This document shows, in pieces, positions 1-64,000 of a DNA stretch of 64,000 bases (within the stretch, counting starts at the first letter, position 1; every line of letters starts with the position of its first letter). A model generated the notes under the pieces. The model did not search any database, was not told the origin of the DNA, and saw nothing but the letters and a program-made list of their open reading frames with translations. The stretch is from Pycnococcus provasolii (taxonomy: Eukaryota > Chlorophyta > Pseudoscourfieldiophyceae > Pseudoscourfieldiales > Pycnococcaceae), in NCBI GenBank assembly GCA_938743325.2, contig OW568891.1, forward strand, positions 248,001-312,000. The letters run 5' to 3'. The translations under genes and the position numbers were made by a program.

Positions 1-454
1 GACCTCTCCACAACGGGGCGTTAGGTCGGCGGGGAACAACGGGGCGATAGGTCGGCCCTCCACCAAACCGGTACGAGAGTACGGGCACTCAGGTCGTGCT
101 TCCAAGAAATACTCTCCTGATATAACGGGCGATTTAGTCTGCACCAGTAAATGCACCAGTAAATTTTCGGTAGTAATTTTCCCGTTATTCTGGGGACCCG
201 GTGTTGGTCTTGCACCCCTACCACTGTGATCATTCCGCCATTATCCCCCTCTCGGGGGGGGGGGGGGGGGGGGGGTGACGTGGCAGAGCAGGACCAACCA
301 AAAAGAAAACTCCCAAACCCCTACTTCCTAAGTATGTCCTACTCTCCCCAACCCCTAACTTCCTACTCTCCCATAAAACAAAAGAAGAGCGTTTCCAATT
401 TCAACTCCACCACTCCAATCCTGTATTTTATTTTATTTTATTTTATGTACATCA
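1..454. other. Intergenic, repeat-like left edge
   Basis: No gene is supported here. Positions 1-60 carry two imperfect copies of an ACGGGGCG(T/A)TAGGTCGGC motif. Positions 80-100 match a short repeat found again near 46.68 and 46.74 kb. A run of more than 20 G follows at about 245-275, and short C/T-rich direct repeats (ACTCTCCCCAACCCCTA type) fill 335-375. TATTTTATTTTATTTTAT at about 424-445 could be a promoter-proximal A/T tract for the gene to the right. Confidence 0.5.
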
Positions 455-691
455 ATGGAGTCGCAGCAGCAGGTTACCGAGCACTACTACGAGCACTATT
501 ATAGGTTATACATCGCGCAGCCGGGATACACGCAAACCACAGCCGCGCACGCTGCAGCGCACGCCGCGCGAACCGCCGTCGCGCAACAGGCGCAGCAGGA
601 GCAACAAACGCAACCTCAACAACAACAACAACAACAACACCAGCAGCTCCAACAACAACAACACCAGCAGCACCAGCAACACCAGGTTTAG
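455..691 (+). CDS. Glutamine-rich upstream reading frame, in frame with the RING gene
   Basis: This 78-codon frame starts at an ATG, has a Tyr-rich N-terminus (TEHYYEHYYRLY) and then long Gln/His runs. It ends at a TAG only 18 bases before the first ATG of the next gene and is in the same frame. Two readings fit. It may be a separate upstream ORF. Or it is the true N-terminus of the next gene, joined by a very short in-frame intron: a GT at 686 and an AG at 727 would remove 42 bases including the TAG and keep the frame. The splice-site match is weak, so this is inference. Confidence 0.3.
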   Translation: MESQQQVTEHYYEHYYRLYIAQPGYTQTTAAHAAAHAARTAVAQQAQQEQQTQPQQQQQQQHQQLQQQQHQQHQQHQV

Positions 692-709
692 AAGCAGACC
701 TTGGTGGGA

Positions 710-1615
710 ATGAAGCGCAGTGCTGAGGATATGCTCGAGCAACTGACATATGATGAGCAGCATGTGTTGAACGCGCTCGCGGACTGTGTGCCGCGAGGGT
801 CGGGTGAAATCGCCAGTGCGGTCACCTTTCTTCATCAACGCCCTATTGGAAGGACAAATGTCAAGCGCATTTTGAAAAGGCTCATTACTCGTGGACTCGT
901 GGTCAAACACTATAACAAGTGGTCGACGAATCTCTTGGATGCAGGTACTAGTGCGGGTGCTAGCAATGCACCATTTCAACCAGTTCATGAACTCGTAGCA
1001 GGTATTGAAGGAGAGCAGGTGAAACAAGTGCTGAACGCGCTCGCGGACGGCGTGCCGCGCAAGCTAGGTGAAATCGCCAAGGCAGTTTCTTTGACGAGAC
1101 ATTTGGTCGAAAGCATTTTGTACCATCTCGAATCTCGTGGACTCGTGGTCAATCAGGGCGGCATGCCGGTCAAGTGGATTGGAAATGAGCGCAGCATGGA
1201 GTTGTGGCTGAGCAACAACATGAACACGAACAACGCCTACTTGGGCGAGATGGCTAGTGAAAGTGCTGCGGATGAGGCGGCTGCTACAACCGCGGCGGGT
1301 GAGGATCAACAAGCGGCCGCTGCCGTAGACGTGGAAGTTGCTGCCGCCGCCCCTCCCACACCGGCACGCGACACGGACGCCGACGATGCGCCCGCAGACG
1401 GCAACGCGGTTAAGGCGGACGAGTGCGGCTTGTGCTTTGAGGCATTGTCGCTCGACGGCGATGGTCGCCGCGCTTTGTTCTTTCCCTGCTTGCACGCGAA
1501 GCAGTGTCTGAGTTGCGCGATGAGCGTGTGGGAGAGCACCTCTCCGACTGGCGACGTAACCTGCCCGTGGTGCAGTGTCGTGTTGAGTGCGCCCCCCGCC
1601 GCCATCTACATGTAG
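710..1615 (+). CDS. Double winged-helix (Z-alpha-like) and RING finger protein
   Basis: A 301-residue protein starting at ATG 710; the same frame is open further upstream. Residues ~10-70 and ~100-160 are two related winged-helix units sharing the core LNALAD-VPR-GEIA. The second ends in the pattern of Z-alpha nucleic-acid-binding domains: a recognition helix with Tyr (ESILYHLESRGL), then GG-M-P-V-K-W, matching the Tyr, Pro and Trp that contact Z-DNA/Z-RNA in ADAR1 or ZBP1. The usual Asn of the helix is Glu here and the second Pro is Val, so left-handed DNA binding is not assured. The middle is Ala/Glu-rich. Residues ~237-290 form a RING-type zinc finger (CxxC, CxHxxxCxxC, CxxC), which suggests E3 ubiquitin ligase activity. 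Seen: both motif sets. Inferred: a nucleic-acid-sensing or DNA-associated ubiquitin ligase. A plain wHTH repeat without Z-form specificity is the alternative. Confidence 0.7.
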   Translation: MKRSAEDMLEQLTYDEQHVLNALADCVPRGSGEIASAVTFLHQRPIGRTNVKRILKRLITRGLVVKHYNKWSTNLLDAGTSAGASNAPFQPVHELVAGIEGEQVKQVLNALADGVPRKLGEIAKAVSLTRHLVESILYHLESRGLVVNQGGMPVKWIGNERSMELWLSNNMNTNNAYLGEMASESAADEAAATTAAGEDQQAAAAVDVEVAAAAPPTPARDTDADDAPADGNAVKADECGLCFEALSLDGDGRRALFFPCLHAKQCLSCAMSVWESTSPTGDVTCPWCSVVLSAPPAAIYM

Positions 1616-1630
1616 CAATGAATACTATTC

Positions 1631-4600
1631 ATGAGTTGTAACATTACTTGCAGATTGAGTGTCGGCAGGCATTCACGCATTCACGGTTACAGATGGTTGC
1701 ATTCCGCGGAAATGACCTCCGACTTCTTGTCATGGATGTATGTTGTATCGGCGAACAATGCGAAGCATGCGAAGCATGCGAACGCCATGGCTCGCGCCGC
1801 ACGCGCATCTCCAGGCGCCGCGCGGAGCACCCTCGACGCCACCGGTGGCGTCGACTTCGGCAGCACGTACGAGTCAGCCGGGACCTCGCGTCGTGCGCGA
1901 AGCCGAAGCGCGACCGGGATCCCCAACAACTTTTCCTTTCCAGGCACCCCGTGCAAGAGAATGCAGCCAGAGAGGGATTGGAGATGTTTGCCGGTGTGTT
2001 TTTCCCGCCCCCCCCATTCTGCCTGTTGCTTTGGATTTGGTATTGGTATGGCGACGCAGGACGCTTTTTTGGACAACACCACCATAAACGAAGCAGGCGA
2101 CGCGAAGAAGGTGCTTGGTGCTGGTGGTCATTCTGCTGGTGCTGGTGGTGCTGGTGCTGGTGCTGGTGGTCATTCTGCTGGTGGTCATTCTGCTGGTGCT
2201 GGTGCTGGTGGTCACTCTGCTGGTGCTGGTGGTCACTCTGGTGCTCGTACTAGTAGTCATTCTCCTGCTCATCGTAGTCATTCTCCTCCCTTGCCTTCAT
2301 CCTCCTTGTCGTCATCTGCACGGTTTGCTCGTGATATCTCACGTCTGCTTCACTGGTTTTCTTTGTCAGCTGCCTCGAACGATGATGTTGTCACAACCTC
2401 ATGTGGCGATTCTTCAGAAGCACAGCTGATGATGATGATGAATATTCGATACGATGTTCTTGTACGCGTATTCCAATATTCGCAGGACATTTCCGCGGAT
2501 GCGATGTTGACGACGCTCGCTGGCTTGCACAAGCACGCGCACGGTCACACGTTAAAACTTGAGGGAATCGCGCAAGCGCCGGATGAAGATGCATACCTCG
2601 CGGCACTCCTCGCGGCTTGCATACGGCACGAAAAGTGCAAAACGTTGCCTGAGTTTCCGGCGATGATCGAGGGCGCTCTGCACGCAACACCCGTCATCAC
2701 CGACGACGACGACGAAGAAGAAGAACGTGATGACATCTGGGATGCAGCCGTACGGGCGTCCGTGCAAGCCGCCTTGGAAGGTGCAAGCTGGAAAACAACA
2801 GCTATGACGACGACGACCACCACCGCCACCTTGCCAGCGCCCATACACCTTCTCGTTCACGCACTTCGACGGGAAAGCGATGCCACAAAGTTGACGCCTC
2901 TTACCAAAACGCAAAACGCCGGTGAAGTCGTGTGCCGAGCAGCTACGGCGCAACATCGTGTGCAGCGCACCCTCGTCCCTCTGCTCGAACAACTACTTCG
3001 TGACGCGCGCTCGGAAAATGATCATGTCAGCTCGGTACTCGTCACAGCTCTGCAGCCAATCGTGTCGACGGCGACGACGCTGCCGCTCGTTGATCTAGCA
3101 AAGCGTGCACCTCGCACATTTCTCGCAGCACGTGGCAGCCTTCTCAACCAAGACAGCGCGTGGAGGGAAGCCTTGCGTGCAGCCGCAGAGGATCATGTGC
3201 CGAGAGACCCGTCCAATCCATCACACGTCAGTGCCAACACCACGTCTCCGCCTCTTGCTCTCGTAGCTTGGCACGCTGCGAACAATCCCGACGATGATGA
3301 CATGGTACTTCGTGTTTGTTCCTACGCGCTCAACGCGTACTTGGGCGAGCCTGTGAGTGGCATTGCGGCATACACGCTTGGCTGGAATTTGATTAGGTGG
3401 GCGGAGGTCTACAGAGAAAGTTCACGTCTGACTGCCATTGCAAAGCAGGTAGAGCATCTTGTCGTGAAGAATGATACGATTGCCACGGCATATCTATGTG
3501 CGGCATCTCGTATGGTGATGAGCTCCTCATCGACGTCACCAAGGGTTGTGCAGATGCCCCAGACCAACAGCGCGGCACAGACGACGACGACGACGACGCT
3601 GATGCCGGCGGCTCAATGCGCAGAGGCACTCTTTCTCTGCGAGGCGGCTGCGGCATCAGGTACGGCCGATGAGGAGGCTCAGAAGAAAGCCGCTTCCGTC
3701 ATCGAAGAGCACGGGAAGCATCGTGAATTCCGTATGGAGCTTGCCGCACGCCTTACGCCCTTGGAACATGTCGAGTCGCTTGTTTCCGGCTTTGTTGCGG
3801 CGGTTCAGCTTTGCATCGTCGTACGTGACAATTGTGCGCACGACACCTTTACGAGTGCGATTCCAGATCCGCTTCCGCCGCACTGCGCTGCGGCGTTGCT
3901 GTGCATGTCGCTCTTTGCTGAAGGAGAATGTCACGACGACACGGCGCGTCGACTCGCAGAGGCACTTATGCCCGCACTCACTTCTCTGTGGATGTCGGAT
4001 GTCGCACAGCTCGGTAAGGTGTGCGAACCGCATCTCAGGCTGATCCGCCGTGTCGCCTCGCCGTCATTCGCCGTGCACCTCTGCCTGCTTTCGCGCGGCG
4101 CGTGCGGCGCATTTGCCGCCGCATTCGCGCCGTTTTCTGGATCTGTTGAGGGCGCTGCGGAGATTGTCGCCGCCGCCGAGGCATTGGATCAGAGTGGCAC
4201 AGCCGCGTGCGCGTCGCCAGCGATTACCACGTTCGTATCGCTGCCAACAGTGGCGGCGGCGGTGGCACATGACGCAACGAGTGCACATGCACCTCGGCGC
4301 ACCGACGCCATCGGCTTTGTGAAGGCTCTCTGCCAGGCTCCCGACCGTGGCGGCGATGACGCACTCGTGGCTATCGTGGATGCTCTGTGCAGTCACGCCG
4401 GTCGTGCAAGCGACGAGGCTATTCGCATTGTCGCTACCGCCTGTTCCCAGCTTCCCGTGAATGCGTCTCTCCATCTCGCTCAGCGTTGGCTAGCTTCGCT
4501 GGCTAAGATGGGTAGCCCCTTAATGCTCTCGTTTGGACTTCATTCCGTTGGCGCGTGGCTTCGAGGAAGTGCTTGCTATGACGACGACAGCAACTACGAT

Positions 4601-4843
4601 GCCACTTTGGCGCTCGCGCGCACGCTAGGTAATGTTGCAGCACAGGGATCAACGGGCCCTTGCGAGGCGTCTGTGCGTCGACTCGTGCGCGCACGCGCGG
4701 TGGAGGCTCTAGGCGCGCTCTCTTGTGCCGCGGCGAAGGCTGAAGCACGGCGTTTGAGCAAGCTGCTGGGCCGCGACGCACGCCGCGGCGTTGCCGATGC
4801 AGCTTTTGTGTGTGGATGTCTCAGGGCTGTGTCACTTTTGTAA
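1631..4843 (+). CDS. Large alpha-helical protein of unknown function (HEAT-like)
   Basis: The frame runs 1070 codons and begins only 15 bases after the previous stop, so the first ATG (1631) may be too early; ATG 2048 (MATQDAFLDN) is an in-frame alternative. The N-terminal third is low complexity: a Gly-Ala-His-Ser repeat (about 2115-2265) followed by a Ser/His/Pro stretch. From ~2430 onward the protein is a long series of Ala/Leu-rich amphipathic helices with Cys, typical of HEAT/ARM-like solenoids, broken by an acidic loop (DDDDEEEER, ~2700) and a Thr run. No signal peptide or membrane segment stands out. I do not recognise the family. The solenoid shape suggests a protein-interaction scaffold, but that is inference. 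Confidence 0.6.
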   Translation: MSCNITCRLSVGRHSRIHGYRWLHSAEMTSDFLSWMYVVSANNAKHAKHANAMARAARASPGAARSTLDATGGVDFGSTYESAGTSRRARSRSATGIPNNFSFPGTPCKRMQPERDWRCLPVCFSRPPHSACCFGFGIGMATQDAFLDNTTINEAGDAKKVLGAGGHSAGAGGAGAGAGGHSAGGHSAGAGAGGHSAGAGGHSGARTSSHSPAHRSHSPPLPSSSLSSSARFARDISRLLHWFSLSAASNDDVVTTSCGDSSEAQLMMMMNIRYDVLVRVFQYSQDISADAMLTTLAGLHKHAHGHTLKLEGIAQAPDEDAYLAALLAACIRHEKCKTLPEFPAMIEGALHATPVITDDDDEEEERDDIWDAAVRASVQAALEGASWKTTAMTTTTTTATLPAPIHLLVHALRRESDATKLTPLTKTQNAGEVVCRAATAQHRVQRTLVPLLEQLLRDARSENDHVSSVLVTALQPIVSTATTLPLVDLAKRAPRTFLAARGSLLNQDSAWREALRAAAEDHVPRDPSNPSHVSANTTSPPLALVAWHAANNPDDDDMVLRVCSYALNAYLGEPVSGIAAYTLGWNLIRWAEVYRESSRLTAIAKQVEHLVVKNDTIATAYLCAASRMVMSSSSTSPRVVQMPQTNSAAQTTTTTTLMPAAQCAEALFLCEAAAASGTADEEAQKKAASVIEEHGKHREFRMELAARLTPLEHVESLVSGFVAAVQLCIVVRDNCAHDTFTSAIPDPLPPHCAAALLCMSLFAEGECHDDTARRLAEALMPALTSLWMSDVAQLGKVCEPHLRLIRRVASPSFAVHLCLLSRGACGAFAAAFAPFSGSVEGAAEIVAAAEALDQSGTAACASPAITTFVSLPTVAAAVAHDATSAHAPRRTDAIGFVKALCQAPDRGGDDALVAIVDALCSHAGRASDEAIRIVATACSQLPVNASLHLAQRWLASLAKMGSPLMLSFGLHSVGAWLRGSACYDDDSNYDATLALARTLGNVAAQGSTGPCEASVRRLVRARAVEALGALSCAAAKAEARRLSKLLGRDARRGVADAAFVCGCLRAVSLL

Positions 4844-4987
4844 ACAACGATGTACCACCAACTATGTACGATATGTGATGCTATAAGCTGTAAAATTCAA
4901 GCCTTTATATGTAATTACAAGACTTGAACTTGTTCTGACTCTTCCCTCCCTCCATTCTACTTTTATTTTTCTCCTTTTCCCCAGTTT

Positions 4988-5896
4988 TTAGCGGAAGAGC
5001 GTCGCAGCGACGAAGAGGGCGGCGATGGGAACGACGTTGGTGATTGTCGTGATGTTGAGCATGTACCAGCGCGGGAGCATGAAGCTCGTGGACTCTGCGA
5101 GCGCGTTGGGCAGCCACTTGACGAGGATAAGAGCCATGCCGAGGGAACCGAACGTCATCAGGAATCCTCGCGCAAGTCTCTTTGAAGACGCCTGGCTCTG
5201 CTCTTCGCGGCTGGCTGACGGTGAGGATGCCTCTCCGTACCGTCCCAGTTTCTGGACGAGTCGGATGACGAAGATGATAGCCGCGGTGATGACTGGCTGC
5301 AGCTGAGCGTACGGGCTCTTCAGTGCCCAGGCGATGCATACGAGTGCGATGACGCCGTTGACGATGGCCTCGTTCCTGGGGCTAGGTGCCCACCTTGGCA
5401 GCCACGGTGCGCTGGTGTAGACGCCGTAGTTGTCCGCGAATGCCACCTCCTTGGAGACGGCGGAGGATTTCCCGCTCATTCTGTCTGTGAGCTGCCTCAT
5501 GAGTATGCGGCTGTGTGCGCTTTCGATGGCGTCGAGCGCGTCTTTGTTCCCTCGGTTTTGTGCCAGCTTGGACTTGTATGCGCGGTTGATCGCATCGGTG
5601 TCCGAACCTTCGGGACAACCGAGGATTGCGTACGGGTCATCGTCCCCTCCTCCTGCGGCTGCAGCCCCTCCCGCAGCTGCGTGCACCTTTGTGGAACTCC
5701 TCCTGCACCAATGACTCTGCATCGTGGAAATGGTGCGCGAAAAAGATGCTTGGAAGTGACGCAATTCTCCTGCATCACTAATGGAGGCTGACACTGGCAG
5801 AGGCGTCCTCCTGTGTCCTGAGACACAGACACGCTTCCGAGTGGAACCGGCACAATGAGAGTGGCACGAACGAGCAGACGTGCGAGAGACGGACAT
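4988..5896 (-). CDS. CPP1: CPP1/DUF3353 J-like plastid membrane protein
   Basis: 302 residues from the ATG at 5896; the frame extends 28 codons upstream, but this start is followed by a Ser/Arg-rich, acid-poor stretch that fits a plastid transit peptide. Residues ~89-142 form a J-like module (YAILGCPEGSD...INRAYKSKLAQN...AIESAHSRIL) without the HPD tripeptide of true DnaJ proteins. Three to four hydrophobic segments fill the C-terminal half. This is the arrangement of CPP1 (chaperone-like protein of POR), also known as cell growth defect factor or DUF3353. In plants it stabilises protochlorophyllide oxidoreductase at plastid membranes. The gene is divergent from the FtsH-like plastid gene on the right, with 368 bp between the two ATGs. 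Confidence 0.82.
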   Translation of the reverse strand: MSVSRTSARSCHSHCAGSTRKRVCVSGHRRTPLPVSASISDAGELRHFQASFSRTISTMQSHWCRRSSTKVHAAAGGAAAAGGGDDDPYAILGCPEGSDTDAINRAYKSKLAQNRGNKDALDAIESAHSRILMRQLTDRMSGKSSAVSKEVAFADNYGVYTSAPWLPRWAPSPRNEAIVNGVIALVCIAWALKSPYAQLQPVITAAIIFVIRLVQKLGRYGEASSPSASREEQSQASSKRLARGFLMTFGSLGMALILVKWLPNALAESTSFMLPRWYMLNITTITNVVPIAALFVAATLFR

Positions 5897-6264
5897 TGTA
5901 TTGTATTGTTTGTAGGATAGATACAGCGAGACAACAACAGGTACTTGTTCACCGTCGTTTTTGCCAAGAGACACCAGCACAGAGTAGAGTTTGTTGTGGA
6001 TAAGGTGAGAAAAGGGGCCGGGGCGCCGCCGACCCGCCCCTACTAAAAAGTGGTTTCACCTTTAAATAAATTGATTGTGGGGACCCGTCCTTGTCGCTTA
6101 TGGGCAGTCGAGTCAGTCGTTCGGGGTTTTGCATTTTGCCTTGGAAAGATTCTAGACCTATAGATAAGATTTTCGTTCATGTCGTTCCGTGTGAGTTCGG
6201 GGTTGAGATTTTTCCTTTCACAATTCGTTCGGAAACGACTGTGGTGTGGCATTTATTTGTCGAC
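5897..6264. promoter_or_regulatory. Shared divergent spacer of two plastid genes
   Basis: The 368 bp between the CPP1-like start (minus strand) and the FtsH-like start (plus strand) must hold both promoters. The frames run open through part of it from both sides, so true transcription starts could lie inside it. I see no clear TATA box. TTTAAATAAATTGATTG at about 6060 is the most A/T-rich patch. Confidence 0.4.
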
Positions 6265-7599
6265 ATGGCTACCCTTACTCTTATAAAGGTCGCGCAGCAT
6301 AGGCACGTGCGTTCACCGGTGCGTTCCCCGTCTCTCCGTGTATCTCGTGGTGTATCATCATCCATGCACATGTTTTCTCGTTGTTTATGTGTTCAAGAGT
6401 CATGCATGTTGAATCAGGCTACAAGAGGAATCGTTCATAAGGGTCATCATCATCGTCGTCGTCATCAGTGTGCGTCTTCTTCTTCTTCTTCTTGTGTTCC
6501 ACGCAATCTTCGTGGTGGCACCACTTGTTTACTTGGCGTGTCATGGCATTCACGGGCAAACGTGTCGCGTTTGCAGGCAAATGCGTCCGACGACGATAAT
6601 AAGAATAAGAATAATGAGGGAGAGCAAGCACCCTTGTCGGTGTCGGCACCCTCGTTGGACGTTCGAGCGCTGGACGCGTTGATCGCGCCTAGTGGGAACG
6701 ATACGGCGGCAGACGCGGCGGCAGAAGACGACGCCATCTCCATGGTCTCCACACTTCCCCTGTTTGGGGCGAAAACACAGGCAGTTCCCAAAAGAGACTA
6801 CACGCTCGCGGAGCTGCGCCTCAACAACGTCGAAGCGTCGAGATTTTTATCACCCACGGATCAAACGCTCAACGCGACGAAAACGAGACTAGGGTACGCT
6901 GCACTAGCGGCGCTCGCGGCGACGACGTTTACCTTCCATTTGAGCGCGTGGGGCATATTCGGGCTCGCCTCGACGACGCTCTTCCTGCTCACAGCGGATG
7001 CAGTCGCCTTGAACGGTGCGGCGTCGTTCGTGCTGATTGACACCGCCGCGAGAACACCTGTCATCGGAGGAGGGAACTACGCGGACCGCGTGCTCGTGCA
7101 CGAAGCTGGCCACTTCCTCGTCGCGTACACGACAGGTTTGCTTCCCAAGCGGTACACGCTCACGGCGCTCGACGCCCTGCGCAAGGCTGTGGGGCAGCGC
7201 CTCGCGGCGTTCGGCACGAACGCGCCTCCGCCACCCACCGCCGCGCTATCCCAGGCGGGTACGGAGTTCTGCGACGGCGCGTTCGCGCGCGAAACGGCCG
7301 CTGGCTCCATTAGCAGCGCGACGCTCGACACGGTCAGCAACGTCGCTCTCGCGGGAATTGCCGCAGAGTACGTGGTGTTTGGCCAGGCAGAGGGCGGCGT
7401 CGACGACATTGCGCAGCTTGACGGCTTGTTTCGCAGTCTGGGGTTTACGCAAAAGCGCGCGGACAGTCAGGTGAGGTGGAGCGTTCTGAACAGCGTGACA
7501 ATCCTCCGGGAGTGTCAAGAGGAGCACCGCCGCCTCATGGACGCGATGCGCCGTGGCGCGACCGTCGCGGAGTGTATCGCCGCCATCGAGAACATGTGA
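6265..7599 (+). CDS. FtsH-like M41-type plastid peptidase without AAA domain (VIR3-like)
   Basis: 444 residues from ATG 6265; an in-frame ATG at 6091 exists, but the later one opens directly into an Arg/Ser/His-rich plastid-type transit region. Hydrophobic segments lie at ~210-265. HEAGH at ~279-283 is the zinc-metallopeptidase signature. Near the C-terminus AEYVVFG-x8-DDIAQL resembles the second metal-site region of M41 peptidases. There is no Walker A/B module, so this is not FtsH itself. The layout (transit peptide, membrane anchor, HEAGH, no AAA) matches the plant VIRESCENT3/'stress-regulated' family of chloroplast FtsH-like proteases needed for chloroplast development. The identification rests on motifs and architecture. 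Confidence 0.72.
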   Translation: MATLTLIKVAQHRHVRSPVRSPSLRVSRGVSSSMHMFSRCLCVQESCMLNQATRGIVHKGHHHRRRHQCASSSSSSCVPRNLRGGTTCLLGVSWHSRANVSRLQANASDDDNKNKNNEGEQAPLSVSAPSLDVRALDALIAPSGNDTAADAAAEDDAISMVSTLPLFGAKTQAVPKRDYTLAELRLNNVEASRFLSPTDQTLNATKTRLGYAALAALAATTFTFHLSAWGIFGLASTTLFLLTADAVALNGAASFVLIDTAARTPVIGGGNYADRVLVHEAGHFLVAYTTGLLPKRYTLTALDALRKAVGQRLAAFGTNAPPPPTAALSQAGTEFCDGAFARETAAGSISSATLDTVSNVALAGIAAEYVVFGQAEGGVDDIAQLDGLFRSLGFTQKRADSQVRWSVLNSVTILRECQEEHRRLMDAMRRGATVAECIAAIENM

Positions 7600-7876
7600 G
7601 TCACGTACGAAATGAGAATTCGTGCTTCGTTTTTATTTTTATGAGATCCCTCATTCAGTAATGAAGTGTACTTTACTCTGTCCAGCCGCTCCAGCGGTCG
7701 TCCATTCACACCATTCACTTTCACCATTCAGCCCATTCACCGGTGCCATTCAATGCGCGTTTTTGTACATATGGCGCATTGTAAGATAGCCACTCGACTT
7801 GACCACATTTCCCTAGGATTGTTGTCTTACAAAAACCACTGGTTGATAATGAAAAGTTACAAAAAACGTTTTAGAA
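7600..7876. other. Short convergent spacer
   Basis: This lies between convergent stops. It contains CCATTCAC-type direct repeats at about 7700-7750. No gene is seen. Confidence 0.5.
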
Positions 7877-9289
7877 CTAGGCTCTAGCTCCGGCTCCCGC
7901 TCCGGCTCCCGCTCCGGCTCCCGCTCCGGCTCCCGCTCCGGGCGGAGCGTCGCGTCGGCAACCGCCGGCAATGAAGCCGTCCACCACTCTGAACAATGCA
8001 GTAAGCGTCGGGAAGGGCTCGCCCCTGGTCTCGTAGGAGCTCCACAGCATCTTCTCTGTCTTGGTGCGCCACAAACCCGTGCCGTACTCGCCGTGGAAAC
8101 CGCCCCCGACGCCTGTACCACATCCGTGCACGATGAGGAACGTCTTGCGCGCCATACGCTCAGTCACGGGACAAATGGCCGCGCTGAGGGCGGGAAACTC
8201 TCGTTCGAAGTCGAGTTTTTGAACCTCTCCCGGGCGCATGTGCACGTGGGCCTCGAGTATCGTCGGTCTCTGCCAGCCTCGATTGACGCCGCTGTCTGGT
8301 TCGAATACCGCGAAAAAATCCGTCTCGCGCGTCCTTTTTGGGTCTCCTCGTGGGTCGATCATAAAATGGATGAGGTCTAGCGGCTTGTCCTTTAGCTTGT
8401 CGGCCGGCAGCCCGTGAGTGATTGCCATCTCCACCCGCGTATTTCTTGTCTCGCATGCACGGATCTCCGCGACTTTCTCCATGTTGTGAAACAGCTCGCC
8501 ACATGGCATGCGCCGGGCATCGACGCGGGTCCCAGCGTCCCATAACATCATCCACGTGTGCTGCTCGCCGTACTTCGCTATCTGCGCAGGTTTCATAGGA
8601 TGCGCCCACATGCCCTTGCCAAGATCGAGCCGCACGCCTTGTCCGCGCATCTCAGCCGCTAAGTGCGGGTACGCCTCGTCGACGCACGGCGGCCCCCTTT
8701 GGATGTCCTCCTCCTCGCGCGGCCTTTTGCGGGTGCATAGCTTGCGTGGGTACTCCGCCTGAGCGGCGGGGGCGTCCCCGGCGGCATGCTCACCCTCCCG
8801 CTTGCGCTCCGTCGCGACGGTGACGGTGAGCACCATTACGTCATGTCCGTCAAGAGATGTCCTCTCGCCCGAACCGTAGCGGAACACCCAGCTGGCGCCT
8901 TCGTGCACCTTCTGCACGCCAGGGTTGTCGAAGGCGTTGTTGATGCCTCCTGGCTGTTTGAGAGGTTTGTGTGCGTCGAGGTGGTAAAACTCGTCCCCAA
9001 CGCGGTGAAACATCCACTTGTGGTCGCTCATGGAGAGTTCCATGTGCTCGAAGATGGCGCGCGCCACGACGGTCAGGGTGTGCGATCCGAGCACTTCTAA
9101 TTCCAGTAAGGGCGCGGAGGATCGACCCACATCACGCGTGACTTTCAAAGTAAGAATTATCCATGATGATGAGTCCAACAAGTGGGGAGCTGAAGACTGA
9201 GCTGGAGACTTCAATGAAGACGAAGGTGCCAAGTCCATGAGTGCTGCCGCCATAGCTGGAGACTTTGAAGACGAAGGTGCCAAGTCCAT
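7877..9289 (-). CDS. PRiA4-ORF3-like domain protein with Gly-Ala tail
   Basis: 470 residues. The N-terminus holds an imperfect duplication (MDLAPSSS-KSPA twice); the DNA repeat (9206-9242 and 9259-9295) spans the start codon, so the true start could be either copy. Residues ~43-165 (WIILTLKVT...LLELEVLGSHTLTVVARAIFEHMEL...HKWMFHRVGDEFYH...WVFRYGSGER) resemble the plasmid pRiA4b ORF-3-like domain: a beta hairpin, a helix, then an aromatic-rich H-x-F/W unit and the closing 'Y-FG' strand. The domain is common in bacteria and often mobile-element-linked. The rest (~190-440) is soluble and unrecognised. The protein ends in a (Gly-Ala)n tail from a GCTCCG/GGCTCC microsatellite at 7880-7945. The function of this family is unknown. 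Bacterial acquisition is possible but unproven. Confidence 0.55.
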   Translation of the reverse strand: MDLAPSSSKSPAMAAALMDLAPSSSLKSPAQSSAPHLLDSSSWIILTLKVTRDVGRSSAPLLELEVLGSHTLTVVARAIFEHMELSMSDHKWMFHRVGDEFYHLDAHKPLKQPGGINNAFDNPGVQKVHEGASWVFRYGSGERTSLDGHDVMVLTVTVATERKREGEHAAGDAPAAQAEYPRKLCTRKRPREEEDIQRGPPCVDEAYPHLAAEMRGQGVRLDLGKGMWAHPMKPAQIAKYGEQHTWMMLWDAGTRVDARRMPCGELFHNMEKVAEIRACETRNTRVEMAITHGLPADKLKDKPLDLIHFMIDPRGDPKRTRETDFFAVFEPDSGVNRGWQRPTILEAHVHMRPGEVQKLDFEREFPALSAAICPVTERMARKTFLIVHGCGTGVGGGFHGEYGTGLWRTKTEKMLWSSYETRGEPFPTLTALFRVVDGFIAGGCRRDAPPGAGAGAGAGAGAGAGAGARA

Positions 9290-9828
9290 GAGTGCCGTGG
9301 ACCACTGGTACCAAGAAAGAAAAATACCTTAAGTAAAGTTTTAACGTGCTTTTGGAATTTGAAAATTGGGAAGATTCGTGTCGTGCGGGCAGAGCTCTGG
9401 GACCCACGAGATTGGCACAATATGTACTTGTAGCTTAAAATCCGGCTGTTTCTTTGCATGGATGCAACATGCAAAATGCCCTAACCTTAAACGTTTTTTT
9501 TTAAGGTACCCGTAGTTCTTATGTGTGTAGGCTGCTTGAAATAGGCTGCTAAGGTTAGGAAGGAAAACGACTTGATCAAGGAAAGAGCCGTTGGTTTGGT
9601 TGCGGCCTTGCGGGTACCTTGCAAGACCTCCTTGCCAGTTGCATTTTCCTCCATACCACTACTCCACTAGACTATCAGGAGGAGGAGGAGGACTGGTTCG
9701 AGCTTGATCAAGTTGCTTTGACCATCATTTGCAAATCAAGTTCAACAACCCCTGGAGGCTTTGCCAGTTTGACTTGCTTAGTCGAGAGATTACAGTAATT
9801 TTAATTATTTTACAGTAAAAACTTACAT
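9290..9828. other. Gene-free spacer
   Basis: No coding signal. Lower GC than its neighbours, with a few short repeats (GGTACC(C/T) near 9505 and 9613; AAGGTTAGG near 9550). It leads into the tandem-repeat array. Confidence 0.45.
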
Positions 9829-10480
9829 CGGAGAAAGGATATTGCCATATTGCCATCGCTCGATGGACCCACCTAAGGTTAGGATAAACTCGAGCGATTA
9901 AGTCGAGCGATTACACACTGTAGGTCGGAGAAAGGATATGCCATATTGCCATCGCTCGATGGACCCACTAGGATAAACTCGAGCGATGAAGTCGAGCGAT
10001 TACACACTGTACGTCGGAGAAATGATATGCCATATTGCCATCGCTCGATGGACCCCCTGGGATAAACTCGAGCGATTAACTCGAGCAATCGATTACACAC
10101 TGTACGTCGGAGAAATGATATGCCATATTGCCATCGCTCGATGGACCCCCTGGGATAAACTCGAGCGATTAACTCGAGCAATCGATTACACACTGTACGT
10201 CGGAGAAAGGATATGCCATACCTTTAGGGGATATTGCCATCGCTCGATGGACCCACCTAGGATAAACTCGAGCGATGAAGTCGAGCGATTACACACCAAT
10301 TGGTCGGAGAAATGATATGCCATCTTGCCATCATGGACTCGATGGACCCACCTGGGATAAACTCGAGCGATGAAGTCGAGCGATTACACACCAATTGGTC
10401 GGAGAAATAACTTTAATGTGCCATTGCCATCCTCCCTGGCACCTAGCTAGAGGTGCACCGAGGATTCCGTCGGAGAAATG
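9829..10480. repeat. Tandem array of a ~90-105 bp unit with an internal inverted repeat
   Basis: A CGGAGAAA(G/T)GATATG motif recurs at about 9829, 9926, 10015, 10108, 10201, 10305, 10400 and 10470. Each unit carries CCATCGCTCGATGGACCC and, downstream, CTCGAGCGATTAA and GTCGAGCGATTACACAC. ATCGCTCGA and TCGAGCGAT are reverse complements, so every unit can fold into a hairpin. The last two copies are degraded. No coding function is evident. Confidence 0.85.
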
Positions 10481-10514
10481 ACATTGGAAAGGAAAGGAAT
10501 TGGCCGACTTGTTA

Positions 10515-10786
10515 CAGTCATTTGTTCTCAGTTGGCCTGACTTTTGAGGCTCTTCATTAAAATAACTTTTGCAAATCGTCGAACTTTTTTGGTCGGCAGA
10601 TTTGGTCGGGGCCCTCAATGCCGCATTTTTGCGACCAAAATCTCCCGTTCAACAACCTTTTGTTCTCGAAAAGTTTGCCAATAGTTCTAATCGAGTTCGA
10701 GCCCACCGACCAAAAGTTTGCCAAAAGTTTGACGATTTTTAGTTCCCAAAAAGTCAAAAGTCTGGCCAACTGAGAACAAATGACTG
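10515..10786. mobile_element. Tc1/mariner-like MITE
   Basis: A 272-bp element begins CAGTCATTTGTTCTC and ends in the reverse complement. The inverted repeat is about 33-35 bp with one mismatch and contains the GGCC-x-GACTTTTGA block typical of Tc1 family ends. TA dinucleotides flank both ends (10513-10514 and 10787-10788), the target duplication of Tc1/mariner. The interior is A/T-rich with AAAAGTTTG motifs and no transposase frame, so it is non-autonomous. It lies 94 bp upstream of the ATG of the next gene, inside its likely promoter. Confidence 0.85.
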
Positions 10787-10880
10787 TACAAGTTTGTTTG
10801 ACTTTTCAGAACGTCGTTCCCATCTCACTTAATTATTAGACCCTGTTCGTTCATTCTTCTTCATCCTCGGGCAACATAAC

Positions 10881-13523
10881 ATGTCCACCGCCGGAAGTTT
10901 CGACGCTGGCCTCGCGTACACAACTGGCCAAGACGGTGTTCGTACTTCAGCGTCTATGTCCTCTAGGTCTTCGCGTCGTGCTGGTGGTGGCCCCTCTCTT
11001 TCTGAGAAGCATATGCATATGGCTGGGTACCCTCCTCAAGGTCAGCGCTCGTCCGACCTCGCATTCTTAAATTCTTCCTATAACAACAGTTATACCTACA
11101 GGCCGTCCACTCCTTCCTCCTCTTATCACGCCGCCTTAGCCGGGGAACAGGCACAGCGTGCTTTCGAACGAATCGACTACGTGCTTGGACGGAAAGCACT
11201 GCCTGCTGACATGCCCAGACCAACGAGCGTGGGAAGGCGACGCAGGCTCGAAAAGGAAGCATACCTGAAAGAACAACAAACGCGCATGGAACAAAACAGG
11301 CCAAACTCGTTGGACATTCAAGACCCAAGACACCAAAAACCGAAGCTGTACCCAGCGCACCCGGACGTGCGAGGAGGTGCGCCGCTCGAAAGCTGGGAAG
11401 TGCAGTGGGCTACCGAACAGCAAAAGCAGAACGCGGACGGCGCAGCCTTTGGGGGACCGCAGAGGCAGGTTGAGGCGCGAGACAATAGGGCGGAGCAGCA
11501 GCAACAACTCGCCGCAAAACAGCAGGAATTCGAACGCAAGTACGCCATGCGACGCGATGACCACGAGGCGCGCAAGTCGACGTCCGCAGAACGCACGCAG
11601 CTCGTGTACGACTCGCGACGCACCGCGCCGGAGGGGGACTACCCGGTGCCGCCGTCGTCCGCGGGTCCTCAGGTGGAAGAACAAAAACGACTGCTCGAGG
11701 CACAGAAGGCGGCGTATCGCAAGCAGCGCACAAAGGAGGTGGCTGCGCGCATGGCCCAGGAGGAAATGAGCAGACCGCCGTCAAGCATAAGGCCAAAAAG
11801 CCGCACGAAGCAACAGCGCCCTGCGCCGCCGCCACAGCATCAGCAGCAGTACTCGTACTATGATGGGACGCCGCCGCACTCGCCGCCGCCGCCGCAGAGG
11901 CAAGACTACTACGACGACGAGCCGACGCTTGCCGCTCCGTCGCGATCGCCGCTGAAGAAGGCTCTCGCGTGGTCCGAAGATCATGACGACGAGCGCGGTA
12001 GCTACCAGCAGTACAAGGCGCCAAATATGCCGCCGACGACGACGCAATTCGTGCCAGATTACGACGAAATGCTCACGGTTGATACGCCACGAAGCGAACA
12101 CGTACCATCTCGGCAACAGCAGGATTACAACGACGGCCGCACCACGCCATCGCAGCTCGTATCTCAAGAGCTCAACTCGCCGTTCCAGCGCAAGGTGTAC
12201 CACGGCGGAACGCTCGCCTCGCACATCGCCCATGCTGAGAATGCTAATAGTCTAGCGACCGACAGCCTTCTGGCACTGCACCGTCTCATCACAACCAAGC
12301 TGGAGGCGCGTCGTGGCGATGCCAAGGTGTGGCTGCGAGCGGCTCTTCGTCCGCCAGCGGCGCTCCAGCGCGAGGCTGGAGGCACGCCTGTTTCGCGCGT
12401 CGAGGAGGCGCTGCGTCTCCTGAACATCGTCCCTTCCGACGAGGAGATGGACATGCTAGTACGCGCGCATCAGCTGCCAGGCTCGCATCCGCCCCTCGTG
12501 AGCGTGGCGAGCCTCGTGTCCGCAGTAGAGCCGCATCCATACGGCGGCGGTCTCGGCGTCGAGGACTCGTACTCCGGAGCGAAAATGGACGTTCTGCTCG
12601 AAGACGACCTCCCGCGCATCAAGGGGATCTTCGACCGCGCGGCGCACCGAAGTGAGAAGACGCGCCGCGCTGCCGCGCCGCAGCTCGCGCTTAACACGGT
12701 GCGCGAAGCTGCGCTCGGGCGACGATGTGGCGCCGCCGCGCTGCGCACGCTTCTGCGTCAGCTCGCGGGTGCCGGCGAGGTTGCCTCAGCGCACGTCAAG
12801 GCGCTGCTGGAGCGATCCGCGGCGGCCGCGCTGCACCCCGCGGATGCCGAGGCGTGTGTTCTGCCATTCCTCACGAAAAATGGATCGTACGTCGACTGCC
12901 GCGCACTCGCTCGCGCGGTGCTCGGTGCCGAAGATCCTGAGCTTCCGTGGCAACGCGCGGAATCGCCAGCACCTTCCCTGCCACCACCCGATCAGGCTGG
13001 CGCGGAGATGAATGAACTCCTCCCCAATGCACTCGCGGCGGTGATCCGCGAGCGCATCGAGCGCCATCGCCGCGTTCCGCACGACCTGAGTTCGAGGCAG
13101 TGGGCGAAGAGCTTGCTTCAGAGAAAAGAGGCATTCGTGAGCGTGGATGAGATTGCCACCCGCCTTCGCGTTCCGCCTCTCACGCTGGCAGTTCCCACGC
13201 GAAGCTTGGAGAAGATGCTTGCACCGTACCGAGTGCACCACTCGCCAGCCAAGCTCGTTGACGTCAGCCGATTTGTGGATGAATGTCTCTTCCCCGAGCA
13301 TGGTCACATTGCGTTTGAGGAGGAGAGGCGTGCACTCGCCTCGGGGTCCGTCGAGACGCGGAAACCGTCCAAACGTCCGTCGAGTGCCAACACGACGACA
13401 TCCTCGCTCGGTGCGTCATTCGACAAAATGAATGCAAAGCATGGCGCCGTCGCACCGAAGTTTAAGAAGCGCATCCCGCCACCGTGGGGTAACGCGCCGA
13501 AGCCCGTGTGGCGAAATGACTGA
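10881..13523 (+). CDS. Large low-complexity/coiled-coil protein, possibly cytoskeletal or ciliary
   Basis: 880 residues from ATG 10881. Residues 1-90 are Ser/Tyr/Pro-rich. Residues ~90-310 are charged and Gln/Arg/Glu-rich with coiled-coil character (RRRRLEKEAYLKEQQTRME; QQQQLAAKQQEFERKYAMRRD; EEQKRLLEAQKAAYRKQRTKE). Residues ~310-430 are Pro/Gln/Asp low complexity. From ~455 there are folded helical repeats recalling degenerate EF-hand pairs (LHRLITTKLEARRGDAKVWLRAAL; VEEALRLLNIVPSDEEMDMLV; VDEIATRLRVPPLTL), without clear calcium loops. The end is basic and Pro-rich (KKRIPPPWGN). I do not recognise the family. The architecture resembles flagellar-associated and centrosomal proteins of algae, which is inference only. 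Confidence 0.6.
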   Translation: MSTAGSFDAGLAYTTGQDGVRTSASMSSRSSRRAGGGPSLSEKHMHMAGYPPQGQRSSDLAFLNSSYNNSYTYRPSTPSSSYHAALAGEQAQRAFERIDYVLGRKALPADMPRPTSVGRRRRLEKEAYLKEQQTRMEQNRPNSLDIQDPRHQKPKLYPAHPDVRGGAPLESWEVQWATEQQKQNADGAAFGGPQRQVEARDNRAEQQQQLAAKQQEFERKYAMRRDDHEARKSTSAERTQLVYDSRRTAPEGDYPVPPSSAGPQVEEQKRLLEAQKAAYRKQRTKEVAARMAQEEMSRPPSSIRPKSRTKQQRPAPPPQHQQQYSYYDGTPPHSPPPPQRQDYYDDEPTLAAPSRSPLKKALAWSEDHDDERGSYQQYKAPNMPPTTTQFVPDYDEMLTVDTPRSEHVPSRQQQDYNDGRTTPSQLVSQELNSPFQRKVYHGGTLASHIAHAENANSLATDSLLALHRLITTKLEARRGDAKVWLRAALRPPAALQREAGGTPVSRVEEALRLLNIVPSDEEMDMLVRAHQLPGSHPPLVSVASLVSAVEPHPYGGGLGVEDSYSGAKMDVLLEDDLPRIKGIFDRAAHRSEKTRRAAAPQLALNTVREAALGRRCGAAALRTLLRQLAGAGEVASAHVKALLERSAAAALHPADAEACVLPFLTKNGSYVDCRALARAVLGAEDPELPWQRAESPAPSLPPPDQAGAEMNELLPNALAAVIRERIERHRRVPHDLSSRQWAKSLLQRKEAFVSVDEIATRLRVPPLTLAVPTRSLEKMLAPYRVHHSPAKLVDVSRFVDECLFPEHGHIAFEEERRALASGSVETRKPSKRPSSANTTTSSLGASFDKMNAKHGAVAPKFKKRIPPPWGNAPKPVWRND

Positions 13524-14105
13524 AGGAAAAAGGAGAGGGAAACTACAACGCACTTTTACAGTAAATGAATGAAGTTCAAATTTTCATTTTAAGTTCGAAG
13601 TCTCTTTCCGTACGCTCTCGTGCGACCCTAGTTGCGCCTCCATAGCCGGCTCACTGATGAATCAATCATCGTCCTCTTCTTGTTCATTGTTCGGTGGAAA
13701 AAGAACTTTGCGCTTTTGTTGTCAATTTAGCATGCGTATCCCTTTGTTGTCTATGTCGTGCAAAGCCGTCCACGATTGTTTCAAATCTCAGCAAAGGTAA
13801 GGGGCGTACCTTTTTCCTTTTGACTTTCTTGAATCACCCTCATCCTAACACTATCCTTAAAAACACGAGAGCGGGATCCCCAAACTACCGTACCTTCCCC
13901 AAACAAACCCCCAAAACCTCAAGACCCGATTCGGATTCGGGGTTTTATACTCTCCATCTGTGCTTTTTCCCGCCGAGCGAGTTTCTCGTTCTGAGGAATC
14001 CGTGTAGACGTCTCCGCATGCATGTCCTCGATGCCCGTGTCATCGATGCCGGTGGTGAGCGCTCACCCTTGTGGTCGTCAACCTCATAACCAGCCCAGCA
14101 GCATT
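13524..14105. other. Gene-free spacer
   Basis: No supported gene. A C-rich stretch (13850-13925) holds runs such as CCCCAAACAAACCCCC. A small inverted repeat CCCGATTC-GGATTCGGGG lies near 13925. An ATG at 14022 opens the next frame early. Confidence 0.4.
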
Positions 14106-15428
14106 ATGCAAGTTCGACACCGTGCCCGTGTTGTCGCTTCTCTGGTGTTATCTGACGTGTTATCGTTGGTGCGATGCGGTAACTCTTCTAGGGATACTTC
14201 TGCGATTGGTGCTGCTGGTGCTGGTGCTGCTGGTGCTGCTGCGGTTGGTGGTGGTGGTGGTGGTGGTGCTCAAAAAAGGCTTTCAGCGGCTCAGCATGGT
14301 GGTGGTGTTGGTGGTGGTGGTGGTGGTGGTGGTGGTGCTTCCAATCAGGCTCAGGCTCTACCGATACGGCTCTGCGACAGCTCCATCGAATCGGCGTTCC
14401 TTTGGGCGCGACTCGCGGATGACGATGATGATGGCGGCAAGGGCACAGAACGTGACCATGAAGGTGACACGCCTGAGGAGCAACTTCCAGAGAAGGAGAA
14501 CGACGATCCCACTTCGTGGTTGCAGCGCATCATACGGGCGCGCAAACGCGAGCGTGAGGAGTTTCAAAACACAGACGGCACACTGACGACAACAACACCG
14601 TGGTACCAGCTTGTCGACGAGTCGCTCGCAACCGCAGATGACATTGCAGAGCCGAGCGCGGTGGACGCGCTCGCTACCGCCGTGGGAGAGAATGTTCTCT
14701 TTCAGGCACGCGTGCTCGGCATGCCTGGTCCGGCGGCGCTGCGAAGATGGTGCGCAGGACACGCGTACACCAAGCATGCCGAGCGCGTCGCGGCAGCCAA
14801 GGCTGTGGGACGGCTGCTCGCGGCAGCCACCGGACGAAGAGACACGAACTGCGACGGACGCTCGAGTGCGACGCAAGAAAATGCACGACGAGCGGCGGAC
14901 TCGCTGTACAGCGTGGGACGGGATGCGTGGGAAGCTCTGTTGACGGCGGCGGCGCGCGCTTCTGCATCTGGCACGACAGATGCACATGCGCGTCGCGCCG
15001 CCGCTGTCGTTGACGTCGTGCTCACGCTCGCCGGACGAATGAATGTGGACGACGTGGATGTCGTCACGTCGCTTTGTGCGATTTTAGAAATTGCATGGCA
15101 TCGGCTAGAAAATGGCGTGACTGCCGTCTCTTGCGTCGACGACGAGCTGCTACAACGTGCGATGACGCGCCATTTCCCCATCTGCCGCTTTGTGGTGCGC
15201 AGCGTGCTTCGCGCGGTCCCTCCCCCCGCTCCTGCTCCCGCGTTCGGCGGTATCTCGTGGAGTCGCGTGCACACTACCTCTTCATCAACAGAAGGAGGAG
15301 GAGGAGGAGGAGGAGGAGGCTTGGTGATTGGCGCCGACGACGAGGCGACTTGCATTCTCACGGCTTGGCGTGACAGAGGTGGACGTGTTGGGTTGTACGT
15401 GGAGAAGTGTATGAAATACTGTATGTAG
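14106..15428 (+). CDS. Unrecognised Ala-rich helical protein
   Basis: 440 residues from ATG 14106; the frame can start at 14022, but the extra residues (MSSMPVSSMPV) look like translated spacer. The N-terminus is Arg/Val/Ser-rich and could be an organellar presequence. It is followed by long Gly runs from GGT repeats (14215-14335), an acidic segment, then a helical domain at ~150-400 with conserved-looking blocks (TPWYQLVDESLATADDIAEP; NVLFQARVLGMPGPAALRRW; VVDVVLTLAGRMNVDDVDVV). A second Gly run comes near the end. I find no catalytic motif and no close family. Confidence 0.55.
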   Translation: MQVRHRARVVASLVLSDVLSLVRCGNSSRDTSAIGAAGAGAAGAAAVGGGGGGGAQKRLSAAQHGGGVGGGGGGGGGASNQAQALPIRLCDSSIESAFLWARLADDDDDGGKGTERDHEGDTPEEQLPEKENDDPTSWLQRIIRARKREREEFQNTDGTLTTTTPWYQLVDESLATADDIAEPSAVDALATAVGENVLFQARVLGMPGPAALRRWCAGHAYTKHAERVAAAKAVGRLLAAATGRRDTNCDGRSSATQENARRAADSLYSVGRDAWEALLTAAARASASGTTDAHARRAAAVVDVVLTLAGRMNVDDVDVVTSLCAILEIAWHRLENGVTAVSCVDDELLQRAMTRHFPICRFVVRSVLRAVPPPAPAPAFGGISWSRVHTTSSSTEGGGGGGGGGLVIGADDEATCILTAWRDRGGRVGLYVEKCMKYCM

Positions 15429-15557
15429 AATTTAAATTTGCAGCAATAATAAGCAAATAAGCAAAAATCGACGCCCTCCTCTTTTCCTTCGTGATCACAA
15501 TCATCAACACTTTCCAAAAAACTCCTCTCTTCTTCGTTCGTTCTTCGCACCGCCGTC

Positions 15558-17438
15558 TTAAAGGCCATAATAAGGAGGAGGAGGCGGTGGCGGCGGCGGC
15601 GGCGGCGGAGGAGGAGGAGTGCTCCTCCCAAAGAGTGCCTCGTCGCCAATTTGCGCCCCCAAAAAGTTAGCAGTAGCGGCCGCCGAGTTGGTGGTTGGCG
15701 GTGGCATCTGCTGTGGGATCGCCGGCATCGCCAGCGGGCGAAGCGGCGTCTGCGCTGGAGTCAGACTGGCCACTTCCCACTGGTGCGTGAAGAAGGCGGG
15801 TGGAGTTGGATGAGGATAGTGTTGCATCATCGACGGGTGCTGTAGCTGTAGCATATGATGAGGAGGAGGAGCAGGGAGGAAAGGTTGCTGGTGGTGAGGT
15901 GGAGGCATCAGATAGACCGCATGTGGATGAGGAGGAGGAAGATGATTCGTCAGATTGCCGTGCTGGCTAGGCACAGGAGCAGTGGCAGCAGCAGCAGTAG
16001 TAGGAGGAGGAGGAGGTGCAGCCATCGCCAATCCACCAGACGACGATGCCACGGGCATACGGTATGGCCCCGGCATACGGAAGGGAATGCTGTGATGGTG
16101 ATGATGATGATGAGGTTGCTGTGCTGCCGACGCCGCCGATATGGGCATCCATATCATTGTCGGTTGCGGCGCGTGCGGCGGTAATGGCAGCGGCGGCGGC
16201 GGAGGAGGAGGTGGTGGCTGCTGCGCGCCGTGGTGCTGTTGTGCCGGCGGCCAAGCAACGGACATCGCTTGACCGCTTCCAAAGTACCCCGGATGCGTGT
16301 GTACAATCGCAGGCTGCTGCGGGTGCAGCATCTCTTCAACGGACACCCGCCGGCCAGCTGCGCCGTTGCGTAGAAAGTGCACTTTGCCTGCGCCGGCGAG
16401 TGGACCACCACCCGCCGCGGCGGCACGCGGATGACTACGCGGCAATGGTCGCTGCTTGGTATGATTAGCCGTCTTACGCTGCTGACGCTGTAGCTTGTGG
16501 TGCTGATTGGTTGGCGAAAGGTGCTGCTGCATAGCCGCCGCCTTAAGCTTTGGCTTTGAGAGTCGATGAGTGGGAGGAGGGCGATGGAACGCCGACGCCG
16601 CTGGTGGGGGTGCAGCAGGTGGCGCATCCACCGCTGCAATTGGTGGCGGTACAGCAGCAGAGTCCATATCACTTTCTTCCTCCTCGGCAGCTAGCTGCTG
16701 ATTTCCCATGATTTCGTCAGCAGCCTGGTGCTGATTTGTCGCATTGTTGTTGTTGTTGTTGTCCTCTTCGAAGAGCCGGCGACGCACGGTCAGCACGCTT
16801 CGAGACTCGTTTTGATTTGCGTCGTCGTCATCGCCGCCGCCGAGTTGATGATGGTTGTTGTTGTTGTCACGATCATCGAGCATGCGCAAGATCTCCGACT
16901 CGTCGTCGTCCCCGTTTCCATCGCGATCTGCAGCAGGATAGTAGGCGGCTGCACCGGCGTGATATTGGTGTTGAAGTTGTTGCTGGCGGTCGTCCTGCGA
17001 AGCTGGTGGTGGCGGCGGTTCAGGGTACGCTTCATTACGATTAGCAGCAGGCGGTGGATGGACATAGCCGTCATTGTCGTCGTCATGATCATCCTTGTCG
17101 TCGTTATAGTATCCTTCTTCAGGCTCCTCCTCTTCCTCCTCCTCATCACCGGCACATATGTTGTTGTTGGGTGGTGGCTGTAAATTCGCAGCACCGTCAT
17201 TGGCGGCGGCGTTACGACCACGACCACCGAATCGTCGAGCACCACCACCACCACCACCACCACCGTGCGAGCGCCGACGATGACGATGATTCTGATCAAT
17301 ACCATGGTGACGCTGCTCCTCCTCCTCATCAAGTTTGCGCTGCTGCTCCTGCTGCTGCAACTCTTGTGCATGATCCAAGTCAAGCCGCTGCTTCGCCTGC
17401 TTGAAGGACGCAATCGCACGCAAAGCCGCTTCCGCCAT
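15558..17438 (-). CDS. Pro/His/Gln-rich low-complexity protein
   Basis: 626 residues from the ATG at 17438. A short helical N-terminus (EAALRAIASFKQAKQRLDLDHAQEL) runs into Gln/Glu, His, Asp/Asn and Pro homopolymer stretches, ending in a long polyproline C-terminus. A few non-repetitive patches stand out (KVHFLRNGAAGRRVSVEEMLHPQ; FLGAQIGDEALFGRS) and may be short linear interaction motifs. Codon-level triplet repeats (CAR, GAY, CCN) explain most of it. Likely disordered, perhaps an RNA-binding or transcription-associated scaffold, but no domain supports that. Confidence 0.5.
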   Translation of the reverse strand: MAEAALRAIASFKQAKQRLDLDHAQELQQQEQQRKLDEEEEQRHHGIDQNHRHRRRSHGGGGGGGGARRFGGRGRNAAANDGAANLQPPPNNNICAGDEEEEEEEPEEGYYNDDKDDHDDDNDGYVHPPPAANRNEAYPEPPPPPASQDDRQQQLQHQYHAGAAAYYPAADRDGNGDDDESEILRMLDDRDNNNNHHQLGGGDDDDANQNESRSVLTVRRRLFEEDNNNNNNATNQHQAADEIMGNQQLAAEEEESDMDSAAVPPPIAAVDAPPAAPPPAASAFHRPPPTHRLSKPKLKAAAMQQHLSPTNQHHKLQRQQRKTANHTKQRPLPRSHPRAAAAGGGPLAGAGKVHFLRNGAAGRRVSVEEMLHPQQPAIVHTHPGYFGSGQAMSVAWPPAQQHHGAQQPPPPPPPPPLPLPPHAPQPTMIWMPISAASAAQQPHHHHHHHSIPFRMPGPYRMPVASSSGGLAMAAPPPPPTTAAAATAPVPSQHGNLTNHLPPPHPHAVYLMPPPHHQQPFLPAPPPHHMLQLQHPSMMQHYPHPTPPAFFTHQWEVASLTPAQTPLRPLAMPAIPQQMPPPTTNSAAATANFLGAQIGDEALFGRSTPPPPPPPPPPPPPPPYYGL

Positions 17439-17613
17439 GATCAAAATTTCACAAGTGATAGAGTGAAGGGACCATGTGGCACCACCATAATAGGCGGACT
17501 AATTCAAAATGTGAAAACGGATTTTCAGGTATAAATTACAGCGCCTTTTTGGACCAAAAAAAACGTCTTGAGTTTCAGGACGGACAAAATTCCAAGTTTT
17601 GTTTGGGAGGTGT

Positions 17614-17690
17614 TTCTTGATTGATGTGATGTGATGTGATGTGATGTGATTTTTGGACCCCGTCCCCAGGTCCCCCCCCCCCGGACGGGA
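17614..17690. repeat. TGTGA pentamer microsatellite and C-run
   Basis: About seven copies of TGTGA lie at 17614-17650, followed by a C-run at about 17672-17683. They sit in the convergent spacer between the Pro-rich gene (upstream end) and the SDR gene (3' end). Confidence 0.8.
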
Positions 17691-17717
17691 TTTGCGCGAT
17701 CACATCCCAAAACGTAA

Positions 17718-19397
17718 TCATTCTTCCACATTCTTCCAACGCACGTCGGGGACTGCGCCGCCGCTGCCGCCCAGCGTGTCGGCATCGTTTATGTCGTCGA
17801 CGTTCCCCTCAAACTCGCTACTTGGCCAATCTGCACGACGCAGCTCCTCCATCATGCGCTCGCGCTCAAGCACATAGCCACCACTCAGCTGAGCGGCGGC
17901 ACCCTCCTCCGACGACGATGACGATGCAGACTTGTGGCCACCAAACGACCACCACATCAACATCTGCATGTAGTACACCAGAATAGCCGCAAACAGAGCT
18001 AGTAATACCGCCACAAGGCCACGTAACGCCGCCCTGCGACGCCGAGCGCGCAACGCCGTGCCCGGCAAGGGGCCGAAATTGCGGCGAAGCAAGCCGCACG
18101 CGGTACGCGCCACCGCCGCATGCACGTCGACGACGGGCATATAGCCGAGGTCGCGCAGAGCCGCGGCATTGCTCGGCGAGCTGGTGGTGGCTTCACACCA
18201 TCGCTTCGCCTGCGGCACTGTGCAACCAAACTTCGTTCCGAGCAGAAGGTGAGAATAGGTGCACACGTACGCAATCGCGATTGCGCAAAGTGCCGGCCAG
18301 TGATCGCGCTCTTCGTAGATGCCGTCGTATCCTGCGGCTTCAAGCACGGACGCCGTGAACGCGTAGCTATTCACAGCCGAGCCGTCGCTCACGTGGTAAA
18401 TTCGGCCCGCGCAGCTCGGCCACTTATCAGGATTGTGGCTGTGTACGCGCTCCTCGCCGACGCGCCCGCTGTCCACGAGCGTACAGACGGCTGACGCCGC
18501 GGCGTGCGCCGCATTGTCCGCGTGGATCCAGTTAGCGCAAACCTTCGGCGAGCCGCATGGAACGAGAGCTGGCCACCATCCTCGCCTTGCGCGCGATGCG
18601 GCACTCACAATCGCGCCGGTAAGAGCCTCGCCCTCGCCGTACACGCGCCCTGGGCGAAGTACCACAGAAAGCAGCGGGCGTTGACCGCCCACGCCGACGC
18701 ACGAGCCGTTCGCGGAAATCGCGTCGCGCTCGAGCGCGTGCACGCTTCGGCAGAACGCGTCGCCAAACACGATACCCTTGCGCGCAGGTGTCCAACCAGC
18801 CGCCTCTGCACCCGTGGCACCCGTCTCCGCGTCGTGCCCGGCAGCCGCGTGACTGATGACGACCAGCGTACCGACGTCCTCGACGATGCAAGCGCGCGTG
18901 AGGTTCGTGAAGGCGCTGGAGTGCGCGCTGTGACACGCGTTTTGCTTAAGCGCGCCATTCGCGACGCCGTCCGCCCCACCGAGTACGGCGACGTGCACGA
19001 CAGCGTGCATGCCACTTACGGCTGCACACGCGTCTTCCACCTTGCGCACGTCCCCAACGAGTCGCGTGATGTTTCCCGCGCCAGGTGCGTTGCACTTCGG
19101 CCTTCTGACAGTATGCGCCCCGTTAGCCGCCGGCGCGGGCGGCGGCGCGCGTTTCTGTGAAGATGGCGTGGACGCGGCGGCTGCTGCTGCAGCGACGGAC
19201 GCGCGGTACGCCGTTTCTGCGACGCTGGAGCAGTCGTCGTAGTGCGGTTCGACGGCTTGCACAGGCGACGAGTCTATGGCGTAAACGTGAAACCCGTAAC
19301 TTTCGGAGAGAAGGCGGCATATTCGTCGGCCGAGGTACGTCGACGCGTGCGTGACCAGTATCGAGAGACGATCATCGTGAGCACCAACGGCGGCCAT
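17718..19397 (-). CDS. Extended SDR, 3-beta-hydroxysteroid-dehydrogenase-like, membrane-anchored
   Basis: 559 residues from the ATG at 19397; the frame is open further upstream but without another ATG. Residues 12-40 hold the Rossmann beta-alpha-beta (LSILVTHASTYLGRRICRLL) with a degenerate Gly motif, HAS-YLG instead of GxxGxxG. GDVRKVEDACAAVSGMHAVVHVAV is the strand-4/Asp-Val signature. RPGRVYGEGE and NWIHADNAAHA are the late motifs shared with 3-beta-HSD and sterol-4-alpha-carboxylate dehydrogenases. The usual YxxxK active-site pair is not recognisable (a CRSVHALERD stretch is near the expected place), so dehydrogenase activity is doubtful. C-terminal hydrophobic segments (LRGLVAVLLALFAAILVYYMQMLMWW) predict an ER or other membrane anchor. 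Confidence 0.68.
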   Translation of the reverse strand: MAAVGAHDDRLSILVTHASTYLGRRICRLLSESYGFHVYAIDSSPVQAVEPHYDDCSSVAETAYRASVAAAAAAASTPSSQKRAPPPAPAANGAHTVRRPKCNAPGAGNITRLVGDVRKVEDACAAVSGMHAVVHVAVLGGADGVANGALKQNACHSAHSSAFTNLTRACIVEDVGTLVVISHAAAGHDAETGATGAEAAGWTPARKGIVFGDAFCRSVHALERDAISANGSCVGVGGQRPLLSVVLRPGRVYGEGEALTGAIVSAASRARRGWWPALVPCGSPKVCANWIHADNAAHAAASAVCTLVDSGRVGEERVHSHNPDKWPSCAGRIYHVSDGSAVNSYAFTASVLEAAGYDGIYEERDHWPALCAIAIAYVCTYSHLLLGTKFGCTVPQAKRWCEATTSSPSNAAALRDLGYMPVVDVHAAVARTACGLLRRNFGPLPGTALRARRRRAALRGLVAVLLALFAAILVYYMQMLMWWSFGGHKSASSSSSEEGAAAQLSGGYVLERERMMEELRRADWPSSEFEGNVDDINDADTLGGSGGAVPDVRWKNVEE

Positions 19398-20093
19398 GGC
19401 CGTGGAGTGAGTCAGCACTGATCGCCAGCTCAGATCGAGGAAAAAAAGAGAAGTTGTTGCGAAAGAACGAGTTCCAAGTGGTATTCTTCTTGACCACGTC
19501 AATCAGCGTAAAATTACATTTGTCAACCAAAATCCACCCTTAAGTCTTGCTTCATTCACCACCTGTCAGCCTGTTCAATTGATCAAACGGAAGAATACCA
19601 CGCACGAAATCACGAATGTAATGTACGGGGTCCTTTGAGTAGCCCCTGAGAAAGAAGAGCACTGGGTGTTGAATGCCAAAAACTCGATACCCCCGCCTCC
19701 GATGCCATCAACGGTCAGCTGCTAAATCGCCAGTCTGTCCAGTTGACGCCCTTTCGGGCACCTCGCAAGGAGGCGGCACCTGGGAGGGAGGGCCGGGTGT
19801 TTACAAAAACTAACCTTCCCACCATACGGCTTAGCCAGGCCAAGCCCCCCTCATCTAACTTTCATGCCCATGATTTAAATCCCCGAAACCCAACCAAAGA
19901 CGGATCCCCCAAGTCACCGTTAAGGAACAGTCGCGCTGATCTCCTTATCTCAAGAGCTCCTCAAACGCTAGGTTTACGCACCGGCAGGCCAGAGCTCAAA
20001 CCCCGCTATCGCTCGTTTATTTGAGTAGCCCCTGAGAAAGAAGAGCACTGGGTGTTGAATGCCAAAAACTCGATACCCCCGCCTCCGATGCCA
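19398..20093. other. Spacer containing a direct repeat
   Basis: No gene seen. Holds the first copy of a 147-bp direct repeat (19634-19780) and a C-rich segment with scattered CCC(C/T)A motifs (19830-19930). Confidence 0.45.
19634..19780. repeat. 147-bp direct repeat, copy 1
   Basis: This stretch starts TTTGAGTAGCCCCTGAG and ends GGAGGCGGCACC. It is repeated without visible difference at 20020-20166. It contains a small hairpin GCCCTTTCGGGC. Confidence 0.9.
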
Positions 20094-20166
20094 TCAACGG
20101 TCAGCTGCTAAATCGCCAGTCTGTCCAGTTGACGCCCTTTCGGGCACCTCGCAAGGAGGCGGCACC
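20020..20166. repeat. 147-bp direct repeat, copy 2
   Basis: This is the same sequence as copy 1, 239 bp downstream. It supplies the last ~70 bases, including the stop codon, of the membrane-protein gene on the minus strand. Confidence 0.9.
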
Positions 20167-21557
20167 CACTGCACACCACAAGGGCGGGAGGGAGGGAAAA
20201 GCATTGAGCAGCCAACACGTGCATCCCGAGTCCAATAAACTGCGGTGCATTTGAGCGCTGACATGCGAGCCATAATCATCTGCAGATTGCGCAGGTTGCG
20301 TTCACGAGCAGGACAACTACGCGAGTAGATTCCTTCTCCCGTGCCCTGCTTGGCGTCTTGCCATACGTCGTGAAGATTGCGATATACATTATCACACCAG
20401 AGCAGCAGAAGGTCCACGTCGAGAATGCCTTCAGCATGACGGAAGTCTTTCCAATTTTCCACCGCATCCATCAGAGACTTATGCTTCCTCTTGAGGGGGA
20501 TCTCGCCGTTCCGCCAGCGCTTAAGATCCACATGGCCATCTCCAGTCGTATCACGAAAGTATACCGCAAGCGATAAAAATCCAGCGGATGCGCCGGTTGC
20601 GGCTACGGCGGCACCCACGTTTGCCAAAGGCGTACGCATCGGCCGAATCGTCACAACCATCACGGCATCAAGCGCCATCAACGATGCTGCAGTCGCGGCG
20701 CACGAGGTCCGACGAGATGGTGACGATCCACCGTAGGCGCAGCAAGCGGTCGCGGCACACAAAAGCGCGAGCTCAAGGAATGAATACACAGGTATCTCCA
20801 CCCTGCCAAATCTAGAATCTTTCGGACCACGCAACTGCCAAAACATGGCGGCTCGACGCTCTGCAAAGTGACTTGCCGCACGACCAAATTCATACCATTT
20901 TGACACCCAGCACCCTCCGCCGCCGTCTTCCTCCTTCTTCTTGTATACGAGGTACGTTGGCTCCACGGTGGTGGCGCGTGCGACAATCACGGCATTGCGG
21001 AGCGTGATCGCCACAAGCACTCCAGCACAGGCAGCTGCAGCCACTCCAAACGCGTCGATGTCCTCTTCGCCGTCCTGCACGTCAGCGCCGTATGCAACAA
21101 GTGCAAGCGTGCAAGGAATCATGCAGATGGTCGAAGCAAGGAGCTCCGCACGAGGGAAGTACAGCACGGCCGGAATCTTTGAAAGTTCAAAAATTTTCTC
21201 ATCATCATCATCGAGGCCTCGCTTTCGCGCCATCTCTTTGAAGCTTCGCTGTCGCTTCCTCTTTCGCCGCAGCTTCCAAAAGACCCAGAGCACAAAGCGG
21301 AGATACACCGCGAGTAAAAAGATCAAGGCACACCAGGTCACGCATCCTAGGAGCAACACGCGCGAGCCTCTTGCGACACCACCCTCAGCTTCCCAAGGAA
21401 GCGCCTCAGCAAGATTCATAAACGCCATCGTACCATACGCACTTGTTTTCATGTTCCAGTCATCGGATGATATGCTGAGCAATCTGCGAGGTGCCGAAGA
21501 AGGCTTCGGCCTTTTGCGGAAGAACCACGCCGTGCTGGAGATTGTCTGCATTCGCAT
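20094..21557 (-). CDS. Polytopic membrane protein of unknown function
   Basis: 487 residues from the ATG at 21557. There are about six hydrophobic segments (for example SRVLLLGCVTWCALIFLLAVYL; AELLASTICMIPCTLALVAYG; FGVAAAACAGVLVAITLRNAVIVA; FLELALLCAATACCAYGG). A basic loop follows segment one (WKLRRKRKRQRSFKEMARKRG). FRDTTGDGHVDLKRW looks like one EF-hand loop (D-T-T-G-D-G-H-V-D), so calcium sensing is possible. The C-terminal tail (VPERASTGQTGDLAADR) is encoded by the 147-bp repeat and is probably not ancestral. I do not recognise the family; channel or transporter cannot be decided. Confidence 0.55.
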   Translation of the reverse strand: MRMQTISSTAWFFRKRPKPSSAPRRLLSISSDDWNMKTSAYGTMAFMNLAEALPWEAEGGVARGSRVLLLGCVTWCALIFLLAVYLRFVLWVFWKLRRKRKRQRSFKEMARKRGLDDDDEKIFELSKIPAVLYFPRAELLASTICMIPCTLALVAYGADVQDGEEDIDAFGVAAAACAGVLVAITLRNAVIVARATTVEPTYLVYKKKEEDGGGGCWVSKWYEFGRAASHFAERRAAMFWQLRGPKDSRFGRVEIPVYSFLELALLCAATACCAYGGSSPSRRTSCAATAASLMALDAVMVVTIRPMRTPLANVGAAVAATGASAGFLSLAVYFRDTTGDGHVDLKRWRNGEIPLKRKHKSLMDAVENWKDFRHAEGILDVDLLLLWCDNVYRNLHDVWQDAKQGTGEGIYSRSCPARERNLRNLQMIMARMSALKCTAVYWTRDARVGCSMLFPPSRPCGVQWVPPPCEVPERASTGQTGDLAADR

Positions 21558-22325
21558 TATCAGTCGGATCGGACTACCCGCCCCCCCTCGGCAACTCCCC
21601 AGGGGGCAATTTGAGAATTTCCCCCGACCAACTTGGTCGGGGAGGACCGGAGGAATTCCCGGGGGGGCGAGGGGGAAAGTTTGCAAAATTTTCTGAAACG
21701 GAGGGATGGTATACAACAAGCGGGCTTCTTTTCCTTTCAGGCTTTGCTTGGGAATATATTATATAGCCAAGTTACGTGATATCATGTAGTACTACTCTTA
21801 AGTTTTACACTGGTGGGTCGACGTTACCAGTAAAATACGTTGTTTACAAGTGTGGTGGCATGATTCCACTCCTGGCAGCCTGGTGGGTCACACACCTTGG
21901 TCAAGGGACCCAGTGTACAAGTTCCTTGGTTCTTCACCAATACTAGGATACCTCAGCGCATACCTACTACCTTGGATGCCTGACTGGTGGTGGTACAGTA
22001 TATCATACTCTCCCTGCCTGTCTACCATTTACAGGATTTGGTAGCAGCTCTTGGAGGATCGTCCGGACAAGTCACGACCGGACAAGTAAGTAAGTTACGA
22101 GCGGCAGGAAGATTAGCATTCATGAGCCTCGACGAGTATGATGAGAAGTCGATGAATGAATGATATAAGGATACGGCGCGTGCTGCTGGTCCAAGAAGTC
22201 TTCGACCACTACGTACGTACACATTTGTTGTAACGAGTTCATATCCATTGGATGGCATTCTTGTCTCTGATTTAAAAAAAGTCCAAACATTTTGATTACA
22301 GTACAACGAACACGTCGTGGTCTAC
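21558..22325. other. Spacer with hairpins
   Basis: 21585-21680 is G/C-run-rich and contains the hairpin CCCCGACCA-acttg-GTCGGGG just upstream of the minus-strand gene. 21780-22300 is A/T-richer and holds no supported gene. Confidence 0.4.
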
Positions 22326-23861
22326 TTATTTCTTAGCCTTCTTCTTCTTTGGCGCGTCGTCGTCGTCGTCGTCCTTCTTGCGCTTTTCCTTCTTCTCCTC
22401 CTTTTCCTTCTTTTCCTTCTTCTCCTTCTTCTCCTCCTTCTCCTCCTTCTCTTTCTTCTCTTTCTTCTCTTTCTTCTCCTTCTTCTGCGGCTCATCCTTA
22501 GTCGGCTTCACAGCCACGCCCGCCTTCTCCGCCGCCGCCGACATCGCGGAGGAATTCTTCTGCGTGGCCGCGCCACTCGCGTAGAATTCCAACCGCTCAT
22601 CCACCTGCGCCTTCAGCGCCTCGCCAAACGCGGATGTCGCAACCTCGCTAAAGCAGTCGATGCGCGACGCCATGCTGCACTTGTTCGCCAAGTAACGGCT
22701 GATGCGACCCTTGTTCTTTGCCGATGCCTTGCCCACCGCGGAGGCATGGTACAGAAGCCCGTACTTGGGCGTGTTGCCCTTCGTCTTCAGCGCGCGGAAC
22801 AGAGCCTTCTCGGCGCCGAGAATCTGAACGGTCGACGCAGGGTACTTTGCCAAGTTTGTCAGCGAGCCTGCGTGGCTGATGAGGCGCGCCCCAACGATGT
22901 CGCCGACAAGTGCCGACAGGTTCGGCGCGACATTGCCCATCTTCGAGTGCAGGTAGTCGGACAGGTTCTTGCGGTACTCCGCAAGGTTGATGACACGACG
23001 TGCGAAGCTCTCGATGTTGGCGAGGTCCGTCTCGGTGATATCCTGCCCCATGGACGTCTTCGCCGCGTCGACAATTTCGCGCGCCTTTCCCTCGTCGCCG
23101 ACAATTTCCTCAAGCTCCGAAAGCTTGTCCTCCCCCAGCGTGCTCTTGTCGCCAACGATTAGCGACAGGCGGCAGTACGTGTAGTTATCGGGCACAATCT
23201 TCACGAGCTCGGGGAAGTGCCAGCTGTACCACTCGCGCACACGCATGACGAACGTGTTGACGTCCTTGTCGAGAGTATCCATGAGTGCAATTGCCTGAAT
23301 GATCATGTTGTCAACGCGGTTGACGTTGAACTTAACGCGCGCGCGGCTGTAGCTGTGCGCAAGACCGAGCTGCGCCTTCTGCAGGTCGCTGTCCGCCATG
23401 AGGTCCTTGACGTAGCGTCCAAAGTGCATGCGGCACCCGCGAATGAGCTCACTGACGGACTCATTTGCGACGACGGAACACCCCAAGGTGTCACTGATTG
23501 CCGAGCCCAGCTTCGCCTCCCCAACACCCAGCGTAACCCCGCCGTCTGACTTTTTCGATGACTTCTTCGACTCCTTCTTACCTCCTGACCCTGACGACGG
23601 CATGTTCAGCTGTAGGAAAGCACGCAGGGAGTCCGTCAAGTTTGACTCTGAAACAGCATTAATTTGCTCGAGCGCGTCAACTGCTGATGTGAAAGGTGCG
23701 AATGACACTAAAGACACACACTTGCCAAACTTCTCGAATGACGACAAATCGGCAGATGACTCAAGAGATGACCCACCCACTGCGATGTCCAGACCCCCTT
23801 TGTATTCAAAGAGAGCGAAACCGGACGCACACTCGTACAAGACGTGCGAGCAAGGTGACAT
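22326..23861 (-). CDS. NOP56: Nucleolar box C/D snoRNP protein NOP56
   Basis: 511 residues from the ATG at 23861; upstream codons in frame lack conserved sequence. NOP5NT-type N-terminus ([13 protein letters not shown], residues 8-20). Coiled-coil/NOSIC region ~165-230 ([28 protein letters not shown]). Nop domain with the signature [17 protein letters not shown]... at ~324-360, then [21 protein letters not shown]. Lys/Glu tail ~455-511 (KKEKKEK repeats), as in other NOP56/NOP58 proteins. The run [28 protein letters not shown] favours NOP56 over NOP58. The protein binds the box C/D snoRNA core with fibrillarin and directs rRNA 2'-O-methylation in the nucleolus. The KKE tail DNA is a long CTTCTTCTC tract. 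Confidence 0.96.
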
Positions 23862-24476
23862 AATGGTAGTGAAAAAATAAGAAGAAGAGGAAACCACACA
23901 AAGCCAACCTTCAGCCGTCGACGGAAACCAAGTTCGTTGCCGGAAATGTCCGACGGCGCCGGGCGGAGGAGAGGAACAACACGAGCTGCAGGAGGGCGAC
24001 AAAAGGCGGCGGCGGGACCAAACCAACCCCCTCCCTCCCCTAAGGGAGTAGAAGTGCCCCTGGGGGATACCGGTTCGAACTCGAACTCACTCACTCGGGG
24101 TTTCCTCGGGGTTTCAACTTTCATCGGGGCTTCATCGGTCGGGGTTGGGAAGGAGGGGAATCTTCTTAGTCTACGAATCTGATATCTCTGGACACGTCAA
24201 ATAAATCTACGTCGTACCCTTTAATTAGGAGTAATAGTAGAGTGCGCAGCTGGGCAGGTCTAGGTAGTACTAGTGAATGCACTCTTACTGTGCAGTACTG
24301 TACAGTACGAGGTACATCGATACCGTACCTTGTTCAAGTCTTACCACGGGTCAACATGCAGTACTTGACTTGACGTCAACTGCATGGTCTTGCACCCATG
24401 CATGCGAAATTCATGGGAATGCTCTTTTGGATGGCAGACGGACTACCCGAAAAACATTCGTCGTTCCAATCGGGGA
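23862..24476. other. Divergent/tandem spacer
   Basis: No gene. Contains C-run DNA with a CCCCTGGGGG hairpin (~24056-24066), TCGGGGTTTC direct repeats (~24095-24125), and the nested palindromes GCAGTACTGTACAGTAC (~24291-24308) and GTACATCGATACCGTAC. Confidence 0.4.
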
Positions 24477-26435
24477 TTACAAAGCCTCCTCGTCACTGTC
24501 GTCATTGGCGTGCATGTCGTCGCTTTCATTGTCGATGTCACTGTCGTCGTCGTCAACGACGTTTTCGACCAAATCTGAGCTGTCCAAATCCACGTCCTCC
24601 TCGTCATCGTCGTCGTCGTCGTCCTCCTCCTCCTCCTCGTCGGAGGGCATATTGCCATCCTCTGGCGCAGAGTCGTCGCACAGTAACAGCACATCCCACT
24701 TCGCGACGGGAGCAATACCCAAAGGTGTGGGAATGCAACCTCCAAACGCAACGCCACCCTCAAGCGTGTGTCCAGCAATTGTGCGGTGGCTCACGTAGTC
24801 GCGACCGGCATGAAGTTGACCGCGCCAACGAAGCTCGTGCAAATCAAATACGCACGCATCACCACGCCAGCCATTGCTGCCACAGCCGCCATGGAACACC
24901 CACCAGCGATCCGCGTACACCGTCGACCCGAAACGATGGCGAGGCGCGGGTTGCGGTGAACTGCTGGACGAAGGAGGCATCGTCCACGTCGGCGGATCAG
25001 TCGCGAGGTCCAGCACCACGGGACACATCACAGCCAGCTCCGTCGAACGTAGGCGAAGGCGCACGCCGTTCATGTCCGAACGGTTCGCCGTGAAGCCGGC
25101 CATCACCACCAGGGTATTCGCATCGCCGTCTGAGCCTGTGGTGTGAACCGCGGCGTGCAGCCACCTCGCGCCGACCCAGTCTTCCACCTCGATAAATCCG
25201 GTACCAATGGCCATATTTGGTTGCGGGACCACCTCCGTTTTGAGCGTTCGCCAGATGCGAGCACGAAGACGAAGTTCCCTCGGAGATCGAAGAGAACGAA
25301 CAAGCGAGTTGCCTCCAAAGCTGCGAGGACGCATAATTTCGCCACCAAGCGCGATGAAGCGACCTGGTCCCACGCGTGTTATGGTATGATGCCAGATGGC
25401 AAGGCCATCCTCTCCCTCACATTCCAGCGGACTCGTCCATCTGATTTCCTCGCCATTTGTCCACATTATCAGCACGTCGCCAAAGAATTCGCCGTCGAAG
25501 TTGTAACCTCCGTGCACGAGCAGCATGCCACCTGCACTTGCCTGCTCTCGCGTGAGAGGTCCGAGCTGCGCGAGAACGTCGTCGTCGACGTCGCTGGGAT
25601 ACACACGCGCAGCGGCGTGGCGGAAACGCGTCAAAGGCGAGGGGCCCACGACGGTTGGTATGCTCATCTCCCCGGTAGCTGGACGAAGAACAACGACCGG
25701 CGGTCCGTCGTCGCCTCCGCGCCTCGCACCGAGTCCCCCTACGACGACGACGATGCCGAGTTCGTCAAACAGCGTCGCTGTGTGCCCCGACCTTGCAAGT
25801 GCCATGCTCTGACGCTGGTCAACGGTACCCTCAAATTCGTCGGCATAGCGTGCATGTGTTTCCCTGGCAAGGTCTTCTCCACACCACTTCCAGCCGGTTG
25901 GCACGAACGTGCTTGCACATTTCGCGAGCGTGCGTAGTCCTTCCTGCTTACGAGTAAGAAGGCTGTTCCCAGCAAGGTTCGCACCCTGCTCCTCTGACAA
26001 ATCCTCTTGGGAGGAGGACGAGTGTGTTTCTCCGAGCACTTTTTTCGAGCACTTCTTATTCCACTTCCTCTCAATAGTCTCAAGCATCGTCACCCCAAAC
26101 TTCGAGCGAGCAATACGTGCCCACGCCGGTGTTTCTGCGACAGCCTCTCGTATATCTTTCGAGACGCACGCTAGGACGGCGAGGTCACGTGCGCCCAGCA
26201 GCGGCAGGACGTCCGAAGAGAGGATGTGCATGGAATGCAGCGTAACTAAAACTGATGAGACGTCACCGACATCACTGTCTTCACCAGCATCATCCCCTGA
26301 AACCACGAGCGCGTCAGAAGGCTCCGGCATCGTCGCCATGATGAGACGGGGCCGGAATGATATGTGGCTCCGGGGAAATCCATCCAACAAGGGGGACCCG
26401 GGGAACCAATCACCGGTTTGGTTGTCCCAATCCAT
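24477..26435 (-). CDS. F-box/kelch-type protein with acidic tail
   Basis: 652 residues from the ATG at 26435, or 620 from the ATG at 26339 (MATMPEPSD), which may be the better start. An F-box-like segment lies at ~65-110 (ILSSDVLPLLGARDLAVLACVSKDIREAVAETPAWARI). Kelch-type beta-propeller blades span ~200-580, with typical motifs (SGHTATLFDELGIVVVVGG; MLLVHGGYNFDGEFFGDVLIM; RFGSTVYADRWWVFHGGCG; DACVFDLHELRW). The C-terminus is a long Asp/Glu run. By family, an SCF ubiquitin-ligase substrate receptor in cytosol or nucleus; the substrate is unknown. Confidence 0.8.
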   Translation of the reverse strand: MDWDNQTGDWFPGSPLLDGFPRSHISFRPRLIMATMPEPSDALVVSGDDAGEDSDVGDVSSVLVTLHSMHILSSDVLPLLGARDLAVLACVSKDIREAVAETPAWARIARSKFGVTMLETIERKWNKKCSKKVLGETHSSSSQEDLSEEQGANLAGNSLLTRKQEGLRTLAKCASTFVPTGWKWCGEDLARETHARYADEFEGTVDQRQSMALARSGHTATLFDELGIVVVVGGLGARRGGDDGPPVVVLRPATGEMSIPTVVGPSPLTRFRHAAARVYPSDVDDDVLAQLGPLTREQASAGGMLLVHGGYNFDGEFFGDVLIMWTNGEEIRWTSPLECEGEDGLAIWHHTITRVGPGRFIALGGEIMRPRSFGGNSLVRSLRSPRELRLRARIWRTLKTEVVPQPNMAIGTGFIEVEDWVGARWLHAAVHTTGSDGDANTLVVMAGFTANRSDMNGVRLRLRSTELAVMCPVVLDLATDPPTWTMPPSSSSSPQPAPRHRFGSTVYADRWWVFHGGCGSNGWRGDACVFDLHELRWRGQLHAGRDYVSHRTIAGHTLEGGVAFGGCIPTPLGIAPVAKWDVLLLCDDSAPEDGNMPSDEEEEEDDDDDDDEEDVDLDSSDLVENVVDDDDSDIDNESDDMHANDDSDEEAL

Positions 26436-27235
26436 CTTTTGCGATTGACCCGTAACGTGACATCACATTACAGTATGTCGGAACAAACACCTGTTCCCAA
26501 ACACAGCTGTACAGGTACTTATAAGTTATAGGTCACGCACGTGTACACATCTTCCTTGTGAAGCTTGTTGGCAGTTAACTAGTTAAGTGACAACACATGT
26601 ACACACATGTACATACAACTAACGCACCACGTGACCCGTGCTATTAATTAATAATACGACGACACATACAGGAGGACTCTACAAAGAAGAAACGAACTAC
26701 CCGTTACGATAGAAGGTGAAACTACAGTGTAACAGTTGTAATTTAATTATGCAATAGTAGTGAGTGCAAGGCCACTCGCGAGTCTTAGGCGTTGTCACAC
26801 GGACGGTGGTGGGGCCCGAAGAATCGTATTATGCATAGGCTGGCACAAGACACGACGACGGGAATCATATAATATAGTATATACTATGGGCTGTGGCACA
26901 AGTACTTTAGGTAGGTGGGCTTCTTACAACTTGCAAGTTGCAAACTTGTGCTTTGTCAGCCAGGCCGCAGGCGGGCTTCTTGCCGCGGGTTGCGCCCGCC
27001 AAGTGGGTGGGTGGGTCCCACCAGTTAAAATTCCAACTCCAGGTACGCAGGTAAGGGTTAGACAAGCAAGTCACTCACTCCCCCTCACAAGTCACAAATC
27101 GATGGGCACCACGTCACGGGAGTTCCAAAAAAGCAAATGTTCTTCTCATTACACGTACACAACGTAGCCTATATGTATTATATACACGCTTCATTCAAAC
27201 AAAAAAAAGAGAGGAAAAAAGACGAGTTTGCAAAC
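26436..27235. other. 800-bp spacer without a supported gene
   Basis: This spacer is A/T-richer than its flanks. ACACATGTACACACATGTACATAC at about 26593-26616 contains overlapping ACATGT and TGTACA palindromes, and CACGTG occurs nearby. A TATAATATAGTATATAC tract is at about 26869-26885. GGGTGGGTGGG is at 27005. These may be promoter or terminator elements of the flanking genes. Confidence 0.4.
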
Positions 27236-28441
27236 TCAAGTCTCCTCCTCCGACGCCATCTGCGCGGTTGCCGAGCTCATCACAATCATAGCCGCGCCGA
27301 CCCAACCTAGCGCACCCCACCGCTCGCCAAGGAATGCCCAAGCGAAGAGAGCGCCCCAGAGCGGCTCCGTGGTGTACACGAGCGCCGCATCCTGCGCGCT
27401 GACATTGCGAAGCGCCTTCATCTCCAGCCAAAGCGTGCCTGCTGTCGTGATGAGACCCGTGTAGAGAAGGGGAAGCCAAGGAATCGCGGATACGTCAAGT
27501 GGCGCTGTGGACATCTCGCCGCTAGCGGCATACCAGCCGAAGCTGCATCCTGCAACAACAAGCATCTGAATGCCGATCACGCTCGTCGGCGCTTTTTCGC
27601 ACACGTGCGCGTAGTGCTCTGAGCGGTAGATGTGCATGGCGAAAAGAAGCGCGCTGAGCAGACCCCAAGCATCTCCGACGTCCACGCCACCACCGCCGCC
27701 GGTTAGCATGGCAATGCCGGCGATGGCAACCGCGGCTGCTCCCCATACGCGTGGCGAGATTTCGCGGCCAAACGCACCCGCAATCAGCGGCACGGCGATG
27801 ACCGTCAGCGCGCTCAGGAAGCTAACACGGCTGGAGTCTGCCGTGAGTAGTGCGACCGCCTGCGTTGCGTATGCTCCCGAAGCCCACACGCCGAGTTCAA
27901 GGCCACCTACGAGCAACTGCGCGTCGCCAAACGCCTCGAGAGCAAACGGAAGTAGGCACAGTGCGGCTGTTCCAAACCGCATCGCCGTGAACAGTCCCGG
28001 TTCGACGCCGGCACTTTCCACCCCTTTGAGAACGGCGATGTTCGATCCGAAGAGGAACGTGAGCATGTTGAGCATGAGGATGCCTTGCCATCTGTCCTCT
28101 TCCGAAGTGGTGTACTCGCTATTGTTGTGCCTCGTGTCTGTAGGTTCAGAAAGCACGGGTGCTGGTATGGAAGAGGCCGCCTTGGTGACTTGAAACGCGT
28201 TCTTCGTGTTGTTCTTGTTGTTCTTGTTGTTGAGGTGCAGAGCACCGCTGAAGTTTTTGAGTTGGTTCGCTCGCGGCGTGTCTGACCCAACTGTCGCCAC
28301 CGCAACACACGGAGCAGGCTTGAAGCGGCGGCGTTGGATCGGCACCTTTTTGTTCTTCTTGCCTATACCTATAGGAGCACGAGAAATGGGAAGAGCTTTC
28401 CCACAAGTCCGAGTCGTAGTAGGAAGAGACATAGAAATCAT
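27236..28441 (-). CDS. Plastid EamA/DMT-family transporter
   Basis: 401 residues from the ATG at 28441 (a second ATG lies at 28432). The first ~90 residues are Arg/Lys/Ser/Thr-rich and poor in acidic residues, which fits a plastid transit peptide. Ten hydrophobic segments follow in two related halves, each an EamA unit (WQGILMLNMLTFLFGSNIAVLKG...; GLLSALLFAMHIYRSEHYAH...). The second half ends with the typical ALVYTTEPLWGALFAWAFLGERWGALGWVGAAMI. This is the drug/metabolite transporter fold used by plant WAT1-related and plastid-envelope EamA carriers. The substrate cannot be told from sequence. Confidence 0.85.
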   Translation of the reverse strand: MISMSLPTTTRTCGKALPISRAPIGIGKKNKKVPIQRRRFKPAPCVAVATVGSDTPRANQLKNFSGALHLNNKNNKNNTKNAFQVTKAASSIPAPVLSEPTDTRHNNSEYTTSEEDRWQGILMLNMLTFLFGSNIAVLKGVESAGVEPGLFTAMRFGTAALCLLPFALEAFGDAQLLVGGLELGVWASGAYATQAVALLTADSSRVSFLSALTVIAVPLIAGAFGREISPRVWGAAAVAIAGIAMLTGGGGGVDVGDAWGLLSALLFAMHIYRSEHYAHVCEKAPTSVIGIQMLVVAGCSFGWYAASGEMSTAPLDVSAIPWLPLLYTGLITTAGTLWLEMKALRNVSAQDAALVYTTEPLWGALFAWAFLGERWGALGWVGAAMIVMSSATAQMASEEET

Positions 28442-29272
28442 GACGAAGACGAAGACGAAGACGACGAAGCAGCTGAACCCAAACACTCCTTAACAAGGAG
28501 TAGCTTCCTTACCCAACAAACTTACCAAAATTGACAGACTTCACTCTTAAGAACACAGCTAAACACACTACGATAGAGACACAGCTATCTTGAAGACTTG
28601 AAAAAAAAGCGAGCCTTAAGACTTCGCTTTAAGCGTGGATCGATCTTTGGGCGAACAGACAAGACACGGAGAGCAGATCAGAGCAGAGCAGTCCTGGGAG
28701 AGATATGTAGAGCTCTACCTACGATAGGTTATGGCGGATATGTACCTTTAAGGATAGAGGAGTGGGGAATGATGAAAGTGGGTGATGCCGCTCATGCGCG
28801 ACAAGCCTCGTGCAAGCCAGCTGGAGCACTCTCTTTTGTGCAAGGTGGCGGCAAGGCGACTCCTGTCGTGCTCGTGCTCGTGCTCGTGCTCGTGCGCTTT
28901 TGCTTTGGCTTTTGCTTTGGCTTTTGCTTTTGCTTTTGGGTCGCTTTTTCTCATCCGATTTTTCAGCTTGCATGCATCTTCAAGAGTTGCTCGGATCGCA
29001 CATCGTCCCATCGAAAGCAGTCCATGCATGATTCGGAGAGCCTCTGATGTCTGAGCTGGACACATCGCGATGCACTCTGATGTTTCGCCACTTTGTTGGA
29101 CATCGCATCGTCGATATTGTAGTACTATAAAACGCGACGTTTACATAGCTCGACGACGTCTCGACGGATTCGCATCGCGGCAAGACGCTGAAAGATCACT
29201 TTCAGTCGCTTTTGTGTCCCTTTTTAGGGTCGGTGACATCGTTCCACACCGGTGGTTCTGGTCGGCCCTCCC

Positions 29273-29367
29273 CTTCCCAGCCCTCCTCCCTCTTCCCAGC
29301 CCTCCTCCCTCTTCCCAGCCCTCCTCCCTCTTCCCAGCCCTCCTCCCTCTTCCCAGCCCTCCTCCCT
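29273..29367. repeat. Five-copy 19-bp tandem repeat
   Basis: The unit CTTCCCAGCCCTCCTCCCT starts at 29273, 29292, 29311, 29330 and 29349 with no visible variation. Confidence 0.93.
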
Positions 29368-29574
29368 CAAACTGTGGCGTCGTCGTAGGTACGTTCATGC
29401 CTTTCCGGCAGTTTGCTTGCTTTTGCCTTCCACTTGTTGTCTTGCATTTGCGCTGTGGGTGGTGTGCGTGTCTTGCTTTGCGGAAGGCCTTTCGCCTTGC
29501 GCATGAACGGGGAAACGCGTGTGGTGCGAGTGCAAAGCGTGCGAGTGAAAAGCATGAGTACTTGCCGGCGACGG

Positions 29575-29925
29575 TGCGGCTCGCACCATGCTTGTCATGG
29601 CGTGGCGGGCACGCGCGCGCCACCGTCTTGGCCAACAAACCGTGCCGCGCGTCAGTGAGAGGACGAGGAGAGTGATGCGCGCGCATGGTGGCGTCGTCCG
29701 TGTCCTCGTCGTCGTCGTCGACATCATCGTGTTGCTTAAGGTGTTGCTTAAGGTGTGCGGCTCGCATGCCTGTCATGGCGTGGCGGGCACGCGCGCGCCA
29801 CCGTCTTGGCCAACAAGCCGTGCCGCGCGTCAGTGAGAGGACGAGGAGAGTGATGCGCGCGCATGGTGGCGTCGTCCGTGTCCTCGTCGTCGTCGACATC
29901 ATCGTCCTCGTCACAAAACTCTTTT
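29575..29925. repeat. ~178-bp tandem duplication
   Basis: TGCGGCTCGCA...TGTCATGGCGTGGCGGGCACG begins at 29575 and again at 29756. The copies stay nearly identical through the GAGGACGAGGAGAGTGATGCG block and the GTCGTC run. A two-copy TTGCTTAAGGTG repeat lies at the junction. Confidence 0.85.
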
Positions 29926-30200
29926 TTTTTTTTCAAACCACTCACACGCACTCACGCACATACACACGCGCGCGCACGTACATAAACAAAAAGAATAGGA
30001 TGGGGCTTACGCACCAAAACGCGGTCAAACATGGCCGAAAGGTCGTAAGCCCATGCTGACTCACTACGACAATACTGCAATGATATTACAGCACTACTTC
30101 GTGATCACTCCCGCTCCCGCTCCCGCAGGCGCCGCTCCCGCTCCCGCTCCCGCTCCCGCCTGCACCGCATCTTCATCGTCACTGAGCAAGCCGCTGCCGC

Positions 30201-31097
30201 TCACGATGCCGCTGGAGGAGGCGGCGGAGGCACGCTGCAGATACGGCACCGAGTCCTGCGGCTGCCATGCTCGCAGAACGACTGCGGAGAGCAGACACGG
30301 CAGTTACTCCTCATGATGTCATGCTCGCAGAACGACTGCGGAGAGCAAACACGGCAGGTACTCCTGCGGATGTCATGCTCGCAGAACGACTGCGGAGAGC
30401 AAACACGGCAGGTACTCCTCATGATGTCATGCTCGCAGAACGACCCGCCTCCGCAGATACGGCAGTTACTCCTGCGGATGTCATGCTCGCAGAACGACCC
30501 GCCTCCGCAGATACGGCACCGAGTCCTGCGGATGTCATGCTCGCAGAACAACTGCGGAGCGCAGACACGGCAGTCAAACCTGTGGATGCCATGTTCGCAG
30601 AGTGCGTACTGTGACGGCAAAGTTGGCTCGACTCCTGTTACTGTGCAGTGAACTGTACGGTTGAGCACACCGTGTAGCACTGCGAGTCCGTGCAGTGTCG
30701 CCTCGCAAAACGCGCACATGTTGCGTGAGACGAAGAACACCAAACCTTCAAGAGGTGTGCTTTCAGCGAGCAGGCGCCCTAGCGCCACGTCCTCAGCGTG
30801 CTCGCCAGGTTCGCCGCCACTGTTCTTGACGGTAAAGAGCACGCTCGCTCCTCCCACAACATCCGCAACCGCACGCTCGATGAAAGCATTGAACAGCGCG
30901 GGCTCTCTGTGAGCGCGAGCGACGACGTCTGCTGGCCTCTCGCCCTCCTTACGAGCACTGTCGAATGCGTCGTCGCCCGCGCTCAGGCTTATGGATGCGA
31001 TCGCGATCGGATGTGCGTGCATTCGCACCACACTCACCGTGGTCCCAGACGAGAACATCGATGCACCGCTCGCACTCCTTGTCGTCACCCTTGGCAT
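30201..31097 (-). CDS. Putative deaminase-fold protein with seven CEH-CxxC repeats
   Basis: 298 residues. Residues ~70-145 follow the cytidine-deaminase-like order: helix (FNAFIERAVADVV), strand (SVLFTVKN), helix opened by HAE (100-102), strand (LEGLVFFVS), helix opened by CxxCE (128-132). HAE and the CxxC pair, 26 residues apart, are the zinc-binding and catalytic signature of that superfamily. Residues ~167-292 are seven 18-residue tandem units of the form FCEHDIxRSxCRxC(S/G)xxS, each with two Cys, one His and one more Cys suited to bind zinc. Similar C-H-C-C repeats occur in algal and giant-virus proteins. Seen: motifs and repeat spacing. Inferred: a nucleotide or nucleic-acid deaminase with a zinc-ribbon-like binding tail. 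The ancestor and substrate are unknown; a repeat protein with only a chance HAE/CxxC match is the alternative. Confidence 0.62.
   Translation of the reverse strand: MPRVTTRSASGASMFSSGTTVSVVRMHAHPIAIASISLSAGDDAFDSARKEGERPADVVARAHREPALFNAFIERAVADVVGGASVLFTVKNSGGEPGEHAEDVALGRLLAESTPLEGLVFFVSRNMCAFCEATLHGLAVLHGVLNRTVHCTVTGVEPTLPSQYALCEHGIHRFDCRVCAPQLFCEHDIRRTRCRICGGGSFCEHDIRRSNCRICGGGSFCEHDIMRSTCRVCSPQSFCEHDIRRSTCRVCSPQSFCEHDIMRSNCRVCSPQSFCEHGSRRTRCRICSVPPPPPPAAS
30240..30600. repeat. 54-bp coding tandem repeat
   Basis: Seven copies of a 54-bp unit (TGTCATGCTCGCAGAACGAC in most copies) encode the 18-residue Cys-His repeats. Neighbouring copies differ by a few bases, with two sub-types (GGGGS and SPQS linkers), which suggests recent expansion or gene conversion. 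Confidence 0.9.
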
Positions 31098-31370
31098 GTT
31101 GATGGCAGTAACTAATTGGTTAAAAAAAAAATTCCAGGTTAGGGTTTCAGGGAAGTGGGTTAGGGTTCAGGTTAGGGTTAGGTGGTAATGTCGATTTTAG
31201 GGGTTAGGAGTTTGGGGGTTTGTGCTGTGAGTTATTTTAGGGGTTTGGATTTGGGGGTGAAAAAACAAAAAAAAAGTAACGGCAATACAGCACGCGCGCT
31301 TCATCATGCGCGCATTCATGCACGCGCATGGCGCGCGCGCACCCACCCACCCACGCACACGCACGCACAG

Positions 31371-31447
<77 letters not shown>

Positions 31448-31677
31448 AAAAAAACACACAAAAGTGAAACGCACGCGCGCATCCTCCCACCACCATGCCA
31501 TGCGCGCGTGCATGCGCGCGTGCATTGCACGCGCGCATGGCTGACCACCCGCGCACCACCCACCCACCCTACAAACAGAACGCCATCGCCACATCAAACC
31601 TCCCCACCACCCACGTACCTCAAAAGTTCCGAAGGCAGAATTGCAGAGAATGAATGTGAAGAGACCTGTCTTTGTTT
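31098..31677. other. Telomere-like and microsatellite spacer
   Basis: 31138-31210 is a degenerate TTAGGG/TTAGGGG tract. 31262-31272 is an A-run. 31371-31442 is a (CA)n microsatellite broken by A-runs, bounded by CATGCGCGC-type palindromes (31310-31335 and 31495-31540). No gene is seen. Confidence 0.6.
31138..31210. repeat. Interstitial telomere-like tract (TTAGGG type)
   Basis: GGTTAGGGTTTCAGG, GGGTTAGGGTTCAGG and TTAGGGTTAGG follow one another, then GGGGTTAGG. Degenerate but clearly of TTAGGG type. Confidence 0.75.
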
Positions 31678-31827
31678 GATGCAGGTCAGCCCCTTCCGGC
31701 CACCTTTAGGTAGGCCCTGATTCAGGCGAAAAACGTCTTTAGGTAGGCCCTAGGGCCTACCTAAAGACTTTAGGTAGGGGGTCAGTTTGGTCGCAGATTT
31801 TGCGAAGGACGCGAGTTTGGGGGTTTG
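31678..31827 (+). repeat. Left 150-bp terminal inverted repeat
   Basis: Identical by eye to the reverse complement of 34428-34577. TTTAGGTAGGCCC motifs occur three times within it. Confidence 0.92.
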
Positions 31828-31975
31828 CCGGGGTGCGCCAGGCGCTCAGTGCTGACAGCACCACCACCACTGCCACTGGCGCTTTACATTCAGCGGAACG
31901 CCTGGCGGCGCGCACAGCCAGGACGCAGTACGACAGGACCGAGGTGTGCGGGCAGTGCCCTGCCGACGCAGCGTG

Positions 31976-32221
31976 ATGGTCAACGTCGACGACGACACGG
32001 ACAACTCCGTGGTCGTCACCACCTCGACCTTGCGCGGAGGCTTGGAAGGACATCTGCAGTGCCATGTGCAGTGCCAAGGGGCGAACAAGCAGGGCTTCAC
32101 CCACGCGTTCGTACCGACGAATCCGAACGCCACAGGCAAGCGGTTCACGGCAACGACACGGCCATGTGTCGTCATCACCGAGGAGTTCGAGAAGGCCTGC
32201 AAGCGTCGGCATGGACACTGA
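31976..32221 (+). CDS. Small frame overlapping the ZIP start
   Basis: 81 codons from ATG 31976; the open frame reaches further upstream without an ATG. It ends in a TGA whose A is the first base of the ZIP ATG. The product (VDDDTDNSVVVTTSTLRG...TEEFEKACKRRHGH) is not recognised. Its first ~50 bases are a near copy of the first bases of the ZIP frame (32226 onward), so this may be a duplication relic and not a working gene. Confidence 0.3.
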   Translation: MVNVDDDTDNSVVVTTSTLRGGLEGHLQCHVQCQGANKQGFTHAFVPTNPNATGKRFTATTRPCVVITEEFEKACKRRHGH

Positions 32222-33232
32222 TGCGCGACGTCGACGACGACACGGACAACTCCGTGGTCGTCCCCACCTCGACCTCAATGATCGACATGGCCGTCGCGCA
32301 CGCACACGCACACCAGCTCAACCGCCAAAAGCAAGCAGCTGACGACGTCGACTTTGGAACGATGACCATCGTCGTGCTCGCCATGGCGCTCTTCGCGGGT
32401 CTAGGCGTTCTGCCGCTGTACGTCGCAAAGGTGGACGCCACGTGGGAAGGACCAGGACTCGCCGTGGCGTGCGGCATGATGCTTGCCGCCTCGTTCGACC
32501 TGCTCGAGGATGGGTCGAACGGAAACGCGCTTGGGACGACTCTGCCATATCTCGGAAACGCGGGAAGTCACAAGGTGGCATTGCTCGTAGGTGCGCTCTT
32601 GGGAATCGCCACCATGGGTTCCGTGAAGCGTTTCTTCTCGGGCAACGGCGACGACGGCGACGACGACGACGACGACGCAGCCAGGCAGATCGTCAAGGCG
32701 CTCAACGCTGCGGGCATGGGAAACACAAAGGACGATCTTTGCCAAGGACCAGGGCAGAGAGAGGAGCTGAGTAAAGCCAAGCAGGTGCAGTGCTTGCTGT
32801 ACTTGCTCGTCTGCCTGTGACTTGCTCGTCTGCCTGTGCATACACAGCGGCGAGGGTATCTCCATGGGTGTCGCATTCAAGGCGGAGAGGGGATGGCAAC
32901 AAGGCGTGCGTGTAGCCTTCAGCATGGGCTTGCATAACGCGTGCGAAGGACTCGCCATCGCGCTCGTGCTCACCAGCAGCGGCTTTTCCAACGCCGCGGG
33001 AGCATTCTGGGCAATCATCACTCACCTGCCTCAAGTGCCTGGCGCGATGCTTTTCTACCTTGGCGCGCAGCACCTCGCCTCATGGCTTCCCGTGCTGCTC
33101 GGATGGGCCGGTGCGTCCATCCAAGCAGAACGACGAAAATCCCGACGCCGTGCGCGCTCGCGAGGCGAGGCGAAGAAGCGCGTACAGCGCGTACTGCGAA
33201 AGGGGGGGGCAGCCGCTGCGCGGCCACTTTGA
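32221..33232 (+). pseudogene. ZIP-family metal transporter, frame-shifted
   Basis: The frame starts at ATG 32221 with a His-rich segment (MAVAHAHAHQL). Hydrophobic helices follow (TMTIVVLAMALFAGLGVLPLYV; LAVACGMMLAASFDLLEDG; HKVALLVGALLGIATMG), then an Asp-rich variable loop, and it stops at 32820. The next frame continues with IHSGEGISMGVAF and MGLHNACEGLAIAL, the two metal-site helices (H-S/N-x-x-E-G) of ZIP transporters, and two more helices. The shift comes from a 19-bp tandem duplication, ACTTGCTCGTCTGCCTGTG at 32801-32819 and 32820-32838. The family moves Zn/Fe/Mn into the cytosol. The allele read here should give a truncated protein lacking the metal site unless the assembly is wrong. 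It lies inside the TIR element. Confidence 0.75.
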
Positions 33233-33399
33233 CCCGAACACCAGCGTGGAGCTGAATACCGGCCTGAGGAGGAGCTGCTGAGCCGATTCGACGTCGTGCT
33301 CGTGCTCATGGACTCCGCCGACGAGGCTTGGGACCGGCGCGTCGCCGCGCGTAACTAAAACTTTAATACTTTAAATTATTACTGTAATTTAAAGTTTTC

Positions 33400-34293
33400 T
33401 TAAAAGTAGGCAACTTTTAACGCAGGACAAGATTCTTGTAGCATGGCCGCAGCTGTCCAAGGGAACACGCAGGTAGGCAACGCACCGACCTGTGTAGTAG
33501 GCGGTGTTGGCGACGAACAACGAAACGTGAATTCCAAGTGTTCAACACGGTTCCAAAATGCGCGTAAGACATCATTGCGAAAGACAAAAACTTCTCCTCT
33601 TCTGCAATCGTCACGGGCGACTGGTCGCATTCGCGTGAAAAGGTCGATAGGAGGAAACAATAGCGCCGGGTGTATGCCACGTGAAGAGCACTTTGCAACG
33701 ATATTGTCGTCACCATATAAGCGTGACAAGTCCTCGCTAAGTGAGCTAGGACGTTGTGTCGATGAACTTGGAGTATCGTCGTCTGTTCCGTTTTCGTCCT
33801 GACCATTTAGCACGCAGCCTTCGTCATAGAAGACCACAGGTGCGCGCGTTTTATCGGAAACTGCAACAAAGACTTTATACGTATCGCATTCGGATTCGCT
33901 GTCAGACTGTAAGGTGTGCGGATATCTCAGCGCACACCTCTTGTCGTTGTCGCTCGGTCCGCCTTTAAAGAAAAGGCCTTCGACACTCGGAGGAACAAGC
34001 TCCCGCGCAATGGGACCCGGCTGAAGCGGCGCGCGTATGAGTCTCACCCCCTCTCGTGCAGTGTTTGCGATTCTCACAAATGTTTCAACGACTTCAGGAT
34101 GTGCACTCACACATTCTTCGACACTCCCTTGGCCACAGGTTGTAAGACCTTTCAAGACGTCAACTTCTTCGGCAGAAATGTCTACAAAGGAACGGTACAC
34201 ACCCGAGACGTTAGACGCCTTTCGCTTCCGCGACCAAGCACCGCTGTTCGTATTACAAACGGCCACCTTTTCAGTAGTCAGCGTATGTCGCAA
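33400..34293 (-). CDS. Unrecognised frame inside the TIR element, no ATG
   Basis: An open frame of 297 codons that begins after an upstream stop and has no ATG before ~230 codons in; the first possible initiator is TTG at 34293. The protein is globular-looking, with charged and hydrophobic alternation (EEVDVLKGLTTCGQGSVEECV; YKVFVAVSDKTRAPVVFYDEG; RRGEVFVFRNDVLRAFWNRVEHLEF). The strand pattern 'GEVFVFRNDVLRAFW' recalls the late jelly-roll strand of 2-oxoglutarate oxygenases, but I see no HxD...H set, so I do not assign it. It may be a 5'-truncated gene, or its first exon lies upstream. It is convergent with the ZIP frame. Confidence 0.45.
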   Translation of the reverse strand: MRHTLTTEKVAVCNTNSGAWSRKRKASNVSGVYRSFVDISAEEVDVLKGLTTCGQGSVEECVSAHPEVVETFVRIANTAREGVRLIRAPLQPGPIARELVPPSVEGLFFKGGPSDNDKRCALRYPHTLQSDSESECDTYKVFVAVSDKTRAPVVFYDEGCVLNGQDENGTDDDTPSSSTQRPSSLSEDLSRLYGDDNIVAKCSSRGIHPALLFPPIDLFTRMRPVARDDCRRGEVFVFRNDVLRAFWNRVEHLEFTFRCSSPTPPTTQVGALPTCVFPWTAAAMLQESCPALKVAYF

Positions 34294-34427
34294 CCGTTGG
34301 GCGCGTGGACGCGGTTAAGGTTGTACTCTCTCCACTCACTAATTAACCACTGATGCCCCAAGTCAATTCACCAATGGAGGACCTGTCCCCCTTAACAACT
34401 GCAGCTCGCCGGGACTGACAGCTGTGA

Positions 34428-34577
34428 CAAACCCCCAAACTCGCGTCCTTCGCAAAATCTGCGACCAAACTGACCCCCTACCTAAAGTCTTTAGGTAGGC
34501 CCTAGGGCCTACCTAAAGACGTTTTTCGCCTGAATCAGGGCCTACCTAAAGGTGGCCGGAAGGGGCTGACCTGCATC
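34428..34577 (-). repeat. Right 150-bp terminal inverted repeat
   Basis: Reverse complement of 31678-31827. The matching arm ends at CTGCATC, followed by CCTTAAGAGGG outside. Confidence 0.92.
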
Positions 34578-34903
34578 CCTTAAGAGGGTAGAACGAAACC
34601 CCGAAACCCGAAACCCCGAAACCCCGAAAGGCGAAAGCGAACTCCAAAGAGAACCCCTATTCTCGAACCCGAAAGGTGTTTCAAACCCTAGTCTCAAACC
34701 CTAACCTGACCTCCCGCGGGGCCGGAGACCTTTCAACTTTGAGATATTTTGTCTCAGGCCCCCCGGGGATAATAAATAACCTGACGTGGCGAAAAGAAAA
34801 CAACACACCCGAACCACCTTTTTATCTTTTTGGGAAACGCCAACACTCACTTTTTCCTCCCTTTTCCTCGCACTTGTCTTGTCATACTTTTCGATCTTAC
34901 GCG
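34578..34903. other. Promoter-side spacer with GAAACCCC repeats
   Basis: 34590-34660 has four to five CGAAACCC(C) units. CAAACCCTA and CTAACC motifs follow (34682-34710). No gene is seen. The frame of the next gene is open through much of it without support. Confidence 0.5.
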
Positions 34904-35359
34904 ATGTCTCTTTCCATGAAGTGTCTTTCCCGTCCTCCTCGTGCTCCTGTGCGTGGTGGTATGGTTAGGGTTGGTGCTCCTGCGAGGGCTCGCCGTGCTG
35001 CCGCCGTTGTGCGTGGTGGTGGGTTAGGAGGGTTAGGCTCTTCCCCCGGGAGCATGATGCGTCGTGGTGCGCGTGTGACGCTGGTGAAAGCGCACAACCA
35101 TGACAATCTTGCTGACGACGAACTTGACGTTTTTGTTGACACGGCGGGAATGACGAAAAGCCAGGCGAAGAAAGCTCGCAAGCGAGCGCGTGCTGAACGC
35201 CAAATGGAACTCGAACGTGAACGACAACATGCGGCTGTTGAAAAAAACGGCATCGCCACGAAGCAAATGCGTCAGCAGTACGTCGAGTGCGTGAAAAAGT
35301 GCGGCGACAACGGCGTTTGCGTCGAGGAGTGCCGCATCAAGTTCAAGGAAGTCATCTGA
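34904..35359 (+). CDS. Small plastid-targeted protein with CX3C...CX3C end
   Basis: 151 residues from ATG 34904. Residues 1-60 are Arg/Ala/Pro/Gly-rich with no acidic residue, as in a plastid transit peptide (SMKCLSRPPRAPVRGGMVRVG). A short acidic patch (DDELDVFVDTAGM) and a long basic helix (TKSQAKKARKRARAERQMELERERQ) follow. The C-terminus has two Cys pairs, ECVKKC and VCVEEC, five residues apart, which could form a disulfide hairpin or bind metal. I do not recognise the family. It looks conserved in style with green-algal plastid proteins. Confidence 0.6.
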   Translation: MSLSMKCLSRPPRAPVRGGMVRVGAPARARRAAAVVRGGGLGGLGSSPGSMMRRGARVTLVKAHNHDNLADDELDVFVDTAGMTKSQAKKARKRARAERQMELERERQHAAVEKNGIATKQMRQQYVECVKKCGDNGVCVEECRIKFKEVI

Positions 35360-35990
35360 ACGACCATACCAAGTCGCATGCGCGAGGCGAAAGTTGATCG
35401 CAGAGAACATCATCCTCAATAACGTCAAGAATAAGCCGTCCATCAAGCGAGACAACAACAACATCATGTGTTTCATCATCATCATGTTCTTCTTCTCACG
35501 CACGAGTCACGACGACATAGGACTTACAGTATATAGATAAATAAGTGCCACGAGCACCAACATATAAATATAAATATAAATACAAATAAAATCAAAATAA
35601 AATAAATAAAATAAAGAGACATATATACTGTAACTACTTTCTTTCTTTCTTTCTTTCTTTCTTTTTTAAATAAAATATTATATCAAGATTCGACAAGGCA
35701 CACCCAGCTAGCTGAACACATGGGCCATGATTCGCTTGTCAGTCATCCCACGCTGCCAGGGGCGTTTTTCCTCCCACCCGAACCCTAATCCTAACCCTAA
35801 CCCTAACCCACCTAACCCTAACCCTAACCCTAACCCTAACCCACCCTAACCCTAACCCTAACCCTAACCCTAACCCTAACCCTAATCCTAACCCATTACC
35901 CTAACCCTAGCTTAAGTGGTGGTGTCGTCGTCGGCCTCTCTCTCTTACTGATATTTGTGTTAGACTTATAGAATACTGCTTTAAAGAGAT
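35360..35990. other. Spacer with CTTT microsatellite and telomere-like tract
   Basis: ATAAATATAAATATAAA and AAATAAAATAAA tracts at 35560-35620, a (CTTT)n run at 35638-35663, and a CCCTAA array at 35781-35910. No gene. Confidence 0.6.
35781..35910. repeat. Interstitial telomere-like array, (CCCTAA)n
   Basis: About 18-20 units, mostly CCCTAA, with CCCACCTAA, CCCACCCTAA and CCTAATC variants. The longest clean run is at about 35847-35883. It lies 80 bp upstream of the HAD gene. Confidence 0.92.
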
Positions 35991-36797
35991 ATGGTGCGTG
36001 CCGTGTTCTTCGACCTTGACGACACACTCGTATTCACGAGTGACCACGACACACGCGCGTACGAAGCTGTGGCCGCGCTGTTTGGTGCAGCAGGAGACGA
36101 CGACGCAATCTTACAAGGGTCCTCCGTCAACACGGCGGATCTTGTCGCAGAATATAAGGCGCTTCTCAAGGCGACACCTTGGGATACCGCGTATCCAAAC
36201 GAGACGTGCGACGTGTTCAGCCACAGAGCAGGACTGTGGGCGCAGGCCATCACAAAGCAGCAGAAAAAAGACGGATGCTGCAGCCGACTCGACGACACCG
36301 CCATCTTCGAGATGGGAAAGGCTTGCCAGACGTGCTTCGACAAAACGCGCATGGAGGAGTTCCCGTTCGTCGAAGGCGCCGTGGACATGGTGCGCAAGCT
36401 GCAGCAGGCGAACCTGCGAACTGTCGTGATCACCAACGGCCACCACGTCGTGCAGCACGAAAAGCTTAAGGCTTGCGATGCTACGAGCGTCTTCCAGGCG
36501 TCGGATATCATCGTCGGAGGCGACGAGGTGGTTGCCGGACGCAAGGAGAAGCCGGATAAGGGCATCTTCGAAAAGGCTTGCACTATCGCGGGCGTCGACC
36601 CGAGCGATGCGATACACGTTGGTGACAGCCTCAGCGCGGACGTGCAGGGCGCGATCAACTCGAACCTCAAGGGAAGCGTTTGGGTCAACCGACACGGCAA
36701 GGCGCGCAAGGACGGCGACCCGGAGCCGACAGCGACGGTCGCGAACGTCACGGAGCTTGCAGGCGTGCTTGCGAGTGTATTCGACGTAAAACTGTAA
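35991..36797 (+). CDS. HAD-superfamily phosphatase (NANP-like subclass)
   Basis: 268 residues with all four HAD motifs: DLDDT (D8 nucleophile, D10), T148-N-G, K187 within EKPDKGIF, and GDSLSAD (D212, D217). A helical cap lies between ~15 and 125. The spacing fits the subfamily that includes N-acylneuraminate-9-phosphatase and many plant phosphoglycolate- or sugar-phosphatase-like enzymes. No transit peptide: the N-terminus begins directly with the first strand, so cytosolic. The substrate is not predictable; magnesium-dependent phosphomonoester hydrolysis is expected. Confidence 0.9.
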   Translation: MVRAVFFDLDDTLVFTSDHDTRAYEAVAALFGAAGDDDAILQGSSVNTADLVAEYKALLKATPWDTAYPNETCDVFSHRAGLWAQAITKQQKKDGCCSRLDDTAIFEMGKACQTCFDKTRMEEFPFVEGAVDMVRKLQQANLRTVVITNGHHVVQHEKLKACDATSVFQASDIIVGGDEVVAGRKEKPDKGIFEKACTIAGVDPSDAIHVGDSLSADVQGAINSNLKGSVWVNRHGKARKDGDPEPTATVANVTELAGVLASVFDVKL

Positions 36798-36864
36798 GAG
36801 ACTGGCCAAAAACAAAAAACTCTAAAACAAACAGACAAAAACAAGAGATTTACTTCAGATTACT

Positions 36865-37767
36865 TTAGATGGTGCCCTTGCTGCTCGGCACGACATCCTT
36901 GCCAAGCCGGCTGTCGTACTCCGTCGCAACGCGTAGTGCACGAGCCATCGCCTTAAACGTCGCCTCGACGATGTGGTGGCTGTTCGTTCCCGCGAGCTGG
37001 CGCACGTGCATGGTTGCCTTCGCGGTGGTGGCAAAGCTGTCCAGGAAGTGCTCCACCATCTGCGTGGACAAGTCGCCGATGCGGTCGACGTCCGTGGCTG
37101 TCCATCCGTCGAGGTGAAACGACGGCCTGCCGCTCAGGTCAAGCGTCACGTCGATGAGCGCCTCGTCGAGAGGTGCAGTGAAGCTGCCAAAGCGCCGTAT
37201 TCCAGCCTTGTTGCCGAGCGCATCAGCGAAGCACTGTCCAAGCGCGATGGCAACATCCTCGGTCGTGTGGTGGTCGTCGATCCAAAGGTCACCCTTGCAC
37301 GACACCTCGAGGTCAAACATGCCGTGCTTGGCAAGCTGGTCGAGCATGTGGTCGAGGAATCCCACGCCCGTCGCGACGTCGCATTTCCCCGTCCCATCGA
37401 TGTTCACGAAGACGCGTATGTCCGTCTCCTTCGTCGCGCGCTTCACCTCTGCCACACGCCGCTCACTGCCGTTGTTGGAACCGTTCGCGGACGCACTCCC
37501 TGACGAGGCAAGCATCGCCTCCAGCTGCTCGTTGCGTCTCTTCAGCGCATCGATTTGTTCGACGAGCTCTTCGCGCGACACATCGGACGACACGTCGGAG
37601 GAGGCGAGGCACGGGGGGCACCTGCGAGGAGTGCGAGCTGACGCGGCTGAGCGGTGAGGCGCCAGCTGGCGAGGATGAGCCAGCGAGGCCGCGAGTGAGC
37701 CGCGAGCGAGCCGCGAGCGAGCCGTGGACGTCGCCGTGGATGCGGCGGTGGCTGCGGCGGGCGACAT
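36865..37767 (-). CDS. HISN5: Imidazoleglycerol-phosphate dehydratase (histidine biosynthesis)
   Basis: 300 residues from the ATG at 37767. Residues 1-60 are Ala/Ser/Arg-rich, a plastid transit peptide. A short helix ([20 protein letters not shown], ~60-90) is not part of the bacterial enzyme. The IGPD domain fills ~105-300, with both metal-binding signatures: [13 protein letters not shown] and [15 protein letters not shown] in the first half, and [13 protein letters not shown] and [17 protein letters not shown] in the second. It dehydrates imidazole-glycerol phosphate to imidazole-acetol phosphate (EC 4.2.1.19), step six of histidine synthesis, as a Mn-dependent 24-mer in the plastid. It converges with the HAD gene, 68 bp between the two stops. 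Confidence 0.97.
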
Positions 37768-38229
37768 CAACAGAGCAACTGCGGCGAGGCGAGGCGAGGC
37801 GACGGCGCCCGAGGGGATGGAGGCACTTGCGCCTCTTCAATCCCGGGGTGCCGAAATCCGGGGGGGATACACCATGGAACCCAAAATCCGCACTCCGGGG
37901 GGGGGGGTTCACCAAGGGCATATTAACGTATGGGCCGGTCACTCCCGTTGGGCCCCGTTGAAGCAAGGCCAGGGAACCGGGGTTTGGGAAATCCATGCGG
38001 GGAATGGTCGAATGGAGGATTCATTTTGTCGGGGGTGCGTTGGGACGATTTTTCTAAGGGTAGTTGGAGGTTGGAGAGGTTGCCTTGATCAAACCCCGGT
38101 TCCCTGGCCTTGCTTCAACCCTTGGTAGGAGTGACCGGCCCATACGTTAATATGCCCTTGGGTTCACTTTGCTTAGGTGGTCTGTCCATTCCCTTCACTC
38201 GTTCCCCCTGGGTGACTCGTGCGTGGCCC
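37768..38229. other. Spacer filled by a foldback element
   Basis: Contains GGCGAGGCGAGGC repeats (37775-37800), two G-runs (37858 and 37896-37907) and the foldback at 37912-38162. No gene is supported. The RCC1-like frame is open back to 38110, inside the foldback arm, so its start is taken at ATG 38230. Confidence 0.55.
37912..38162. mobile_element. Foldback/MITE-like element with ~75-bp arms
   Basis: CCAAGGGCATATTAACG... (37912 to ~37987) is repeated as its reverse complement at ~38090-38162. The arms are near identical except around the CCCGTTGGGCCC/TACCAAGGG stretch. The ~100-bp loop between them has no coding signal. The total is ~251 bp. I see no clear target duplication. Confidence 0.75.
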
Positions 38230-39078
38230 ATGTCGGAGTCTCTCGCGTACTCCATGATGCGCGTATTCGTCAACTGGCAGCGTGAACGTAGGTTAAACAA
38301 GGTGAGGGAGCGGAAACAAGCCGCGCGAATGGCAAATGGACTGCTCGCAGCAGGTGGCGGCGTCTTCTATGGAGGTCAATCGTTAGCAATACGAGTCGAC
38401 GGCAGTATTGCGTGCTGGGGCCTCAACGATCAAGGCCAGGCACCTCCCGACGGCGTTCCGGGCAACTTCGTCGCAATCGCCGCAGGTGAGCTTCACTCGT
38501 TGGCACTACGTGTCGACGGCAGCGTTGCGTGCTGGGGAAAAAACGGCTACGGCCAGGCGCCTCCCGACGGCGTTCCGGGCAACTTCGTCGCAATCGCCGC
38601 AGGTGAGCTTCACTCGTTGGCACTACGAGTCGACGGCAGTATCGCGTGCTGGGGGGACAACAGGTTTGGCCAAGCCCCTCCCGCTGGCGTTCCGGGCAAC
38701 TTCGTCGCAATTGCAGCGGGTATGTATCACTCTTTGGCGATACGAGTCGACGGCAGTGTCGCGTGCTGGGGAGAAAACGGCCACGGCCAAGCGCCTCCCG
38801 CTGGCGTTCCGGGGGACTTCGTCGCAATCGCTGCGGGTACTACGCACTCTTTGGCGCTTCGGCGCGACGGCAGTATCGCGTGCTGGGGAATCAACGGCGA
38901 CGACCAAGCACCTCCCGACGGCGTTCCGGGCAACTTCGTCGCAATCGCTGCGGGTGCGCATCACTCTTTGGCACTTCGGCGCGACGGCAGTGTTGCATGC
39001 TGGGGCCGAAACCACGAAGGCCAAGCACCTCCCGACGGCGTCTCTGGTCCATTCAGGGTTGCGCAGGCGAATTTGTAA
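38230..39078 (+). CDS. RCC1-like beta-propeller protein, copy A
   Basis: 282 residues from ATG 38230. A short basic helix (MMRVFVNWQRERRLNKVRERKQAARM) precedes six 39-residue repeats of the form DGSIACWGxNxxGQAPPDGVPGNFVAIAAGxxHSLALRV. The repeat is the short RCC1-type blade (CWG-N--GQ...VAIAAG-HSLAL) common in bacteria and algae, about ten residues shorter than in human RCC1. The DNA repeat is 117 bp and very even. A paralogue lies at 43039-44121 on the other strand. RCC1-like propellers bind proteins or act as exchange factors; the role here is unknown. Confidence 0.82.
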   Translation: MSESLAYSMMRVFVNWQRERRLNKVRERKQAARMANGLLAAGGGVFYGGQSLAIRVDGSIACWGLNDQGQAPPDGVPGNFVAIAAGELHSLALRVDGSVACWGKNGYGQAPPDGVPGNFVAIAAGELHSLALRVDGSIACWGDNRFGQAPPAGVPGNFVAIAAGMYHSLAIRVDGSVACWGENGHGQAPPAGVPGDFVAIAAGTTHSLALRRDGSIACWGINGDDQAPPDGVPGNFVAIAAGAHHSLALRRDGSVACWGRNHEGQAPPDGVSGPFRVAQANL

Positions 39079-39192
39079 AAGGGATTTTTGTTTACTCAAC
39101 TTGTAACACCTCTTCAGAATGGAATGTATAATTGGTTGTCAATTGGTTGTCAATATTGTTACAACTATGGATAGTACTCTACTGTACTGTAG

Positions 39193-40224
39193 TTACTGAA
39201 GCTTGCGGCGCTTCATGTCGCCTTGGATCTCCTCGATCGTCCGCAAATCGCGCTTCACCGTGTTCAGCGTCGTAATTGCCGCCGTAGAACCGCCCAGGAC
39301 GCGCATCGCGTCGTCGGCTGCCACCGCCTTTAAACTCAAATTCGCGCCAGGAGCGGCGGCAGCGCTGCCGGCAGCAACGCCGCCGCCTCGCGCTGCCACA
39401 GCACGAACGAGACGGTCGCGCCGTAGTGCCTCCTTCTCGAGCGCCTCCTCAGTCATGATTTGCGTACGCGACACCTGCACATGTCGGTCGACACCCTCGA
39501 CGCCCTCGCCCTCGCTGTGAAGTCCAAGCTCCTCGACGATGTCGTGCACGACGCTGCGCCACGCCTTGTCCATGGGAGGGAAGTCGTACACGGCGCCCGT
39601 GTCTTCGCCACCGGGTGGAAAGTTCTCGAGCAGAGCGTTGCGCACGTTGACCTCGAATGCTCGGCGTGCGTCCGCCTTCTGCTGAGCGTCTTTGGCAGGT
39701 CCCGTGTTAGCGGCGCTGACGGCGTTCTTCGCCGAAGCTATTTGCTTCGAGCTCGTCAGCAGGCTGTCGAGCAGACTCGGCGTGTGGGTGGCTGTGGTTG
39801 TGGTTGTGTTCGTGTTCGTGACGTGTTGCTGAGTAGCTGTGGCAACCGACGTCGGTGGCGGCACGTGTCGTCGCGCTCCTGGCCTATTTCGCTTAGGGAC
39901 GACGACAGAAGGTGCAGAAGGTGCCGCTGAGTTCGGTGCATTGACGACGCCGCCAGGCGCAGAAGGTGCAGTTGAGTGCGGTGCATTGACGACGCCACCA
40001 GGCGCAGAAGCTGGAGCAGAGGGTGCCGTTGAGTGCGGTGCTTTGACGACGACAGAGACAGGCGCAGAAACGACAGGCGCAGAATCTGGCGCCGCCGAAG
40101 AACTCAGTGGTGATCTACTGGGTACTGTCGTTTCTGAGACGTCCCTAGATCCAGCAGGCGAAGGCTCCCCTGCAGGTTGCGTAGCCTGAACAACACTAGG
40201 CTTCTTGATGACGATCTTCACCAT
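39193..40224 (-). CDS. R3H-domain protein, SPAG7-like
   Basis: 343 residues from the ATG at 40224. A Pro/Ala/Ser/Val-rich N-terminal half carries three near-repeats of APHSTAPSAPGGVVNAP (DNA repeats at ~39930-40050). The second half has a helix-rich lead (KADARRAFEVNVRNALLENF) and then DFPPMDKAWRSVVHDIVEELGLHSEGEG--DRHVQV, matching the R3H region of sperm-associated antigen 7 (Y-F-PM-K--R-IVHDVAE-AGL). R3H domains bind single-stranded nucleic acids. The strict RxxxH pair is not obvious. The C-terminal coil (LNTVKRDLRTIEEIQGDMKRRKLQ) is basic and probably nuclear. Confidence 0.7.
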   Translation of the reverse strand: MVKIVIKKPSVVQATQPAGEPSPAGSRDVSETTVPSRSPLSSSAAPDSAPVVSAPVSVVVKAPHSTAPSAPASAPGGVVNAPHSTAPSAPGGVVNAPNSAAPSAPSVVVPKRNRPGARRHVPPPTSVATATQQHVTNTNTTTTTATHTPSLLDSLLTSSKQIASAKNAVSAANTGPAKDAQQKADARRAFEVNVRNALLENFPPGGEDTGAVYDFPPMDKAWRSVVHDIVEELGLHSEGEGVEGVDRHVQVSRTQIMTEEALEKEALRRDRLVRAVAARGGGVAAGSAAAAPGANLSLKAVAADDAMRVLGGSTAAITTLNTVKRDLRTIEEIQGDMKRRKLQ

Positions 40225-40547
40225 CACTGAGAGAGAAACTTCTAAGGTTAGTTTCTCTCAGAGAGAACTCAGAGAGAACGGAGGAGAAAACGCAAGGCGA
40301 GGAGAAACAAGAAGTTCCAAGGAAGCTAAGCACAAGCACAAGCAAGCACGCGACAAATATAACGACGTGGAATAATATTTGGCGACACACCACCAAGAGG
40401 GCAGAATGGTTCGCAAGTTGGCGGAAATGAACATCTTATTGGGCGAACGAATTCCCCAAACCCCTAATCAGGAATTTCACGACCGACGCGGATACGTTCC
40501 TGACCTCCTCATCCGCGTACCTCCTCTCGATTCCGCTGAACCAGGCG
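40225..40547. other. Divergent spacer
   Basis: 323 bp between the R3H gene and the GUCD1-like gene. AGAGAGAA/TTCTCTC repeats with an inverted repeat (AGAGAGAAAC...GTTTCTCTCAGAGAGAAC, ~40230-40266) lie near the R3H start. A 69-codon frame from about 40379 overlaps the GUCD1-like start and may be an upstream ORF. Confidence 0.4.
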
Positions 40548-41843
40548 ATGACGTCGTCGTCGTCGGTGAGAATGGCGGTGGTGCTTGAACCTCATAAAGA
40601 CAACAACATGGGTGGTGGTGCTTCTTCGGCTCCTTCTTCTTCGTCATCCTTTGATGTCACTTTTAGTACTCAAGGACTTTCCCAGGAGCATTCTTTGGAC
40701 GCTTCTTTGGACGCTTCTTTGCCTTTTGGGTTGATTCGTCGTCGTACAGGTACGATGACGTTAAGTGTTCGGCACGTTCACCAGATGCACGCGTGGGACT
40801 GTGGACTCGCGTGTGCGTGGATGATTCTTAGAAGTATTGACGATGTGATGCTCAACGGGGAGGAGACGTACACGTTTCGAAACCAACAAGACAGCTCTTC
40901 GACAGCTGTGGCCAACTTGGGAGGTATACTCCCGCCACCGCTGCGCACAACCACCGACGCGCTCGCCATGTCGCACCTTGCCAAGTTAGTCGCAACCTCG
41001 TCCGTGTGGACGATTGACATCGCACACGTTCTCGCGAAATTCAAACTTCCCGTCGTTTTCACAACCACAACCATTGGAGTTCACCCAGGATACGGAGGCG
41101 AGCCGTTCTATCGATGGAACATGCACGAGGATGCAAAGCGCGTCGAACGGCTCTTCGACGACGCGCAACGCGTGGGAATACGCGTCGTCAGACGGTCGCT
41201 GTCAAAGCACGACCTGGCGAACGCCATCCTAGGAAGGGGCGCGGCGAAGGGAGTACGCCACATTCTCATCGTGCTATGCGATAAGAGAGCGCTGCGGTAC
41301 GAAAGCACGGCAACGGGGGCGCCTACTCCAACCCAACACACGAATGCGCAGCAGCAAAAAACGTACAGCGGCAGCGACGACAGCTCGAGAGGAGGACTGT
41401 GGGGACTGTGCTGTGGCGCGGAGACAACAGCCTTCTCCGGACGAGCGCACGCGCCGGCACCTGCGCCAGCACCCGCAGCACCGACATCCGCACCATCGCC
41501 AACGTGCGCACCAGGCGAGCGCGCAACAACGCGAACGAGCCTGCGCAATGCCATGAACGACACCACATCCACCACAGCAACAACGACAATACCACCGCTT
41601 CCATTCGACGACGTACCAGGAGGCGGAATCACAGAATCCATGGCTGATGTCACGCCCACACCAGGGTATATGGGACACTACATCGTTGTCAGCGACTACG
41701 ACGAGCAGCGCGACAGCTTCTTCGTGTCCGATCCCGCTAGTCGAGGAGGACAGTGGCACATCCCATCCACTTCGCTGGACAACGCGCGTCGCGCATTTGG
41801 TACGGACGAGGACATATTGCTCGTTCCAGTGCAGGTGTTGTGA
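40548..41843 (+). CDS. GUCD1: GUCD1-like protein (guanylyl-cyclase-domain family, papain-like fold)
   Basis: 431 residues from ATG 40548; ATG 40572 is an alternative. The core begins at VRHVHQMHAWDCGLACAWMIL (C85), continues with TIDIAHVLAKFKLPVVFTTTTIGVHPGY, and ends with GYMGHYIVVSDYD (H377) and SDPASRGGQW (D395). This Cys...His...Asp layout is that of the 'guanylyl cyclase domain containing 1' family (human GUCD1, plant GC1), related to C39-type cysteine peptidases. Cyclase activity was claimed for plant members; the fold argues for peptidase-like or binding function. A ~110-residue Pro/Ala/Thr-rich insertion (~255-365), absent from short family members, splits the domain. Confidence 0.82.
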   Translation: MTSSSSVRMAVVLEPHKDNNMGGGASSAPSSSSSFDVTFSTQGLSQEHSLDASLDASLPFGLIRRRTGTMTLSVRHVHQMHAWDCGLACAWMILRSIDDVMLNGEETYTFRNQQDSSSTAVANLGGILPPPLRTTTDALAMSHLAKLVATSSVWTIDIAHVLAKFKLPVVFTTTTIGVHPGYGGEPFYRWNMHEDAKRVERLFDDAQRVGIRVVRRSLSKHDLANAILGRGAAKGVRHILIVLCDKRALRYESTATGAPTPTQHTNAQQQKTYSGSDDSSRGGLWGLCCGAETTAFSGRAHAPAPAPAPAAPTSAPSPTCAPGERATTRTSLRNAMNDTTSTTATTTIPPLPFDDVPGGGITESMADVTPTPGYMGHYIVVSDYDEQRDSFFVSDPASRGGQWHIPSTSLDNARRAFGTDEDILLVPVQVL

Positions 41844-41884
41844 ATATTGTGAAACCGCTTCGATTTACGTAAAACAAAAAGTGC

Positions 41885-42862
41885 TCAGCGCAGGTCAGCC
41901 TTCTGAGCGGCGTCATCTGCTCCGCCAAACGTGCGTCCCCACCAGTCTTTCGCGGCATCGTAAACAGGCTTGCCCACTTCCGCCATCTTCGCGGCGGCAC
42001 CCTCAGCCGCCTTGAGCGTGCCCTCGATCGTCGATGACAAGACGTCACCCTTTCCTTCCTTCGCCTTCGCATCGCCCGCGCCGTCGTCCGCCGCTGCGCC
42101 TTCTTCGTCGCCGTAGCCGTCGTCGTCGTAGCCGTCGTAGCCGTCGGAGCCATCGCCGCCGAGCTGGTCCTGCAGGTCGTCTCGGTTGAACATCTGCATA
42201 CCCGGCATACCTGGCATGCCCTGCATAGACCTCATGAGTTTGTCCATCTCTAAATCTTTCTCAGACTTAGGCTTGAATTCCTTTCCCGGCTTCCTCGTCG
42301 CAGGCACTTTCGGCGGCTTCTTCGCGCACACGCCGCTCTCCTCGACGCAGAGCCAGTCTCTGACTTCGTGCGCAGACTTGCGGTTGGTGTAGAGCATCTC
42401 CGCGAGGTCCGTATCGCTATCACCGAGTGCCTTTTCGCATGCCCGCTGAACGGTCTTGCATTCCTCCTCGCAGTGTCCCGGTGTATCTTGCGCGACGACT
42501 TTGATGGCGTCCCCATCTTCGACCATATCCAGCGACGTCAGCCACGTCCCTTGATCTTTCTCCGGATCACACGCATTCTCAACAACTTCCAGAATCCGAC
42601 CTTCGAGATCACCAAGATCACGACGTACTGAACTTTTCGAAGAACTACTACGTGATTTCTCAAGAAGTTCTCTGTGCATCACACTAGCTTCTGACGTGAG
42701 GTGATCTGCAAGTGCTTTACAAACACCGCACTCTATGAACGGGATATCATCGCGGATGGCCGCATAGGTTTTCTTCGAGGGCATGAACGCAGAGACTCCA
42801 AACCCATGCAGACCCATGAAGAAGACCATCATGAACATGAACATGAAGAGAGACATCATCAT
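41885..42862 (-). CDS. Secreted/ER saposin-like (MSAP/Canopy-type) protein
   Basis: 325 residues from the ATG at 42862. A strong signal peptide (MMMSLFMFMFMMVFFMGLHGFGVSAF) is followed by a saposin-like cysteine framework: CGVC (~45), C of NACDPEKDQG, CEEEC, C of RACEKAL, and WLC-x6-C. DFGT-style Lys/Pro linkers then lead to the Met/Gly run MQGMPGMPGMQMF and an acidic Gly/Asp/Tyr tail. The same order occurs in plant proteins annotated as 'TLR4 regulator and MIR-interacting MSAP' (Canopy-related), which act as ER chaperone-like factors. No KDEL-type retention signal ends the protein. Confidence 0.72.
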   Translation of the reverse strand: MMMSLFMFMFMMVFFMGLHGFGVSAFMPSKKTYAAIRDDIPFIECGVCKALADHLTSEASVMHRELLEKSRSSSSKSSVRRDLGDLEGRILEVVENACDPEKDQGTWLTSLDMVEDGDAIKVVAQDTPGHCEEECKTVQRACEKALGDSDTDLAEMLYTNRKSAHEVRDWLCVEESGVCAKKPPKVPATRKPGKEFKPKSEKDLEMDKLMRSMQGMPGMPGMQMFNRDDLQDQLGGDGSDGYDGYDDDGYGDEEGAAADDGAGDAKAKEGKGDVLSSTIEGTLKAAEGAAAKMAEVGKPVYDAAKDWWGRTFGGADDAAQKADLR

Positions 42863-42967
42863 CGCGAGCGATGACAGTCTACTAAAACCGATTTCGATTG
42901 GATGTGAGGGGGAGGAAGGGCCCCCCGGGGGAGCGATGACACACGGGGTCACAGGTGGCGGCTCCCT

Positions 42968-43000
42968 CTAACCCCTAATCCCCGATTACGATTAGGGGTT
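42968..43000. repeat. Perfect hairpin of telomere-like motif
   Basis: CTAACCCCTAATC (42968-42980) and GATTAGGGGTTAG (42988-43000) are exact reverse complements with a 7-nt loop. It sits between the saposin-like gene and the 3' end of RCC1-like copy B. Confidence 0.85.
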
Positions 43001-43038
43001 AGCGGCATTCACACTTACATGACTAGAGATAGTATTCA

Positions 43039-44121
43039 TTATGGTGCGTTGGAACACTGCCCGTCCATGTCGCACCCGAACGCCACCGTGATGCCGCTCC
43101 GCTCCAGAGCCAACGAGTGACCTGCACCTGCGAAGGTACGCCAACGCGTGCTCGCGTCAAGCCAGCCGTCGCGACTTGCCGCGATCGCGACGAAGTCACC
43201 TGTCACGCTCTCGGGGGGCGCTTGGCCGTGCTTGTTCCAGCCCCAGCATACCACACCACCGCCGGCACTGCGATGTCGAAGGGCAAGTGAGTGGCCGCCA
43301 CCCGCGGCAATAGCAACGAAGGTACCGTCCACACCCTCGGGAGGCGCCTGACCTTCGCGGTTCCTGCCCCAGCACGATATACCGCCATCGCGATGTCGGA
43401 TCGCCAAAGAGTGACACATGCCGGCGGCAATGGCGACAAAGTCGCCATCCACGCCGTCCGGAGGTGCCTGTCCATCTTCGTTAGAGCCCCAGCACGATAT
43501 GCCGCCGTCACGACGTAGAGCGATCGAGTGCCTGTGTCCCGCTGCCACTGCAACGAAGTCGCCGTCGACGCCCTTCGGTGGCGCCTGGCCAAATTCGTTC
43601 TCACCCCAGCACGTGACGCCGCCGTCACGCCGCACGGCGAGTGAGTGGCACTCACCCGCGGCGATGGCCACGAAGTTGCCAGACACTCCTTCGGGAGGCG
43701 CTTGTCCGAATTCGTTTGACCCCCAGCAGACAATCGAGCCGTCTGCCTGCAGTGCCAGCGCGTGTTCACCACCTGCGGCGACAGCCACGACTTCTTGCAA
43801 GCCTTGCACTGGCCTTGCAGCGCCGTGTCCGTTTCGTCTACCCCACGCAAGCACGTCACCCTGCACGACGACCATGGAGTCCCTTCGTCCTGCAGACAGC
43901 GCGGCGTTGGTCTTTGACGCTTGCACACGTTTCTGCTCACGTGCGTTTCTTCGTTCGTGCATCCATGGGAAGAAGCACGTTCGCAGGGCTGAATAGGCAA
44001 CTTCGCCGAGGGAAGAAGAAGCGTCCTCAAGAGGAGTAACAATAGCTTCTTCTTCTTCTTCTGAGGAGGAGGTGGAGTTGTAAAGCACGGAAGCCAGCGT
44101 GAGCTCGACGACGTCCACCAT
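43039..44121 (-). CDS. RCC1-like beta-propeller protein, copy B
   Basis: 360 residues from the ATG at 44121. An N-terminal region of ~95 residues (acidic Ser/Glu run, then FFPWMHERRNAREQKRVQASK, similar in character to the basic lead of copy A) precedes seven RCC1-type units (for example SIVCWGSNEFGQAPPEGVSGNFVAIAAGECHSLAVRRDGG). The last unit is irregular (AFGCDMDGQCSNAP). A short insertion (SRDGWLDASTRWRTFAG) interrupts the final blade. Closely related to copy A but with more sequence spread between repeats. Confidence 0.82.
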   Translation of the reverse strand: MVDVVELTLASVLYNSTSSSEEEEEAIVTPLEDASSSLGEVAYSALRTCFFPWMHERRNAREQKRVQASKTNAALSAGRRDSMVVVQGDVLAWGRRNGHGAARPVQGLQEVVAVAAGGEHALALQADGSIVCWGSNEFGQAPPEGVSGNFVAIAAGECHSLAVRRDGGVTCWGENEFGQAPPKGVDGDFVAVAAGHRHSIALRRDGGISCWGSNEDGQAPPDGVDGDFVAIAAGMCHSLAIRHRDGGISCWGRNREGQAPPEGVDGTFVAIAAGGGHSLALRHRSAGGGVVCWGWNKHGQAPPESVTGDFVAIAASRDGWLDASTRWRTFAGAGHSLALERSGITVAFGCDMDGQCSNAP

Positions 44122-44529
44122 TGCACATTGCCCAGTCACCAGTCACCAGTGATGAGCGAGCTGGTTGATTCCGAGGTGAAAGGGAAATAAATGGGCAAAA
44201 GGTTGCCTGACAAGAAGAGGCTGAGCTGGAAAACGGGTCCAAAACGGGTCGGGGTTCAAGAGGGGAGAACAAGAGGGGTTTAGGGGTTAGGGGTTAGGGG
44301 GTTAGGGGTTAGGGGTTAGGGGTTAGGGGTTAGGGGGTTAGGGGTTAGGGGGTTAGGGGGTTAGGGGGTTACGGGGTTAGGGGGTTAGGGGGTTAGGGGT
44401 TACGGGGTTAGGGGGTTAGGCCGTTAAAAGCCTGTTTCCGTACAGTAAAAAGTACATGAACGACAGTTACACAATAAGTGATCCTACCTTAACTAGACTA
44501 AGAAGTGAGTGAACTTATTTTTAAAAAAT
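44122..44529. other. Spacer with GGGGTTAG array
   Basis: Holds CCAGTCACCAGTCACCAGTGA triplication near 44132 and the telomere-like array at 44274-44420. No gene. Confidence 0.6.
44274..44420. repeat. Interstitial telomere-like array, (GGGGTTA)n
   Basis: About 20 units alternating GGGGTTA and GGGGGTTA, with two GGGGTTACGGGGTTA interruptions. Orientation is G-rich on the plus strand. Confidence 0.92.
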
Positions 44530-45897
44530 ATGGCGTCTTCCTCTCCTTCCTCCTTAACCTTGTTAAGTGTGTTTGAGCAGAAGGTGTTGTACCTCGAAGC
44601 ACGCCTCTCTCAGGCAGAAGCTTCAGTTGGTGAACTGCGTAAACGACTCTTTAAGAAAGAAAATAAAACCTTACTACCCAAGCAGGTGGTGGGAAAGCAG
44701 GGACTTAAGCTGCTGAGCGCGAAGGTGGCGCCGTACGACGCGTACGGCATAAAAGTCGCAAACGAAGTCTATCGACGCATTCCTTCCGAAAAGTCTAAGG
44801 GGGGAAAGCGATTCGATCCGTCGGACCCAGCGGACAAGTCGTTCGACGCCTCGGAGGCCGAACATCTCATGCGACACTGCCAGGCGGCGTATCTTGCATC
44901 CGGCGGTCCAGGTACGCAGGATCCCGAGAAAATCGCCGACGGTGGACCCACGTGGATGGTCGGTGCCGACGGAAAGGTGTCGCTCGAGGCTGCGCTCGCC
45001 AACGGACTCGGCGACGCGACGCAGGAACTCGAGTTGCTTGAGTACCACGACCACAAAGCCACGGACACGCAGGCATACGTGGCAAAGTCGACGACTCGCC
45101 CAGGCGAACTGTACGTGGTTTGCCGTGGTACCACCACAATCACTGACTGGTTGACCGACTTCCAGATTTCCAAGACACTCTTCGAGCCGGAAAATGACAG
45201 CTTCGAGGACGACTTCAAGAGCTGCGGAGGTTGCTGTGGGCAAATTTCGTTCTCGTGCGACTACGCGAACAAGCCGCTCGTGCACATTGGCTTCTACCGC
45301 TCGTTCCTCACAATGAGAGACATGATCGATCGCCACGTCAAGCACACTTTGGCCGATGGACAGAAACTCAAGAAGGTGTACGTGTGCGGACATAGCCTGG
45401 GCGGCGCTCTCGCCTGCGTCGTGCTACCCTACGTCCTCAAAGTTCTCAACCCGGCGACGCTTGCGAAAAACGGCACTGAAGTGACGCTTTTCACCGTAGG
45501 AGCGCCTCGCGTAGGCACAGATGGCTACGTCAAGATGATCGACAAGCTTTCTGCGCCGCTGAAAGCGAAAAACTTGTACAGGACTTTCCGCTGCGTGAAT
45601 GACGTGGACGTAGTTCCGCGAATTCCTCCTCACTTTCTTGCCTTCCGGCACATCGGCGTGCTGCATCTCTTCTTGGAGTCGGAGCGAGAAAGCGAGCCGA
45701 ATCCTGGGAAGGCGACGCTCGTGATTGGCGGCGAGATGTCCTTAGCGCACGATCGCAGCGTGCTCGGTTATGTGGGGCACGCCTCCGAGCTCGTGAGCGA
45801 TCACATGGTCCCTGCGTATCGCGCGATGAACGCAGATCAGTTCGCACAGTCCAGCGCAAGCGTCGACACTACCCGCGCTGAACCAGCTTCGGCATGA
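44530..45897 (+). CDS. Class 3 (fungal-type) lipase
   Basis: 455 residues from ATG 44530. An N-terminal coiled coil (LLSVFEQKVLYLEARLSQAEASVGELRKRL) is followed by the alpha/beta-hydrolase core: YVVCRGTTTITDWLTDF (the oxyanion-side strand seen in lipase-3 enzymes), VHIGFYRSFLTMRDMI, the nucleophile elbow VCGHSLGGALA (S289), LFTVGAPRVG, FRCVNDVDVVPRIPP (D360 likely acid) and SDHMVPAYRAM (H425). All three catalytic positions are present. The family hydrolyses acyl glycerols or galactolipids; no transit peptide is obvious, so the location is open. Confidence 0.9.
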   Translation: MASSSPSSLTLLSVFEQKVLYLEARLSQAEASVGELRKRLFKKENKTLLPKQVVGKQGLKLLSAKVAPYDAYGIKVANEVYRRIPSEKSKGGKRFDPSDPADKSFDASEAEHLMRHCQAAYLASGGPGTQDPEKIADGGPTWMVGADGKVSLEAALANGLGDATQELELLEYHDHKATDTQAYVAKSTTRPGELYVVCRGTTTITDWLTDFQISKTLFEPENDSFEDDFKSCGGCCGQISFSCDYANKPLVHIGFYRSFLTMRDMIDRHVKHTLADGQKLKKVYVCGHSLGGALACVVLPYVLKVLNPATLAKNGTEVTLFTVGAPRVGTDGYVKMIDKLSAPLKAKNLYRTFRCVNDVDVVPRIPPHFLAFRHIGVLHLFLESERESEPNPGKATLVIGGEMSLAHDRSVLGYVGHASELVSDHMVPAYRAMNADQFAQSSASVDTTRAEPASA

Positions 45898-46659
45898 CCA
45901 CCCATTCATGATCACCCTGGATATTGCCTGCCGCCGCTGGATGCACACGCAGACGTGCGCGCTCGTCGGTTGGTTCGTAAGCTTAACCTTGAAAGTTACA
46001 CAGACTCCCGATCTCAGCTCCCACTCCAATTACTCCCGTCTGCCAGTGGTCAAGGGCTCCGTGGAGGTGTCCTTGCGAGGCAAGCACATTTGCTTTTGCA
46101 GCAAATGTCAGAACAACGTGTACACATGTTCGATACTAACGTCTATATTAACGCATCGTCGGAGCATGAGTGAGACGTCTGCTTTGGCCGCCGCTGTGAT
46201 GATTCTGAGAAGAAGAGGCATCAATGACGTTGAACCACAAAAGCAAGAAAAATATGAAAAAACAAAGAGGCGACGAACAAAGAGACACCACCATCGTTCA
46301 CACAAGCGTCCAGTGCAAGCTACCTGTTCTGTAACAGAAAGTGCAAGCTGTTGTGAGTTGTGACTTTTTGAGAGCGTAGTCTAAGCTGTTGCTGAATAAC
46401 ATAGAGTGCACGCTGTTGATGAATACGAGAGTAAGAGAGAGCAATGCAAAGCACGCCGAGCCAAGCAATGCAAAGCACGCCAAGCACGCCCAATAGAGCA
46501 AAGCACGCCCAGCAGAGCATCTTCCATGGGACGAAAGGAGGAATGAATGCCGTTGGCAGCTTGAGCTCAACGTACCCTAAAGGTACCCGTCTAAGCTTAG
46601 ATGTTCGTCTTTTCGACGGCCGGCTTATTAGGAGGCACCTTTCCCTTCCCTTCCTAAAG

Positions 46660-46915
46660 GTAGAACTACGCAACGTTTGTAGTACGGGCACTCAGGTCGT
46701 GTGTTTCTTGCTAGAACTACGCAACGTTTGTATTATAGTACGGGCACTCAGGTCGTGTGTTTCTTGCTAGGTTGGTAGAACTACGCAACGTTTGTACCGT
46801 GAATTTAGTCGGCCTTGTGTATCCAGTTTTTGCCCCGTGCTTCCTAGGTTGGTAGAACTACGCAACGTTTGTACCGTGAATTTCGTCGGCCTTAAGTATC
46901 CAGTTTTTGCCCCAG
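46660..46915. repeat. Irregular tandem repeat (TAGAACTACGCAACGTTTGT unit)
   Basis: The unit occurs at about 46661, 46712, 46776 and 46853. The first two are followed by GTACGGGCACTCAGGTCGTG, which also occurs at 80-100 of this window. The last two are followed by ACCGTGAATTT(A/C)GTCGGCCTT and GTATCCAGTTTTTGCCCC. Confidence 0.85.
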
Positions 46916-47032
46916 TTTTTTTTATAAAAAAACAGGTTTTAAGGTCCCCAGGTATAATAACCGGGTAGGAAACCCTCCCCTCCGTACGAGTGGGGTGGAC
47001 AAAACCTTCTCCCCCGCGGGCCAAAACCCTGT

Positions 47033-47238
47033 CCCGATTTCCCGAGGACAAAATCCAAAGGCCGTTCCGAACCGTGGTCAGAAAAAAACAACTTCGGTAA
47101 TAGGGAACTGCCGGTACAACAGGCCAACAGGCCACAGGGATCATCTTGGACCTACCTTAAAGGTAAGTACCCACTGTTCAAAAGGGGTTCTGACCACGGT
47201 TCGGAACGGCCTCAAGATTTTGTGCTCGGGAAATCGGG
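47033..47238. mobile_element. Foldback/MITE-like element with ~50-bp arms
   Basis: CCCGATTTCCCGAGGACAAA... (47033-47092) returns as its imperfect reverse complement at 47188-47238 (...GTGCTCGGGAAATCGGG). The best block is GGCCGTTCCGAACCGTGGTC, which is exact. Total ~206 bp, non-coding. Confidence 0.75.
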
Positions 47239-47516
47239 TTCCTCAAGGTTCCTAACCTTAGGAGTGGGGACCCATCCCTGGTCTTGCATGGTTCCAGTCC
47301 CATCCAAATGCTTCGTGCTCCGATTTTGCCGATTTTTGGGGTGGCAACGTTAACCATAAAAAGTGTCACGCAATCCTCCTCGAGTATTTGTATGGACATA
47401 ACGACGGATCCCCAAACAGGTGGACTTAGTGAAGCGCGCGTTAGTCAATCCCTTAACAGGGGTGTCGCGGCCGGCCCTTTTCTACCACGGGTGTCACTGT
47501 CACTAGTGGCCTATCC

Positions 47517-50500
47517 ATGGCTTCATCAATGTCGGCGTCAGCAGTGCACTCTTCAACCTCAGGCTCAGAAGAATCCTCGTTGTTGTTGGACGAAGAAGAT
47601 TCAACAACCTTGAGTCAGCCTGTTCTCGAAGTCGTCACCGTTAAGGCCTCAGGCCTGTCAGGGATCCACGCATCTTCAGATTCAGATTCAGGCGATGTGC
47701 TCCTGGGACCTTCAGCTCCTCCTGTTGGTCCTATGAACCAGCCTACCTACCTTGAACCGGCGGCGCTCGAACACGTCTCTGCAGGCTCAGAAGAAGACCG
47801 TGGGGATGACGATGATGGGGCCTCTTCAGACGCGGACGCCTTGTTGGCCTCAAGGCTTTCGCATCGCTCTTTACAGCACAAAGACTCCGCGCTCAACTAC
47901 CACGAAGACGCCGTCGTAGTACCCGTGATGGATGACATGGACACGTCGACGCCACTTATTAAGCCGCACACACCAACTGCTAATATGGGGCATAACCACT
48001 CGTTGAAAAGTGGCGCCACGGACAACAGGAGAAGAGCCGCGGCGACGGCGGAGCTTACCGTCGGAGCGCTGCTCGAAGGCTTGGGAAGCAAGGAAGGCAA
48101 CGACCAAACAGAAATCGACGCGGATAAACTCACACCTGACCAGCGAAAGCTGCTGTACCTCATCTCAAGAGTCACCGAGCGCGTGCAGCGCAAGGACATC
48201 GAGGCTATTGAGGCGGAGGAGTCAGCCGCATCGCAAAAGCGATTTCATCAGAAGAAAGCTGGCTTGCACGTGCGCAGACCCACGTTCAGGAAAGCCGCAA
48301 ACCTTGTGCTGAACATGCGCAAACTTCGCACGCTGGCGCCCACGGGCGAGCTGTGGGTGCGTCGCGTTGCGCTTCTGGTGTACATGTACGAGGCCATTGT
48401 CGCGCAGCTTTTTCAAGGTTACGACTACGCGCCCGGGTCGGAATTTAACGGCGACGTCGTGGTGCCGATGAACGTCTCACACGAGGGCGCGGACGATCTC
48501 GTCGACCTTCAGTCGTTAGGACTGCTACTCAGCCTGCGCCTTGCGAGCCGCAGCCACCGTAACATATCTGCGTACCAGCTTAGCACCCGAGGCAAGGACC
48601 TCATCACGCGCGAGCCGAAGGATGGTGGTATACCACACGCAGAACGCCTCGCCGTCGACACATTCCTGGCCACCTGGGTAGACAAGGGCGATGAACACTG
48701 CATCGCCGATGCGGAGGCGCGAACGGACGTCTCCAACGTTGAGCTAGCGCAGCTCTCCGTCACGAAACCTTTCGGCATCACTTGGGACCAGCGCAGACTC
48801 GTGTTTGAGCTCGAATTTGCCGAATCGACGAAGATCAGTAGCGTGACAAAGTTCGAGGACGTCTCCTACGCGTGCACGCCTTACCTACCGAAGATGCTCC
48901 ACGCAGCCAATAACACGATCACCAAGTCGCCACAGCTGCAAAAATTCGACCAAGAACGCAGGCAAAGCGATATTAAGTTTGTGCTGCAGTTCGGCTCGTC
49001 GAATATGCGTGACACAGACCAGGACTTCAACGTTGTGCTCGGCGGCGTACGGCTTATTTTCGGCGAGTGGATTCCGATGGGCAGCAACGAAATTACCGCG
49101 ATGCAGGAGCGTAGCCGGGGCAGTGGCCATCAGAATGACGCACTCGTCGGCGGCCAGGTTCAGCGTGCCGTCGATACAGACAGCGTGATCCAGCTCACGA
49201 TGACTGGGCTTTCGGCGGTCTTCCTTCGTAGCAGCGACGAAGGGCAGTTCGTCAACTATGAAGCTCACGTGTATCTTCCAGAGGACGAAGGGGTGATGCA
49301 ATTCGAAAATTTTGGCGTGCACATGCATGCGGACGGCGACGTCGTGTACGGCGTCGATGTGGATGCCGTGATGCAATTCGAAGCAAATCATATACCGGTG
49401 GATCTGCTGTCTCGCCTGAAGATGGATCTCCACGAGGACTCGACGCGTATCCGCGAATCGCTTCAGAGCTGCAGGCAGCGCATGCTGCTCGACAACCTGT
49501 ACCCGCAAAAGCTGTCGAAGGTAGGTATCTGCTATCAGGGCAGCCACTACAGCGTTGTTTTGGCCAAGGAGATTTCGCCTAGACTCAAGGCGGCTGAGTA
49601 CCTGGACGGCGAGGGTTTGCAAAACGACCTTTCTCAGGTGCTCGGTTTCTGCGAAAATGCGGTAGATCTCCACGAAGCTGGCGGCGGCGTGCTCATTCAG
49701 GGAATGAGTGGCATCCTCGTAGTTGCCGATGATCTAGAAAGCGTCGAATGGGCCGTCACTATGCACGCTCAGGTAGAGGCAAGGTCGCTGTTTCTCAAGT
49801 CTTTCTACCACCGCACATTTGAACTTGAGGACGACTTGGAGGTTGTACGATACAAAATAGGAAAGTACGTCGGCCGAACAAAGGATTTGCACTCAATTCG
49901 CACGATGATTGCCGAGCTCGGTCGACGAGAGGCGATGCTGGAGAGCTCGCTGATGATTTGCAAGTCCTCAGTCGCTACGCAGGACCGCGTATTTGCCAAA
50001 TTTGAGGCCGAAACACGGACGAAGACGTCGCTTGAGCTGCTGGGTCACCTGAAAACGGAGGCAATTAGAGAAAGCGTTCGCAATCGCCTCAGTGAACTCT
50101 TCGACCAGCTGGAAGTGTTCAAGCGCGACCTTAAGTCGCTGAACGAAAATACGGACCAAATCAGCGAGAGGCAGATGTTCCGTGTCCAGGAAAGTCTGCA
50201 GAATAACACGAGATCTTTGGAGGAACTTTTCCGTGCAAACGAGACGAGTGCAAGCTCACTGGAGATTCTACAGGCTGTGCTCGGCGGCTCGCTCGCGTTC
50301 GGCGTACTCGATCGCTTGACTGGAGAATTTTCAATCAAAGACACTCCTTGGGGCCAGTGGATTTTCGACTACCTCGTACTAAAGCCAGGAGTTTGGTTCG
50401 TACTGTCGATGGCATTCTTCTTCCTGATCATCGCAATACTGAACACATTCATGAAGCGTCTTGTGGCCAGGGGGCGTTCCATGGCGACTTTAAGGCTGGA

Positions 50501-51089
50501 GCTCCTTGCACACGTTCGTGCTGAGCCCATGCAGAACTTCTTGGACTCGATCACAATGATCAGCACCGACGTGGAGAGGGGCGTTGATGGGCGAAGCATC
50601 CTGAAGTATATGTGGGACGAGCCGTCATCAGAGTGGGGTGGATCCGCCGTGAGCGTCGAGTTGACGTATGACGAGTCGAATCGTCTATTGTCGACGATTC
50701 AAATGCAATACAGACGCGGTGGTCCTTTGAGCGAGGAGTTCATTACGTCGAAGATACTTGCTCGTCTGAAGGCGGCGAACCTCTTCGTGCGCGATCTGCA
50801 GCTTGACTCTTACCTAGACCACTGGTTGGACACGAGGAATGTCGAATCGTCGCCATCTTCGTCGTCATTGTCGTTTACGGAACCGAATACACCAACTACT
50901 GGAAAGAAGTCTTTCGTCGGACAACGTGACCTGAAACTAACGAGCGCCGACTCGTTTGCGTCCGTGAACGGTCTTCAGCGCAGCACGAGTTTCCGTCGTG
51001 GCACGCTTGATTCCAAGACGGGTGGTTCGTTCCGTCGGAGGAATTCGAGCAAGAAAGGATTTGCGGAGCGAAACCCAAGCAGAGGCTAA
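47517..51089 (+). CDS. Large membrane-anchored protein of unknown function
   Basis: 1190 residues from ATG 47517. Residues 1-190 are Ser/Asp/Glu/His-rich and probably disordered. Residues ~200-780 are soluble with mixed strands and helices (LWVRRVALLVYMYEAIVAQLFQGYDY; KPFGITWDQRRLVFELEFAEST; IKFVLQFGSSNMRDTDQDFNVVLGG). Residues ~780-925 form long helices with coiled-coil pattern. WFVLSMAFFFLIIAILNTFMKRL (~965-990) is one clear membrane segment, perhaps paired with a weaker one just before it. A cytosolic part and a Ser/Arg/Gly-rich tail (STSFRRGTLDSKTGGSFRRRNSSKKG) close it. Helix-then-TM order faintly recalls CorA- or RMD1-like proteins, but no signature (GMN) is present. Family not recognised. 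Confidence 0.62.
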   Translation: MASSMSASAVHSSTSGSEESSLLLDEEDSTTLSQPVLEVVTVKASGLSGIHASSDSDSGDVLLGPSAPPVGPMNQPTYLEPAALEHVSAGSEEDRGDDDDGASSDADALLASRLSHRSLQHKDSALNYHEDAVVVPVMDDMDTSTPLIKPHTPTANMGHNHSLKSGATDNRRRAAATAELTVGALLEGLGSKEGNDQTEIDADKLTPDQRKLLYLISRVTERVQRKDIEAIEAEESAASQKRFHQKKAGLHVRRPTFRKAANLVLNMRKLRTLAPTGELWVRRVALLVYMYEAIVAQLFQGYDYAPGSEFNGDVVVPMNVSHEGADDLVDLQSLGLLLSLRLASRSHRNISAYQLSTRGKDLITREPKDGGIPHAERLAVDTFLATWVDKGDEHCIADAEARTDVSNVELAQLSVTKPFGITWDQRRLVFELEFAESTKISSVTKFEDVSYACTPYLPKMLHAANNTITKSPQLQKFDQERRQSDIKFVLQFGSSNMRDTDQDFNVVLGGVRLIFGEWIPMGSNEITAMQERSRGSGHQNDALVGGQVQRAVDTDSVIQLTMTGLSAVFLRSSDEGQFVNYEAHVYLPEDEGVMQFENFGVHMHADGDVVYGVDVDAVMQFEANHIPVDLLSRLKMDLHEDSTRIRESLQSCRQRMLLDNLYPQKLSKVGICYQGSHYSVVLAKEISPRLKAAEYLDGEGLQNDLSQVLGFCENAVDLHEAGGGVLIQGMSGILVVADDLESVEWAVTMHAQVEARSLFLKSFYHRTFELEDDLEVVRYKIGKYVGRTKDLHSIRTMIAELGRREAMLESSLMICKSSVATQDRVFAKFEAETRTKTSLELLGHLKTEAIRESVRNRLSELFDQLEVFKRDLKSLNENTDQISERQMFRVQESLQNNTRSLEELFRANETSASSLEILQAVLGGSLAFGVLDRLTGEFSIKDTPWGQWIFDYLVLKPGVWFVLSMAFFFLIIAILNTFMKRLVARGRSMATLRLELLAHVRAEPMQNFLDSITMISTDVERGVDGRSILKYMWDEPSSEWGGSAVSVELTYDESNRLLSTIQMQYRRGGPLSEEFITSKILARLKAANLFVRDLQLDSYLDHWLDTRNVESSPSSSSLSFTEPNTPTTGKKSFVGQRDLKLTSADSFASVNGLQRSTSFRRGTLDSKTGGSFRRRNSSKKGFAERNPSRG

Positions 51090-51401
51090 GGAGCAATCAG
51101 TCCGTGGCTGAGGCTCACCCCGACGAGTAACAGATATTTTCTGAGATATTTTACTTTTACATATAGGTATATATCATATCAAAAAGAAAGGCAAGACGAT
51201 CCAAGGGAGAGGAAGAACAGACCTCTAATCAAAAAAGCAGCTAGCTAATCCTTAAGAACCCTATTCTAGAACCCTAAGGGGAATCCTTGGGGTTAGGGGT
51301 AGGGGTTAGGGGTTAGGGGTTAGGGGTTAGGGGTTAGGGTTCTTTATTCGCTCAAGTCCGCTCCATTTCGATTCCCAAAATAAATATTGAAAATAACAAG
51401 T
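51090..51401. other. Spacer with GGGGTTA tract
   Basis: 312 bp. ATATAGGTATATATCATATC at about 51161-51180 and the telomere-like tract at 51288-51340, about 60 bp upstream of the Sec23/24-like ATG. No gene. Confidence 0.6.
51288..51340. repeat. Interstitial telomere-like tract (GGGGTTA type)
   Basis: Seven units of GGGGTTA with one GGGGTA variant, ending in TTAGGGTTCTT. Confidence 0.9.
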
Positions 51402-53894
51402 ATGGCGGTGGCGTTTTCGACGACCGTCATGGCGTTTAATAGTCGTTTGAAAGATGAAAGTGGCGTACCGTTCGGGGTCGCGGTCGCGCCGTTCGCTACC
51501 ATAGCGTCTTCTGGGGGTGCGTCATCTTCATCTTCATCCTCCGGGGGTGCGTCATCTTCTGGGGGTGCGTCTAATGGCGGTGGTGGATCTGGTGGATTGG
51601 CGGGGGAGAACGGTGATAGTGTGGAGGAAAGGTTAGCGGGTTCTTCGTCGTCATCCTTGCGTGTTCACAGTGCGCATCTCGCGCGGTGCGCGGAGTGTCT
51701 CGCGTACATCAACGGCTACTGCGCGTTCGAAAGATCAGGATGGATCTGCGCGCTCTGCGGGGCGATGACTGGATACCAAGACAGCAGATACACGCGCGCG
51801 GCGACACGTGCCAACTTGAACGAGCTGCAGTTCGAGGTGTACGAGGCGGATGTTGACCTCGAGCCCGGCGAGGACGACGACTACGACGACAACAACATTC
51901 GAACGCGCAGCCCGGCAAACGTCGCGTCTACGTCGATCGCAGAAGGGCACCCGGCGTACATCGCGCTCGTTGACGTGTCGTCGACACCCGAGTTTCTTGA
52001 GGTGGTAAAGAGCGCACTTCTGGCAGCACTCGAGGCACTTGACGAATCCGCCGCGTTTGGACTCATCACCTTCGACAGAGCCTGCGTGGGTATCCACGAC
52101 CTTGGCGGCGAGGAAATGATGGCATCGCGTGATCACGACGCCTCGCAGTTCACGCCGTCCGTTCGCGTCGTGCCGCTCAGCACAGAGCCGGCGGATACGA
52201 TATCCGCTGTCGGCATGTCCATGAGCGTGCCGCCATCCTCCGTGCCGCTTACAGATGTTGTGCCTCTTGAGAGCATGCTCGCGTCCGTCGGCATGCACAA
52301 GGAGCGCATCATCGGCGCCGTCGAGGCGCTCAGTCCTTCAAAGTCGCATCAGCCCGGTGCACGTCGCGCCTTCGGCGCCGCGATGGAGGCGACTTGCGAC
52401 CTTTGGGCCTGCACGCCGCCGTGCCCGAAGACGGCATTCGGGTGCCGGGTGTCGGCATTCCTCTCCGGTGCACCGGACTCAGGACGAGGGGCGCTTGTGA
52501 CAGATGCAGGCGAGAAGCACAACGGCGGCGCGTCGAACGGCACCGTGCGCGAGCGATCCGCGAATGCTGCGCATTGGCTAACCGCACCGCCCGACGGCTT
52601 TTACGCGCGCATCGGCGCCGCCTGCACGCGCGTTGGCCTCGCGGTTGACGTTCACTGCATTGTTCCAGCGTCGAGGCTGCCGGTTGGCATCGCCGAGCTC
52701 GACATCATGTCGCGCGCCACGGGTGGGCACGTGCGCCTGTACACACCCGATGGCGACGATGACACGTCCAATGTTGCGCTTCCGCGTGATCTGTACCGCC
52801 ATCTCGCCGCGCCCGTTGCATTTGATGGAACGCTGCGCGTGCGAACTTCGCCCGAATTCCGCGTTTCGCGTGGCTACGGCGCTTCGCTCGCTGAGGACGC
52901 GGCGTATGAGGGTGTGTACCACATGCCACGATGCGCGGTGTCCGACACCGTCTGCTTCGATTTCGAATACGCAGATCGCCTTGGATTTGCACGCGACGCA
53001 GGTTGCCCACCAATGGTTCAGGTGGCATTCCAGTACAGTATTGCAGTGCCCCTTCGCGCGCTAAGCTCGAGCGGCTTGAAGGTGGCACGGCTTGAGAGAC
53101 GCCTTCGAGTGAGAACGGTGCAGGCATCCTCGTCGCCGAATGTGGACGAGGTGTTCGACTCGGTGAACGCCCCCGTCGTGGCGAGCTTACTGCACCACAA
53201 AATTTGCAGAGCCGTGGCAGACGAGGGTATCGAGGAAGGTCGCGCGCTGCTGAAGGACTGGCTCGTGATCTTGACAGCCAACTACCATGGCACCCGGACA
53301 TTAAAGCAGGATGCCCCGCTCGACGTGTCAATGGCGAGCTGCGAGGCGCTGTCATCGTTGCCGCGCCTTGCTTATGCGATGCTTTGGGGAGCGCTGCTGC
53401 GTCGACCGGACGATGACACCGTACACCCCGACTCGCGAGCGGCGGAGCTCGCACTTCTGAATCGGTTGCCACCTGCACTGGTAAGCCGACTCATCTATCC
53501 GGTGCTGAGCTCGTACACCGCGCAGGGCGATCTTGCGTTCCCTCGCCATTCACTCAGCGAGTCGGCGCTGTCTGCCGCTTACGAGGGCGATGGTGGTGAC
53601 GATTCACCGGCGATTTTCGTCCTGGACGCCGTTCTCGAGGTTGTGGTTGCGTACACACCCGCCGCGGCATCGTATCCATGTCCACCTCCCGCGGGCAGCG
53701 CCATACGCAAGATTCTCGACAGGTGGCGCATGGAGCGACCCGTGGCGCCACGTGTGGTTTACGCATCGGCAAATGACGAAGCGGGCTGGCAACGGTTCCG
53801 CAGCTATCTCGTCGAGGAGCGTGGCGAGGGTGGCTTTGTTGGATTCCTCGACGGCCTCGCGGGTGATGTCAAAACATTCCTCGAGACGTCGTGA
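51402..53894 (+). CDS. Divergent Sec23/Sec24-family protein
   Basis: 830 residues from ATG 51402. A Gly/Ser repeat (SSSSSGGASSSGGAS) lies near the N-terminus. Residues 96-119 are the COPII zinc finger (CAEC-YINGYCAFERSGWICALC), preceded by the FGVAVAPFA segment normal in Sec23. A vWA-like trunk follows (PAYIALVDVSSTPEFLEVVKSALLAALEAL...FGLITFDRAC). Later parts match the beta-sandwich and helical domains (GGHVRLYTPDG; LRVRTSPEFRVSRGYG; VQVAFQYSI; ALLKDWLVILTANYHGT). An acidic loop DLEPGEDDDYDDN separates finger and trunk. It is too divergent to be the main Sec23 and resembles the plant outlier Sec23/24 proteins (At2g27460 type). It may act in COPII-like coat assembly at the ER, or at the plastid; this is unproven. 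Confidence 0.78.
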   Translation: MAVAFSTTVMAFNSRLKDESGVPFGVAVAPFATIASSGGASSSSSSSGGASSSGGASNGGGGSGGLAGENGDSVEERLAGSSSSSLRVHSAHLARCAECLAYINGYCAFERSGWICALCGAMTGYQDSRYTRAATRANLNELQFEVYEADVDLEPGEDDDYDDNNIRTRSPANVASTSIAEGHPAYIALVDVSSTPEFLEVVKSALLAALEALDESAAFGLITFDRACVGIHDLGGEEMMASRDHDASQFTPSVRVVPLSTEPADTISAVGMSMSVPPSSVPLTDVVPLESMLASVGMHKERIIGAVEALSPSKSHQPGARRAFGAAMEATCDLWACTPPCPKTAFGCRVSAFLSGAPDSGRGALVTDAGEKHNGGASNGTVRERSANAAHWLTAPPDGFYARIGAACTRVGLAVDVHCIVPASRLPVGIAELDIMSRATGGHVRLYTPDGDDDTSNVALPRDLYRHLAAPVAFDGTLRVRTSPEFRVSRGYGASLAEDAAYEGVYHMPRCAVSDTVCFDFEYADRLGFARDAGCPPMVQVAFQYSIAVPLRALSSSGLKVARLERRLRVRTVQASSSPNVDEVFDSVNAPVVASLLHHKICRAVADEGIEEGRALLKDWLVILTANYHGTRTLKQDAPLDVSMASCEALSSLPRLAYAMLWGALLRRPDDDTVHPDSRAAELALLNRLPPALVSRLIYPVLSSYTAQGDLAFPRHSLSESALSAAYEGDGGDDSPAIFVLDAVLEVVVAYTPAAASYPCPPPAGSAIRKILDRWRMERPVAPRVVYASANDEAGWQRFRSYLVEERGEGGFVGFLDGLAGDVKTFLETS

Positions 53895-53971
53895 TTGCTG
53901 CAAGATGAGTCTTTATTTAGACTTAAGCTATTATAATAGCAGAACTTTATTACAAGAACGTTTTACAACCA

Positions 53972-55825
53972 CTACCTCCAGACGGCGACGACGCCACTCT
54001 TGTCCGCGGTAGCGAGCGCGCCACTAGTACCATCGAAGCCAACGGAAAGTATGCCAGAATCGCCGTGCGCATCTTTGCCAAACGCGATTGGTTTGGTGGA
54101 AGTTGTGGACAGATCGAAGATGGAAACGGTGCCATCCACGCCGCCAACTGCCACCGCGACGGCGTTGATGCTGATGGCACGTGGTCCGCACAGAGGCGCA
54201 GGTTTGACTCGCCCCACCTCGCGTCGGATAGCCATGGCACGCAGGTCCACGAGGCTCACCGCACCCATCTTTCCAAGGAAGGCGGCGGCAGCGTCACCGG
54301 AGCTTAGTGGCACGGCGTCGGCAGCCACGATTGGTCCGTCCTGGGAGACACCCTCGATCGTGCCCACACACGCATCCGACCGACTGTCCCACAGTCTCAC
54401 GCACCCGTCGAAGTGTCCTGTGGCGACCAGGCTGTCTGCAACCGCCAAGCAGCCAGCACGTGATGCACACAGCCAGCTTCGCACGCAGTGACCTCTGTCG
54501 AGACTCCACAGCTTGAGGGCACGGTCGGCGCCGCAGCTCACCGCGAGCGGGTTGGTGTCGCTGGTGCCCAAAAAGGATGCAGCGAGCACCTTGCCCGTGT
54601 GTCCCGTGAGTGCGTGTCTCTCGACACCACCTCGTCCCAGGTCCACGACACGGCAGCTTCCATCTGCGAGAGATATGAGCGCGTACATGCCGCTGGGTGA
54701 CACACTCACGTCAAGCACGGACGAGGTTGTGCGTCCCGACGACGTCGAGGCGGAGCGCAGCATCGCGACTGGCGTGGCGTTTGAGGTGGGCGACGCCGCC
54801 GCCGACGACGACGCGGTGACGTCCCACACGGCGCATGCGCCATCTTCGCCGCACGTGAGCAGAGGCCACTGCGCCATGGCTGCGAGTCCTTCCTTGGTTC
54901 GTCCCGTCGACGACGACGACGACGACGACGTCGTCGTTTTCTCGCCACGCCTTGCCCAGAAGTCGAGCGACATGCACGCGGCGCTGTGTCCCTTTATTTT
55001 CCACACGAGTCGGCCTGTGGGTATCCCACCTCCCACGGCGTCTGCGTTGGGCGATTCCCGTCCACGCGCGTACAGCGCCGCCGCCGCGGGGTTGGCAAGT
55101 GCGTGCGCAGCCGCCGCCTTATCGTTTTGCGCCCTTCTCATGGCGACGAGAGCCTCGTCGTGCGCGGAGACGGCTTCGTTCATCGCCGCCGCCTGCTGCG
55201 CCTTGAGTTCGAGGAACCGCGCGACGAGTTCGTCGTTTTCGCGCTGGAGGTCGCTAAGTTTCCCGACGGCGTCGTCGCGTTCCGTGAGTCTCGCGTCGAG
55301 TTCCGCGGATAAGTTGGCAGACTTTTGTCTTTCTTCGTCTACTATTTGTTGCAGAGCTTTGCGTTCGTCGTCAAGTTGTTGTGTCGTTTGTTTGGAGGCG
55401 TGCAGTTCCGCCTCTAAAAACGAGAGCTGTTCCTTGCACTTTTGTAGAGTTTCCAGGGCATCCGCACGCGACTTTTGCGCATCTGCTAACTGAGAGAGGA
55501 CTTCCTGATGTTGATGCGAAGAAGAAGAAGAAGATGATGACGATGGCGATGAAGACTTTAAGGACCTAATGAGCAAACGCGCGGAGTGAAGTTGCATCAA
55601 AACAGATGTGAGGTGACACCTCTGAGGGTCATCGCGAGAAGTAAGAGCTGACATGAGAGAACTTGACAAGGAGGATGAGAAGAACGATGAACACGACGAA
55701 GGGGAAGCTGAAGGTGAAGAAGACACACCACCAGGGACTGAAGAAGACACACCTGCTGAAGAGACACCACCACCACCTGGAGGCAAAGCGGCAGAGGCAG
55801 ACACGGAGACAGCGGAGACGGACAT
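53972..55825 (-). CDS. ATG16: Autophagy protein ATG16 (coiled coil plus WD40)
   Basis: 617 residues from the ATG at 55825; the frame is open upstream without conserved sequence. Residues 1-105 are Ser-rich. Residues ~105-235 form a long coiled coil, ending in LQRENDELVARFLELKAQQAAAMNEA (~195-218), the block shared with ATG16/ATG16L (EN-LV-RW-E-K---A--MN). From ~274 (GRLVWKIKGHSAACMSLDF) to the end are seven WD40 blades (LLTCGEDGACAVWDV; GHTGKVLAASFLG; DRALKLWSLDRGHCVRSW; FDGCVRLWDSRSDACVGTI; SGALATADKSGVVAVWR). ATG16 with ATG12-ATG5 forms the E3-like complex that lipidates ATG8 on the phagophore. The C-terminal WD40 layout is that of plants and animals, not yeast. Confidence 0.88.
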   Translation of the reverse strand: MSVSAVSVSASAALPPGGGGVSSAGVSSSVPGGVSSSPSASPSSCSSFFSSSLSSSLMSALTSRDDPQRCHLTSVLMQLHSARLLIRSLKSSSPSSSSSSSSSHQHQEVLSQLADAQKSRADALETLQKCKEQLSFLEAELHASKQTTQQLDDERKALQQIVDEERQKSANLSAELDARLTERDDAVGKLSDLQRENDELVARFLELKAQQAAAMNEAVSAHDEALVAMRRAQNDKAAAAHALANPAAAALYARGRESPNADAVGGGIPTGRLVWKIKGHSAACMSLDFWARRGEKTTTSSSSSSSTGRTKEGLAAMAQWPLLTCGEDGACAVWDVTASSSAAASPTSNATPVAMLRSASTSSGRTTSSVLDVSVSPSGMYALISLADGSCRVVDLGRGGVERHALTGHTGKVLAASFLGTSDTNPLAVSCGADRALKLWSLDRGHCVRSWLCASRAGCLAVADSLVATGHFDGCVRLWDSRSDACVGTIEGVSQDGPIVAADAVPLSSGDAAAAFLGKMGAVSLVDLRAMAIRREVGRVKPAPLCGPRAISINAVAVAVGGVDGTVSIFDLSTTSTKPIAFGKDAHGDSGILSVGFDGTSGALATADKSGVVAVWR

Positions 55826-56198
55826 CGCACGCGCACTTTTTACAAATGGCGACGAGGAACTCCTCCGGGGGATTTCGAGGATGGTTTTCCGGGGATACAT
55901 CCTAGCCCGACTTTTTGAATACTGTTTGATTTTGGTTCCAGGGGGTTTCGTCGGGATCCTGCCTGGTCGCGCCATGTATGTATCCACCCCTCTAGTCTCT
56001 ACTCTTAGTACTCATAGTTAGTCCGCTGAGGCGCTGAATTTCGCGCTACGTGGAATGATTCATTCCGCCTGCGCCTTGGACTCGGGTTGGACAAGATCAG
56101 AGCGCGTGCACGTCCAAATAGTAGTCGGCAGCCTTACTACTGCTGCTGCAAAGAAGGACAAATCCTTCACGCACAAGAACGACAATTGCATGCAGTTC
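55826..56198. other. Flank left of the Copia element
   Basis: No recognised gene. 55826-56000 is the far 5' side of ATG16. From about 56010 to the element boundary one plus-strand frame stays open up to the retrotransposon target site; its identity is unknown. Confidence 0.4.
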
Positions 56199-56203
56199 AT
56201 ATT

Positions 56204-56418
56204 GTGGCAGGTGGCGCCTTGAGTTGCCGCGGTACGCTCTGCCGCGCGTACACTTACGAAGGAGTACTTAAGGTAAACCGGAAAAAGGTGAGAGTTACAC
56301 GTAAAGGGAAACAAAGACAACCGTTCCTAAGGCGGCTATCCCCGGGGACTTCCCCGGGGGTCTTAGGGGTCAAGAGCCTCGTTCGGCGTTAACCACCTGA
56401 ATTAGGGGTTAAGCCACA
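56204..56418 (-). repeat. 3' LTR of the Copia element
   Basis: About 215 bp, TGTGG...CCACA, nearly identical to 61511-61726. Contains a CCCCGGGGACTTCCCCGGGG hairpin. Confidence 0.93.
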
Positions 56419-56641
56419 CACCACCCACGCCGAACAGGCGAAGGTGCTGCACGTGTAAGGTAAAACTGAAGGTAAAAGAAAAACCACAAAAGGTGGAAAA
56501 GAAACCGAAAACGAAAATGAAAACGATGAGGACACTGTCCGGCCAATGCCATGCATGGACCCAAAATTGCCACGAAGGCGTATAAACAAAAAGAAAAGAA
56601 AAGAAAAGATGAGAGAGCGTCAGGGTGATCAGTCCTGCGCA

Positions 56642-59600
56642 TTAGAATGCATCGCCATCGGCGTGTGCTGTGGTCTGCTTCATGCGTTTGGCTGACGGCT
56701 CATCGGCCGATGCCTGCGCTGAAGTCCTAATGAAATTTAGTACGCGGTAACCCCACGACTTAAGTACCTGCATGAGGTGTTGAATTCGTTGAAAAGACAA
56801 AGGTTTTGTGAGTGCATCAGATGGGTTATCGTCACCTGGAGTATGAAGGAGCTTGAAAACTCCAGCACGAGCGTGCTCGCGCGTAAAGAACAATCGCGTC
56901 CTGATATGCTTCATGGACGTGTTGTGAATCGGATTGGTCAAGATATTTCTGCACGTAGTTGAGTCGCTGAAGAGGAAAGTTTGCACGCTTAGTTGAAAAG
57001 CATGAAGAAACAACTGCTTCCAATAGAGAAGATGAGTGACTGCGGTCGCTCCGGCGACGGTCTCGGCCTCTCCACTGCTCAGAGTAGTATACGGCTGATG
57101 CTTGCAGTACCAATCCAAAAGACAATTGCCACATGTAACATACAATCCGGAAATACTTCGCCCAGTTATAGGACAGCTTGCGTGACTCGCATCAACCAGA
57201 ACTGATAGGGCCAGTGGCTGATCGATAGCCTTATACTCCAGACCTTCTTCACATGTGTTGACCAGGTAAGTAAGAATCCGAATCAACTGATTCCAATGCG
57301 TGGGATCAGGATTACTTAACGCCCGAGAAATAACAATCAGCGCAACGCTGATATCATGACGTGTGCATCTATTCACCCACAGAAGAGCTGAGAATAAAGA
57401 AAGGAAAGGCCTAGTCTTCATCTTGAGCTTTTCAGCCTCGGTCAGCTCAGACTTAACCTTAATGACGAAATGAGATGACATAGGAGTATTAATTTCCGGG
57501 TTCTGCTCCAAATTGTAGGTGCGAGCCAAATCCATTATGTATGCCTTTTGGTTTAGCAGAAATGATCCATCAGGTAGATAGTTAACCTTTATGTTGAACA
57601 TTCGGGTGAGCTGCTCCTGCTGCGAGCCGATATCGAATCGCTTGCAGAGTGCATCCATGAATCTGTCACGTTCTAAGTGATCGGAGTAGGCGATCTTTCC
57701 ATCGTCCGTATGCACAAACAATGCAATGATGGGAACTCCATTCTTGTGAAGGAACCAGAGACTGGTGTCGGCGGGTGACTGAGACATGCCATACCCTTCC
57801 AAGAAAGAGAAGAAGTCAACCATCCAGTTGTGCCCGCTCTGACGCAATCCGTAAAGAGACTTGACTAACAGCCATATCAATTCGTTTCCATTTTCATCGT
57901 AGCGCTCCAGACCATGTGGCGGCTTCATGTAAATCGTCTCAGTCAGGTAGCTATGAAGGTAAGCAGCGCGGACATCGAACTCGTCCATCTTCATTTCATA
58001 CGTTACCACGATAAACATAAACATCCGCATGGTAGATACCTTCGGAGTAGATGCGTATGTCTCAAAGAAATCCACGCCAAAGATCTGAGTAAAACCTTGA
58101 GCCACCAATCGAGCCTTAGCTTTGAGAAGAAGTCCAGTGATTGGGTCGAACTTGATCTCAAATATGACGCGACCTCTGATCGTATGTTGTCCAGCTGGAA
58201 GGTACACCCAGCGGTATACGCCGTTCCGTTCCATGTTACTGATCTCGGTGCCCATAGCCTCAAGGTACAGTGACTTGAGCGGACCAGGTTTCATAGCCAT
58301 GAGCTCGCGGCTATTCGTCGGAACAAATATATTCTTGCGATTCTCCGATGTGAGAATTGGATTCGTGTCTGCAGTCTGTGCCGTCATAAGTGCTGCGCTG
58401 CCCTTGACATCGAATTCATTTTTCTTCGCATCGTCGAATTCTCCATTCGAGAAAGCGATCTCGTAGACGTGCGTATTCGTATCGTATCCAACGATGAGTC
58501 CATCCCATCCGGGCCAGGCGTGCAGTTCAACCTTGCGGAACATGTTCTGCTCAGGCTTTGCGTGCTGCAGTACTTGATCCCATACCTCTGGATGATACTC
58601 GAGAAGTCCAATGAGATAAACGAAGGTGGTACCTTTGTTTGCGGTGTGTATCTCTGCAACTGAATTGATGAAATCGCCCTCTTGCCAGAGGAACACATCT
58701 TTGACTCTGATGTCCTCTAAACGAGTGTTCCTGCGGATGACGGCAGGAGTAAGTCCGTCATGTGAGGATCTGCAGAGTCGGTAAACCGCGACATCCCATC
58801 GCGTCTTGCCGCATGACTTGCCATTTGGGTGACGGTATACCTCTTCTCCTGCTGGAATGCTGAAGAGGTATTCCCAGCGGTCAACGGTGACGGACTCCCA
58901 GTCCGGTATCACAAGGGTAATGCTGAGTGTCTTGTTTGCGTCGAATACGGCCTCACAATCTCGGATGTGCAGCTGAAGTTCGGTGACACTCGGAAATGGT
59001 GGATTGGCAAATATGGAATCATAGTTTTTGAGCCGATCTATGGATTCTGCGAATGGTGTGTCAGGATTGGAGCCGCGTGCAAGGCGTTGGTTGGCTCCAT
59101 CCGTACGGTTGTAAGCTTCGTAGGTGTGGTCGCCAGTTATCCGCGTGATGCGCTTGTACACCCGGTCGTTGACCATCTGTTCGCTGTGACCGTGGATGCC
59201 CAAAGCGCCGAGGTCGGGTTCGCCACCACCCTCAATTGGCGATGCACCACCCTCAGTTGGCGGTGCTTGATTGAGCGCGTCATGGATGAACTTGTCGACC
59301 TCGTCCAAACCATCTCCTCCACCACCCTCGACAGGCGCAGCCGTGCCAGAAACGGTGTGGCTGTCGACGCCCGAGATGGTGTTGTCGGAACTCGTGGCGA
59401 GTTCGACGGAGAGAAGGCGATGTCCGCGGATGTATACTGTATCTGTTACGGGATCGTAGACGTATGCGCTGTGCGCGTCTTTGAAACCTAGATAGATGTA
59501 CTGCTTCCCATGCGGCTGCATTGCGTTGCGGAGCTGCTTGGGTATGTACACGTAGATGAGGCTGCCGATAATGCGGAGCGCAGAGAGATCGTCGGCAGAC

Positions 59601-60718
59601 CGAAAGAGTTCGATGGATGGAATTTTATCGGTAGCACCGTGCGTCATGTTGTTGTAGATGATCGCGACGGTCTTGAGGACGATGGGCCAGTATTTGCGCG
59701 GCACGTGCGGTGCTGCGAATAATATGGCCATGACATGCGTCCAGAGAGTATCAATGATTCGCTCGTGCCTGCCGCCCGCCTTCTTGTCGTACGGCGGCGT
59801 AGTGCTGGTATGAATGTTGTTGGCGAGAGCAGTTTTCTTCATTTCGCCTTCATTCAGGACTTTTTCGCTGTCAGCGCGCAATTCTTTGATTTCGATGCCC
59901 TTGCTGCGCATGAATGCGACGTACTGCAGAAGTGCGTTTGCAGAATCGCTCTTCTTCCGCAATGCGTACGGCACAGTATGACGGGTCTTGTCGTCCGTGA
60001 AGTGAATGAAGTACTTGTCGCCTCGATATGATGGTGTCGGAACATCGGTCTTGATGTCCGTGTGAACGAGTGCGCCGCCGACGCGGTCCGTTCGTTCTGA
60101 TTGACGATGTTTGGGGATGTCGTGTGCTTTCCCTTCAACGCAGCCTCGACAGAGGTGCGTGAGTTTCTTGGTGGCGGTGTCTGCTGATGTCTTATGTTCG
60201 CCGAATTTTGCTCCGGCCGCAATGCTAGCCTTGATTTTCGTTTCGTTGAAATGAGCGAGTCGCAGATGCAGCAGACGTAGTCCCTCTAGCGCATGGATAG
60301 CGTATGCAGCTGCTGGGGATTGATGGAATGTGGTGTCGATCGTCATGTCGAAGTCGAGTGGCGGTGCCACCTCGACGCAGAAGAAGTTGTCGACGATCTT
60401 GATGGGGTACGTGTTTCCTCTGTTGTCGTAGAGCTCGAGTCTGCTGAGCGAGACGTCCCAGCCGTTGGCCGCGAGCTGCACGAGCGACAGAAGATTTCGT
60501 GAGATGGTTGTGCAAGTTATCACCTGCTTGAGGTCGATTCGCGCTCGTAATCCTTCGAGCGAATTGAGCGCGATGCTGAGCCTCTGTATAATTCTGCCCC
60601 TGAAATTTCCCATGAGTGTTTCGATCTGGACGTCGCTGCCCGACGTGCCTCCAATAAAGTAGAGGACGTGATTCGTAGCGGCGCTGTCCAGTATTAGATA
60701 TCCGTCAGTGGACATCAT
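56642..60718 (-). CDS. Copia pol polyprotein
   Basis: 1358 residues. Domains in order: aspartic protease (LDSAATNHV near residue 10), GAG-pre-integrase zinc region (HLRLAHFNETK ... HLCRGCVEGKAHD), integrase core, a variable linker, reverse transcriptase (KARLVAQGFTQ ... DEFDVRAAYLHSYL ... KSLYGLRQSGHNW), and RNase H near the C-terminus (VLVDASHASCPITGRS; TTLSSGEAETVAG). The order integrase before reverse transcriptase defines Ty1/Copia. The frame is open throughout. Confidence 0.95.
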   Translation of the reverse strand: MMSTDGYLILDSAATNHVLYFIGGTSGSDVQIETLMGNFRGRIIQRLSIALNSLEGLRARIDLKQVITCTTISRNLLSLVQLAANGWDVSLSRLELYDNRGNTYPIKIVDNFFCVEVAPPLDFDMTIDTTFHQSPAAAYAIHALEGLRLLHLRLAHFNETKIKASIAAGAKFGEHKTSADTATKKLTHLCRGCVEGKAHDIPKHRQSERTDRVGGALVHTDIKTDVPTPSYRGDKYFIHFTDDKTRHTVPYALRKKSDSANALLQYVAFMRSKGIEIKELRADSEKVLNEGEMKKTALANNIHTSTTPPYDKKAGGRHERIIDTLWTHVMAILFAAPHVPRKYWPIVLKTVAIIYNNMTHGATDKIPSIELFRSADDLSALRIIGSLIYVYIPKQLRNAMQPHGKQYIYLGFKDAHSAYVYDPVTDTVYIRGHRLLSVELATSSDNTISGVDSHTVSGTAAPVEGGGGDGLDEVDKFIHDALNQAPPTEGGASPIEGGGEPDLGALGIHGHSEQMVNDRVYKRITRITGDHTYEAYNRTDGANQRLARGSNPDTPFAESIDRLKNYDSIFANPPFPSVTELQLHIRDCEAVFDANKTLSITLVIPDWESVTVDRWEYLFSIPAGEEVYRHPNGKSCGKTRWDVAVYRLCRSSHDGLTPAVIRRNTRLEDIRVKDVFLWQEGDFINSVAEIHTANKGTTFVYLIGLLEYHPEVWDQVLQHAKPEQNMFRKVELHAWPGWDGLIVGYDTNTHVYEIAFSNGEFDDAKKNEFDVKGSAALMTAQTADTNPILTSENRKNIFVPTNSRELMAMKPGPLKSLYLEAMGTEISNMERNGVYRWVYLPAGQHTIRGRVIFEIKFDPITGLLLKAKARLVAQGFTQIFGVDFFETYASTPKVSTMRMFMFIVVTYEMKMDEFDVRAAYLHSYLTETIYMKPPHGLERYDENGNELIWLLVKSLYGLRQSGHNWMVDFFSFLEGYGMSQSPADTSLWFLHKNGVPIIALFVHTDDGKIAYSDHLERDRFMDALCKRFDIGSQQEQLTRMFNIKVNYLPDGSFLLNQKAYIMDLARTYNLEQNPEINTPMSSHFVIKVKSELTEAEKLKMKTRPFLSLFSALLWVNRCTRHDISVALIVISRALSNPDPTHWNQLIRILTYLVNTCEEGLEYKAIDQPLALSVLVDASHASCPITGRSISGLYVTCGNCLLDWYCKHQPYTTLSSGEAETVAGATAVTHLLYWKQLFLHAFQLSVQTFLFSDSTTCRNILTNPIHNTSMKHIRTRLFFTREHARAGVFKLLHTPGDDNPSDALTKPLSFQRIQHLMQVLKSWGYRVLNFIRTSAQASADEPSAKRMKQTTAHADGDAF

Positions 60719-61326
60719 TTCTGATCCTCCAGTTTATCCGTTAGAAAAGCAACTTGCTTCTTCAGTATCGATGTCGGATTTCCGTCTTTCGGGGGATTTG
60801 GACACTTGTCCGGTGTGCCTGGGAAAAACTCGGTCAAAATACGCTCCAGCGACTGCAGGTTCGGAGCGGGATCTTGGTGCATAGTGGTTTCGATGTTCAG
60901 TAGCTCCGTCAGCGCTGATATGGTGTTCGCGAGGTTAGGAGCTCCGTGAAGTTTCCAAAGACGGTGAAGGAGTAGTATGCCGTTTTTCTTCTCGTTCTCG
61001 TACGCGTCGTTTGCAGCCTGAGACAGCGTTGCCTTCACTGCTGTATAGATATAACGTCGGTCGGGAACGGAGTAGTACTGCACCCACGTTTCTTCGTCGA
61101 TCTCTTCAAGGTTCTCAAGTTTGATGTCTCTCTCGATGTTGTAGAAGCCAACTTCCTCTAGCTGCTCCACAACCGCCTTGAACCAGCGACGGTACTGTTT
61201 CTGCTGCCCGTCGTATTTCTTTTTGTCCAAAGCGTTTAGTATGGCGTCCGTAGTGCTGTTGCGGGATTTCTCTCGCTTCAGGTGCGTCATACCGTCAGTA
61301 AGGCCCTCAGCGGCCATAGGGTCCAT
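60715..61326 (-). CDS. Copia gag-like protein
   Basis: About 203 residues from the ATG at 61326; the frame is open slightly upstream. Helix-rich, with the UBN2/gag-like pattern of Copia capsid proteins (YRRWFKAVVEQLEEVGFY; SQAANDAYENEKKNGILLLHRLWKLHG). Its stop overlaps the ATG of the pol frame, which suggests coupled translation of pol. Confidence 0.85.
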   Translation of the reverse strand: MDPMAAEGLTDGMTHLKREKSRNSTTDAILNALDKKKYDGQQKQYRRWFKAVVEQLEEVGFYNIERDIKLENLEEIDEETWVQYYSVPDRRYIYTAVKATLSQAANDAYENEKKNGILLLHRLWKLHGAPNLANTISALTELLNIETTMHQDPAPNLQSLERILTEFFPGTPDKCPNPPKDGNPTSILKKQVAFLTDKLEDQK

Positions 61327-61510
61327 GATTTGCAGCCGTGTGGTGTTGTCCAAAAGATTTCACTTCGAGATTTCCAAAGATGCTGTAGATCTAGAGATCT
61401 GTGTTTCGAGGATCAGGAGATTTACGTTTCGAGATTTTCGGTTCGTTGGTTCTCGGTAAAGAAAAAATAGTCCAAGTATAACCTTCGTGCGGTCCTTAGA
61501 CACAAGCTTG

Positions 61511-61726
61511 TGTGGCAGGTGGCGCCTTGAGTTGCCGCGGTACGCTCTGCCGCGCGTACACTTACGAAGGAGTACTTAAGGTAAACCGGAAAAAGGTGAG
61601 AGTTACACGTAAAGGGAAACAAAGACAACCGTTCCTAAGGCGGCTATCCCCGGGGACTTCCCCGGGGGTCTTAGGGGTCAAGAGCCTCGTTCGGCGTTAA
61701 CCACCTGAATTAGGGGTTAAGCCACA
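61511..61726 (-). repeat. 5' LTR of the Copia element
   Basis: About 216 bp, the promoter-side LTR for the minus-strand element. It ends next to the CATAT target duplication. Confidence 0.93.
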
Positions 61727-61828
61727 CATATGGGTGGAAGAGCTTCTTGGACTTCAAAAGAAGGAGGAACGAGAATTGGTGCGGCTAGTGCGAACGCTCG
61801 CATATGGGTGAAGCAGAGGCGGTATGAC

Positions 61829-62212
61829 TATAGTTGCCACATTACCTAGTCATACGATTTTCGGGGTGGTCATGACGCGTCATGTGACGGTCATGACCCC
61901 GACGTCATGACGTTACCTCGTCATGACCCCCTCCTCAGAAAAAAAAGGGTTAGGACTAACCCCGAATCCAAACCCCGAATCCGCCGCCGACCATTTTCAT
62001 GGTGTTAAGGTGATTTCTGCACATCCCCCGTTGTTTGGTCCCGTTATATGAACATTTAGGGTTACGGCTAGGGTTAGTAAAACACACTATTTTCCTTAAA
62101 ACCCTAAGTCACGGCGCGGGTCACAGGAATTCGGGGGGTGGTCATGACGCGTCATGACTTACCCCCGTTACCAGGTCACCGGTGACCCGGGTCATGACCC
62201 GTGGCAACTATA
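61829..62212. mobile_element. hAT-like MITE with 8-bp target duplication
   Basis: A 384-bp element with 12-bp terminal inverted repeats TATAGTTGCCAC/GTGGCAACTATA. It is flanked on both sides by GGTATGAC (61821-61828 and 62213-62220). An 8-bp duplication is the hAT hallmark. Subterminal regions carry many TCATGAC motifs and two copies of GTGGTCATGACGCGTCATG, itself containing a palindrome. No transposase frame, so non-autonomous. Confidence 0.87.
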
Positions 62213-62640
62213 GGTATGACTGTATGAGAAGATGACCGAAGATTGCCGTGCGCTCCATCAGGTTCCCGCCGGCCTCGGTCCATACTCCATACGTGATAAC
62301 CGTTCTCTTTTCGCTGCTCATGGCGAAGTGGCGTACGAAGGGCGAGCACACATGACAACACGGTGTTACCTCTTGGGTGTGAAGGACTGAAGGCGGTGAA
62401 CTCCTTACGATCTCCTTCATCTTTGCTCGGCTCGACATGCGCACGGTTCATCTCGACGACCAGAAGATACGTCCCGGGTATACCGCCGACATATGCGAGC
62501 GCATCAGCGTCTTCAGCGACCTCGTTCGCCGTCGTTACCGTCGCACGCGACATCATGCAGTAATTGTTTATGAGTTTATCGCGTATGTCGGTGCGGACTG
62601 TGGAGTCGAGGGAAAACCGTCAGCATTACGATAGGGTAGA
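62176..62640. other. Unassigned overlapping frames
   Basis: A 126-codon minus frame (62176-62556) and a plus frame (62437-62634) overlap, and neither shows a known domain. The minus frame runs across the MITE end and the target duplication, so its tail is not ancestral. I cannot tell whether either is, or was, a gene. Confidence 0.2.
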
Positions 62641-63381
62641 AGAGGAGCTCTCGTTAGGGTTACGACAAACCTCTCGTTAGGGTTAGGTGACGTCGACAAG
62701 CCTTCTGAGATCCTCTCTCTCTCTCTGAGTGAGCTTGCCCTGGCAGCCTGAGAGAACCTTCTGTCCGGCTCCGGCGGTATTCGTTCCTGAATCTCGGAAG
62801 AAGGTTTCCGAACCGAACCAAGAACCAAACAAGTGCTCTTTTCCATCTTTCCATCCTTTGGAAATCAGAAAAAGCGTTGCTGCAAATCATCAACGTACGG
62901 GTAACCAACCCCCCCATAATCTAAACGGCTAAAAGGGTAGAGCGAGCACGAGCACGAGGGAGAGGGGCACGAGGACCGGGCACGAGGCATTTCTAAATAA
63001 AAAAATCAACGCTCCCCAGGTCCAAAGCACATGGCGAAAGCGGGAAGTGGAAGATTTTCCCAACCACCGCGTGAATAATACTGTAATTGTCGCAGGACCG
63101 AATACCCTTATGGGAAATCTTCGTTCCAGCCCCCTGGGTCGACGCCGTTGGTCGGAGGGGGAAATCCCCCCACTGGAGGGGGGATTGAAACCTGTGGAAA
63201 ACGTTGCACACTCACCTCATCACCCCTCTGTCTCTGCCTTGGTGCCATCGTTTTTCTTAGAAAATCTTGGCCGTTTGTTTCAATCTTACAGCGCCGTGAG
63301 AGGTGTCATCTCTTCTCGTGCATTCTTTGTGTCGCTTTGTACCTTGGCTCTTGGCTCTTGGCTCTTGGCTCTGGGCTGACG

Positions 63382-64000
63382 ATGATCACTCGTCCTTTTA
63401 AGTCATCCATGTCGCGGCGTCCCCAGGTCTTCAACCCCAGGCCTGTAGGCCTGTCTTCGCACCGTTCTCGTCAAATGAAAGTATACGCGCAGGCGCACAA
63501 GAGACTCGCGCGAAAGCAGTATGGGAAGGAGTTTGTCGACTACTACGACCTCATGGGCGTCGAGCCCACCGCGCAGGCGGACGAGATCAAGGGTGCGTAC
63601 CGCGATCTCCAGAAGATGTGCCACCCCGACGTGTGCGGAGAAGACGGACACGAGATGTGCGTCATCTTGAACGACGCGTACGACGTCCTGTCCACGCCCA
63701 AGGCGCGCAAAAACTACGACGCCGCGCGCGTCGTCGCAAAGCAGGACGAGGAGGAGGGGTACACCGGCTTGACGAAATCCAAGTGGTGCAGCAAGGACGA
63801 GGAAGAGACGCGCGCCGTGTTCGTCGACGAAAACGCGTGCATCGGATGCCGCGCGTGCATCTACCACGCAGCTGCAACCTTCCGCGTCGACGACGACGCG
63901 TACGGACGTGCGCACGTCTTCGCGCAGTGGCTGAACGACGAGGAGACAATACAGATAGCCATGGACGCGTGTCCCGTGTCTTGTATACACTGGGTCGACA
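63382..64000 (+). CDS. Plastid J-domain protein with bacterial-type ferredoxin domain (partial, runs off the window)
   Basis: The frame opens at ATG 63382 and is still open at the window end (206 codons seen). Residues 1-35 are Arg/Ser/Pro-rich without acidic residues, a short plastid transit peptide. Residues ~52-115 are a J domain (VDYYDLMGVEPTAQADEIKGAYRDLQKMCHPD...LNDAYDVLSTPKARKNYDA) with an intact HPD. Residues ~150 on are a 4Fe-4S ferredoxin module: CIGCRAC ... ACPVSC. This J-ferredoxin fusion matches the Chlamydomonas CDJ3/4/5 group and plant homologues, stromal HSP70 co-chaperones thought to sense redox state or assist Fe-S proteins. Confidence 0.88.
   Translation, partial: MITRPFKSSMSRRPQVFNPRPVGLSSHRSRQMKVYAQAHKRLARKQYGKEFVDYYDLMGVEPTAQADEIKGAYRDLQKMCHPDVCGEDGHEMCVILNDAYDVLSTPKARKNYDAARVVAKQDEEEGYTGLTKSKWCSKDEEETRAVFVDENACIGCRACIYHAAATFRVDDDAYGRAHVFAQWLNDEETIQIAMDACPVSCIHWVD

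Follow-up and report, generated by a model that had tools for sequence, protein, structure and literature searches.

Structure of the locus

We analysed a window of 64,000 nucleotides from the alga Pycnococcus provasolii (C31:248001-312000) and searched its sequence against the 32.3-Mb assembly of 46 contigs. An imidazoleglycerol-phosphate dehydratase frame of the window shares 99% identity over 300 aa with the P. provasolii protein. Positions 31678 to 34577 hold an element bounded by inverted arms, which enclose a fragment of a ZIP transporter gene and a truncated open frame. In the following list, coordinates refer to the window, and C1, C2, C3 and C29 are other contigs:

29267..31677, plus strand: left flank, duplicated with the element's left part on C1 and C29 (sequence match)
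31678..31827, plus strand: type B arm forming the left terminal inverted repeat; complementarity of 100% with the right arm; 16 exact genomic termini
31678..33407, plus strand: left block, C2 bases 1-1729; 99.1% identity over 1,730 columns, arm differences counted
31735..31768: perfect 34-bp palindrome of the left arm, with two inverted CTTTAGGTAGG motifs
32338..33121, plus strand: ZIP gene fragment in two frames, codons 74-332 of a 389-aa relative on C3 (Pfam and codon comparison with C3)
32801..32838, plus strand: 19-bp tandem duplication disrupting the ZIP frame; absent from C3 and from an arm-less copy on C29
33400..34293, minus strand: unknown frame, a truncated 408-aa element protein; 99% identity to residues 90-381
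33408..33416: junction left by a deletion, filled with 9 nt; about 7.95 kb of C2 element sequence absent
33417..34285, plus strand: right block, C2 bases 9676-10544; 99.8% identity over 869 bp
34286..34427: unrelated dispersed repeat in place of C2 bases 10545-10736; 23 genomic matches, its own included
34428..34577, minus strand: right terminal inverted repeat, arm type B; 100% complementary to the left arm; 16 exact termini
34487..34520: perfect 34-bp palindrome of the right arm (folding and sequence)

A preliminary description of this DNA had reported identical inverted repeats of 150 bp, and sequence comparison within the window confirmed them to the base: the arms are 150 nt long, 100% complementary and spaced by 2,600 nt. 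For a perfect inverted repeat of this size, a chance match is excluded. False arms are unlikely because the published CCAP190/2 assembly (32.2 Mb, 44 chromosomes plus two organelle genomes) rests on 444-fold HiFi coverage, as given in the excerpted genome note (PMC11130579). The palindrome described for each arm is indeed perfect and present in both, with a length that we read as 34 bp rather than 32; it folds into a 15-bp stem with a 4-nt loop. The motif CTTTAGGTAGG occurs in four copies per arm, covering 44 of the 150 arm positions.

In the neighbourhood, a 298-aa cysteine-rich frame (30201-31097, minus strand) runs over 54-bp tandem repeats (30237-30606) with CEHDIRR..CR.C units; it has no informative Pfam match and belongs to the stretch that C1 and C29 hold as a duplicate. 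Two 142-bp direct repeats (29587-29728 and 29765-29906) are 96% alike and 178 bp apart from start to start, and an intergenic array of telomere-like CCCTAA-type repeats occupies 35773-35900.

A low-copy family with 8-bp target duplications

The whole arm has at least 24 matches in the genome, at least 13 of them full length. For its outer 24 bases we found 16 exact copies and two more with one mismatch, against 0 matches for the control. The exact termini belong to 11 loci, five two-ended and six one-ended, so the arms are by no means confined to the window:

Two-ended copies: window; C31:79340-83575 (C31b); C2:659333-670221; C22:437278-445793 (C22b); C17:505061-505460
Loci with a single terminus found: C1, C4, C8, C20, C22:388603 (C22a), C29

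The family includes a miniature copy of 400 bp. Perfect 8-bp target duplications (GTCTACAC, CGAGCTTG, AGAAATCG and CTCAAATC) flank four of the five two-ended copies, namely C2, C31b, C22b and C17. Around the window copy there is no such duplication (3 of 8 flanking bases agree), presumably because its right end has been rearranged. No empty insertion site was found in the genome, and transposition is therefore inferred from the target duplications. A Class II element is marked by terminal inverted repeats whose ends are fixed across several loci and by target-site duplications of constant length; the family has both, and the window copy taken alone lacks the second. A real, low-copy family of Class II terminal inverted repeat (TIR) transposons with a broken gene fragment is thus well supported. 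Separately, the element's first bases recur with 1 mismatch in 24 at C5:1140497 and C27:522461, in both cases within a repeat that is different apart from a second match, to element bases 2629-2693.

Relation of the window copy to the full-length element

The C2 copy (10,889 bp) was the sole two-ended full-length copy found. It carries counterparts of both 'genes' of the window plus frames of 246 and 1,540 aa (positions within the C2 element):

About 667-1444: ZIP fragment
1722-2459, minus strand: 246-aa frame
2858-7477: 1,540-aa frame
8881-9390: 170-aa frame
9590-10813, minus strand: 408-aa frame

Expressed in C2 coordinates, the window copy consists of bases 1-1729, the 9-nt filler, bases 9676-10544, about 140 bp of foreign repeat and the right arm. 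The filler sits within GTAGGCAAC, and the same 9-mer recurs about 56 bp inside the right block, a sequence pattern that would fit templated filler at a repaired break. Internal deletions differ in position between copies, that of C31b joining about 3106 to 9717 and that of C4 about 8841 to 9693. Within the stretch compared, C4 matches C2 over 1-8841 and 9693-10244, and the genome search with the outer 24 bases found no exact terminus at its far end. C22b is rearranged by about 2.65 kb inserted within its right arm; element bases 76-81 flank this insert (about 6563-9213 of the C22b sequence) on either side, perhaps as the short target duplication of a different element. Within C2, a 190-bp segment upstream of the ZIP fragment (351-540) is 86% identical to 4296-4473, bases that belong to the 1,540-aa frame of the same element.

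About 2.4 kb of left flank is common to the window, C1 and C29, and the element matches continue there to base 1300 (C1) and 1428 (C29). Since the flank is shared alongside the element, one duplication took in both. For the right flank, the single genomic match is itself.

The unknown frame noted between the arms exists, not as an independent gene but as a truncated copy of the 408-aa element protein. The protein collection holds 4 homologues of that protein, of which two reach 96% identity, and more distant relatives (about 30-50% identity) occur in the genome on C9, C26, C16, C15, C31 and C33 among others. Four of these distant relatives, at 30% identity, are C31:3121-3786, C33:3986-4651, C16:752880-753545 and C15:756039-756704; their open frames span 360-371 aa, and three of the four lie within about 5 kb of a contig end. 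The predicted structure of the window frame reached a mean pLDDT of 37.2, or 29.2 with an alignment of 4 sequences (the window frame and three of the four collection homologues; P0004, whose second half diverges from the others, was excluded).

The ZIP fragment

ZIP-related sequence does lie between the arms, but the transporter described there is not intact. The pieces at about 32338-32817 and 32822-33121 represent 259 of the 389 codons of the C3 relative; both ends are absent, and the 19-bp duplication breaks the frame. The preliminary description had proposed to look for an intact ZIP parent elsewhere, and an intact relative was found at C3:771951-773120 (389 aa; Pfam Zip, 47.6 bits at a cut-off of 35.1). 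All 7 arm-bearing copies that reach the site carry the 19-bp duplication (window, C2, C31b, C22b, C4, C29 and C1; the match of C22a ends at the site and was left out of the count), and the break is therefore probably older than the spread of these copies. We saw no arm-less locus with the window's two genes together, only a partial copy of the ZIP segment at C29:236.3-237.5 kb, 98% identical and free of the duplication. Compared with C3, the parts before and after the break have dS values of 0.39 and 0.32 and dN/dS values of 0.39 and 0.11, and the source of the fragment was therefore probably a constrained relative of the C3 gene.

Two arm types

Type A comprises 8 of the 13 full-length arms listed; these are mutually identical and identical to the C2 arm. 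The type B arms of the window depart from type A at 9 of 150 positions, and every one of these falls within the four CTTTAGGTAGG copies (probability 1.6e-5 under independence of the changes, an assumption that probably fails for several of them, which are adjacent). The changes at 65/66 and 83/84 preserve palindrome pairs, and the change at 80 breaks one. Over the element interior (151-1130), 1 of 980 positions separates the window copy from C1, C29 and C2. The arm of C22a is a mosaic: its first seven variable sites are in the B state and its last two in the A state. This mosaic and the near-identical interior indicate that arms exchange sequence independently of the interior, and both window arms may have been converted to type B.

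Candidate transposase and the KDZ superfamily

As the preliminary description had stated, the DNA between the arms appears to lack a transposase: a Pfam search of three frames (31825-32817, 32822-33229 and 33400-34290) gave no transposase match. A recognised transposase domain was likewise absent, by Pfam, from every protein of the family, and the frames of the C2 element other than the ZIP fragment had no informative Pfam match. For the 1,540-aa frame, Pfam gave no family at E<=10, the protein search scored 7,991 candidates with no match at E<=0.001, and the best PDB match was at chance level (E 0.57). A virus-like element was considered and rejected, this frame having no matches in viral contigs or PHROGs. 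Between C2 and C4, 7 of its 1,536 codons differ, all of them changing the amino acid and 0 silent; with so few differences, and none silent, selection on the frame is unsupported. Third-position G+C is 0.48 for the 408-aa frame; the 1,540-aa and 246-aa frames have 0.71 and 0.77, and one host gene has 0.79. The 1,540-aa protein could well be the transposase of the family and is the likeliest candidate among its proteins, a tentative assignment that we hold just short of even.

The 246-aa frame has a weak match to 2OG-Fe(II) oxygenases in PHROGs (E 0.0041), where an endonuclease V family scores similarly (E 0.0077). It has no Pfam family at E<=10, and a TET/JBP dioxygenase is ruled out by that test. 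Its HFD residues, which we take to be part of the 2OG iron site, are retained in a relative on C26. There, at C26:178500-186500, a 642-aa frame is followed by relatives of two element frames (C26:179-183 kb; 38% identity to the 246-aa and 45% to the 408-aa frame), and the 642-aa frame matches the CxC4 cluster 'associated with KDZ transposases' (E 6.8e-13). In the element's own frames, no CxC cysteine cluster was found.

It is conceivable, if on balance doubtful, that the 1,540-aa protein is a diverged transposase of the KDZ (Kyakuja-Dileera-Zisupton) superfamily and the 2OG-like frame its accessory gene. Target duplications of 8 bp, as found here, are described for Zisupton and a Dileera lineage in the available part of PMC12730594, which also gives them as usual in hAT and reports 7-bp duplications and no TIRs for Kyakuja families. 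According to excerpts of PMC12477816, KDZ elements can top 10 kb, their transposases can exceed 1,300 aa, and accessory genes occur. The CxC4 frame next to relatives of two element frames on C26 also speaks for this assignment. Against it, the 1,540-aa frame shows no similarity above chance either to the CxC4 frame or to the C31:3121, C33:3986, C16:752880 and C15:756039 loci, and it has no Pfam domain. The genome search for KDZ was empty as well, though its controls were equally silent. The link of the family to KDZ is thus circumstantial, and we do not file the family there, since the 1,540-aa frame shows no KDZ domain and no similarity to the C26 frame. A bolder idea, which we regard as unlikely, is that the 1,540-aa protein is the first member of a new transposase superfamily, or of a KDZ branch too distant for profiles, and travels with a 2OG-type oxygenase, that it binds the four CTTTAGGTAGG copies per arm, and that arm types A and B represent a switch in specificity. 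If so, the confinement of all nine differences to CTTTAGGTAGG, with the palindrome largely paired, would be the mark of a specificity switch within one family.

Origin of the window copy

The preliminary description offered a host-gene-capturing transposon and a cassette flipping between its arms. Long, perfectly matched inverted arms could recombine, and the C22a mosaic tells that arms do exchange sequence. However, all three loci with the common left flank (C31, C1 and C29) have the same element end facing the flank, the other family copies behave as transposons, and the broken ZIP frame leaves no working gene whose orientation could be switched. An invertible cassette in which arm recombination flips the ZIP segment is therefore very improbable and was rejected as the main reading, together with the suggestion that inversion would change the orientation of a metal-transporter gene. 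A functional ZIP gene with arms beside it by accident is more improbable still: the dN/dS values point to past constraint, but the missing ends and the identical break at several loci led us to reject an intact transporter.

Gene capture by a transposon family, in contrast, holds in substance, given the termini, the target duplications and the C3 relative; what falls away is capture by the small copy itself. A Pack-type element proper would be a short non-autonomous element that took up the ZIP fragment between its own arms. TIRs around a gene fragment with an intact relative and no recognised transposase agree with this, and we nevertheless find it improbable: the fragment, with the identical frame break, is also present in the 10.9-kb, putatively autonomous copy and in partial copies, so that the window copy inherited it.

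Very likely, then, the window copy as a whole is a deleted, non-autonomous Class II TIR copy of an 8-bp-duplicating family with a ZIP passenger. It would derive from a 10.9-kb family member by the observed loss of about 8 kb, which left a short filler and may have occurred as in aborted gap repair. Flank and element would then have been duplicated, as observed on three contigs; a later rearrangement of the right end probably removed the target duplication, and gene conversion may have turned both arms alike as type B. Such a copy would be mobile only if a transposase worked on its arms in trans, and the ZIP piece, judging from its broken frame, would be passenger DNA rather than a working transporter.

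No publication describing this element was found in literature searches, and the main text of the genome note (PMC11130579) contains 0 occurrences of 'transpos' and 'repeat'. The family thus looks new, yet of a familiar kind of element, and it does not look like a working metal-transport switch. An apparent metal-transporter gene of the P. provasolii genome is probably passenger debris, a warning for annotation. One culturable marine alga offers a full-length copy, deletion derivatives, a 400-bp miniature, a captured fragment with an intact relative, and two arm variants, so that gene capture and arm homogenisation can be put to the test, as can the identity of an orphan candidate transposase.

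Comparison with known systems

KDZ elements have been reported in Chlamydomonas relatives (excerpts of PMC8226300) and in brown algae, and a 31.7-kb KDZ element moved in Chlamydomonas (excerpts of PMC12477816). The present element resembles the KDZ of algae and fungi, as far as these are described in the available parts of PMC12477816, PMC12730594 and PMC8226300, in size, 8-bp duplications, a very long protein, an oxygenase-like accessory frame and a CxC4 relative in the P. provasolii genome; it differs in that no KDZ or CxC domain was found in its own frames. Fungal DNA transposons carrying TET/JBP dioxygenases (PMC12730594, in part) share with it a dioxygenase-like frame inside a DNA transposon, but the 246-aa frame has no Pfam family and its 2OG match is weak.

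In land plants, Pack-TYPE transposons have TIR ends enclosing a coding-gene fragment (PMC8903248, whose available text contains 'alga' 0 times), and the short copy without a recognised transposase is alike in this. Here, however, the fragment is also found in the long copy, beside the orphan 1,540-aa frame. Internal deletion derivatives of the Ds kind retain their ends and lose the middle, with varying breakpoints. Their own arms and proteins are unlike those found here, and the mobility of the window copy is a prediction; the likeness is that the window family, too, keeps its ends and loses its middle, with breakpoints that vary by copy.
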